From the NCBI GenBank assembly GCA_030650845.1, contig JAUSDC010000190.1, forward strand, positions 1 to 36,236: 36,236 nt of DNA, written 5' to 3'. Every line of letters starts with the position of its first letter. Within the stretch, counting starts at the first letter, position 1. The notes below the pieces were generated by a model. The model saw nothing but the letters and a program-made list of their open reading frames with translations, searched no databases and had not been told where the DNA came from. Position numbers and translations under genes: made by a program. The DNA is from Candidatus Methanoperedens sp. (GTDB lineage: Archaea; Halobacteriota; Methanosarcinia; Methanosarcinales; Methanoperedenaceae). Shown one piece after another: positions 1-36,236 of the stretch.

Positions 1-31
1 GTCTAAGATTTCGCAGTAGAAATAGTTTTAC

Positions 32-65
32 ATGATATAGTATGTACCTATACATATTATATCAT
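32..65. repeat. 15-bp inverted repeat downstream of argJ
   Basis: Arms at 32-46 and 51-65 match at 14 of 15 positions around a 4-base loop (ccta). The sequence is AT-rich and lies about 100 bases past the argJ stop. It could be a 3' hairpin or a dyad binding site for a gene beyond the window edge. No U-run follows it in the argJ direction, so a terminator role is not established. I see no gene in 1-167. Confidence 0.5.
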
Positions 66-167
66 TTTGCCAAAAAACAATATCTGTAGATGGTACTATC
101 AAATTTTGATGGTGTTTTCCAACTCCATTCCGATGCTATAGCTGTATGCTGTTCCTTATCTTCAATT

Positions 168-1343
168 TCAAGTCGTATACATAGCATTGATCTTGACATA
201 ATCGTATGTCAGGTCACATCCCCATGCTGTTGCGCTATTTTCACCAAGACCAAGATCTACCTCGATGAGGATCTCCCTGCTATCCATGATGCTCTTTAGC
301 TCGTCAAGTTTTCCTTCGACTATCACACCGGAATCAACAAGAACAGCCTCTTTATTATTACCAGAGAACTTGAGCGAGATCCTGTCCTGGTCAACCTCGG
401 CGCCTGAATATCCTGCTGCTGCGACCACCCTTCCCCAATTAGGATCTTTTCCATATATGGCGGTCTTAACAAGAGGCGAGCGAACGATTGTCTTGGCAGC
501 CGCCTTTGCATCAGCCTCTGTTCTTGCGCCGCTCACCCGTGCCTCTATGAGCCTTGTCGCTCCTTCTCCGTCTTTAGCGATCAATTTTGCAAGACTTATG
601 CACACATGATCAAGCCCTTCCTGGAAGGTTTTTTCATCGCATTCACGGTAGCCTGTGGCTGTAAGGAGCGCCATGTCATTGGTGCTAGTGTCGCCGTCCA
701 CCACTACCATATTGAAGCTTTTATCAACCGCTTTTTTCAAACAGACATCAAGTGCCTTCTTTGACAAACATGCATCTGTAAATAGAAATGCAAGCATTGT
801 TCCCATATTCGGTTCGATCATACCTGAGCCTTTGGCTATGCCTGCTATTCGAACCCCGTTCTTGAGTTCTACAGCAACTTCTTTCATTGTGGTATCAGTT
901 GTCATGATCGCACGGGCGCATGCAATTGATGCCTCTTTTGAACTTGAAATGTGATCGTAGACCTCATCAAGATGTCCTTCAAGCCACATTCTATCCAGAT
1001 ACCTTCCGATAACACCGGTTGATGCAACACCGATCTCATCAGGGGAACATTTGAGTTTTGTTGCCAGGAGGCCTGCCATCCATTTTGCATCCTGGATGCC
1101 CTTCTCGCCCGTGAACGCATTGGCGCATCCGCTGTTGGCAATGATGGCTTTCAATTCACCTTTTGACAGTGCTTCCCGGGTGATAATAAGAGGAGCGGCT
1201 ATGACTTTGTTTCGCGTGAAAACACCGGATGAAGAAAGTTGCTTTGCATCAGCTACCATTATGGCAATGCCATTCTTTCCCTGCTTGATGCCGTTCGCTT
1301 TGATCCCTTTTACAGCGCAGATGCCGCCTTCAATGTTTTTCAT
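168..1343 (-). CDS. argJ: Glutamate N-acetyltransferase / ornithine acetyltransferase ArgJ
   Basis: ArgJ transfers acetyl from N-acetylornithine to glutamate, closing the cyclic arginine pathway. The 391-residue length is normal for the family. Visible hallmarks are the GVASTGVIG oxyanion-hole segment (about 105-113), the MTTDTTMKE segment (about 147-155) and KGSGMIEPNMGTML, in which T182 is the self-cleavage nucleophile. The residue before it is Gly181, where Ala is common; Gly should still permit self-processing. The C-terminus (DLTYDYVKINAMYTT) is complete. It is the last gene of an argC-CBS-argJ minus-strand operon, 31 bases after the CBS gene. Whether it is bifunctional (also using acetyl-CoA) cannot be read from sequence. 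Confidence 0.96.
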   Translation of the reverse strand: MKNIEGGICAVKGIKANGIKQGKNGIAIMVADAKQLSSSGVFTRNKVIAAPLIITREALSKGELKAIIANSGCANAFTGEKGIQDAKWMAGLLATKLKCSPDEIGVASTGVIGRYLDRMWLEGHLDEVYDHISSSKEASIACARAIMTTDTTMKEVAVELKNGVRIAGIAKGSGMIEPNMGTMLAFLFTDACLSKKALDVCLKKAVDKSFNMVVVDGDTSTNDMALLTATGYRECDEKTFQEGLDHVCISLAKLIAKDGEGATRLIEARVSGARTEADAKAAAKTIVRSPLVKTAIYGKDPNWGRVVAAAGYSGAEVDQDRISLKFSGNNKEAVLVDSGVIVEGKLDELKSIMDSREILIEVDLGLGENSATAWGCDLTYDYVKINAMYTT

Positions 1344-1374
1344 AAACGAATATTCATGGAAAATTATTTCGGTT

Positions 1375-1848
1375 CTATTCCTGTTCTTTTGATAAGCTCC
1401 TGATTATATCGCTTCTCACAAGTATTCCGACCAGTTTTCCTTTTTCAATAACAGGAAGCCTGTTTACCCTGTGTTTGACCATCATTTCAGATGCATCCTC
1501 TAAAGTAGAATCTGGTGATATTGAATAAATTTTCTTTTTCATGATATCACGGACTGGCTTCATATGCATGTCCTCAAGGCCTTTTTTGAATTCTTCAAAC
1601 CGTATTACGCTCCTTATTGGCATTTCGATTATCTCAAATGGGCTTGGAAGTATCATATCATCTGAGATCTCAGGCGTCTTGAATAATTTTAACAGATCTG
1701 TTTCTGAGACCATTCCCACCACTTTTTCATTTTCGATCACAGGCATGCCGCTTATGTGTTTATTCTTGAACAGATCCACGATTATGCTTACAGGGTCATC
1801 TGGCTTGCATGTAATTACATCAATATTCATTGCATCTTTTACTTTCAT
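1375..1848 (-). CDS. Two-CBS-domain protein in the arginine operon
   Basis: A protein of about 157 residues made only of two CBS domains (one Bateman module): the first begins near VKDAMNIDVITCKPDDPV, the second near VRDIMKKKIYSISPDSTL. Such modules bind adenosine nucleotides or SAM and act as energy or metabolite sensors, alone or on a partner. Two starts compete. An ATG at 1860 overlaps the argC stop as ATGA; the ATG at 1848, chosen here, has a GAGGG ribosome site 5 bases upstream. Either way translation is coupled to argC. Its position between argC and argJ suggests a regulatory tie to arginine synthesis, which is inference. Confidence 0.85.
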   Translation of the reverse strand: MKVKDAMNIDVITCKPDDPVSIIVDLFKNKHISGMPVIENEKVVGMVSETDLLKLFKTPEISDDMILPSPFEIIEMPIRSVIRFEEFKKGLEDMHMKPVRDIMKKKIYSISPDSTLEDASEMMVKHRVNRLPVIEKGKLVGILVRSDIIRSLSKEQE

Positions 1849-1856
1849 ATAGTCCC

Positions 1857-2867
1857 TCATGGAGCTATCGCAGGTATCCACAGACCTTTCGTTTCTTTTG
1901 ACCCGAACATAAGGTTCATGTTCTGTATTGCCTGGCCGGACGCTCCTTTAACAAGATTGTCTATTGCAGATATTATAACTATCCGGTCACTACCCTGTTC
2001 AATTTCAAAACCAATATCACAGAAATTTGAACCGCGTACGCCGCTAAGCGTTGGTATTCCTTTAATCAGCCGAATGAATGGACTGTTTTTATAAAAATTA
2101 GTATAAATATCTGTTAATTCATTCATATCAATATCTTTTTTAACGAAAATATGCGCAGTAGTCAGTATCCCGCGCACTGAAGATATCACATGGGGGGTAA
2201 AGCTGATTTTTTTTAGCTTCCCATCCAGACGCGTAAGTTCCTGCACGATTTCAGCGCGGTGGCGGTGATTTGTAAGTTTGTATGCCTGGATATTCTCAGC
2301 CATGTTGGGATAATGGGATACTATGGATGGCTCTGCGCCTGCACCTGATACACCGCTTTTGGAATCAAAGACCGCGCGATCGATGAGCCCGGCATCAGCC
2401 AGAGGTGCTGCTGCCAGTGATGCTCCTGTGGGGTAGCATCCCGGGTTTGCGATGAATGTCTGTTTTGAAACCTCGGGATGAAGTTCCGGGATCCCATAAA
2501 TCGCTTCCCTCGGGTCAGTGTGTTTGATGTTATACACTTTTTCAAAAACTTCGGTCTTTAACCTGTAATCTGCACTCAGGTCTATTACTTTCACACCCTC
2601 TTCAAGAAGTGCTGGAACGACCTGCATAGCAGTGCCATGCGGGACTGCAGTGAACACTATATCAGAGCGGGATGCCACTTCTTTCATGCTCAGGTCTTCA
2701 AATTCAATGTCGTAAATTTTTCGAAGATGGGTATGGGTATCGCTTACTTTCTGACCTTTCCTGCTACGCGACGTAACTGCGGCAACATTTGCTTCAGGAT
2801 GTCCTGCAAGCAGGCGCAGCAGTTCACCGCCTGTGTATCCGGAACCGCCTATAATTCCAATGTTCAT
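1857..2867 (-). CDS. argC: N-acetyl-gamma-glutamyl-phosphate reductase ArgC
   Basis: NADPH-dependent reductase forming N-acetylglutamate semialdehyde, the third step of arginine synthesis. The N-terminal Rossmann motif GGSGYTGGELLRLL (about 7-20) and the catalytic-Cys segment NPGCYPTGA (Cys144) are intact, as are SKSGVSGAG and the HRHRAEI segment. The length of 336 residues is normal. It is the first gene of argC-CBS-argJ; its stop codon overlaps a possible start of the CBS gene. It diverges from the gene at 2976, so both promoters lie in 2868-2975. Confidence 0.97.
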   Translation of the reverse strand: MNIGIIGGSGYTGGELLRLLAGHPEANVAAVTSRSRKGQKVSDTHTHLRKIYDIEFEDLSMKEVASRSDIVFTAVPHGTAMQVVPALLEEGVKVIDLSADYRLKTEVFEKVYNIKHTDPREAIYGIPELHPEVSKQTFIANPGCYPTGASLAAAPLADAGLIDRAVFDSKSGVSGAGAEPSIVSHYPNMAENIQAYKLTNHRHRAEIVQELTRLDGKLKKISFTPHVISSVRGILTTAHIFVKKDIDMNELTDIYTNFYKNSPFIRLIKGIPTLSGVRGSNFCDIGFEIEQGSDRIVIISAIDNLVKGASGQAIQNMNLMFGSKETKGLWIPAIAP

Positions 2868-2913
2868 ATTGCTATCTAAAGGGTGTTGCTAATAATGATA
2901 CTTTCGTTCCGAA

Positions 2914-2923
2914 AAATTTATAT
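2914..2923 (+). promoter_or_regulatory. TATA box for the gene at 2976
   Basis: An A-rich stretch followed by tttatat (2917-2923) fits an archaeal BRE/TATA element. A start about 25 bases downstream would give a leader of roughly 30 bases carrying the GGGAGG ribosome site at 2966-2971. Assigned by pattern only. Confidence 0.5.
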
Positions 2924-2975
2924 CCAATAATGGTTATGTATAGTTTTGTCAAAACCAAAAATGAAGGGAGGAAAT

Positions 2976-3416
2976 ATGACCACAAGCCTGAATTTCTTTA
3001 AACAATACCACAGTACGGTAATAAAAGCGCTCGGAGAGGATGCAAAAAAAGTGAATGCAAAAGTCGGTTCTATAATGGCTGATAACTGGGCGGATAAAGC
3101 AGGAAACATTAACAGCAATTCCGAATTCGCAAAAAGTTTTGAGAACTATCTGAAAAACCAGCTTGAATTTGCAGAATTTGTGAAAGTCAACTGCGATGAA
3201 AAGGACTATGTGCTTGATATCAAAGGATGTGCAATCTGCCACGGGAACGAATTACTGAGAAAAGAAGGTATAGCGACAGCATGTCCCATTGTTCAGGCAG
3301 CCAAGTATGCTGCAGTAAAAAAGCTTGGGAGAAATGTAATAACAAAGGGTGTGGACAAACCTGGCATTGTGGGTGAGTGTACTATAAGATTTGAACTTGA
3401 GCCATCAAGTTCATAA
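2976..3416 (+). CDS. Small Cys-containing archaeal protein, possibly V4R-like
   Basis: A 146-residue soluble protein. The start was chosen because GGGAGG lies 5 bases before ATG 2976; an in-frame ATG at 2961 lacks such a site. The N-terminal half is helical (FFKQYHSTVIKALGED). The C-terminal half has CAICHGNEL and a later ACPIVQAAKYAA, giving three Cys and a His that could bind a metal or cluster. CAICH also fits the heme c pattern CxxCH, but there is no signal peptide, so heme attachment is unlikely. The Cys arrangement recalls V4R-type domains; this is a weak resemblance. Its 3' end overlaps the convergent gene by 35 bases. Confidence 0.7.
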   Translation: MTTSLNFFKQYHSTVIKALGEDAKKVNAKVGSIMADNWADKAGNINSNSEFAKSFENYLKNQLEFAEFVKVNCDEKDYVLDIKGCAICHGNELLRKEGIATACPIVQAAKYAAVKKLGRNVITKGVDKPGIVGECTIRFELEPSSS

Positions 3417-4614
3417 CTCCAAGAGCCACGCCCTCCACTTCTATCCCGCCCTTACCCTTGGCGCCATCCCCTACAATGTAAAGATCGTTAACTGGCGTCA
3501 TGTTCCCTATATCATTTCCTGACGAAGCCCGGTTCACAGGCCACCCGCCTGAATATGATTGCACCATAAGCACTTCGTATTTCTTTTCAGGGAATAACAT
3601 CTTAAGGTCAGTAAGTCCGAGATTTATCTCATCTTCAATGTTGTCGGAAAGCACTGCCTGGTGTGACATCACAAGATGTTTTCCCTGCGGCGCAAGTGAT
3701 GGGTCAGCTTGCGTCACTTCATTGATCCCGTTGATCCTCTTTGCGTATGGGGTGAAATAAACCCCGCTGTGGCCTATTAGCGGTTCGCTGGCTCCAAGAC
3801 ATATCTTGATCCCTCTTGACGGCATGACACTGTTTATTCTCTTAAGATACTCATCATCCAGGCATTTGTACATCCTGGCTGTCTCCTGATGTCCTATGTC
3901 ACTGATAACAAGGTCGGAATCAACAGTTTTCCCGTTCACCTTTACACCTTTTGCCCTGTTGCCTTCAATAATTATCTTATCAACACATGAACAGGTGTGT
4001 ATGTTTCCACCTCCCGATCTTATTACATCTGCAAGCGCGTAAGTCACAGCGCCGCAGCCGCCCCGGGGAATCCCTGAGCCCTTATAGTGGTACATATTGT
4101 CTATTATTTCAAGCATCTCCCTGGCAGGGACGTCCTTTGCCTTGAGGCTCAATGACCAGCCGCAGAAGGAATCAGCAAGCTTAAGCAGGAATTCATCGTC
4201 AAAGTATTTCAGTACCCAGTCCCTGAATGATATATCTCTTTTAGGTTTAAATTTAAGCGAGTATGCAAGTATCGTTCCGAGCTTGACCCTTTTTGTGATC
4301 GAAAGCTCATTCCTGAAATCATGGAATTCAATATTTTCCCCATCTTCTTTCCTTATTATCGCCATTGGATCTGAATCGATAATATTTACCTTCGCGCCAA
4401 CCTCACGCAGCAATTGTGCAAGCGGTCCCCTCGACCCATGGGGTATCATATGAAGCGCGCCAGTGCTGAGTTTAAAACCTTTGTAATCAAGATTTGCGAA
4501 CCTGCCGCCGATGAACGGTAGGCGCTCGAATACTTCGACAGCGTGTCCTGCTTTTGAAAGTTTCGCTCCTGCAAGAAGCCCGCCAAGACCTGCCCCGATA
4601 ATAACGGCTTTCAT
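3382..4614 (-). CDS. Phytoene dehydrogenase-like FAD-dependent oxidoreductase
   Basis: 410 residues beginning MKAVIIGAGLGGLLAG, a dinucleotide-binding Rossmann motif, followed by an ERLPFIGGRF segment as in CrtI/amine-oxidase-family flavoproteins, and ending with a flavin-family C-terminal motif (LYIVGDGAKGKGGIEVEGVA). The start is fixed by GGAGGAG just before ATG 4614; longer forms read back into the ferredoxin gene. Its ATG overlaps the ferredoxin stop (ATGA), so the two are translationally coupled and the ferredoxin is the likely electron partner. The substrate may be an isoprenoid (carotenoid or lipid chain), by analogy with ferredoxin-linked geranylgeranyl reductases; it cannot be read from sequence. 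Confidence 0.88.
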   Translation of the reverse strand: MKAVIIGAGLGGLLAGAKLSKAGHAVEVFERLPFIGGRFANLDYKGFKLSTGALHMIPHGSRGPLAQLLREVGAKVNIIDSDPMAIIRKEDGENIEFHDFRNELSITKRVKLGTILAYSLKFKPKRDISFRDWVLKYFDDEFLLKLADSFCGWSLSLKAKDVPAREMLEIIDNMYHYKGSGIPRGGCGAVTYALADVIRSGGGNIHTCSCVDKIIIEGNRAKGVKVNGKTVDSDLVISDIGHQETARMYKCLDDEYLKRINSVMPSRGIKICLGASEPLIGHSGVYFTPYAKRINGINEVTQADPSLAPQGKHLVMSHQAVLSDNIEDEINLGLTDLKMLFPEKKYEVLMVQSYSGGWPVNRASSGNDIGNMTPVNDLYIVGDGAKGKGGIEVEGVALGVMNLMAQVQIL

Positions 4615-4772
4615 ATCTCCTCCGAAATGGCACATGTGGGACAATAGTCCACGCAGATGCCGCACTCCACACATTTCTCATTCATGGATGCTCGCCCGAA
4701 CACAACTATTGCATCGTAAGGACAGTATGCAGCACACTGACCGCAGCCGACGCAATTTTGACTTACGATCAT
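4611..4772 (-). CDS. 53-residue 2[4Fe-4S] ferredoxin
   Basis: A short gene starting MIVSQNCVGCGQCAAYCP and containing a second cluster motif CVECGICVDYCP. Two CxxCxxCxxxC sets would hold two [4Fe-4S] clusters, as in clostridial-type ferredoxins. All eight cluster cysteines are present; a ninth (C47) follows the second motif. The stop codon overlaps the ATG of the flavoprotein at 4614 (ATGA), strong evidence that this is a real coupled gene. The start at 4772 is the first in-frame ATG. Upstream lies a 110-base leader with unusual repeats and a TATA box at 4897-4905. Confidence 0.93.
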   Translation of the reverse strand: MIVSQNCVGCGQCAAYCPYDAIVVFGRASMNEKCVECGICVDYCPTCAISEEI

Positions 4773-4820
4773 TGTCTCGCATCCACCGCCTTTTTCATAA
4801 ATGAACTTGATAAAAACACC

Positions 4821-4884
4821 GAACTGAAACGAACTGAAACGAACTCCGGGAGAGCGAGTTCGTAAGGAGTTCGTACGAGTTCGT
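4821..4884. repeat. Direct and inverted GAACT repeats in the ferredoxin leader
   Basis: GAACTGAAAC occurs twice in tandem (4821-4840) and is followed by a third GAACT. GAGTTCGT occurs three times (4856-4863, 4867-4874, 4877-4884). ACGAACTCC (4839-4847) and GGAGTTCGT (4866-4874) are perfect 9-bp inverted partners. On the minus strand this falls between the TATA box and the ferredoxin start, so it would lie in the transcribed leader. Confidence 0.75.
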
Positions 4885-4896
4885 TGTTAATTTTTT

Positions 4897-4905
4897 TTTT
4901 ATAAA
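4897..4905 (-). promoter_or_regulatory. TATA box for the ferredoxin-flavoprotein operon
   Basis: The minus strand reads GGTTTATAAAAAAAAAA here, a strong archaeal TATA element. It sits about 125 bases before the ferredoxin ATG, implying a leader of about 100 bases that contains the GAACT/GAGTTC repeats. The same T-run on the plus strand is not near the end of any plus-strand gene, so it is not read as a terminator. Confidence 0.6.
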
Positions 4906-4915
4906 CCTCAGATAC

Positions 4916-4957
4916 ACACGGATCTGTGAAAATCCGTGTAATCTGTGTCATCCGTGT
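4916..4957. repeat. ATCCGTGT intergenic repeat with hairpin
   Basis: ACACGGAT (4916-4923) and ATCCGTGT (4932-4939) are perfect 8-bp inverted partners around an 8-base loop. A further ATCCGTGTT follows near 4949-4957. Tandem phrases of this kind recur as dispersed intergenic repeats in many prokaryotic genomes. It lies 18 bases past the end of the DHH gene and may also act as its 3' hairpin. Confidence 0.6.
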
Positions 4958-4974
4958 TCTATGGTGTAATGGAT

Positions 4975-7086
4975 TCATTGCACTCCAGCCGCTCCTATCT
5001 TCTCAGCCAGTTTTGCCAGCACTTCTTTTCTCATGCCCTCCACGAACTTGATGCTCCCCACCACGAGATGCCCGCCTCCGCTCACACCAGCTCCCTTTAT
5101 TTCGTTATGCAGTTCCTTTACTATCTGCGGAATGTTCATCTTCACACCCCTTGAGCGAAGCACCGCAAAATCGGGACCATATCCAATAGTGACAACTGGC
5201 TGACCTTCGTATTTCTTGCACAGGAGGTCGTGTATCTCCCCGCTTGTTTTGCCTGGAGGGGGGAATGTGAATTTGTGGGCGAAATTTTCCACATCTATCA
5301 CGTTCATTAAAGTCCCATTAGGCAGTTTCTGCGATTTTACGTTGGGCATAGATGCATTTAGCTGATCTGTAATTGCAGCGTTAGCCTGCTCGCACAATAA
5401 TGTTACGATCTGCTTGTGCCTGACATTTGAGCCAAGATTAAGTATGTCGTTCATCATCCCGCGCCCATCATTGAACCTCTGCCAGAATGCTTCGTAATCA
5501 ACAGCAAGAGCCATGTTCTTCAGGTCTTCAAGTTGATATTTATCCGCAACAAGCATCTTATAGAACCCGGCTTCAGGCGCTGCTGACCTGTCCCCGACAG
5601 CCGAAACAGCAGGGAGATGCTTTATCTCTTCCGTAATATCCGGATTTATCATGCGTGCGATCTCTGTCCCGATCATGCCTGTGGTTATCCCGAAGTCTCC
5701 GCCTGCGTATGCAGGGTTCACATGCTCAAGCACCATCTGGTCTATCGTCCCGTCAGGATGATGATGGTCAATGACCATGATGTCAATACCGTAAATTTTC
5801 GCCTGTTTCATGGCTGGCATATCCTCTTCTGTAGCGCCATTGTCCATCAGTACCACAAGCGGCATCCTCTGTGCAAAGCGTTCCTGGTCTTCCAGCGCAA
5901 AGTTGATGTCTTTTGTCACGTCCTCGATCTCATAGAACGGCGCTTTGGATGGCGCGCGCCTGTAGAAATGCCGGTCAGCTTCAGAGCCACCGACTTCTCG
6001 AATAAGAGGAATTAGGGCGCGCTCTATTGCTATGGCAGATGTGATGCCGTCAGCATCTGCATGATGTCTTATTATAATAGGTCTGGACTTGAAAACAGCT
6101 TTTCGTATGAGCTTTGCAGCATTACGCATCTTTGGTCTCATTTTTTCCAGCACCTCGCTCTTTATCAGGAACTGGATATCGTGGGGTTCTGAGCGAACAT
6201 CTATCGCCTTTTCGATCTGTTCCTTGATCCCGGTCGCGTCGCCTCCCCATAGCTGCTTCATGGCGCGGATCTCCACCTGCATGGAGCCGTTTCTCATTGC
6301 AGGCTCACCTATGATCTTCACAATGGTTTCTGATTTTATTTCAGGATAGGCGCGCTCGCCTGCTTTTTCGAATGCAGCGCACTGCACAGTGCCGTCCTCG
6401 TCTGATATCGTGAAAATGGTTGGCCCGCCTGTCTGCTTTATCTGGATAACCTCACCTGAGATATGAGAAAGTTTTCCTATGTATTTTGGCAGTTCCGTGG
6501 TCTTTCTGCGGGGAAGCTGTTTTTCGACTTCAACTACCTGGATATCCTTCAGGCTCCTGGGCAGCAATTCAATGTTCCCGTTAGGAGCAATGTTCTTTAT
6601 TTCAACGTATATTTTATCTCCGATCTCTGGTGAAATATTGATATTGCTTGCATGTATGAGACCCCGAAGCTGTGGATTGATATCAACGAACACGCCGAAG
6701 TTGGCATGCCCCTGCACCCTCCCTTCATATATCTTACCTACCTCAAGCTCGCGAGTATCGCACTCTGCACTAAGAACGTTCACAATTGGCTTTTTTGTGC
6801 ATTCTTCGCAGAATTCTCCTTTTATGATGGGCTTCGCACACACATTGCAGGTAAAGAACTTTCCTCTGCCTTCGCAGGCCTTGCACTGTTCGGTTACGGA
6901 GATATTTCCTGTGCCGCCGCATTTCGGGCATTTCATGCCTCCGCTCATGAGCTTGCCGATGTCTTTTTCAGAAATTTGATCAAGGCTTATGGTCTTTGGT
7001 TTTCCAGAGCCTTTGCAGTCAGGGCATTCCTTCTGGCTGAGTATAATAGAGCCTGTTCCTTTACAGGCAGAGCATTCTGTGGTCAT
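4975..7086 (-). CDS. Archaeal RecJ-like DHH phosphoesterase with DnaJ-type zinc finger and S1 domain
   Basis: 703 residues. Order: a DnaJ-like cysteine-rich zinc finger with repeated CxxCxG motifs (about 5-97), an S1 RNA-binding domain (about 113-180), an OB-fold nucleic-acid domain (about 205-285), the DHH catalytic domain with HHADADG (341-347), DNG (415-417) and DHHHPDG (from 440), and a C-terminal DHHA1 domain with GGGHLVVGSIKF. All DHH metal ligands are visible, so it should be an active phosphoesterase or exonuclease. The architecture matches the archaea-specific RecJ-like family; the zinc finger and S1 domain suggest that RNA or single-stranded DNA is handled. It is apparently transcribed alone. 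Confidence 0.92.
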   Translation of the reverse strand: MTTECSACKGTGSIILSQKECPDCKGSGKPKTISLDQISEKDIGKLMSGGMKCPKCGGTGNISVTEQCKACEGRGKFFTCNVCAKPIIKGEFCEECTKKPIVNVLSAECDTRELEVGKIYEGRVQGHANFGVFVDINPQLRGLIHASNINISPEIGDKIYVEIKNIAPNGNIELLPRSLKDIQVVEVEKQLPRRKTTELPKYIGKLSHISGEVIQIKQTGGPTIFTISDEDGTVQCAAFEKAGERAYPEIKSETIVKIIGEPAMRNGSMQVEIRAMKQLWGGDATGIKEQIEKAIDVRSEPHDIQFLIKSEVLEKMRPKMRNAAKLIRKAVFKSRPIIIRHHADADGITSAIAIERALIPLIREVGGSEADRHFYRRAPSKAPFYEIEDVTKDINFALEDQERFAQRMPLVVLMDNGATEEDMPAMKQAKIYGIDIMVIDHHHPDGTIDQMVLEHVNPAYAGGDFGITTGMIGTEIARMINPDITEEIKHLPAVSAVGDRSAAPEAGFYKMLVADKYQLEDLKNMALAVDYEAFWQRFNDGRGMMNDILNLGSNVRHKQIVTLLCEQANAAITDQLNASMPNVKSQKLPNGTLMNVIDVENFAHKFTFPPPGKTSGEIHDLLCKKYEGQPVVTIGYGPDFAVLRSRGVKMNIPQIVKELHNEIKGAGVSGGGHLVVGSIKFVEGMRKEVLAKLAEKIGAAGVQ

Positions 7087-7207
7087 AGATTTTATTGATA
7101 GATGCGGTGATTGCTAAAATAAGTTACGCGGGTGACTTTTCTCTTTTTATGCTCCCGTATCTCTTGCCAGGTTAACTTTCTGTCAGGACGGATCATATAC
7201 TATTTAA

Positions 7208-8137
7208 TTATCCCCATACCTTCAAAGACGCTATCCCCGACCTTACAGCCTCGGCAGACCTGTCCAGAGATTTCTTCTCATCAGCAGTAAGCTCGATCTC
7301 AATTATCTCTTCCACACCATTCCTTCCCAGCTTCACAGGCACCCCCAGATAAATATCCTTATTCCCGTACTCGCCGTCCAGATAAGCACACACAGGCATA
7401 ACCCGTTTCGTATCCTTCAACACTGCCTCAACCATGTTCGTAACAGCAGCAGAAGGCGCATAGAAGGCGCTCCCCGTCTTGAGAAGGTTCACAATTTCAG
7501 CACCGCCGTTAACAGTCCTTTCAACAAGGTGCTGGATAGTATCTTTTGACATCAACTCTGTTATAGGAACACCAGAGACCGTTGTAAAGCGCGGCAGAGG
7601 CACCATTGTGTCGCCATGCCCACCAAGCACCATCGCGCTGATATCCCGCACAGAGCAGCCCAGCTCCATCGCGATAAATGTCGCGAACCTGCCTGAATCA
7701 AGCACGCCGCTCATACCGAACACCCGCCGGGGCTCAAAACCCGTGGTCTTCAATGTGACATGCGTCATTATATCAAGAGGGTTCGTTACAGTGATGACTA
7801 CCGACTCGGGCGCATATTTCGCTATGTTCTGCGAAACCTCCCTGATGATCTTACCGTTTATCTTGAGCAGGTCTTCGCGTGTCATGCCTGGTTTTCGCGC
7901 TATCCCTGCAGTGACCACCACAACGTCAGAACCTTCGATATCCTTATAATCGTTCGTCCCTGTTACTTTTGAGTCATATCCACACAGGGGTCCTGCTTCT
8001 GCAAGGTCAAGGGCTTTACCCTGCGCCAGTCCTTCAACGATATCGGTCATGACGACATCGCCAAGTTCTGTTTCTGCTATCCTCTGCGCTGCTGTCGCTC
8101 CGACAGCACCTGCACCTATTATCGTGATCTTTGGCAT
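7208..8137 (-). CDS. mdh: NAD-dependent malate dehydrogenase
   Basis: 309 residues of the LDH-like malate dehydrogenase family, interconverting malate and oxaloacetate. The NAD-binding GAGAVG (8-13) is followed by Asp32 in MTDIVEG, which favours NAD over NADP. Malate-type substrate residues are Arg81 and Arg87 in ARKPGMTREDLL and Arg150; LDHs carry Gln in place of the first of these. The catalytic His174 is in GGHGDTMVP. It is preceded by its own TATA element (8167-8174), so it is probably independent of the kinase cluster upstream on the same strand. Confidence 0.96.
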   Translation of the reverse strand: MPKITIIGAGAVGATAAQRIAETELGDVVMTDIVEGLAQGKALDLAEAGPLCGYDSKVTGTNDYKDIEGSDVVVVTAGIARKPGMTREDLLKINGKIIREVSQNIAKYAPESVVITVTNPLDIMTHVTLKTTGFEPRRVFGMSGVLDSGRFATFIAMELGCSVRDISAMVLGGHGDTMVPLPRFTTVSGVPITELMSKDTIQHLVERTVNGGAEIVNLLKTGSAFYAPSAAVTNMVEAVLKDTKRVMPVCAYLDGEYGNKDIYLGVPVKLGRNGVEEIIEIELTADEKKSLDRSAEAVRSGIASLKVWG

Positions 8138-8166
8138 GTTTTCGATAAAGGCTTCAAAAGAAGATA

Positions 8167-8174
8167 ATATTTAT
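8167..8174 (-). promoter_or_regulatory. TATA box for mdh
   Basis: The minus strand reads GCATAAATATTATC, centred about 33 bases upstream of the mdh ATG. With the usual spacing, the transcript would begin within a few bases of the ATG, so it may be nearly leaderless. Assigned by pattern. Confidence 0.5.
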
Positions 8175-8184
8175 GCTCTAAATT

Positions 8185-9111
8185 TCATTTATTCTTCTGT
8201 CGTTGCAGTTTCTCTTTCCTGCTCTCGGTGAAATCTATTCCCACACCTGTAAGCCCGACGATCTTCCCAGCCTCATCTTTTAAAGCAGCTCCGGTCCAGT
8301 GATACGGTATTGGTTTCCCGTCTTTACTGATCAGGTCGGCATCCACACTGGCATAACCCCGTCCATTCGATGCCATTATGGCTTCAGCCATTTTCTGCCT
8401 GTCATTTTCAGCAATGAAATTAAAAACAGGTCTTCCCATGAGCTGATTTCCCAGAAGACCAGTGACCTCTGTAAGCCTGTTGTTCCACCTGATAAGATTG
8501 CCATCAAGGTTAATGGCATAGATTATGTCAGGGATGCACTCAATGATATTCTCAAGTTCATTCTGTGCTTTTGCCAGTTCCTCAAAAGCCCATCTGCGCT
8601 CATTGATCTCCTGTTCAAGCTGGATTATTTTCTCCTCAAGTTTACTGACGATGCGTTCGCTGTACTGTTTGAGGTATTCTTCCTCATTACTGATCAGGGG
8701 ATCAGCTAACTTTATCGATCCAGATTCATGCTCCCTTATAACTGATCCGATCTCTTCCAGCAGCTCTTTAAGTTCTGCTGGCTTTAAAATGAACTTTGAT
8801 GCTCCAAGTTTTGAAGCCAGTTCACTGTCCTTTTCACATACATAATTTGCGGTATAGAACATGAAAGGTATGTCCATGCTAAAGCTATTCTTTTTAAGTT
8901 CCCGAAGAAGAGTAAATCCGTCCATCTCTGGCATCATTATATCAGATATTATAATATCCGGTCTTGACGATTTTACATGCTGGAGAGCCATGATGCCATT
9001 GCATGCCTCCGAAACCTCGTAATCATTTGTTGAGAGAAGCTCTCTGAGCAACATTCTGTCGTTTTTATTATCATCAACTACCAGAATTTTTTTTATAGGT
9101 TTCTCTTTCAT
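8185..9111 (-). CDS. Response-regulator receiver plus PAS domain protein
   Basis: 308 residues. Residues 6-125 form a receiver domain: acidic pair DD (13-14), phospho-acceptor Asp57 in IIISDIMMPEMDG and conserved Lys in KPAEL. A coiled coil (about 155-190) leads to a PAS domain (ELENIIECIPDIIYAIN onward) with a PAC-like end (AGKIVGLTGVGIDFTESR). There is no kinase, DNA-binding or other output domain, so it probably passes a signal by protein contact. It is the last gene of the two-component cluster, 87 bases after the membrane kinase. Confidence 0.9.
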   Translation of the reverse strand: MKEKPIKKILVVDDNKNDRMLLRELLSTNDYEVSEACNGIMALQHVKSSRPDIIISDIMMPEMDGFTLLRELKKNSFSMDIPFMFYTANYVCEKDSELASKLGASKFILKPAELKELLEEIGSVIREHESGSIKLADPLISNEEEYLKQYSERIVSKLEEKIIQLEQEINERRWAFEELAKAQNELENIIECIPDIIYAINLDGNLIRWNNRLTEVTGLLGNQLMGRPVFNFIAENDRQKMAEAIMASNGRGYASVDADLISKDGKPIPYHWTGAALKDEAGKIVGLTGVGIDFTESRKEKLQRQKNK

Positions 9112-9198
9112 CTATACATTCTCCATCTAAAAGCAATATGTTATAACCAATATAATAATAATGTTTTCTTAGTTAAATATGTTTTGTATCAATGAAGC

Positions 9199-11148
9199 TC
9201 AGAATTCACCTGCCTTTATATCGGCCTTGACTCTGGCACAAACAGGTAACGTAAATGTAAATGTACTCCCTTCGCCGTATCTGCTCTCTACACGAATACT
9301 GCCCCCCATGAGTTCCACAAGTTTCTTTGAGACTACGAGCCCGAGTCCTGTACCACCGTATTTCCTTGTAGTCCCTGAATCCAGTTGTTCAAATGTCTTG
9401 AACAGCCGCCCAATATCTCTTTCCAGTATCCCGATCCCAGTGTCCGAAACAGAGAACTTTGCCATATCCCCTTCTTTTCTCGTTCTTATGGTGACAGTTC
9501 CTCCCTCTGGCTTGCTGAATTTAATTGCATTGCTAAGAAGGTTGGATAGAATATGTTTAAATTTCTGAGTATCAGTCTCTATTGTATCCAGTTGTGGATC
9601 AAGATCATTTTTCAGTATTATGTTTTTCTTCGCTGCGTTTTCTTTTAATGGAGAAAGTGTCTCATTGATAGTTCCATTTACTGACATTTTCTCAACCAAT
9701 ATTTCCATTTTTCCAGCTTCTACTCTACTCAGGTCAAGAATGCTGTCAACAAGACTGAGAAGATTTTTACCACCTGTAAGGATATTTTCCATATATCGCT
9801 TCTGTTTTTCATTCAATTCTCCATGCATATTACCATTCATGAGTTCCGAGAAACCCATGATTGCGTTCAAAGGAGTGCGAAGCTCGTGGCTCATTATAGC
9901 CAGAAACTCAGATTTTGCTTTGCTTGACAGGACAAGTCGCTCGTTTTCAAGGCGTATTTCTTCAGCCTTCCTACTCTCTTCTTCTGCCTTCTTGCGTTCA
10001 GTGATATCACGCAATATGAACGATAAACCAGTGATCTTCTTATTCTGATCTATTAACAGGGATGTTGTAAGACTGACATCTATTTTTCTGCCATCCTTAT
10101 TCAGGCGCACCATATCGATCCCGGCAATAGATTTACCTCCTAAAGTATCATGGATGATTTCTTCCCTCTTTTTTTGCAACTCAACTGGAACTATTATCTG
10201 TATGAGTTCCTTTCCCATCACCTCAGACGATGTCCATCCAAAAATCTTTTCAGCGCTGCGATTCCATGAAGTCACCTTATCATCAAGGTCTGTTGTTATA
10301 ATGGCATCATTCGCATTGTCGAACAGGAGACGGTATTTATCCTCTGCAGCTATTCGAAGCTTTTCTTCAGCAAGCCCGAGTTTTTCATAAGGTAATTCTA
10401 TGGACGATTTATACAGGGCAAGATAAATAAAGTAGAAGCCTGTGATTATCAGGAAGTGCCCTGAAAACTCATATGAGAAATATACCAGGTTACTGACAAT
10501 TATGATAATTAAGCCATTTATTAAAAATACGTGTTCATTCTCCCTTGTTTCTTTGAACTTTTCATAATACCTGTAACTTGCATATAAGAGAGCGGCTGTG
10601 ATCATAGACAACAAGAATATCATTTCATTTGAGTAATTGCCAAGCTCATAGGCTGTGAAAAGAGATTCATGATAAAGAATGGCTGTTACAAGGAAGAAAG
10701 AGGTAATAGCAATTCCGAATAAAAACAGGGAGCGTTTGTTGATCAATCCTGGAAGTGTATCTTTGTGGATATATACACTGGCAAGAAGTAATACAGCAAG
10801 AATGATCCGGGATTCAATAAAAAAAATCGCTGATTTATGAGATGAGTTGGAGGTAAAGAATTCCGGCATGAAGGGATATGAAAGCAGATGGAACAGGATA
10901 AGAAACCCGACGATAAAAAACGTCATTCCCAGAAAAAGAGAATAATTATCATTGCTTTTAGAATACGAATGCCATGTAATAACAACGATCGAAAAAGCCA
11001 CAAATACCGAAAAAAGCTCAGATATAATTTCAAGAGTTTCTTCGAAGGATCCTGGTATGTTCTTAGAAGTATCTATAACCTCTTCAAGGAAATATCCTGC
11101 AAGGAAAACAACCAACACTATTGCAAATAATTTTAAGGCACGGTTCAA
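9199..11148 (-). CDS. Membrane histidine kinase (MASE3-like sensor, PAS, HisKA, HATPase)
   Basis: 649 residues. The first about 250 form a multi-pass membrane sensor resembling the MASE3 module (several hydrophobic helices, and YHESLFTAYELGNYSNE between helices). A PAS domain follows (about 270-385), then a helical linker, HisKA with phospho-acceptor His in MSHELRTPLNAIMGFSEL, and an ATPase domain with DTGIGI and GGTGLGLVVSKKLVELMGG. It should autophosphorylate and signal to receiver proteins of this cluster. The start is TTG at 11148, supported by GGAG about 10 bases upstream; no ATG fits better. It begins 24 bases after the soluble kinase. Confidence 0.92.
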   Translation of the reverse strand: MNRALKLFAIVLVVFLAGYFLEEVIDTSKNIPGSFEETLEIISELFSVFVAFSIVVITWHSYSKSNDNYSLFLGMTFFIVGFLILFHLLSYPFMPEFFTSNSSHKSAIFFIESRIILAVLLLASVYIHKDTLPGLINKRSLFLFGIAITSFFLVTAILYHESLFTAYELGNYSNEMIFLLSMITAALLYASYRYYEKFKETRENEHVFLINGLIIIIVSNLVYFSYEFSGHFLIITGFYFIYLALYKSSIELPYEKLGLAEEKLRIAAEDKYRLLFDNANDAIITTDLDDKVTSWNRSAEKIFGWTSSEVMGKELIQIIVPVELQKKREEIIHDTLGGKSIAGIDMVRLNKDGRKIDVSLTTSLLIDQNKKITGLSFILRDITERKKAEEESRKAEEIRLENERLVLSSKAKSEFLAIMSHELRTPLNAIMGFSELMNGNMHGELNEKQKRYMENILTGGKNLLSLVDSILDLSRVEAGKMEILVEKMSVNGTINETLSPLKENAAKKNIILKNDLDPQLDTIETDTQKFKHILSNLLSNAIKFSKPEGGTVTIRTRKEGDMAKFSVSDTGIGILERDIGRLFKTFEQLDSGTTRKYGGTGLGLVVSKKLVELMGGSIRVESRYGEGSTFTFTLPVCARVKADIKAGEF

Positions 11149-11172
11149 ACTTCTCTATCTCCTTTCATATTT

Positions 11173-12369
11173 TTACTTCACATCCCCTAATTCCCTGGCT
11201 TGGATAGGAAGTGTGAATTTGAACGTTGTACCTTCACCGTATCTGCTCTCTACCAATATGATGCCTCCATGCAGTTCGGTCAGCTTCTTTGATATCGCAA
11301 GCCCAAGTCCAGTCCCCCCGTATTTCCGGGTGATATCGGGGTTGATCTGTTCGAATTCTTTGAAGAGCTTTCCCAGATCTTCTTCCTTTATTCCGATACC
11401 AGTATCACAAACCGATATTACTGCAATACTTCCCTCCTTTTTCGAGATCACTTTGACGGTTCCCCCTTCAGTTTTGCTGAATTTTATTGCGTTGTTAATG
11501 AGGTTGAACAGGATCTGTTTCATTCTCTGTTTATCTGCCTCGATAAAATCCAGTTCAGGGTCAAGTTCTTTTACCAGCTCCACGTTATTCTGTGAGGCTC
11601 TTTCTTTCAGCAAGGTCATTGTTTCGCTTATGACAACAGGAACTGATACCCTCTCAATTATTAGTTCGATCTTTCCTGCTTCAACCTTGGAGAGATCAAG
11701 AATATCGTTTATAAGATTGAGAAGGAATTTACTGCTTGTAAGGACATTTTCCACATAACGCTCCTGTTTATCAGTCAATTCTCCCCCAATTTTTTTCTTC
11801 ATCAATTCAGAGAAACCTATTATAGAATTAAGGGGTGTTCGCAGTTCATGGCTCATATTGGCTATGAACTCTGATTTTGATCTGTTCGCAATAACGAGTC
11901 TCTCATTTTCAATACATATCTCTTCAGCCTTTTTTCGTGCTGTTATGTCTGTAGATAGAACTGTAACAGCCACCACCTTCTTTGACTCGGGGTCCTTAAG
12001 TGGGGACAGGGAACGCAAGAACCATTTTCCCCTGTATTCATGTTCATGCTGCTCGGTCTTTCTTGTTTCGTAAACTCTTCGGATGCTCTGCTTAAAAATG
12101 TCAGTTTCTGTAGAAAAATGGCAGTCCCCATATCCGAGGCCGTGATAATTCCCAATGCCCAGACGTGCCATATGCTTAGGATTAACGTAGAGATAATTAC
12201 AGTCCCAATCTACTATATATATGGAGTCATCTGTAGATTCAACGAATGAACGGTATTTTTCTTCAGACTTCTTCAGATCTTGCTCGATCTTTTTACACTC
12301 AGATATTTCCTGCTTTAGCTTCCGGTTAATTGCTTCAAGTTCAGAAATTTCGTTTTTCTCGCGCAGCAT
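11173..12369 (-). CDS. Soluble PAS histidine kinase
   Basis: 398 residues without membrane segments. A coiled coil (about 5-45) precedes a PAS domain (KYRSFVESTDDSIYIVDWDC onward, about 45-150), HisKA with the His in NMSHELRTPLNSIIGFSEL, and a HATPase domain with DTGIGIKEEDLG and GGTGLGLAISKKLTELHGG. The kinase core closely resembles that of the membrane kinase next door, suggesting duplication. It lies 20 bases after the second response regulator. The PAS ligand is unknown. Confidence 0.92.
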   Translation of the reverse strand: MLREKNEISELEAINRKLKQEISECKKIEQDLKKSEEKYRSFVESTDDSIYIVDWDCNYLYVNPKHMARLGIGNYHGLGYGDCHFSTETDIFKQSIRRVYETRKTEQHEHEYRGKWFLRSLSPLKDPESKKVVAVTVLSTDITARKKAEEICIENERLVIANRSKSEFIANMSHELRTPLNSIIGFSELMKKKIGGELTDKQERYVENVLTSSKFLLNLINDILDLSKVEAGKIELIIERVSVPVVISETMTLLKERASQNNVELVKELDPELDFIEADKQRMKQILFNLINNAIKFSKTEGGTVKVISKKEGSIAVISVCDTGIGIKEEDLGKLFKEFEQINPDITRKYGGTGLGLAISKKLTELHGGIILVESRYGEGTTFKFTLPIQARELGDVK

Positions 12370-12389
12370 AATAATATAACAACTCCTGG

Positions 12390-12755
12390 TTATTTATGAA
12401 TGAGTTTATTTATTATCTCAATAAAATAATTAACATCGATTGGCTTGGAAATATAATCATCAAAACCCGCAGCAATAAACCGTTCCCGATCTCCTTTCAT
12501 GGCATATGATGTCAGAGCTAAAATAGGTATATTTTTATGTCTCCTTTTAATGATCTTTGTTGCATCAACGCCATCCATGCCAGGGAGTTCGATATCCATA
12601 AGTATAAGGTCATAGGTTTCTTTTTCAACCATAGCCACTGCTTCTTCCCCATTGACAGCTTCATCAGCACTAATTCCATTGGATGTAAGTATTTCCAATA
12701 CCAGCTCCATATTTATTGGATTATCTTCTACTATCAGTGCTTTTTTTGGTTTCAT
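12390..12755 (-). CDS. Single-domain response regulator (second of tandem pair)
   Basis: 121 residues, a receiver domain only: VEDNPINMELVLEIL at the N-terminus, phospho-acceptor Asp54 in DLILMDIELPGMDG, switch Thr in LTSYAMKGDRERF and Lys in SKPIDV. Its start overlaps the stop of the preceding regulator by four bases. The two are clear tandem paralogues, nearly identical around MDIELPGMDG and ALTSYAMKGDR. The N-terminal EDNPxNMELV form is typical of receivers that exchange phosphate with hybrid kinases. Confidence 0.93.
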   Translation of the reverse strand: MKPKKALIVEDNPINMELVLEILTSNGISADEAVNGEEAVAMVEKETYDLILMDIELPGMDGVDATKIIKRRHKNIPILALTSYAMKGDRERFIAAGFDDYISKPIDVNYFIEIINKLIHK

Positions 12756-13108
12756 GCCTTATATTTATCCAATCTGTTGAGAAAGTCAGTTATATCCAGT
12801 GGTTTTGGTAAATATTCTTCAAATCCTGCTGCAAGAAAACGATCCCTATCTCCTTTCATTGCATATGAGGTCAGGGCTATAACTGGTGTTTTTTTATTTT
12901 TTGCCTTTAAGATTCTAGTAACTTCAACACCATCCATCCCGGGTAGTTCAATATCCATGAGGATCAGGTCATAATTTTCAACTTCTGCTTTCCTTAAAGC
13001 ATCTTCTCCATTGACAGCTTCATGAACCGTAAAGTTTCGAGCTTGAAGTATCTCGATCACAAGTTCCATGTTCAAAGGATTATCCTCTACTACCAGTACT
13101 TTCACCAT
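12752..13108 (-). CDS. Single-domain response regulator (first of tandem pair)
   Basis: 118 residues, a receiver domain with VVEDNPLNMELVIEIL, phospho-acceptor Asp52 in LILMDIELPGMDG, ALTSYAMKGDRDRF and PKPLDI. It is the first gene of a minus-strand cluster continuing to 8185: two receivers, soluble kinase, membrane kinase, receiver-PAS. With no DNA-binding output it may serve as a phosphate shuttle or sink. Its start lies 3 bases from a 20-bp repeat (13112-13131) that recurs at the start of the divergent membrane gene. Confidence 0.93.
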   Translation of the reverse strand: MVKVLVVEDNPLNMELVIEILQARNFTVHEAVNGEDALRKAEVENYDLILMDIELPGMDGVEVTRILKAKNKKTPVIALTSYAMKGDRDRFLAAGFEEYLPKPLDITDFLNRLDKYKA

Positions 13109-13111
13109 AAT

Positions 13112-13208
13112 TTATTATGATTATAATTATGTAAACTGGACTATTTATAGTTGCCTTTACAAAAGACTTATTTAGCTTGAACAAAGTATTATTATGATTA
13201 TAATCATG
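13112..13208. promoter_or_regulatory. 20-bp repeat pair in the divergent promoter region, one with a perfect palindrome
   Basis: The 20-mer ttattatgattataattatg (13112-13131) recurs at 13189-13208 with one change (19/20). The second copy contains a perfect 14-bp palindrome ATGATTATAATCAT (13194-13207). The copies lie beside the start codons of the divergent response-regulator and membrane-protein genes, 77 bases apart. They may be operator sites or duplicated promoter sequence. AT-richness lowers the significance. Confidence 0.55.
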
Positions 13209-13961
13209 GTATATTTTGAAGGAAACCTATTGATCGATCAGATCCAGGATCAGCACCATTTCATGAGAGAACAGCTGGTCCACAACTATGCCGGGTTACT
13301 GTTGGTCCTGGCAAGCATCATAGGCGTATTGATCATTTACAAAAATTTCAGGGGGAGTAAAATTGCCTGGCCTTCTATTATGGCAGGAATGGTCGCCGCC
13401 GGGTTTATCGGCCTTGGCGATTCAATAGAGCATTTACTTCCAGGTATCAGCCCTGTGCCCCATGAAACTTTGCATTACCTCCATATGATAGGTGGACCTG
13501 TGTCTGTATTCCTTCTGTACATGGGTCTAAGAGAATATACAGCTACGACTGAAGTCAAACCATTCTCTGGATCTAAACTTATCCTGATATTACTTTTGAC
13601 AATATTGATACCTTTTGGCCTTGCTACACAGGCAAACCAGAGATGGGACCCAGACATCGAAGGCCCGTTCCTGATAGTGACATCAATTCCAACGATTATA
13701 ATCGCTCTGTTATTATTATTAAAAGCAAAGTCGGCATTCGAAGAACATTCCACCGTAGTCCTTAATATCTCTTTTGTGGCCGTAGCTGCCACGCTGTTGA
13801 CAATTTCCTTGCTGGTCGGCAGGATGGGTGACACTACTTTACTCAATAATGCAGACCTGTATGTTAACGGTCATGCAATTGCGGACTTAATGCATGCTGT
13901 CACCGCAACAACTCTGTTGATTTTCGGAATAAGCACAGAGGGACTTGTCCGTTCTATGTAA
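13206..13961 (+). CDS. Seven-TM integral membrane protein upstream of a multiheme cytochrome
   Basis: About 251 residues with seven hydrophobic helices by eye (for example YAGLLLVLASIIGVLIIY and AIADLMHAVTATTLLIF). Histidines cluster at or near membrane boundaries: DQHHF and LVHN at the N-terminus, EHLLPG, HETLHYLHM, NGHAIADLMH. They could bind heme b or metal, but no known family is recognised. ATG 13206 is chosen; an in-frame ATG at 13194 is also possible and lies inside a palindrome. The nine-heme cytochrome starts 42 bases after the stop, so they are probably co-transcribed and may form a membrane-to-surface electron path. That role is inference. Confidence 0.75.
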   Translation: MVYFEGNLLIDQIQDQHHFMREQLVHNYAGLLLVLASIIGVLIIYKNFRGSKIAWPSIMAGMVAAGFIGLGDSIEHLLPGISPVPHETLHYLHMIGGPVSVFLLYMGLREYTATTEVKPFSGSKLILILLLTILIPFGLATQANQRWDPDIEGPFLIVTSIPTIIIALLLLLKAKSAFEEHSTVVLNISFVAVAATLLTISLLVGRMGDTTLLNNADLYVNGHAIADLMHAVTATTLLIFGISTEGLVRSM

Positions 13962-14003
13962 AATGATCGTAAATAAAAGGATACTAAAAAAGAGACTGAC
14001 ATA

Positions 14004-15347
14004 ATGTGGCGAAAAAGAGATAAAATACTGATTCTTGCCGGATTATCCTTTATCCTGGTAATCCTATTTTCTGTTCCTGCATTGGCTATAGGTTCACAGG
14101 ATGATGGTGGAAATTACATAGGTCCCGATGGATGCAAATATTGTCATCCTGTGAATTTCAATGAATGGATGCAGACAAACCATTCCAGGGCTTTCAATAC
14201 CCTGGTGGAAGTCGGGCAGGATAAGAACGAAGACTGTATCCCCTGCCATGTTACAGGATACAACAAAGAAACAAAGACGTATAAGTTCAAAGACATAACC
14301 TGTGAGGAATGCCATAATTCTGGGGATCTTTCAGCAAATATCGCACAACGGGTCACTAAGATCATTTATTCACAGGAAAATAGATCTTCGCAAGATCTCC
14401 AGAACATCCTTGACAGAATGAATTTGACAACAAAAAGCATGGTCGTAAATCTAAGTGCCAGTATGTGCGGCAGGTGTCACCAGGGAGAGCATTATCCAAC
14501 TTATGAGGAGTGGAATATATCCGGGCATGCCAGGGCTCTTGCAACTGTCAAGAATGACACACGTGCGCAAGACTCATGTTTGAAATGCCATTCAGTAGAA
14601 TGGATAACTGCCGGGGAGCATCAAAAACCTACATTGGATCAGGTCACACTTGGTCTTACCTGCGAGGCATGCCATAATGTGCATGATTCTAAGAACGGTA
14701 AAATGCTCAGGGCACCAAAGAAAAAACTTTGTGAGTCGTGTCATAACATGGATGGGGAAAAACCTGGAAGTCCTGCCTTTCATCCCGGTTTTGAGATGAG
14801 GCAAAGTGTCGGTGGTGTTGATACAGATCCCTATTTCTATCAGCCCAGTGCAGGTTGCGAAGACTGCCACCGTTATTCAAGGCAGTTTAACGAGAGCATG
14901 AAATTAGAGGCGATCACAGGTCATACCTTTAAAATAGACTTCAGGGTTTGCCTGGAATGCCATGATGGATATCCTTCAGCAGAAGAAGCAGAGAAATTCG
15001 TCCGAAAACACCAGGAAAATGTTATGGACCATTATAACAGGACATTGATAAAGGTCAATGATGCAGCCAGATATTCAGCTACGATAAGTGGCCCTGAACG
15101 TGAAGTCTACGACCGTGTGTTAAACGAAGCACGGTTCAATATGAAGTTTGTGGAAGCAGACAGGAGCAAAGGAGAACATAACCCCGGGTATGCTGAAGAA
15201 TTGATAAAAAAGGCTGAGGTCAAAGCTGATAATATTCTCAAAGGCAAACCGGGAGCGGCGGTGGACATGCCTGGATTTGACCTAATATCCGGGATCATGA
15301 CACTGCTGCTTGCAATCCTTGCTGTTACAATAAAAAATAAGAAATAA
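14004..15347 (+). CDS. Nine-heme c-type cytochrome with PGF-type C-terminal anchor signal
   Basis: 447 residues. A signal peptide (1-28, cleavage near ALA) is followed by nine CxxCH heme sites at residues 44, 78, 100, 155, 192, 220, 243, 285 and 316. The opening GCKYCHPVNFNEWMQTNHS resembles the cytochrome c554-like multiheme fold. A helical region without hemes (about 335-415) precedes PGF (423-425), a hydrophobic helix and the basic end KNKK, the layout of PGF-CTERM signals handled by archaeosortase. It is therefore predicted on the outer face of the membrane, lipid-anchored after processing. It likely carries extracellular or interface electron transfer, with the 7-TM protein as possible partner. 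Confidence 0.93.
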   Translation: MWRKRDKILILAGLSFILVILFSVPALAIGSQDDGGNYIGPDGCKYCHPVNFNEWMQTNHSRAFNTLVEVGQDKNEDCIPCHVTGYNKETKTYKFKDITCEECHNSGDLSANIAQRVTKIIYSQENRSSQDLQNILDRMNLTTKSMVVNLSASMCGRCHQGEHYPTYEEWNISGHARALATVKNDTRAQDSCLKCHSVEWITAGEHQKPTLDQVTLGLTCEACHNVHDSKNGKMLRAPKKKLCESCHNMDGEKPGSPAFHPGFEMRQSVGGVDTDPYFYQPSAGCEDCHRYSRQFNESMKLEAITGHTFKIDFRVCLECHDGYPSAEEAEKFVRKHQENVMDHYNRTLIKVNDAARYSATISGPEREVYDRVLNEARFNMKFVEADRSKGEHNPGYAEELIKKAEVKADNILKGKPGAAVDMPGFDLISGIMTLLLAILAVTIKNKK

Positions 15348-15370
15348 GAAGGAGATAAACTGAAAAATAT

Positions 15371-15410
15371 GCGATGCTGCATGAGGGTGCGGCATCGCTC
15401 ACTATTTTTT
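15371..15410 (+). terminator. Intrinsic-type terminator after the cytochrome gene
   Basis: GCGATGCTGC (15371-15380) pairs with GCGGCATCGC (15389-15398) around an 8-base loop, with one G-U pair, and six T follow at 15405-15410. It lies 24 bases after the cytochrome stop and just reaches the stop codon of the convergent thiolation gene. Confidence 0.75.
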
Positions 15411-16302
15411 ATGTTCTTCCAAGCAGTCTGCAGGTCTTGCAAATATCATCACTCCCGGGTTCACCGCATATCCTGCATACTGATATCTGATTATCAGGAG
15501 AACGAAGCGCTTCTGAGATAATTTCAGACCCTCCAAGGAGGGAGTATTTCGTACCTGGATGTTTTACCTCATAATTGTTGATAATCTCTCGTATCTCATT
15601 TCGCAGGGCCTGCCCCGCGTAGGGGCATTCGTCAATGCTTACGGGCAGGTCGTTTAAGAATCCATACAGAGCGACCTCTTTTTCCGGGATGCTTCGAAGC
15701 GGTTTTATCCTCATTACAAGACCTGGCTGATTTGCATCTGGAAGCATTCGTTTTAATCGGTCAATGTCGCCGCGCAGATAGTTCATGAGAATGGTTTGCG
15801 ATTCATCGTCAAGGTTATGACCAATTGCAAGTTTATCTGCGCCTAGCTCCCTTGCGGTCTTATTTAGCAGATTTTTGCGAAGCACACCGCAAAGGGTACA
15901 TGCCGCATGTTCTTTTCTCGTAATAAGCTCATCAAGAGTGACGCCAAATCCTTCCCTGAACGAACGTATTGTGTGCTGGATGCCAAGGTCGCCTGTCAGC
16001 TTCACTGCATTTTCAAGCGTATGTTCTCTGTATCCATTTATCCCCTCATCGATCGTGATCGCAGAAAGTTCCAGGTCTTTTCTATCCTGGAATATCTTAT
16101 GCAGAACATAAAGAAGAACGATGCTGTCCTTCCCGCCGCTTAACGCAACTGCTATCCTGTCCCCCTTTTGCACCATCTTGAATTTACGGATATCGCGCTT
16201 TATCTTTCTTTCGACATCTTCGATGAAATGGAGTTTACAGAGGTGAGCATTTGAATATTTCTGGTAAATGACCGCGCTTTTGTTGCATCGCTGACATTTC
16301 AT
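15409..16302 (-). CDS. TtuA/Ncs6-family tRNA 2-thiolation enzyme
   Basis: 297 residues. An N-terminal zinc ribbon (CQRCNKSAVIYQ ... CKLHF) is followed by the PP-loop ATP-binding motif ALSGGKDSIVLL (about 53-64), a CTLCGVLR pair (about residue 136), GHNLDDESQTILMNYLRGD, DECPYAG with the third cluster Cys, and a C-terminal zinc ribbon (CRICGEPGSDDICKTC). The three central Cys fit the iron-sulfur cluster of this family. It adenylates a tRNA uridine and inserts sulfur; whether the target is U54 (TtuA-like) or wobble U34 (NcsA/CTU1-like) cannot be decided here. It is monocistronic, with a probable AT-rich promoter near 16330-16345. Confidence 0.92.
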   Translation of the reverse strand: MKCQRCNKSAVIYQKYSNAHLCKLHFIEDVERKIKRDIRKFKMVQKGDRIAVALSGGKDSIVLLYVLHKIFQDRKDLELSAITIDEGINGYREHTLENAVKLTGDLGIQHTIRSFREGFGVTLDELITRKEHAACTLCGVLRKNLLNKTARELGADKLAIGHNLDDESQTILMNYLRGDIDRLKRMLPDANQPGLVMRIKPLRSIPEKEVALYGFLNDLPVSIDECPYAGQALRNEIREIINNYEVKHPGTKYSLLGGSEIISEALRSPDNQISVCRICGEPGSDDICKTCRLLGRT

Positions 16303-16426
16303 GTACCCGTGCTAAGATGTTCAGCTTTTATTAATAATGTGCTAAAAATACGATATATCCTGGAATAACCGAAAAATAAAAAAAGGTGGAAAAGTTGTTA
16401 CTTTTCCATACATACTTTACAGAGGT

Positions 16427-17878
16427 TTAATCATCCTCTTCTTCGTGCTCCGAACTTACTTCTTCTTGTTCATCATCTTCTTCGTGCTCTTCTCTTTCCT
16501 TAGATTTCACCAATTTCACTGAAATAGTTGTGTCTCCATCCACAAGGATACTGTTGGTTATCTCCGTGTAACCTTCCTTTTTTACCTTGTATGAGTAAAC
16601 CCCTGGAGCAACGTTATCAAATATGGCCTTACCGTCGTTGTTTGTCTTGATGGTAATTCCATTAAAAGATACTCTTGCCTCTTTAACTGGGTGATTCCTG
16701 TTGTCAGTTACAGTGAAGGTAACTTTGGACTTTTCTGTTGTTGGTGGCGGCGGGGTTAATGCCTTTACGGTTATTGACACAATTGCGATATTGCTGTCAA
16801 GTGCACTATCATTAGCCTTGTATGTGAAGCTGTCTGAACCGTTATATCCGGTGACAGGCGTGTATGTGAACGAACCATTGGAGTTCAAGATCAGTGAACC
16901 ATGCGATGGATCACTCATTTTTATTGCAGTCAGTGGATTGCCGTCCGCATCATTATCGTTTGTCAGAACACCATTAGCTGCTACATTGAGAACTGTATTC
17001 TCATTTGTAGTGTAACTATCGACCACAGCTACCGGCGGGTCATTCACAGGAGTTACTATGATCGAAACTGTCGCCACATTACTGTTTGCAGTTCCGTCGT
17101 TAGCCATGTATGTGAAGCTGTCCGGACCGTTGTAGTTAGAGTTGGGTGTGTAAGTAAATACTCCATTTAAGAGCCATGTCCCCAGAACTCCAGGTGCTGC
17201 TATAAGAGACGTGTCCTCATTCGTACTATAGATATCATTGGATGCCACTGGTGCATGATTGGCTGGTTGTGTTACTGCCGTTACGGTTATCGACACTGTA
17301 GCTGTATTGCTGTTAAGTGTACTATCGTTTGCCTTGTAAGTGAAGCTGTCTGAACCATTGAAATTAGCGGTTGGCGTATAGATGAAACTGCCATCTGCAT
17401 TCAGGGTAAGTGCGCCATGTGATGGACCTGCAGCAAGAACCGCAGTCAATGAACTGCCCTCTACATCATTATCGTTTGTCAGAACACCTGGAGCAATTAC
17501 GCTGAGGGTGGTATCCTCGTTCGTGCTATAGGCATCGTTGTCTGCCACAGGGGCATTATTGCTAATAGGGAAGTCATTTGCATCTCCAGGGAAAGTCAGC
17601 GCATTAATTTCCACTATATTTGTATAACCATCTCCATCAGAGTCCGCTCCTTCTATCGCTGTAAAACTATATCCAGCGGTTCTCCATGCTGCACCATATG
17701 GATTTCTTGTTGGGACAGAGGTATGACAGGTGCTGCAAGAATTGAGTTTTGAGTTCACGGTGTTTGGATACTGAGCAGTGAATTCAGCTGGATAGGTATC
17801 ACTTGCTAATGCCTGTGGTATTCCTATCAAAGCTATCACCGTTAACAGCAATAGCCCGATTGTTATTCTTTTATTCAT
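16427..17878 (-). CDS. Exported protein: single heme c site, Ca-binding loop, Ig-like repeats, acidic tail
   Basis: 483 residues. Signal peptide 1-26 (cleavage after ALA). Residues 48-52 are CSTCH, one heme c site followed by RNPYGAAW. DSDGDGYTNIVE (79-90) is a thrombospondin/dockerin-like calcium loop. Three cadherin-like Ig repeats follow (from about 107, 207 and 283), each with an APVAxND...TNED opening and NGSDSFTY core. The middle repeat lacks about 20 residues (NDxDxxG through SHG), an apparent in-frame deletion. Next is a carboxypeptidase-regulatory/PEGA-like domain (about 385-462). The protein ends in an acidic tail rich in Glu/Asp, with no membrane anchor. GGAG precedes the ATG, and a TATA element lies at 17901-17912. 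It is probably a cell-surface protein. Confidence 0.88.
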   Translation of the reverse strand: MNKRITIGLLLLTVIALIGIPQALASDTYPAEFTAQYPNTVNSKLNSCSTCHTSVPTRNPYGAAWRTAGYSFTAIEGADSDGDGYTNIVEINALTFPGDANDFPISNNAPVADNDAYSTNEDTTLSVIAPGVLTNDNDVEGSSLTAVLAAGPSHGALTLNADGSFIYTPTANFNGSDSFTYKANDSTLNSNTATVSITVTAVTQPANHAPVASNDIYSTNEDTSLIAAPGVLGTWLLNGVFTYTPNSNYNGPDSFTYMANDGTANSNVATVSIIVTPVNDPPVAVVDSYTTNENTVLNVAANGVLTNDNDADGNPLTAIKMSDPSHGSLILNSNGSFTYTPVTGYNGSDSFTYKANDSALDSNIAIVSITVKALTPPPPTTEKSKVTFTVTDNRNHPVKEARVSFNGITIKTNNDGKAIFDNVAPGVYSYKVKKEGYTEITNSILVDGDTTISVKLVKSKEREEHEEDDEQEEVSSEHEEEDD

Positions 17879-18235
17879 TTATTTTTCTCCTTTTTTTCTT
17901 TTTATATTTGTTCCCTTTCACATCCGCAACACATATTCAAAACAGAATGCAGTGCCTTTATCAGCTTGCATTCAAGCCTCGACCCGTGGCCAGGAATGTG
18001 ATCGGTAAGATTTCCCCTTGTTATGAACATCGTATCAATACTTTGTCCACAACTTTAATGGCGTGAAATCATTACATTTCCATTATTCCTCACAGTAAAT
18101 AAAGTGCATAACCCATAACCATTGATGGTTCCCAAAAATGGCAATGGCACAAAATCAGCAAGTACTGACACAATCTATAAAAAAATATATTATTAAATAT
18201 CCAATCTAGATCCAATCAACTTTTTTGAATCCAAA
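17879..18235. other. Intergenic region, no gene seen
   Basis: This stretch holds the promoter of the exported heme/Ig-like protein (minus-strand AAATATAAAAAG at 17901-17912, then AAAGGAG). AACCATTGATGGTT (18117-18130) is a 14-base dyad with 6-bp arms. An A-run at 18181-18187 gives a minus-strand U-tract that may end the HTH gene at 18236. No open frame shows recognisable protein features. Confidence 0.5.
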
Positions 18236-18586
18236 TTAATCAGCATTCACGTAATTGAACCTTTTCCAGAGCCTTACTATCTTATCATTACAATCTTCCA
18301 TTTGCGTGCTAATAGAAAGCATTCCTTTGTTGAAATTAACTGTAACTGCTTCTATCACACAACGATAATACTTCTCCTCATTGCCTGATAGATTTATTAT
18401 GGTCTTTACATGTTTTATAAAACCGGTATCTTCCAGGATCTTTATCTTTCTATATACTGTTGTAAGTGGGATCCCAAGTTCATGGCAGAGTTGAATTGCC
18501 GAACATTCCATCCTGGATGTCAGGGACAGAATTCCCCTTGAGTATTTGTTTCCTAAAATCTCAATAAGTACGTCTTCTTTTTTCAT
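18236..18586 (-). CDS. Winged-helix transcriptional regulator
   Basis: 116 residues with an ArsR-like winged helix: LIEILGNKYSRGILSL, a helix-turn-helix around SAIQLCHELGIPLTTVYRKI, then a wing-like KILEDTGFIKHVKTI. The C-terminal part (KYYRCVIEAVTVNFNKG) resembles a small dimerisation region. Two Cys (C28 near MECSAIQLC and the next) could sense redox or metal, but no defined metal site is visible. The target is unknown; the nearest genes are the exported heme/Ig protein downstream and the PIN-ATPase upstream on the same strand. Confidence 0.85.
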   Translation of the reverse strand: MKKEDVLIEILGNKYSRGILSLTSRMECSAIQLCHELGIPLTTVYRKIKILEDTGFIKHVKTIINLSGNEEKYYRCVIEAVTVNFNKGMLSISTQMEDCNDKIVRLWKRFNYVNAD

Positions 18587-18749
18587 TATATCCTCATTCC
18601 TTGAATATCTTAGTCTCTCAGCTATTCAGACTCATGTACCTATTCAGCATAAATATCGCGATAGTTCGAATGGTTTTCAGAGTTTCATAATCATCAATTC
18701 TTTAGTTTTTGCGGTTTTATCAATTGGGATTATGATAGATTTTTTTCTT

Positions 18750-20597
18750 TTAATTCCCGCCACTTAATCTCAGGGTGACCATGGTTGGATTCTCAAGTAT
18801 CCTATAAGCTTCTTCTGTGTCCTTTCCGATCTTCACATCCCCTTTTCGCCCAACGGTCGCTGTCAGAAGATAATCATCTCCGATATACACATCCACTGTT
18901 TCGCCTGTGAGTTTTGCAATGTGGAGCAGTATATGCTTCTTTCCGCGCTCGATCATTGGGGCAAAACTTGATATCTCGCTTTTTTCAGGCCGTTCTACTT
19001 TTTCCCTTCCCGCTTTCCTTTCCCTGATATCAAGATGTATCCCGAGTTTTTTCTCGATAAGGTCTATGTTCTTTCCAGCTTTACCTATAACTCCGGCTAT
19101 ATCTCCCTCGTCCATGTACACAGTAGCGCTTGTGTCTGAAACAACCTCAACGTTCACGGTACTTCGTGTATATTTTTGCATCTCTTTTCGTATTTCCCTG
19201 CCAGCAAGAGCCCACATGCCTGGACGCTTACCTTGCGTCTCACCAACTGGCATGACCACGACCTGATCTCCATATGTGTATATCTCATATTCCACGGTAT
19301 GTGTCTCAAAGTCAGCAACAGTTATCACAGGGCGCGCAAGATCCTGCTCAACCATGCCATTCGGAACTTTTACAGTGAAGGCGATATCGTACACCTTTGC
19401 GACCTCTCCTTTTTCAATAAAGACCACGGTGTCCACGACCTGCGGTATGATCCCTAATTCCACGCGTCCGATAAGTCTCTGGATAGCATCCACAGCCCTT
19501 GTTGCATGTACCACACCGATCATTCCCACGCCTGCCATTCTCATATCTGCGAACACGTGGAAGTCTTTTGTCTTCCTGACCTCGTCATATATAGTATAAT
19601 CGGGTCTCACAAGAAGCATGATATCTGCAGTCTTTTCCATGTCCCGCTCAAGGGGAGCATACTGGGTTATGGCATCAGGCACCTGAAGGTCACGGGGCGA
19701 TTCCATGGTTTTCACGATAAAATTCTGCCTGTAAAGGAATTCTGCGATGCTTGCGGCAAAAGTGGATTTTCCCGCACCTGGCGGTCCAGCAACAAGGATC
19801 CCGCGCTGTCTTTCCACGATCCTGTCCTTGAGTTCCTGTCCCATCCTGTAATCATCAAGACTCACGATCGCGATCGGTCTTACAGCAGTTATCTCCATCC
19901 CATCAGAGAATGGGGGTTGCGCCACTGCTATGCGCATTGAGCCTATCTGGAATACTGTGGCTCCGGTATAATCGATCTCCAGGAACGAATCCGGATCACG
20001 TTTGGTCCTAACGATCAGTTCCCTTGCAATAGCATGAAGTTCCGGCTCTGTGCATGGTTCATTCCTTATCCTGACAAGTTTCTGGTTTCCTATCGTTCCC
20101 CTTTTTGCCATGGGAGGCACCTTGACCTTGAGATGCACTGAAAGTGTGTCATCCGTAAAAAATTCGCTGATCAGAAGTTCTTTGAGCTCTTCCTGCTCAG
20201 GATACAGGTATTCCACGTTCAGACCCTTGGCGCGCCCAACCTCTGCCTGAACCTTGTCGCTTGTAATGAACAGCGCTTTTTTCTCCACTGCGACCGCGCG
20301 TATAATGGAGTCTATTTCGCCTGATGAGGCGAGTTTTATCTGCTCCAGTGTTGGTCGCTTCCCTGTGAACTCGATCCTTATCTCCCCTCTTTTTGCCATT
20401 TCGCTGAGTTCTTTTAATTCTTCAAGTCCCTTAAAACCCGTTTCCTTGCCCTTATTCGCCTGGGCTTCAAGCTCTGATACAAGCGCCTCTGCGATATAAA
20501 CCGTGGCTCCAGGATATTCCCCAACGTTTAATTTCGCCGTTATTCTCCCGTCGATGATAACACTTGTGTCAGGAACTATACAAAACTCCTCAGTCAT
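18750..20597 (-). CDS. PIN-domain KH ATPase (PINA-like)
   Basis: About 615 residues. An N-terminal PIN nuclease-like domain (about 1-130) has Asp10 in VPDTSVIIDG, acidic residues in SELEAQ, Asp96 in GEIDS and Asp114 in TSDK. A type II/IV secretion-like ATPase follows with Walker A GPPGAGKS (271-278). A KH RNA-binding domain lies near 490-560 (DEGDIAGVIGKAGKNIDLI). This is the conserved archaeal PIN-ATPase family; the Sulfolobus member PINA forms a hexamer linked to Holliday-junction branch migration. ATG 20597 is chosen with AAGGAG about 12 bases upstream; a GTG at 20612 directly abuts that site and is unlikely. Confidence 0.93.
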   Translation of the reverse strand: MTEEFCIVPDTSVIIDGRITAKLNVGEYPGATVYIAEALVSELEAQANKGKETGFKGLEELKELSEMAKRGEIRIEFTGKRPTLEQIKLASSGEIDSIIRAVAVEKKALFITSDKVQAEVGRAKGLNVEYLYPEQEELKELLISEFFTDDTLSVHLKVKVPPMAKRGTIGNQKLVRIRNEPCTEPELHAIARELIVRTKRDPDSFLEIDYTGATVFQIGSMRIAVAQPPFSDGMEITAVRPIAIVSLDDYRMGQELKDRIVERQRGILVAGPPGAGKSTFAASIAEFLYRQNFIVKTMESPRDLQVPDAITQYAPLERDMEKTADIMLLVRPDYTIYDEVRKTKDFHVFADMRMAGVGMIGVVHATRAVDAIQRLIGRVELGIIPQVVDTVVFIEKGEVAKVYDIAFTVKVPNGMVEQDLARPVITVADFETHTVEYEIYTYGDQVVVMPVGETQGKRPGMWALAGREIRKEMQKYTRSTVNVEVVSDTSATVYMDEGDIAGVIGKAGKNIDLIEKKLGIHLDIRERKAGREKVERPEKSEISSFAPMIERGKKHILLHIAKLTGETVDVYIGDDYLLTATVGRKGDVKIGKDTEEAYRILENPTMVTLRLSGGN

Positions 20598-20671
20598 ATT
20601 GATAAGATGCACTCCTTAAAGTAAAAATGTTGGCATAAAGAATAAGTAGTTTAATTGTGAGTTTAAGATGC

Positions 20672-20744
20672 AGTCCCGTAGGGTAGCGGTCAATCCTTCT
20701 GGCCTTTGGAGCCGGAGACGATGGTTCGAATCCGTCCGGGACTA
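20672..20744 (+). tRNA. tRNA-Gln (anticodon TTG)
   Basis: The cloverleaf folds by hand: acceptor AGTCCCG/CGGGACT (7 perfect pairs), anticodon stem CTGGC/GCCGG around loop CTTTGGA with anticodon TTG at 20706-20708, T arm GATGG-TTCGAAT-CCGTC, discriminator A. CCA is not encoded and no intron is seen. A T-rich stretch (20768-20785) follows and may end transcription. It marks the boundary between core genes and an accessory region. I found no second copy of its 3' end in the window. Confidence 0.95.
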
Positions 20745-21021
20745 TCTCAATTCTTGCACGAATCCTATTTTTTATTTATTATTTCTTATTAATTTAAGCT
20801 TATTTAAGAATCTTATTGCGTCTCCATTTTTCGCTTTAAGGACTTATACCATTTTTGGAGCCACCGAAAATGTTAAATCATTCTTATGTATTATAACACG
20901 TACGGATTATGAAACAAATAAAATCGCAGAGAACCTCGGATAAAAAAAGGTTAGATATTGGCTGTGGCGTGGAGAATAAGTGCATCTCAGCCGCCGAATA
21001 TAATATTGGGGTTGGATAAGA

Positions 21022-21186
21022 ATGGCGACAAAACATGAGCTTGAAACACTCCGTAATGACCCGCTCGTTCAGATGTATGCCAATGCGCCAGAGGAGATAT
21101 ATCAACTTGCAAAGAATACGAATCCGATGCTGAGAAAGGCAATTGAGTGGGCAAAGGCGATCGTTGCCACACAGGAAGTTCAATGA
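21022..21186 (+). CDS. 54-residue hypothetical protein
   Basis: The frame starts ATGGCGACAAAACATGAG and ends with TGA at 21184, encoding a mostly helical 54-residue protein (MATKHELETLRNDPLVQM ... IEWAKAIVATQEVQ). A weak G-rich ribosome site (GGGGTTGG) is upstream. It lies 41 bases before the winged-helix gene and may share its transcript. Composition and codon use look protein-like. No family is recognised. Confidence 0.6.
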   Translation: MATKHELETLRNDPLVQMYANAPEEIYQLAKNTNPMLRKAIEWAKAIVATQEVQ

Positions 21187-21227
21187 GAGGATCAGGATTT
21201 CCAGTCTAACTTGAGGGGATGTGAGAT

Positions 21228-21893
21228 ATGTCTGAAAATGATAACTGTCAGGAAAGGAAAGTTCCCAACATTACCAGCATTACTCCTACTCCTACTAATT
21301 TTATTTCAAATCCCTGCAAGTTCAGAGGTAAAACAATAGATATCCTCGGTATTCTTTCCAACAGCGGTGGAATGACTACGAGGGAAATTTCTGACCATAC
21401 CGGGATACCCATAAGAGAAGTTTGGGTATACTGTAGGAGAGGGGAGAAAAAAGGTATTTTTGAGAGAAAAGAACGATGGGGCTGGAAGGCTACGTCTTTT
21501 GGTTTTTTAATATTAAGTATTAATAATAATAATGTAAACACTTGTACAACACAAAGTAAACACAAAGTAAACACTTGTGAAACACATCTTTACACAGTTC
21601 CAAAAAAATCACATCAACTGAACCTGACAGTTTTCACAAATCGTTCTGACATCACTGAACCTGAACGAGTAGTAGTAGGAGTACTGGTGCAGCACTATGA
21701 GAGGACAGGGGAGAAGTATCGCTACTTCCATGACATCTATCATTTTTGCGATGAAACTGGTATAAGCGCGGTAGATGCTCCATCAGCGATAGCCAGGCTG
21801 AAAGAAGAAGGATGCATCTACACAAGAAAAGATGAATTCGGATGGAAGATCGGTCTGAAAGTAGATTTTGTTGAGAGGTTAAAATTCTGTTAA
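21228..21893 (+). CDS. Protein with two winged-helix-like domains
   Basis: 221 residues. The first HTH (about 38-85) contains ILGILSNSGGMTTREISDHTGIPIREVW and a wing ending in ERWGWKAT. The second (about 140-215) has ITEPERVVVGVLVQHYERTG and ends in DEFGWKIGL, echoing the first. A polar Asn/Thr/Lys linker joins them and is encoded over short tandem DNA repeats (21534-21578). A GAGGGGATGTGAG stretch precedes the ATG. It is likely a DNA-binding protein of the accessory region: a regulator or, less likely, a replication initiator. It converges with the gene ending at 21898. Confidence 0.75.
   Translation: MSENDNCQERKVPNITSITPTPTNFISNPCKFRGKTIDILGILSNSGGMTTREISDHTGIPIREVWVYCRRGEKKGIFERKERWGWKATSFGFLILSINNNNVNTCTTQSKHKVNTCETHLYTVPKKSHQLNLTVFTNRSDITEPERVVVGVLVQHYERTGEKYRYFHDIYHFCDETGISAVDAPSAIARLKEEGCIYTRKDEFGWKIGLKVDFVERLKFC
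21534..21578. repeat. Iteron-like GTAAACAC repeats inside the winged-helix gene
   Basis: GTAAACAC occurs at 21534, 21556 and 21567, spaced 22 and 11 bases. The 11-mer ACACAAAGTAA is tandem at 21549-21570, and GTAAACACTTGT flanks the array at both ends (21534-21545, 21567-21578). The spacing is near helical phase. The repeats encode only a polar linker, so they may serve as protein-binding DNA or simply reflect slippage. Confidence 0.6.
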
Positions 21894-21897
21894 GAAA

Positions 21898-22962
21898 TTA
21901 CCGTTCATATAAAAAATCGTTGCATACCTTCCATTTCGGGATCTTTATCTCATCCCATTCGATATAACGAAAAAACTTCTTTTTGTGCTCTTTGGAAGGT
22001 ATATAGTGAAAGTTATGCTCGCCGTAGCCATTTACAGTAAAATAAGTTTCTCCGGCAAGATAATCCAGGACATTTTTAAGATCATGCGCACTGAAAGGAA
22101 CATTTTCTTTAATAAGCCCTTTTGACATTTTAACAAATTCTGCGGCATATGCATAATTTGTTACTCTAAGATTGTAGCAAGGCTCATAGGAAGATGGAGG
22201 ATATAGGTGAATCCCATGCCTGTGCCAGCTGAACACTATTTCAAACGGGTGCCCGGCTGTTTTTCCACCGCTATCAAGCCAATCCTTAAATTCCTTACTA
22301 TCGTCCCAATCTTTGATGGAAAGCATTCCACCATCCCTTCCGTCAGCCCATTTTTTATACATTTCAAGAGGTGAAAGGCTCTCTGCTTTTTTCCCAAATG
22401 CTGCGACATAACAGATGCCTGCTGTTCTCAAATACTCGTTAAGCGAAATCCCCCTTATCTCTGGATTTCCTTCGACATGCCGTGCATAATCTTTCAGTAT
22501 CTTTACCCTGCTATTGTTTGAAAGTGCCTTATCCAGAACATATAATCCTTTGATCTTGCCAGTACGGATATCATAAGGTATGAGTTTTTGAAGAATCTTT
22601 TCATCGGCTTTGATCACCGGGATGAATCCAAGCGCTTCTGAAAAGATATTTTTATAGAACTCTTCGCTTTCTTTTTCGCCATTTTTAATGTGCAGATTTC
22701 TAAGAAGATGAAATTGTACGAAAAATTCTTTATTGTATTCATGAATGCCAAACGGCAGGGCTATTATTCTTCCTTCTCTTCTGACCGGCAGGTAAAAACC
22801 TTCCCATATCGTATCAGACTTATCCTGATAGCTCGGGAGGGCTTCATCTGATAGAGTTCTTGCCAGAGCATATATCTCGTTATTTTCTATCTCTTTCTCG
22901 CCGAAACCATGCAGGTAATACTCAATTTCGGCATAAATTATCTTAGGTTTAATTTTGTCCAA
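21898..22962 (-). CDS. Uncharacterised protein paired with a metallophosphoesterase
   Basis: 354 residues, soluble, no recognised domain. Visible features are a YAEIEYYLHGFGEKEI start, a long central region with EFFVQFHLLRNLH, and a conserved-looking FSWHRHGIHLYPPSSYEP segment (about 244-261) that might hold catalytic or metal-binding His. The start is TTG at 22962, about 10 bases after GGAGG; no upstream ATG is in frame. It begins 4 bases after the metallophosphoesterase stop, and the ribosome site lies inside that gene, so the two are a coupled pair. Function unknown. Confidence 0.75.
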   Translation of the reverse strand: MDKIKPKIIYAEIEYYLHGFGEKEIENNEIYALARTLSDEALPSYQDKSDTIWEGFYLPVRREGRIIALPFGIHEYNKEFFVQFHLLRNLHIKNGEKESEEFYKNIFSEALGFIPVIKADEKILQKLIPYDIRTGKIKGLYVLDKALSNNSRVKILKDYARHVEGNPEIRGISLNEYLRTAGICYVAAFGKKAESLSPLEMYKKWADGRDGGMLSIKDWDDSKEFKDWLDSGGKTAGHPFEIVFSWHRHGIHLYPPSSYEPCYNLRVTNYAYAAEFVKMSKGLIKENVPFSAHDLKNVLDYLAGETYFTVNGYGEHNFHYIPSKEHKKKFFRYIEWDEIKIPKWKVCNDFLYER

Positions 22963-22966
22963 GAAC

Positions 22967-23629
22967 TCAAAATCCTCCTGAAAAATGAAACTCTGTGATT
23001 ATTTGCTCAAACCGAAAGCTTTCTGTGTCAAGCTTGATCCATGAATTTTTCGGTTTGTCAAGGCATACGGACTTTATTCCTTTTTCGATTTCAAAAACGC
23101 CGAACTTGTGATGATGCCCGAAAAAATGGATTCCGGGTTTTGTTGCCCTGAGAATATCGGTGATTTCCTGCCTTCCAATATCCTCGCCATTACGATAATA
23201 AGGGGAAGGTGCCTCATGTGTAATTAATATGTCAATACTCCTGGTATTCAGGCACTTCTCAATCTCGTCTTTCACATAATGCCGTTTTCTACTTTTTGGC
23301 AATTCGGCTTTTTTGAAACCATAGTATGTCGGGGAATAGTTTCCTCCCATTCCAAGAATTCTCGTCTTGCCAAGCTGAACGGTTTCGGCATTTATCATAT
23401 GAATAAAGTTTGGAATCTTCAGAATCCCATTTTCCATCTTTTCGATTTCGTCCCAGTTCTCATGGTTTCCGCTTATCCAGTAAAGAGGCGCTGGCGGGGA
23501 GAGATATTCCATGGTTTTGTCTGCAAGGTCGCCTGTACAAATCCAGCATTTTATTTCAGAATTGTCTTTCATAATGCTTTCAATCGTTAAGAATTCCCCA
23601 TGCACATCTCCAATAACTCCGATCATCAT
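22967..23629 (-). CDS. Calcineurin-like metallophosphoesterase
   Basis: 220 residues with the full metal-binding set in order: GDVHGEF (7-13), TGDLADK, SGNHENWDE, a later THEAPSPYY and GHHHKFGVF. This is a small one-domain phosphoesterase whose substrate (nucleotide, nucleic acid or phosphoprotein) cannot be inferred. ATG 23629 is chosen, with a second ATG immediately after. It is co-translated with the unknown 354-residue protein and diverges from the regulator at 23750, with 120 bases between them. Confidence 0.9.
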   Translation of the reverse strand: MMIGVIGDVHGEFLTIESIMKDNSEIKCWICTGDLADKTMEYLSPPAPLYWISGNHENWDEIEKMENGILKIPNFIHMINAETVQLGKTRILGMGGNYSPTYYGFKKAELPKSRKRHYVKDEIEKCLNTRSIDILITHEAPSPYYRNGEDIGRQEITDILRATKPGIHFFGHHHKFGVFEIEKGIKSVCLDKPKNSWIKLDTESFRFEQIITEFHFSGGF

Positions 23630-23707
23630 GATAGCTGATATCCCTTCTTAAGCAAATATTTTATTGCGCTCGTTCCTTGCACATCGATAGGAACCCATAG
23701 AATCATA

Positions 23708-23738
23708 TTAGTAAACTACTTATATACATGTTTACTAA
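23708..23738. promoter_or_regulatory. Operator-like inverted repeat over the TATA box of the 23750 regulator
   Basis: TTAGTAAAC (23708-23716) and GTTTACTAA (23730-23738) are perfect 9-bp inverted partners 22 bases apart. The 13-base centre tacttatatacat carries the TATA element (about 23720-23726). A protein bound here would cover the promoter, as in an autorepressed regulator. The ATG lies 12 bases past the right arm, so the transcript is probably nearly leaderless. Confidence 0.75.
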
Positions 23739-23749
23739 AATGATACTAA

Positions 23750-24679
23750 ATGAATTTCAATATTTCAGCACTTGAACTTCGCATAATAAGTCTTCTTGAG
23801 CCGACACTCTCGATCAGGGAGCTGGCAGAAAAAACCGGCGTCACAAAAGGCTATATTTCCAGAACTGTAGCCTCTTTAAAGGATAAAGGATTTGTCGAAG
23901 TTTCGAAAAAAGGGATAACAAAGAAAGTGGCGTTATCCGGCAGCCTGCATGCCTCCAGGCTCAAATCCCTTCTCCAGAGGCGCAGCTATATGCCACTTGA
24001 TGAGCTTTTGCAGGGGTCAGGCACACAGATCCTGTCGGTCCTGATCTCCGGAAGTGCGGATTTTGCCCGTTTGCAGGAAGAGAGCGGGGTATCCCGGGCT
24101 ACTCTCTGGCGCTGGATCAGGAAATTCAAGGAACATGCAATGCTGCTGTCCAGAAATGATGAATATGAGCTTCCGCCGGACCTTAAAGATATAAAAGAAT
24201 TCCTGGAGAATTACTGTTCTTATTTTGCAGTATCCACACTGAAGGAGATATCGCCTGGAGCTAATTTCATTGCGGTAAAAGGTTTTGAATTTCTATTTTC
24301 TATTGAAGGCGAGATTGTGCATGAAAATGTGAAGTCAACGGGATTGACCTCGATATCTGAAGAAATCCCGCTCATGCTTTCCGAGAATTATTATTTCTAT
24401 TCTTCACGAACACTGACCAGAGAAGAAATCGCGGTACATGCCATTGTGGCTGACCCGCACGGCAGGAGGAACCTCACCTATGTTATACTCTATATCCTGA
24501 AGACCAGACTCAACACTGCTCTTTTTCTCAGGATCGCAAAAAGATACAGAGTGGAAGATACAGCCGTGAGCCTATTGAAACTGTTAAATACATGGGAGCG
24601 GCAACAAGCGCCGTACATGCCTGACCCGGCGTATGTCAGAGAAAAGCTGAAGGAGTACAAAATACAATGGCGAGAGTAA
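23750..24679 (+). CDS. Two-HTH regulator, probable antitoxin/autorepressor of a nucleotidyltransferase module
   Basis: 309 residues. Winged HTH 1 (about 7-65) contains LSIRELAEKTGVTKGYISRTVASL; HTH 2 (about 90-140) contains FARLQEESGVSRATLWRWIRKF. A C-terminal alpha/beta region (about 150-300) has no recognised fold. Archaeal proteins of this layout are often followed by an AbiEii-like nucleotidyltransferase and may act as antitoxins. Here the next frame begins by overlapping this stop codon but is truncated. The operator-like dyad over its own TATA box supports autoregulation. No frame damage is visible in this gene. Confidence 0.8.
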   Translation: MNFNISALELRIISLLEPTLSIRELAEKTGVTKGYISRTVASLKDKGFVEVSKKGITKKVALSGSLHASRLKSLLQRRSYMPLDELLQGSGTQILSVLISGSADFARLQEESGVSRATLWRWIRKFKEHAMLLSRNDEYELPPDLKDIKEFLENYCSYFAVSTLKEISPGANFIAVKGFEFLFSIEGEIVHENVKSTGLTSISEEIPLMLSENYYFYSSRTLTREEIAVHAIVADPHGRRNLTYVILYILKTRLNTALFLRIAKRYRVEDTAVSLLKLLNTWERQQAPYMPDPAYVREKLKEYKIQWRE

Positions 24680-24819
24680 GATTCGATGAAAAATACGTAT
24701 TTACCGAACTTGAAAAAGTCGGAAATGCTAAAGAAATAACAATAAATCAACATTATCCGGCGCCTGGGTATCGCCCCGGACGACTCTCTGATAAATGGCT
24801 GGGCATTCGCCCAGCGTAA
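24667..24819 (+). pseudogene. Truncated 5' remnant of a probable nucleotidyltransferase gene
   Basis: ATG 24667 overlaps the end of the regulator by 13 bases, a normal operon junction. The first about 26 codons (MARVRFDEKYVFTELEKVG ... EITI) look like the start of an AbiEii-type nucleotidyltransferase. The catalytic part that should follow (a GGxAM-type motif and Asp pair) is absent; the frame runs into unrelated sequence and stops at 24819. Another frame stays open across 24740-24860, so two fragments may have been joined by a deletion. Family assignment is by resemblance only. Confidence 0.55.
24798..24815. repeat. Perfect 7-bp stem hairpin
   Basis: GCTGGGC (24798-24804) and GCCCAGC (24809-24815) flank a 4-base ATTC loop. 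No T-run follows on either strand, so a terminator role is uncertain. It lies in the debris between the regulator and the convergent DUF1016 gene. Confidence 0.7.
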
Positions 24820-24828
24820 GGAATTGAT

Positions 24829-24854
24829 CAGTGGAATGGGATTCATATCCACTG
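24829..24854. repeat. Perfect 7-bp inverted repeat
   Basis: CAGTGGA (24829-24835) and TCCACTG (24848-24854) flank 12 bases. It is the second hairpin in this short convergent region, 10 bases past the end of the DUF1016 reading frame. Confidence 0.65.
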
Positions 24855-24863
24855 ACGAATTTA

Positions 24864-25972
24864 TTACTCCGCCTTCATCGTGCGCCCTTCCAGCATCCTG
24901 CGTGTATGCTCAAGCTCTGCAGCAAGTACTTTCTCATCCGGTAGAGCCATGCGGTATTCAGCTGCCAGAACTTTGTTTGGCAGCCCCTCAAGAGCATATC
25001 GGGCAACAGCCGCATCTTTCTCTGCACAGAGAATCAACCTACCGGCGGGTTCTCATCCTTATGTGTCCATTTCTCACGGGCATAATTGAGATAAAGGTGC
25101 ATCTGTCCAGCATCAGCATGAGTGAATTTGCCCACTTTAAGATCAATGATGACAAGACATCGCAGGATTCGGTGGAAGAAAATAAGATCGACACGGAACC
25201 ACTGGTCGCCGATGCGAAGGCGGCGCTGCCTGCCAATGAATGCAAAATCTCCACCCAGTTCAAGCAGGAATTTTTCCAAATGCTGGACGAGTGCTTCTTC
25301 CAGATCATTTTCTGAATATTCATCCTTAAGATTCAGGAACTCCAGGACGAACGGGTCCTTTATCTCTTCTTCCGGAGTTACAGCATCCTCCGGCTTTGCC
25401 TCTACTCCTTTCTTAAGCATTGCTGCCTTGTTTTCGGAAAGCAGCGTACGCTCGTAAAAGAGTGTCGAAACCTGTCTATCGAGCTGGCGCACCGACCATC
25501 CACCGCGCAGGGCTTCAGCTTCGTAAAAGGCGCGAGCATCAGGTTTATTCACAGAGAGCAAACGAACATAATGTGACCAGGGGAGAGAGAAACGCTTCAA
25601 TAAAATGTTCTCGACAATAGCGCCATTAGATTTCGCAGACACTGTCTGCGAAATTGGCCAGCCAACGTAAAAAAGCCGCATCTGTTCAAGATTACGTTCA
25701 GAGAATCCCCGCCCAAATCGCGCTTTCAGATCGACACTCAGCTTTTTCAACAGCTTCTTACCATATTCAGCGCGCTTCGCTCCAACCTGTTCAGACTCAA
25801 CAATTCGTCTCCCTATTTCCCAATATGTCGCTGTCATAATTGAATTGATCGTTCGCGCTGAGGCTCTACGCGCCGATTCGAGTAGATCAATAACATCAGA
25901 CAGGACGGTATCGTAACCAATAATAGAGCTGTCATCATTCATTATTGATATTTTCTTAGAGCTTTTGGCCAT
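24864..25972 (-). pseudogene. DUF1016/PDDEXK nuclease-family protein with a one-base frameshift
   Basis: The 312-residue frame (25034-25972) has the DUF1016 N-terminal region (TYWEIGRRIVESEQ, GRGFSERNLEQMRLFY) and the PDDEXK core (VRLLSVNKPDARAFYE, DFAFIGRQRRLRIGDQWFRVDLIFFHR, VIIDLKVGKFTHADAGQM). It stops at 25034 after DENPPVG. The family's usual tail continues in the next frame (LILCAEKDAAVARYALEG ... LEGRTMKAE) to a TAA at 24864-24866. One extra T in GGTTGATTC restores the full protein of about 369 residues. Such nucleases belong to accessory or defence gene sets. The core motifs are intact, so the break could be recent or a sequencing error. Confidence 0.85.
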
Positions 25973-26182
25973 CTTTCATCCTTCCATAAATCCTATCTCT
26001 TTATAGTTAAACACCGATAAAATCTCTTGCTAACTCAATCTTGTCAATACTTTGCCCCTTCTAGAATCATCGCTCATATCGCATTCTCTTTGCCCCGTAA
26101 ATGAGAATTGAGTGAAGCATTCTCTCAGGTTGGATATGATCAAAAACTTCACCAACCCTCCACTAACGCTGGATGAAACCTT

Positions 26183-26740
26183 CTATACAAACGCTTTTTT
26201 CTGTGTTAATTGCCTCATTTCGTCAACTGAAGGAGTTCTATAATGCTCCTGTATTGTGGCGATCTTATCCCCTGTAAGTTTCGATATGGCTTCGTCACTC
26301 CATCCAGCCTCATGAGCAAATTTGATACAAGTCGCCCGCAAAGCATGTATCGGTCTTTCAGGGATATCTGCAACTCTGCACCAATGGTTAAAATGCCGGT
26401 ACGCGGTCCTGCCAACATAATCGAACAAGTATCTTCGTTTCTTCCGTTCGGATTTATCCAGCGTATTATAGAATTTATGAATAAGAGATACTATTTCGTC
26501 CGGAAGATCTACAGTCTTATTACGAGATTTCTTTGATTCATAAAAAAGCATCGTCCTGTCTTTCAGGTTAATGTTGTCACACTCAAGGTTACACAGATCT
26601 TCCCTCCGAAGGCCTGTAGCAATCCCTAACCTGATCATGAGCTCGTCCTGGAGGTCCGTAATGACTTTAACGAGCTTATCGTATTCTTCCCTTGTGAGAG
26701 CCTTTTCACCTGTTGTATATCGGTCTGATTGAAGTTTCAT
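26183..26740 (-). CDS. Tyrosine recombinase, catalytic domain only
   Basis: 185 residues matching the catalytic part of phage-type integrases: first Arg in GIATGLRREDLCNLE, Lys in YESKKSRNKTVDLP, HALRATCIKFAHEAG in place of HxLRHT, and the tyrosine in EHYRTPS near residue 168. The usual N-terminal core-binding domain is missing, and no upstream frame supplies it. It could be an active short recombinase or a truncated remnant. The start has AGGA 5 bases upstream and is overlapped by a 10-bp-arm inverted repeat. It marks the tRNA-Gln-proximal region as mobile in origin. Confidence 0.85.
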   Translation of the reverse strand: MKLQSDRYTTGEKALTREEYDKLVKVITDLQDELMIRLGIATGLRREDLCNLECDNINLKDRTMLFYESKKSRNKTVDLPDEIVSLIHKFYNTLDKSERKKRRYLFDYVGRTAYRHFNHWCRVADIPERPIHALRATCIKFAHEAGWSDEAISKLTGDKIATIQEHYRTPSVDEMRQLTQKKAFV

Positions 26741-26771
26741 TTTGTCCTACTTTGTATCTATTAGGACAAAA
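26740..26771. promoter_or_regulatory. 10-bp inverted repeat at the recombinase start
   Basis: TTTTGTCCTA (26740-26749) and TAGGACAAAA (26762-26771) are perfect partners around 12 bases. The left arm ends in the first base of the recombinase ATG. It may be an autoregulatory operator, or a recombination core-like site with paired arms bound by the recombinase. Confidence 0.65.
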
Positions 26772-26960
26772 AGCTATTGAATTGATGTAAAAACAGACGA
26801 AAATGATCCTGAAATGTCCTTTAATAGAGAGAGTCGGACAGGATTCACGATGACATGGCTTTGCATGAGGCTGGAACTTAACCATGACAATGCCGGGCAT
26901 GGGTTCGAAGAATGGTAGTGCTGATTGAATCTAATGAAAGAATTGAAATAGTTAAGTTGC

Positions 26961-27293
26961 ATGAAGATTAATGCAATAATGAAATGGTTTAATGATATTC
27001 ATAATCGGCAAATTCGATTGTCATCTGAGCGGAAGGATCATATTGAATCAGACCATCCGGAAATGTCCGGACAGATTGATAAAATACAGAACACCCTTGC
27101 CAATCCCGATGTTATCGTTAAATCAAGAACAGATCCAGATGTTGAGCTATTTTATCAGCATTATGACACCACACCAGTCAATGAGAAGTATTTATGTGTT
27201 GTAGTTAAAGTATTAGTAAGTGATTTGTTTATTATCACTGCATATTTCACAGACACGATTAAAAAAGGTATTATATTATGGAAAAAGAAATAA
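26961..27293 (+). CDS. PBECR-like nuclease-fold protein, candidate toxin
   Basis: 110 residues with the pattern of small PBECR/RelE-like nucleases: RKDHIESDHPEM, a central IQNTLANPDVIVKSRTDPDVELFY and a C-terminal ITAYFTDTIKKGIILW. An in-frame ATG at 26979 (MKWFNDIHNR) may be the true start; neither has a strong ribosome site. It overlaps the DUF2283 gene by 16 bases. This pairing is common in prokaryotes and looks like a toxin-antitoxin arrangement. Activity is not established from sequence. Confidence 0.75.
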   Translation: MKINAIMKWFNDIHNRQIRLSSERKDHIESDHPEMSGQIDKIQNTLANPDVIVKSRTDPDVELFYQHYDTTPVNEKYLCVVVKVLVSDLFIITAYFTDTIKKGIILWKKK

Positions 27294-27496
27294 AAATATG
27301 GTATGACAAAGAGGGTGATTACCTTGAAGTCCTCTTTGAGAAAAAGGCAGGATATTTCAAGGAAACAGAAAACGATGCTGTGATGGAAAAAGTTGATACA
27401 AAGGGAAATGTTATTGGTTTTTCTATTTTAAAAGTGAGCGCATTAACTGAAAGGAAACCACTTTCGGTGAGTCTTAAAAAACTCGTTGTCGCTTGA
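27278..27496 (+). CDS. DUF2283 protein, candidate antitoxin partner
   Basis: 72 residues beginning with the typical DUF2283 signature IWYDKEGDYLEVLF, followed by a small beta-rich core (GNVIGFSILKVSAL). Its start lies within the end of the PBECR-like gene, indicating coupled translation. DUF2283 proteins frequently accompany RelE/PBECR-like genes, so an antitoxin role is plausible but inferred. A strong hairpin at 27577-27606 follows. Confidence 0.85.
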   Translation: MEKEIKIWYDKEGDYLEVLFEKKAGYFKETENDAVMEKVDTKGNVIGFSILKVSALTERKPLSVSLKKLVVA

Positions 27497-27576
27497 TAGT
27501 GAGTAACTTACCATTTGTTAAAATGGCTGGTTTTTTGGTCAAAATTGCTTGTTTTGCCATAGGAGATCAATACTTT

Positions 27577-27606
27577 ACTTACCATTTCAGATATAAAATG
27601 GTAAGT
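27577..27606 (+). terminator. 11-bp hairpin after the PBECR/DUF2283 pair
   Basis: ACTTACCATTT (27577-27587) and AAATGGTAAGT (27596-27606) pair perfectly around 8 bases. An extra copy of ACTTACCATTT lies at 27506-27516 with its own CCATTT-gtta-AAATGG hairpin. A short T-run (27613-27616) follows. It may be a transcription end or the first unit of the hairpin-rich region. Confidence 0.55.
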
Positions 27607-27758
27607 ACAATACTTTTACCACACCCATGTATTGTTAGTCTTCGATCCTGTTGGTGCTCAGAAAGTCGCTCTGAGCGTGCCGCTGCTCACGCTTGAAGTT
27701 GTTCATCAACAAGTTATTCAGGGTCTCTTCTTTATAGAGTAAAAATTATATCCCTGTA

Positions 27759-27786
27759 ATAATAAGGGGCGCTGCCCCCTTATTAT
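27759..27786. repeat. 11-bp perfect hairpin
   Basis: ATAATAAGGGG (27759-27769) pairs with CCCCTTATTAT (27776-27786) around loop cgctgc. No T-run follows on either strand. Confidence 0.75.
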
Positions 27787-27922
27787 CACGAATACAATCT
27801 CTACTCACTTTCCTTCAACCACTCCTGAAATTATGCTATCTATCTTAAGAATCATTCATTAAACCACGACGACGACTTGAACGGCGCGCCCTCCGGGGCG
27901 TGGTTGCCCGGGATGAGCTTAC

Positions 27923-27998
27923 GGCGAATAACCGCATCCTTCGTTCGCTTCGAGCGCTCGCTCACTCAGGCACGCCTCTGGGCTTGCGGTAATTCGCC
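27923..27998. repeat. 14-bp inverted repeat, 13/14 matched
   Basis: GGCGAATAACCGCA (27923-27936) and TGCGGTAATTCGCC (27985-27998) pair with one mismatch. The 48 bases between contain the palindrome GAGCGCTC. Confidence 0.7.
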
Positions 27999-28007
27999 TG
28001 CTGCATG

Positions 28008-28040
28008 GGCGGTAGTCGTCGCTATGCTCCGACAACCGCC
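28008..28040. repeat. 11-bp hairpin, 10/11 matched
   Basis: GGCGGTAGTCG (28008-28018) pairs with CGACAACCGCC (28030-28040) around an 11-base loop, 9 bases after the preceding hairpin. The two could stack in one RNA or single-stranded DNA fold. Confidence 0.7.
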
Positions 28041-28138
28041 GGTATGGGAAAAGCATACAGATCTTCAGGTTTAAAGTTGTTCACTGAACATGGGCGCGCA
28101 TGGCTAACCCATCGAAGAAGCCTGAGTCAATAAGGAAC

Positions 28139-28205
28139 GTGGGGGCTTCGCAAGTCAGAGCCCGGCGAACCCTACGGGCTGCCCCTGCCGACCTCTGACC
28201 CCCAC
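28139..28205. repeat. Bulged double stem with internal hairpin, candidate structured RNA
   Basis: GTGGGG (28139-28144) pairs with CCCCAC (28200-28205), and GTCAGAG (28154-28160) pairs with CTCTGAC (28193-28199), leaving a 9-base bulge on one side. Inside, AGCCCG (28159-28164) can pair with CGGGCT (28175-28180), competing for two bases. An alternative 7-bp pairing, GGCTGCC (28177-28183) with GGCAGCC (28215-28221), exists. The strand of any RNA is unknown. Confidence 0.5.
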
Positions 28206-28316
28206 AACACGGACGGCAGCCTTGTTTGTTTGTATGCATATATTCAAGAGATCAAATTGTAAATGTAAAAATAAACTCATATCCTACAGCGGTCTATTCT
28301 TCAATCACGGCGCCGT

Positions 28317-28352
28317 ACACCAGGCGCACCGGACAACGAGTGCGCCAGGTGT
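28317..28352. repeat. 13-position hairpin with one A-A mismatch
   Basis: ACACC-A-GGCGCAC (28317-28329) pairs with GTGCGCC-A-GGTGT (28340-28352) around a 10-base loop; 12 of 13 positions pair. The symmetrical single A-A mismatch is the sort of detail seen in functional RNA or protein-binding hairpins. Confidence 0.7.
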
Positions 28353-28524
28353 TCGGGGGGCTGGGCGATAACCCGCCGGGGCGAGCGGGTAATCGCGGTT
28401 CTTGTGTAATCAACAAAGAAGATGAACATTGATAATTGTAAGGTGAGTTCCAGCATTATTAGACGTTGAAGTTGCTGCCGTAGCTTGTTGCTCTCTTACG
28501 CTCAAGCGCCGCTGAGGCTGGGTA

Positions 28525-28680
28525 CGGGGATATCCCCGAACCTCTTACGCGCTTTTTTTCTCTCCCAGAAAAAAAGCTTGGCAAAAAAAGAGGGGATAAC
28601 TTCGCACGGGGCGGCGAAGTAATCAACTTTGTCATTTCACAAAGTTGACAAAAGAAACTTCTTTGAGTGCGGCAAAGAAG
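28525..28680. repeat. Run of five perfect palindromes/hairpins
   Basis: In order: the 14-bp palindrome CGGGGATATCCCCG (28525-28538); CTTTTTTTCT/AGAAAAAAAG (28552-28576, 5-base loop); ACTTCGC/GCGAAGT (28599-28620, 8-base loop); TCAACTTTGT/ACAAAGTTGA (28623-28648, 6-base loop); CTTCTTTG/CAAAGAAG (28658-28680, 7-base loop). All arms are perfect. Five in 156 bases is far beyond what ordinary intergenic DNA shows. Confidence 0.8.
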
Positions 28681-28765
28681 CAAACCGCGTGACGACGATT
28701 TGTGATTGGGTGTGATGTGGGGGGAATACTCCACACTGCAATCTAATTTTCATTATGCAGCGCCT

Positions 28766-28800
28766 GAATACTTTCACACCGCTTGCGTTTTTTATATATA
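28766..28800 (+). promoter_or_regulatory. Promoter of the ArdC-like operon with shared 18-bp motif
   Basis: GAATACTTTCACACCGCT (28766-28783) is followed by a TATA element ttatatata (28792-28800). The same 18-mer, with one change, precedes the PolB2 operon at 31494-31511. Its position just upstream of the TATA box fits an activator or upstream-binding repressor site. The transcript would start near 28825. Confidence 0.6.
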
Positions 28801-28828
28801 GTATGCCTGCGTATAGTGATTTAAGGAA

Positions 28829-28878
28829 AATGAGCAAGAACCCCCGCGGTGTTTGAGCACCCGGAGGCGCGGCTCATT
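28829..28878 (+). promoter_or_regulatory. Structured leader before the ArdC-like operon
   Basis: AATGAGC (28829-28835) pairs with GCTCATT (28872-28878), enclosing GGTG-tttgag-CACC (28848-28861). It would lie at the start of the mRNA, 8 bases before the GGAGG ribosome site. It may control translation or be the last member of the hairpin series. Confidence 0.5.
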
Positions 28879-28900
28879 CCTGTCTTGGAGGAATGAACAT

Positions 28901-29089
28901 ATGATAGATGTAGGCGAAATAAATAAGGGTATCGATGTCGAAAATCTGAACAAATTGCTGCATGAAAGAGCAGCAAACCCGCCGCAGTTTAACCCGTTCA
29001 CAGCGTCAGGGAATCAGGCATGGGCGGAATGGTGCGAAGGGTGCAGGGAGATCGAAAGGCAGCTCGAGGCTGCAGGGGTGGCGCTATGA
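28901..29089 (+). CDS. 62-residue hypothetical protein, first gene of the ArdC-like operon
   Basis: ATG 28901 follows GGAGG by about 9 bases and gives MIDVGEINKGIDVENLNKLL onward. The C-terminal half (PFTASGNQAWAEWCEGCREIERQLEAAG) is helical with a CxxC. Its TGA overlaps the ATG of the ArdC-like gene (ATGA), so the two are coupled. No family is recognised; small proteins beside ArdC homologues are often plasmid or phage accessory factors. Confidence 0.7.
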   Translation: MIDVGEINKGIDVENLNKLLHERAANPPQFNPFTASGNQAWAEWCEGCREIERQLEAAGVAL

Positions 29090-29946
29090 GCAATCAGGTT
29101 TACGATATTATAACCGCGCAGATAATTGAGCAACTGAACGCTGGGGTAATCCCCTGGCATCAATCCTATGTTGGAGGCATGCCTCAGAACGGGATCAGCA
29201 AGAAGCCATATAACGGTATCAATGTCTTTTTGTTGTCTGTCCGCGGTTTTGCAAATCCCTTCTGGTTCACATATAAACAGGCTCAGGAAGCTGGGGGAAG
29301 TGTCAGGAAAGATGAGAAGTCCACAAAGGTAATATTCTGGAAGAAGTTCACCCCGGCTCATAAGGACGATGGCAGGCAGCCCGGTGAAGTATCGGAAGAT
29401 GAACTTAAAGACCATCTGGTAATGCGTTATTACAGCGTATTTAATTTCGAGCAGTGCGAAGGGCTCAGCGCGGATAAATACGGCATCAAGACCGGTACCT
29501 TCAATCCTATTAAGGCAGCCGAAGTCATCGTTAAGGGATATAACGGCGCGCCGACAGTGGTTCACAACGAACAGCGCGCATATTATGCAATTGAAAAAGA
29601 CTTCGTGAACATGCCGAAGCCTGAGACATTTGTCAAGCCTGAATTTTACTATAAGACACTGTTCCACGAGTTCACCCATTCAACCGGCGCAGCGCACAGG
29701 CTCAACAGGAAGCTCACAGGACATCAGGCAGGCAGCCAGCAGGATTACAGCAAGGAGGAGCTTATTGCGGAAATGGGCGCATCCTTCTTATCAGGGCGCG
29801 CCGGTATCTTCGATGCTCCACAACTGGAGCAGGCAGCGGCATATATCCAGAGCTGGATCAAGGTACTCAAGAACGATAGCAAGATGGTGATCCAGGCAGC
29901 GAGTGCAGCGCAGAAGGCAGCCGATTACATAACTGGAGGGGTTTAA
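29086..29946 (+). CDS. ArdC-like antirestriction protein (ssDNA-binding domain plus zincin metallopeptidase)
   Basis: 286 residues. The N-terminal domain (about 1-120) has the ArdC/DUF1738 pattern: QIIEQLNAGVIPWHQSY, YNGINVFLLSVRGFANPFWF, GGSVRKDEKSTKVIFWKKF. The C-terminal zincin-like peptidase has HEFTH (194-198) and the glutamate in EELIAEMGA (about 225-233), the HExxH-plus-E metal set. ATG 29086 overlaps the upstream stop; longer forms have no support. ArdC-type proteins on plasmids and ICEs protect incoming DNA from restriction, which fits a transferred element. The next small frame follows immediately after TAA. Confidence 0.92.
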   Translation: MSNQVYDIITAQIIEQLNAGVIPWHQSYVGGMPQNGISKKPYNGINVFLLSVRGFANPFWFTYKQAQEAGGSVRKDEKSTKVIFWKKFTPAHKDDGRQPGEVSEDELKDHLVMRYYSVFNFEQCEGLSADKYGIKTGTFNPIKAAEVIVKGYNGAPTVVHNEQRAYYAIEKDFVNMPKPETFVKPEFYYKTLFHEFTHSTGAAHRLNRKLTGHQAGSQQDYSKEELIAEMGASFLSGRAGIFDAPQLEQAAAYIQSWIKVLKNDSKMVIQAASAAQKAADYITGGV

Positions 29947-29947
29947 G

Positions 29948-30057
29948 ATGCCCCCCTTTTTGATGAAGATGTAAGGATCCATGACCGCGAGATCAGAGAG
30001 CTTAACAGGGAGCGGCGCGAGATAGAGCGCGAACGCCTGGAGGGGGACAATGAATAA
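29948..30057 (+). CDS. 36-residue charged protein interrupted at a C6 tract
   Basis: ATG 29948 has GGAGGGG 6 bases upstream but as written stops after eight codons. The adjacent frame, entered by slipping back one base in the CCCCCCTTTTT run, reads LFDEDVRIHDREIREL then an Arg/Glu-rich helix to TAA 30055-30057. The stop overlaps the next gene's start region, as expected for a real gene. Seven C instead of six would give a clean frame beginning MPPLFDED. Either a one-base deletion, a sequencing error, phase variation or programmed -1 frameshifting explains it. Confidence 0.55.
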
Positions 30058-30208
30058 ATCTTTCTCTGACAAATTAAAGGCAGGATGGAGCAGGGAGCAG
30101 CTTATGAAGTATTATTGTCTTTCAGAAGAGCGATACAACAAAACAATACAGTGCCTGGAAGATATACGGGAGGAAGGAAAAAAAGAAATAGCCCACTCAA
30201 AATTGTAA
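30050..30208 (+). CDS. 52-residue hypothetical protein
   Basis: ATG 30050 has GGAGGGGG 4 bases upstream and overlaps the end of the charged small gene. The product starts MNKSFSDKLKAGWSREQLMK and continues with CLSEERYNKTIQCLEDIREE, a helical pattern resembling a small helix-turn-helix. It is the last gene of the ArdC-like operon and converges with MC1, with one base between their stops. Confidence 0.65.
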   Translation: MNKSFSDKLKAGWSREQLMKYYCLSEERYNKTIQCLEDIREEGKKEIAHSKL

Positions 30209-30209
30209 T

Positions 30210-30533
30210 CTAAAGTTTCTTTAGCTTTTCGACTCCTGCTTTCTTTACGTTTGGCTTGTTGATCTTATCAGGCATCCATTTTGGTTTATTTTTCGGAGCG
30301 GAAACGAGTGCTCTCCATCCTTTAAATATATGGATTTTCTTGGTTCCTCTTTCCCTCAGTCTTATTTCAGCTGGATTTGATTTTGTTCCTTTGCTGCGGT
30401 TAGCGGCTTTTAATGCTGCCTGCCGTGGCTGGGTACCTGTGAATACTCCAGCTTCTTTTCCATTCTTCCCTCTTAGAACAAAACATCTTGTTCTTATTAC
30501 GCTCTTACTGCTCTTACTTTTTGTTTTCACCAT
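30210..30533 (-). CDS. MC1 chromatin protein
   Basis: 107 residues closely matching methanogen chromosomal protein MC1: RCFVLRGKNGKEAGVFTG, QPRQAALKAANRSKGTKSNP, IRLRERGTKKIHIFKGW, PKWMPDKINKP. MC1 binds and bends DNA and is typical of Methanosarcinales and haloarchaea. Compared with the roughly 93-residue Methanosarcina form it has an extra basic Lys/Ser N-terminus (MVKTKSKSSKSV). ATG 30533 is chosen; a TTG six codons earlier is possible. A 17-base dyad lies just upstream. Confidence 0.95.
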   Translation of the reverse strand: MVKTKSKSSKSVIRTRCFVLRGKNGKEAGVFTGTQPRQAALKAANRSKGTKSNPAEIRLRERGTKKIHIFKGWRALVSAPKNKPKWMPDKINKPNVKKAGVEKLKKL

Positions 30534-30546
30534 ATTTTCATACCCT

Positions 30547-30563
30547 GACAACGATTCGTTGTC
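30547..30563 (-). promoter_or_regulatory. 17-base dyad upstream of MC1
   Basis: GACAACG (30547-30553) and CGTTGTC (30557-30563) are perfect 7-bp partners around att. It lies 13 bases from the MC1 ATG and downstream of AT-rich TATA candidates (30565-30596), where a bound protein would block transcription. Confidence 0.55.
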
Positions 30564-30643
30564 TTATCATTATATCTACTATTATAATATATAAGTCTTA
30601 CTAATATACTATCGGCTGTGCACACTGATTTAAAAATATGCTG

Positions 30644-31036
30644 CTACTGTTGCTCCTGCTTTTTAGCACCCATAACCAAAGCCTGTTCAACCCACACCAG
30701 ATCCTTCATGACGAGAACCACTTTATCCCGTAGCGGATAACTCTCTACTGAGTTCTTGAGAAGCTCGCCGTAATTCTGGTACTTGCCTATTTCCACCGTA
30801 TAGGGAGCGGGGTATTCTATTATGTTAGGGTCAAAGCCTTTCCTATCTAAGAGCTTCATTACTTTATTTCTGGCTCCAGCCGATGCCATTTTGAACCTGT
30901 AACTTGCCTTTTCATAATACGGTTCAAGTTCCCGGAATAGTTCAGGGTCATCGAAGAAGTGCTTGAAATAATATACCTTATTGAGTTTGAAGAAGTTGAT
31001 GCGTGGGCGCTGTTGTGTTATTTCGATTGAGGTCAT
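30644..31036 (-). CDS. 130-residue hypothetical protein
   Basis: No family is recognised. It opens with TSIEITQQRPRINFFKLNK and has KASYRFKMASAGARNKVMKLLDRKGFDP in the middle and a hydrophobic DKVVLVMKDLVWVEQALVMG near the end; neither a signal peptide nor a membrane helix is clear. It is the last gene of a minus-strand set with two zinc-ribbon miniproteins (16-base gap). Confidence 0.65.
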   Translation of the reverse strand: MTSIEITQQRPRINFFKLNKVYYFKHFFDDPELFRELEPYYEKASYRFKMASAGARNKVMKLLDRKGFDPNIIEYPAPYTVEIGKYQNYGELLKNSVESYPLRDKVVLVMKDLVWVEQALVMGAKKQEQQ

Positions 31037-31052
31037 GGCAATTTAATCAATA

Positions 31053-31214
31053 TCACCTGAAGCCAGTGGTTTTCGCCTGGGCTTTCTTTTTACTCCGGCA
31101 GTCCTTGCACCTAATTGGCTCACTATATCCCTTTTCTTCAAAGAATTGTTGATCACTTTCTGTGAAAATGAAATCTTTGTAACAATCAATGCAGTTTATC
31201 TTTTTATCGCTCAT
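31053..31214 (-). CDS. 53-residue zinc-ribbon protein
   Basis: The product, starting MSDKKINCIDCYKDF, has CIDC near the N-terminus and CKDC about 27 residues later (IRCKDCRSKKKAQAK), a four-Cys zinc-ribbon pattern with FTESDQQFFEEKGY between, as in the small zinc-ribbon family of bacteria and archaea. The basic tail suggests nucleic-acid contact. It sits 34 bases after the second miniprotein and 16 before the 130-residue gene. Confidence 0.8.
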   Translation of the reverse strand: MSDKKINCIDCYKDFIFTESDQQFFEEKGYSEPIRCKDCRSKKKAQAKTTGFR

Positions 31215-31248
31215 ACTTTATCATGCTCCCAATGACTGATTCCAAGTT

Positions 31249-31401
31249 TTATTTTTTAGATACTTTCAAGGAATGGCATTTAGGACAACGAAGGCTCTTT
31301 CCTATTCCCTTGAATTCCTTTCCGCAATCACCACATACATATTCACTCATTGTAGCATCACCCGAAATATCTACATCAAACATATCGCCAACACTGCACA
31401 T
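31249..31401 (-). CDS. 50-residue zinc-ribbon protein
   Basis: The frame starts MCSVGDMFDVDISGDATM and carries YVCGDCGKEFKGIGKSL then RCPKCHSLKV, a rubredoxin-like/RPC10-like zinc ribbon with two CxxC pairs. Later in-frame ATGs (codons 7 and 18) are also possible starts. It is the first gene of a minus-strand trio that diverges from the PolB2 operon; the 170 bases between hold two inverted repeats and the shared 18-bp motif. Confidence 0.75.
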   Translation of the reverse strand: MCSVGDMFDVDISGDATMSEYVCGDCGKEFKGIGKSLRCPKCHSLKVSKK

Positions 31402-31421
31402 GATTATCAACTCCTTTGATT

Positions 31422-31473
31422 ATTCGTAATTATACGAATTTTTAGTGTTGATACTATTTAGGGATTTTCCCTA
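31422..31473. promoter_or_regulatory. Two inverted repeats in the zinc-ribbon/PolB2 divergent promoter
   Basis: ATTCGTA-atta-TACGAAT spans 31422-31439 (7-bp perfect arms). TAGGGA-ttt-TCCCTA spans 31459-31473 (6-bp perfect arms). They lie between the zinc-ribbon start (31401) and the PolB2 operon (31571), placed to act on either side. Confidence 0.55.
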
Positions 31474-31493
31474 TTTTCTGATTTTTCACACAC

Positions 31494-31511
31494 GAATACT
31501 TTCACATCGCT
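31494..31511 (+). promoter_or_regulatory. Shared 18-bp motif upstream of the PolB2 operon
   Basis: GAATACTTTCACATCGCT matches 28766-28783 at 17 of 18 positions. It is followed by agtttttaag (about 31517-31526), a possible weak TATA element, and then the RecA-like gene. It contains ACTTTC, which fits the ANTTTC hexamer reported in Sulfolobus DNA-damage-responsive promoters; a six-base match alone is weak. Confidence 0.6.
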
Positions 31512-31570
31512 CTCCAATAGTTTTTAAGATTGCCCGTCAAATCCAGTAATTCCCTCTGGATGTGAACAAT

Positions 31571-32272
31571 ATGTCTTACTGCCTCAGTCCCCGCACTCAT
31601 ACACCGCTGCTGCCCTGCACCGACCTTCAGGGCTTCAAGCCTTCATGCATAACAGTAGTCGAGGGTTCGTCCAGCCTTGTGCCAGATGTTCTGTTCCGAC
31701 TGTGCGTTTCTTCGGTCATATCCTCTGGCAGGGATGCAATGTTTGTGGACGGCGGGAACAGTTTTAATCCCTATGCCTTATCAAAGACTGCAAAGTCCTT
31801 CGGTGAAGAGCCCAGAAAAGTGCTATCCAGGATCCATGTTGCCCGTGCTTTTACCGAGTACCAGATGGATGCCCTGATACACGGATTACATGATGCTGTT
31901 GAGCAGTGGAATCCTGCCGTGCTGGCTATATCCTATCTACCCACCCTCTTTTCTGGCTCTGACGGCAGGAGACTGCTTGAACCGCTGGTTGAACACCTGA
32001 AACTTCTGACCGAATCTTCTGGAATCATTACAGCAATAACAAGTTTCGGAGGCTCGTGGGACGGGGACAGACTACTTGCATCCAGGGCTGACAGGGTTAT
32101 CCGTATCGAACAGCCCTCAAAGAAACTCATCAGAATAATCGATGACGGGTATGTCTTTGAATACATGCCTGTACAGCCTGGGCAGATGAGGTTCACTGAT
32201 TTTGAGGAATCTGAATCAGCAGGAGGTGACTTACCTGGGCAGAACAGTGCCTTCATTTCGTGTCCTGCTTGA
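31571..32272 (+). CDS. RecA/RadA-fold protein with degenerate P-loop
   Basis: About 233 residues. The segment MFVDGGNSFNPYALSKTAKSF then IHVARAFTEYQMDAL matches the region after the Walker A helix in RadA/RadB (DTENTFRPERI, IARAYNSxHQ), and AVLAISYLPTLF fits a Walker B strand. The P-loop position reads VVEGSSSLVPDV, without GK(T/S), so ATP binding is doubtful. ATG 31571 is chosen with GGATGTGA upstream; a GTG at 31562 is possible. It overlaps the small gene that links it to PolB2. Degenerate RecA-like proteins are partners of PolB2-type polymerases in archaea and, as ImuA, of DnaE2 in bacteria. Confidence 0.8.
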   Translation: MSYCLSPRTHTPLLPCTDLQGFKPSCITVVEGSSSLVPDVLFRLCVSSVISSGRDAMFVDGGNSFNPYALSKTAKSFGEEPRKVLSRIHVARAFTEYQMDALIHGLHDAVEQWNPAVLAISYLPTLFSGSDGRRLLEPLVEHLKLLTESSGIITAITSFGGSWDGDRLLASRADRVIRIEQPSKKLIRIIDDGYVFEYMPVQPGQMRFTDFEESESAGGDLPGQNSAFISCPA

Positions 32273-32531
32273 GGATATAATCGTAGAGCTTTCAGTATTC
32301 AGAAGGGCGCTGCGCGGCGAGGATAAGGCTGCCTTTGATAGCCTCATGAACAAGGCAAGGGAGCATGCATCATCCTGCACGGTTGCACCTGCACTTGACC
32401 CTATGGATGCTGTTTTCTTATCCATACTTGTGGAGCAGCAGAAAGAGCTTAACTCACTGCGGGAGGCTTTGAATGTTCCTGCTGGATATCAGGTACGATC
32501 CGGAAAAAAGCAAGATAACAAAATGGATTAA
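32226..32531 (+). CDS. Small helical protein between the RecA-like and PolB2 genes
   Basis: About 100 residues, largely helical: SFRVLLEDIIVELSVFRRAL, DKAAFDSLMNKAREHA, DPMDAVFLSILVEQQKELNSL. No known domain. It overlaps the RecA-like gene at its 5' end and PolB2 by 59 bases at its 3' end. The start is uncertain: AGGAGGTGA at 32221-32229 is an excellent ribosome site, but nearby candidates are GTG 32226 (inside it), CTG 32235 or GTG 32247. A third small helical gene is also part of the crenarchaeal dpo2 operon layout as I recall it. Confidence 0.75.
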   Translation: MTYLGRTVPSFRVLLEDIIVELSVFRRALRGEDKAAFDSLMNKAREHASSCTVAPALDPMDAVFLSILVEQQKELNSLREALNVPAGYQVRSGKKQDNKMD

Positions 32532-34626
32532 GACCGATAAAGGCTGCCAGCCGGTGCACGAGGTTTATTATCCGAAGATATACGTGGGAGGAAAACCCGA
32601 ACTTCTGCCTCAGATAGCCAGCCTGCCCGGAGTGAAAGATGCGTGCTTTGATGAGAAAAGTACCTGGCTTGGCAGAAGTCCTGAAAAAGTAATATCCGCT
32701 AAAGTAGAATCCATTTCGATTTACGATATTGCTTCGATGCTTGAGGCTAAAGGATGCAGCCTGTACAACATCGATCTTGATCCAGTCAGGCAGTATCTCA
32801 TCGAATACAATCTATTTCCCGCTGCAATACTCAAGGGAGATATTCTTGACGACAGCCAGTATGCCCTTGACTATGAGGTACCCGAACTTGTCAGCATGGA
32901 ATTATCGGTAATACCAGGCAGGTATAAAGGGATTATCACGATGGAGGACCCCATCGGCAGGATTGCTTTTGGTGATTGCGTGATTGAGGAAAGTTCTGAA
33001 GCGGAGATGATCAATAACCTTAACGTTGAGGTCGCTCATGCCGACCCTGACCTGATACTGACAGACAGGGGAGATAGTTTTGATCTGCCATATTTGCATC
33101 ACCGCGCAGCTTTACACGATATCGACCTTAGTCTTGGAAGGGAGAAGGATATCCTGCATGAAGGCGGAGGAAAGTCATATTTCAGCTACGGCAGGATACT
33201 CTACAAACCCAAGGGATACTTACTGGCAGGACGGCTGCATCTTGACAGGTCGTCCTTCACGTTCAGGGAAGGTGGGCTTCTTGGATTGATAGACCTTTCC
33301 CGCATAACAGGGATACCATTACAGGAGTTGTCACGCCTGAGTCCAGGCAGTGCAGTTACCGCATTGCAGGTCAATCAGGCTCTGCGTGATGGCGTGCTCG
33401 TCCCGTGGAAGCGCAACCTTGCAGAATACTGGAAGACTGCCGAGGAACTCCTCATAGCAGACAGGGGTGCTCTGGTGATAGAACCAAAAGTAGGACTGCA
33501 TGAGAATGCCTTTGAGGTGGATTTTGCATCCCTCTTTCCCAACATAATGGTGAATCATAACATCTCCCCAGAAACCGTGCTGTGCACCTGTTGTCCAGAC
33601 TCCCAGAAGCGTGTGCCTTTTACGCATTATAACATCTGCCAGCAGCATATCGGACTTATTCCAAGGGTGCTGAAACCGCTCATAGAGAGGCGGATGACGT
33701 ACAAGAAACGGATCATGTCCGAACCTGAGAGAGCAGAGGAGTATGAGATGAAGCAGAACGTGCTCAAATGGCTGTTGGTGACGAGTTTTGGTTACATGGG
33801 ATTCAACAAGGCACGCTTTGGAAGGATAGAGTGCCATGAATCCATAACTGCATACGGACGGGAGATACTGCTTCGCACGATAGAACTTGCAGACGGTATG
33901 GGTTTCGAGATACTGCACGGTATTGTTGACAGTCTCTGGGTGAAGGGACGAAATCCTGAGAAGCTTTGTGAAATCGTGACTAAGGATATAGGCATACCGC
34001 TTGAACTTAAAGGCGAATTCAGGTGGATTGTGTTCCTGCCCAACAAATCAAATGGAGTGGGTGCACTGAACCGATATTACGGTGTGATGATAAACGGTAA
34101 ACTGAAAGTGCGGGGAATAGAGACAAGAAGAAGTGATACGCCCACGCTCATAAGAAACTTGCAGGAAGCCATGCTCGGAAAACTTGCGGAGGCGAAAAAT
34201 GCTTCTGAGTTTTACATGAAGATACCCGAAGTCCTTGAGGTGCTGCGGGAATACACAAGGAAAGTGCTTGATAACGAATGTGCTCTTTCCGACCTGATAT
34301 TCAAGACACACGTTTCCAGAGGCTGTGATGAGTACAGGCAGTTCAATAATCAGATGGCTGCAGTGAAGCAACTGAAAGTTGAGGGGATAGAGACACTGGC
34401 AGGGCAGACCATTCACTACATAATAACAGATCATAAATCCAGAAATTACCAGAAACGGGTGATTATACCAGAACTTGCCGATGAGAGCACACAGTATGAC
34501 AGGGCGAAATACTATGAATACCTCTTGCGAGCTACCGAGAGTATGCTGTTGCCCTTCGGGTACACAGAGGAACGGCTGGACGGGATTATGAGGGGAAGGA
34601 TGCAGAGAAGCCTGTGCGGATACTGA
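32473..34626 (+). CDS. Divergent family-B DNA polymerase, PolB2/Dpo2 type
   Basis: 717 residues. Motif A is DFASLFPNI (350-358) with Asp350. A Cys cluster (CTCC near 371-374 and ICQQH near 388-392) precedes GLIPRVLKPLIERRMTYKK. Motif B is KWLLVTSFGYMG (from 432). Motif C reads HGIVDSLW (482-489): the usual DTD has become IVD, leaving only Asp486. The exonuclease domain is eroded: no DxE at the ExoI position (MELS near 142-145), and ExoII reads DRGDSFD. These traits fit archaeal PolB2, of which the Sulfolobus member (Dpo2) acts in error-prone damage tolerance. Start ATG 32473 has GGGAGG 8 bases upstream. Catalysis with the altered motif C is unproven here. Confidence 0.88.
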   Translation: MFLLDIRYDPEKSKITKWIKTDKGCQPVHEVYYPKIYVGGKPELLPQIASLPGVKDACFDEKSTWLGRSPEKVISAKVESISIYDIASMLEAKGCSLYNIDLDPVRQYLIEYNLFPAAILKGDILDDSQYALDYEVPELVSMELSVIPGRYKGIITMEDPIGRIAFGDCVIEESSEAEMINNLNVEVAHADPDLILTDRGDSFDLPYLHHRAALHDIDLSLGREKDILHEGGGKSYFSYGRILYKPKGYLLAGRLHLDRSSFTFREGGLLGLIDLSRITGIPLQELSRLSPGSAVTALQVNQALRDGVLVPWKRNLAEYWKTAEELLIADRGALVIEPKVGLHENAFEVDFASLFPNIMVNHNISPETVLCTCCPDSQKRVPFTHYNICQQHIGLIPRVLKPLIERRMTYKKRIMSEPERAEEYEMKQNVLKWLLVTSFGYMGFNKARFGRIECHESITAYGREILLRTIELADGMGFEILHGIVDSLWVKGRNPEKLCEIVTKDIGIPLELKGEFRWIVFLPNKSNGVGALNRYYGVMINGKLKVRGIETRRSDTPTLIRNLQEAMLGKLAEAKNASEFYMKIPEVLEVLREYTRKVLDNECALSDLIFKTHVSRGCDEYRQFNNQMAAVKQLKVEGIETLAGQTIHYIITDHKSRNYQKRVIIPELADESTQYDRAKYYEYLLRATESMLLPFGYTEERLDGIMRGRMQRSLCGY

Positions 34627-34732
34627 TATGACTGCTATTTCTCAGAAGGATACATAGTTATGTGATCCCTCCTTATATTCCGTTTAGAAGGGATTATATT
34701 ATTAAGATAGGCTTTAATTTGGGATGTAACAT

Positions 34733-35098
34733 ATGAATGAAGAATATGAATTAAAGAAAATTGTGAAAATTGGCGCAATAGTCGGTGGTGTATGGGGATT
34801 TGTGAATGGATTATTTCTTATTTTGAGCTCCGTAGATAGTGCTCCAAATACTACTTTTTTTGGGAAATCAATAATTTCTTATTTTTTCTTGCCGTATGTT
34901 ATTACGGCTAAAATTTTAGCCACTACAGTTGCACAAGAAATATTTTCAATTCTTAATGTAGGGACAAACGAAGTGGGGGGGCTGTTTATGAATAATATTA
35001 TAGTAGTCCCTGTTATGATGATAATTCCAACTTTAATAGGTACGATATTAATTGGCGGTATTGTAATGTTGGTTATTATTACAAGGAATTTTACATAA
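34733..35098 (+). CDS. 121-residue membrane protein
   Basis: Hydrophobic segments at about 11-32 (IGAIVGGVWGFVNGLFLILS), 47-68 and 88-117 (VVPVMMIIPTLIGTILIGG) suggest three membrane helices. No family is recognised, though small archaeal proteins of this type are common. An AT-rich promoter lies near 34697-34712, and ATCCCT/AGGGAT arms flank part of the intergenic region. The composition is AT-richer than the polymerase gene. Confidence 0.65.
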   Translation: MNEEYELKKIVKIGAIVGGVWGFVNGLFLILSSVDSAPNTTFFGKSIISYFFLPYVITAKILATTVAQEIFSILNVGTNEVGGLFMNNIIVVPVMMIIPTLIGTILIGGIVMLVIITRNFT

Positions 35099-35229
35099 AT
35101 AATAGTTTCACCCCGCTATCTAATTGCTTTTATTCTTGCAAATGTATTACCCATGAACTGAGGCAAAATTATGAACCCTCGAATTAACTCCCGCAATCTT
35201 CCGAAGTGCGTTGAGCAGTTACATCCTAC

Positions 35230-35796
35230 CTGATATTTGATACCGAAACAACCGGTTTACCCAAAAATTGGAAAGCTCCTGTAACAGATCTGAATAATTG
35301 GCCTCGATTGGTTCAAATAGCGTGGCTACAATGCGATAATTCGGGAGAAATACTATCAAGTTCCAATTATATCGTTAAACCCCGGGACTTCATTATTCCT
35401 GAACATGCGGTAAATATCCATGGAATTTCAACCGAAATGGCAAAAAATGAAGGAGTTGCCTTAAATATAGTTCTTAACAATTTTTCAACCGCGATCGGCC
35501 GGTCAAGTTTCCTGATAGGTCACAATATGGCTTTTGATGAAAAAGTCGTTGGAGCTGAACTTTTAAGAGAAAAGATCGAAAGTAGATTATTTTCAATTCC
35601 AAAAATCTGCACGATGGAAAGGTCAACTGATTATTGTAAGATCCCTGGATCGTATGGTTATAAATGGCCGTCATTATCAGAATTATATTTCAAATTATTC
35701 GATAAAGATTTTGAGGAGGCTCATGATGCGGTTGTTGATGTGAGAGCGTGTGCTGATTGTTTTTTTAGATTAAAAAAGGAAGGAATATTAAAATAA
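35230..35796 (+). CDS. DnaQ-like DEDDh 3'-5' exonuclease, start codon missing
   Basis: The frame reads LIFDTETTGLP (ExoI, DTE), then LVQIAWLQ, HNMAFDEKVVGAEL (ExoII) and AHDAVVDVRACA (ExoIII with His and Asp), a complete DEDDh exonuclease set over about 188 residues. No ATG, GTG or TTG lies before the ExoI motif in this frame; a TGA precedes it by a few codons. An ATG at 35171 opens another frame that stops at 35233, right at ExoI. A one-base indel there would join them. Using the internal TTG (35308) would delete ExoI. The gene may be frameshifted or use a rare start. Confidence 0.75.
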   Translation: MIFDTETTGLPKNWKAPVTDLNNWPRLVQIAWLQCDNSGEILSSSNYIVKPRDFIIPEHAVNIHGISTEMAKNEGVALNIVLNNFSTAIGRSSFLIGHNMAFDEKVVGAELLREKIESRLFSIPKICTMERSTDYCKIPGSYGYKWPSLSELYFKLFDKDFEEAHDAVVDVRACADCFFRLKKEGILK

Positions 35797-35837
35797 ATCA
35801 GTCAATATTGTTTAACATTAATGCTTGATGCCTCCAT

Positions 35838-35847
35838 AATTTATATA
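35838..35847 (+). promoter_or_regulatory. TATA box for the last gene
   Basis: The sequence aatttatata at 35838-35847, preceded by a purine/pyrimidine-mixed BRE-like stretch, lies 36 bases before ATG 35883. This spacing predicts a short or absent leader. Confidence 0.5.
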
Positions 35848-35882
35848 GACCTGATACCTGTTCATAGACTTTGTGAAATCTT

Positions 35883-36236
35883 ATGAAAGATATTGAAACC
35901 GATGCACAACTTCAAGTAATTCATAAGGCAGGAGAAGGATTCATATTTAATGATTTTTCCGGGAGTGGAAAGGGCGGTAAGGAATATAATATTCTTCATA
36001 AAGCATCTTGTATTTGGGTCATTAAAAGTAACACCAGTGTCCACAAGATATTTTTTGAAAATGAAATTGCAGCTATAGAATGGCTCGATGAAAAAAGAAG
36101 AGAGAATTGGAGGGCGTGTGGAACTTGCAAGCCAATTACAGACAAAGGATATCTCAATTACTCCATTGACCATGGTTCTGCATTAAAGGAAACAAAACCA
36201 TTAAGAAAAGTGAAGCAACAGATTCCTGTTGATAAA
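35883..36236 (+). CDS. Hypothetical protein, 3' end cut by the window
   Basis: From ATG 35883 the frame is open to the window end (118 codons). It starts MKDIETDAQLQVIHKAGEG and continues FIFNDFSGSGKGGKEYNILH, ENEIAAIEWLDEKRRENW, then CGTCKP, a single CxxC. No family is recognised. A TATA element is upstream. It is preferred over the opposite-strand frame here because of its promoter and more protein-like composition. Confidence 0.6.
   Translation, partial: MKDIETDAQLQVIHKAGEGFIFNDFSGSGKGGKEYNILHKASCIWVIKSNTSVHKIFFENEIAAIEWLDEKRRENWRACGTCKPITDKGYLNYSIDHGSALKETKPLRKVKQQIPVDK

Follow-up and report, generated by a model that had tools for sequence, protein, structure and literature searches.

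Organization of the PolB2 locus

The window analysed here (36,236 nt, the whole stretch of DNA examined) is contig C212 of a 3.4-Mb 'Candidatus Methanoperedens' MAG that is 97.6% complete with 4.85% contamination, so that copy numbers given for this genome may reflect a mix of strains. Within 31562-34626 the open reading frames define three genes on one strand, in the order iRadA, PPB2, PolB2. The first-pass annotation had described them as overlapping, and the overlaps are indeed 38 nt (iRadA/PPB2) and 59 nt (PPB2/PolB2). Its start point for the cassette, 31494, also takes in a promoter box that precedes iRadA (Table 1).

Table 1. Features of the PolB2 cassette and of related sites in the window
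Feature	Position	Strand	Remarks
Third box copy ACTTTCACACCGCT	28770..28783	+	Followed by a small ORF and an ArdC-type gene
Promoter box ACTTTCACATCGCT	31498..31511	+	13/14 match to ASTTTCACNCCGCT
TATA-like element TTTTTAAG	31520..31527	+	8 nt downstream of the box; aligns with the TATA of relatives
iRadA	31562..32272	+	RAD51/RadA fold; no N-terminal domain; Walker A/B residues absent; ATG 31571 is the preferred start
iRadA tail PGQMRFTDF	32177..32203	+	PIP-like (QxxFxxF), from alignment
PPB2 Shine-Dalgarno GGAGGTGA	32222..32229	+	Same position in nearly all relatives
PPB2 (arCOG07300)	32235..32531	+	CTG start (very likely), GRT N-terminal arm, three helices
PolB2, 717 aa	32473..34626	+	Pfam, NCBIfam, alignment, tree
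PolB2 motif A, D350	33520-33522	+
PolB2 motif C, I484-V485-D486	33922-33930	+
Second box copy AGTTTCACCCCGCT, followed by TATA	35104..35117	+
Shortened mini-iRadA ORF (MNPRINSRNLPKCVEQLHPT*)	35164..35232	+	Remnant of a mini-iRadA and PPB2 cassette

Proteins encoded by the cassette

The iRadA reading frame can begin with GTG at 31562 or, better, with the downstream ATG, which is preceded by GGATGTG. The protein matches Pfam Rad51 weakly (E=2.8e-5). Its AlphaFold model (pLDDT 79.5, pTM 0.77) has the RAD51 fold, and the 50 best PDB matches of the model are RAD51/RadA/DMC1-type structures, with a probability of 1.00. In alignment with RadA of the same genome, VVEGSSSLVP occupies the place of GEFGSGKT in the Walker A region and SYLPTLF that of VDSLTAHF in the Walker B region; the Walker A lysine of RadA thus has no counterpart here, nor does its Walker B aspartate. 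The proposed RecA-fold first gene with a lost Walker A lysine is thus confirmed by profile, structure and alignment, and a protein unrelated to this fold is not what the model shows. The C-terminal tail is disordered in the AlphaFold model. It contains QMRFTDF, which in the alignment resembles the clamp-binding QxxLxxFF; across 13 homologues Q205 and F211 do not vary, and F208 hardly varies. Clamp-binding motifs are reported in the iRadA or PolB2 tail of some mutasome members (PMC11791011), and by analogy this tail may bind PCNA.

The conserved start codon of PPB2 is CTG, and no ATG, GTG or TTG is found at that position. Relatives have ATG (most of them), GTG, TTG or ACG there. Initiation at CTG is very likely, because relatives start at the same codon with a near-identical Shine-Dalgarno sequence. 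This is the one correction to the earlier description of a small helical protein, which otherwise agrees with a three-helix model of moderate confidence (pLDDT 70). The GRT start is invariant in 16 homologues.

PolB2 matches Pfam DNA_pol_B (1.2e-35) and also has an NCBIfam match. Alignment with homologues upholds the initial reading of a PolB2-type polymerase with an eroded exonuclease and an IVD motif C. The exonuclease I residues and the Asn of exonuclease motif II are lost, motif C reads HGIVDSLW (the first Asp of DxD replaced by Ile), and the motif B Asn is replaced by Thr. D258 of the D(K/R) motif is invariant and is followed by R in the window. These losses could be taken to mean that the polymerase is catalytically dead and has a structural role only. 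We regard this as very improbable: the metal-binding aspartates D350 and D486, whose retention had been pointed out before, are invariant in 13 homologues, and Sulfolobus Dpo2, which has IID in motif C, is active and mutagenic (cited in PMC11791011).

In a phylogenetic tree, 16 PolB2-type sequences form one clade (support 100/100), separate from canonical archaeal PolB, so the polymerase does not group with those enzymes; two haloarchaeal plasmid sequences and one Leptospira phage sequence fall inside the clade. The tree has long branches and was built without Sulfolobus PolB1 or PolB2, and positions within the clade are unsure. A viral origin of the cassette was considered and rejected: IMG/VR contigs contained no relative, and the phage matches are distant and all from Leptospira phages.

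Relationship to the published PolB2 mutasome

We identify the cassette as a genuine iRadA-PPB2-PolB2 operon, an arrangement already published (PMC4104785; PMC11791011), and its features are not attributable to chance. Setting the clamp-binding tail aside, all sequence-level features of the PolB2 mutasome that we tested are present. The operon described in PMC11791011 has the order iRadA-PPB2-PolB2, an MGRT arm, and loss of the first DxD aspartate. The window shares with the accounts in PMC4104785 and PMC11791011 the gene order, the inactivated RadA, the GRT-armed PPB2, the substituted DxD, the decayed exonuclease and the overlapping same-strand genes, and the first suggestion that the locus resembles an archaeal mutasome is well supported by gene order, the dead RadA fold, the GRT arm and the PolB2 clade. 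Identical gene order, N-terminal arm and IVD motif occur on two haloarchaeal plasmids. The present locus differs from the published operon in the CTG start of PPB2, and its own genome further contains a version without PPB2 and others without PolB2. Taken alone, the cassette is ordinary, one more example of a published system.

The modelled complex is PolB2:iRadA:3xPPB2, in which PolB2 binds iRadA in the manner of a RAD51-RAD51 subunit contact (PMC11791011). Sulfolobus Dpo2 is described in the same source as damage-inducible and required for targeted mutagenesis, and Sulfolobus PolB2 as a host damage-tolerance polymerase. By analogy with Dpo2, the cassette may carry out translesion synthesis, and its relatives suggest that it could adopt the same complex geometry and be induced by damage. 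Those who described the PolB2 mutasome liken it to Pol V (PMC11791011). Like Pol V (UmuC-UmuD'-RecA) and ImuA-ImuB-DnaE2, the cassette combines a polymerase, a RecA-type partner and a small helper. The polymerase families and the small subunit are different, and the likeness is an analogy only. The cassette polymerase belongs to the B family and is neither a Y-family UmuC/ImuB nor a C-family DnaE2 enzyme. The likeness to ImuA-ImuB-DnaE2 drawn in the first-pass annotation holds for the three-part logic and not for the polymerase, and the exact archaeal system has already been described.

A promoter box at PolB2 cassettes

Alignment of the regions upstream of 12 Methanoperedens cassettes revealed a single conserved block, A(C/G)TTTCACNCCGCT, in otherwise diverged DNA. 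The box, ASTTTCACNCCGCT, was first defined on these PolB2 promoters and afterwards tested elsewhere. It lies 8-14 nt upstream of TATA in the cassettes, and all 12 Methanoperedens cassettes checked score at least 12/14, a score that roughly 1% of random 350-nt stretches from the window also reach. The random stretches that reach it mostly contain 14/14 matches at the window's two other boxes. In the two haloarchaeal plasmid cassettes checked the box was not found (best score 11/14).

Distribution of the box across genomes

Counts come from pattern searches, with the box pattern read backwards as the control. With TATA spacing required, the box occurs nine times in the genome of the window (control 0) and 80 times in 34 Methanoperedenaceae genomes (control 7, summed by hand). 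Without the TATA requirement, TTTCACNCCGCT occurs 24 times in the genome of the window (control 4). Across the order Methanosarcinales, 151 of 186 genomes contain ACTTTCACNCCGCT and 15 of 186 the control. A phylum-wide sample has box matches in 128 of 393 genomes, with weaker enrichment outside Methanosarcinales.

Genes were assigned to box sites as the long ORFs immediately downstream. Eight family representatives were confirmed against NCBIfam, and Mre11 and RadA were also checked; the names Hef, Top6B, DinB and RmuC-like were given by eye. In the genome of the window the box precedes the recombination and repair genes for RadA, RPA and Mre11, along with four DinD/Bro-N genes, both PolB2 operons and two solo PPB2 cassettes; further sites lie at an integrase-like gene, IS200 TnpA and the ArdC region. 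Genes for DinD-like proteins and Mre11 are the largest box-preceded groups in genomes of the family. In other Methanosarcinales families the box is found before genes for RecQ, MCM, RPA, RadA, UvrA, UvrC, Hef (by eye), rSAM_link_UDG and dGTPase, and before another PolB2 cassette. Elsewhere in the phylum, in genomes of which many look haloarchaeal, it precedes RPA and Mre11, as well as Hef, Top6B and DinB as named by eye. Three wider samples had 13/30, 19/30 and 15/30 sites falling in the listed families (BLAST to representatives). The remaining sites, about half of these samples, are without an assignment to a listed gene, and some may be chance occurrences or drive short transcripts. An Rfam search of box-driven transcripts gave no match at those positions, the sole hit being sRNA41 elsewhere in L236.

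The box also lies 105-108 nt upstream of the start of a Methanoperedens Cdc6 paralogue (including G000:C104) in 6/6 orthologues. As a candidate general regulator this paralogue was rejected, since close orthologues were found in only six genomes. Given this rarity and the spread of the box through the whole order, we consider it a member of the regulon and not a proven regulator.

Variant cassettes in the same genome

A second PolB2 operon, on C195, lacks PPB2, and its iRadA overlaps PolB2 directly. It adjoins ordinary metabolic genes. The nearest relative of its PolB2 in the tree is that of G025, which has PPB2. Four more PPB2 genes, on C156, C175, C183 and C248, occur without PolB2. Each is preceded by a 58-aa ORF (mini-iRadA) ending in PFGQTRLNEF or similar, which resembles the iRadA tail PPGQMRFTDF, and two of the four mini-iRadA and PPB2 cassettes have a full box. 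Comparable short ORFs under the box are found in G030 and G014. The solo PPB2 genes have dN/dS of 0.02-0.11 in pairs with computable dS, several of them near saturation. On these values we rejected the view that they are pseudogenes and conclude that the mini-cassettes are maintained by purifying selection. In the window, an exonuclease gene at 35308 follows the second box copy; we do not claim it as genuinely box-driven, because a shortened mini-iRadA ORF separates it from the box.

The simplest reading is that the mini-cassettes supply or tune PPB2 in trans. The QxxLxxF tail kept in mini-iRadA could compete for PCNA or recruit it. To our reading, the solo mini-iRadA and PPB2 cassettes, the PPB2-less second PolB2 operon and the CTG start of PPB2 are new.

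Several features would suit a mobile-element module that helps an integrated element to replicate, to be repaired or to counter defences, and does not serve damage tolerance of the host. The same half of the window encodes an integrase (26183-26740), ArdC (29020-29946) and a DUF1016 nuclease, PolB2 homologues occur on haloarchaeal plasmids and in Leptospira phages, and the cassette is patchily distributed (about half of Methanoperedens genomes), with several copies per genome. Such a role is nevertheless unlikely, as the promoter box is common to RadA, RPA and Mre11, the second PolB2 copy sits beside metabolic genes, and Sulfolobus PolB2 is reported to serve its host (PMC11791011).

Comparison of the box with known damage-response elements

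In Halobacterium, TTTCACTTTCA lies upstream of TATA in the UV-B-induced genes radA1, top6B, vng17 and vng280, and it is also found at radA of other haloarchaea and of Methanospirillum (PMC2556686). The full 11-mer TTTCACTTTCA is present at some of our box sites, e.g., radA in L225 and L226 and Mre11 in L105; the site in the window reads GAATACTTTCA and matches TTTCACTTTCA in its 3' part only. The two elements overlap in sequence, lie upstream of TATA and share radA and top6B as targets. They differ in that the present box is longer, reaching CCGCT, and has many more repair genes, is Methanosarcinales-wide and includes PolB2 operons. A full-text search for TTTCACTTTCA, covering mostly papers outside subscription, returned the Halobacterium paper and an unrelated one on cattle nutrition; an earlier description is possible.

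The box also contains ANTTTC (as ACTTTC or AGTTTC), the damage element bound by Orc1-2 in Sulfolobus (PMC9738581); the hexamer alone is short and makes weak evidence. Both systems have a PolB2 operon and ANTTTC upstream of TATA, and a Cdc6/Orc1 paralogue is among the genes that carry the box. The present box differs in being 14 nt long and placed on core repair genes, and the Cdc6 paralogue, found in only six genomes, cannot be the general regulator.

The box could instead mark strong promoters in general, or be an origin-type element of the Orc1/Cdc6 kind, and not respond to damage. Its presence at the promoters of the Cdc6 paralogue and MCM, before transposase genes and at sites with no listed gene, together with the binding of ANTTTC by an Orc1 relative in Sulfolobus, is compatible with that. 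We nonetheless consider it improbable, slightly more so than a mobile-element role. The distance between box and TATA is nearly fixed, in several families the box strongly favours genes for recombination and repair, copies per genome number at most about two dozen, the sequence overlaps the Halobacterium UV-B motif, and 24 other Cdc6-type genes checked score no higher than 11/14.

A predicted damage regulon

Damage-inducibility of the cassette, which the first-pass annotation took over from Sulfolobus, gains indirect support from the sharing of the box with repair genes. We predict that the PolB2 mutasome operon is most likely induced alongside RadA, RPA, Mre11 and other repair proteins, because they have the box in common, as part of an SOS-like regulon of Halobacteriota. 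In the more extensive form of this prediction, which we hold slightly more likely than not, the one box ASTTTCACNCCGCT would define a true SOS-like regulon in Methanosarcinales and haloarchaea, comprising recombination (RadA, Mre11, RPA, Hef, RecQ), excision repair (UvrA, UvrC), MCM, DinD-like proteins, short transcripts and the PolB2 mutasome, with a regulator that is probably activating. The mini-iRadA and PPB2 cassettes dispersed in Methanoperedens, of which two or more carry the box, would supply or tune PPB2 in trans, also for the PPB2-less PolB2 operon.

After DNA damage, a regulator would act at the box, box-bearing RadA, RPA and Mre11 would rise, and the mutasome would be made. PolB2, exonuclease-less and with its two key catalytic aspartates kept, may then extend mismatched or lesion-blocked primer ends. 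The dead RadA, iRadA, with its clamp-binding-like tail, would grip PolB2, and a PPB2 trimer and its arm would help to hold the polymerase, possibly on PCNA.

The available text of PMC4104785 and PMC11791011 contains no description of regulation through a box shared with repair genes, and in the papers found, neither a general damage regulon nor a regulator of one is described for this archaeal phylum. A promoter box common to PolB2 cassettes and repair genes, from Methanosarcinales into haloarchaea, thus appears to be new. It is the regulon and the mini-cassettes, rather than the cassette alone, that merit specialist attention. The mini-iRadA and PPB2 cassettes would be a new way to provide a mutasome subunit or to regulate it. 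Whether euryarchaea have an SOS response, and what controls it, could be tested directly in Methanosarcina and haloarchaea, which are open to genetic work.

Variant cassettes and likely integrated element

The same genome (G000) encodes four standalone cassettes (contigs C156, C175, C183 and C248; loci L039-L042) that pair PPB2, the small three-helix protein, with mini-iRadA, a short ORF whose end resembles the iRadA tail; these are under strong purifying selection. The genome also carries a second PolB2 operon. In a relative (G016; L015 / L097), PPB2 begins with ACG, at the same position as the CTG of the window's PPB2, so that both starts are non-standard. PolB2-type polymerases are also encoded by haloarchaeal plasmids (L289, L290), with iRadA and PPB2 adjoining, and by Leptospira phages (L291). 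A Cdc6 gene lies alongside the Haloprofundus cassette. Window positions 20672-30600 are likely an integrated element.

Features of the likely integrated element and the second PolB2 operon
Feature	Location	Remark
tRNA-Gln	window 20672	part of likely element
DUF1016/YhcG nuclease	window 25034-25972	PADLOC PDC-S02
Integrase	window 26183-26740	part of likely element
ArdC	window 29020-29946	part of likely element
MC1	window 30210-30551	part of likely element
Second PolB2 operon	C195, L006 8437-11189	lacks PPB2; iRadA directly overlaps PolB2

Elements associated with the box

Downstream of the box (the 14-nt promoter element) in several genomes (L216-L219, L222-L224, L227, L228, L246, L258) lies a short element that resembles a transcript, with a T-run and a hairpin, GCCC-TACACGATTCT-GGGC, that is conserved. 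A compensatory change, CG to UA, is seen at one pair, and an Rfam search gave no match at these positions. The element may be a small RNA under damage control. Just 3' of the box, L231 and L243 carry a tiny ORF, MDDFFTELVNRARYYEQFEEFVRAHK, that is conserved and similar in size to damage-induced small proteins; a start related to it occurs in L158 and close to G000:C5:4833 (L176). The box core also occurs in reverse complement (GTGAAAGTAAT) directly 5' of the start codon in several of the main Orc1/Cdc6 genes (L265, L271, L273, L279, L281), where it may be an autoregulatory site.
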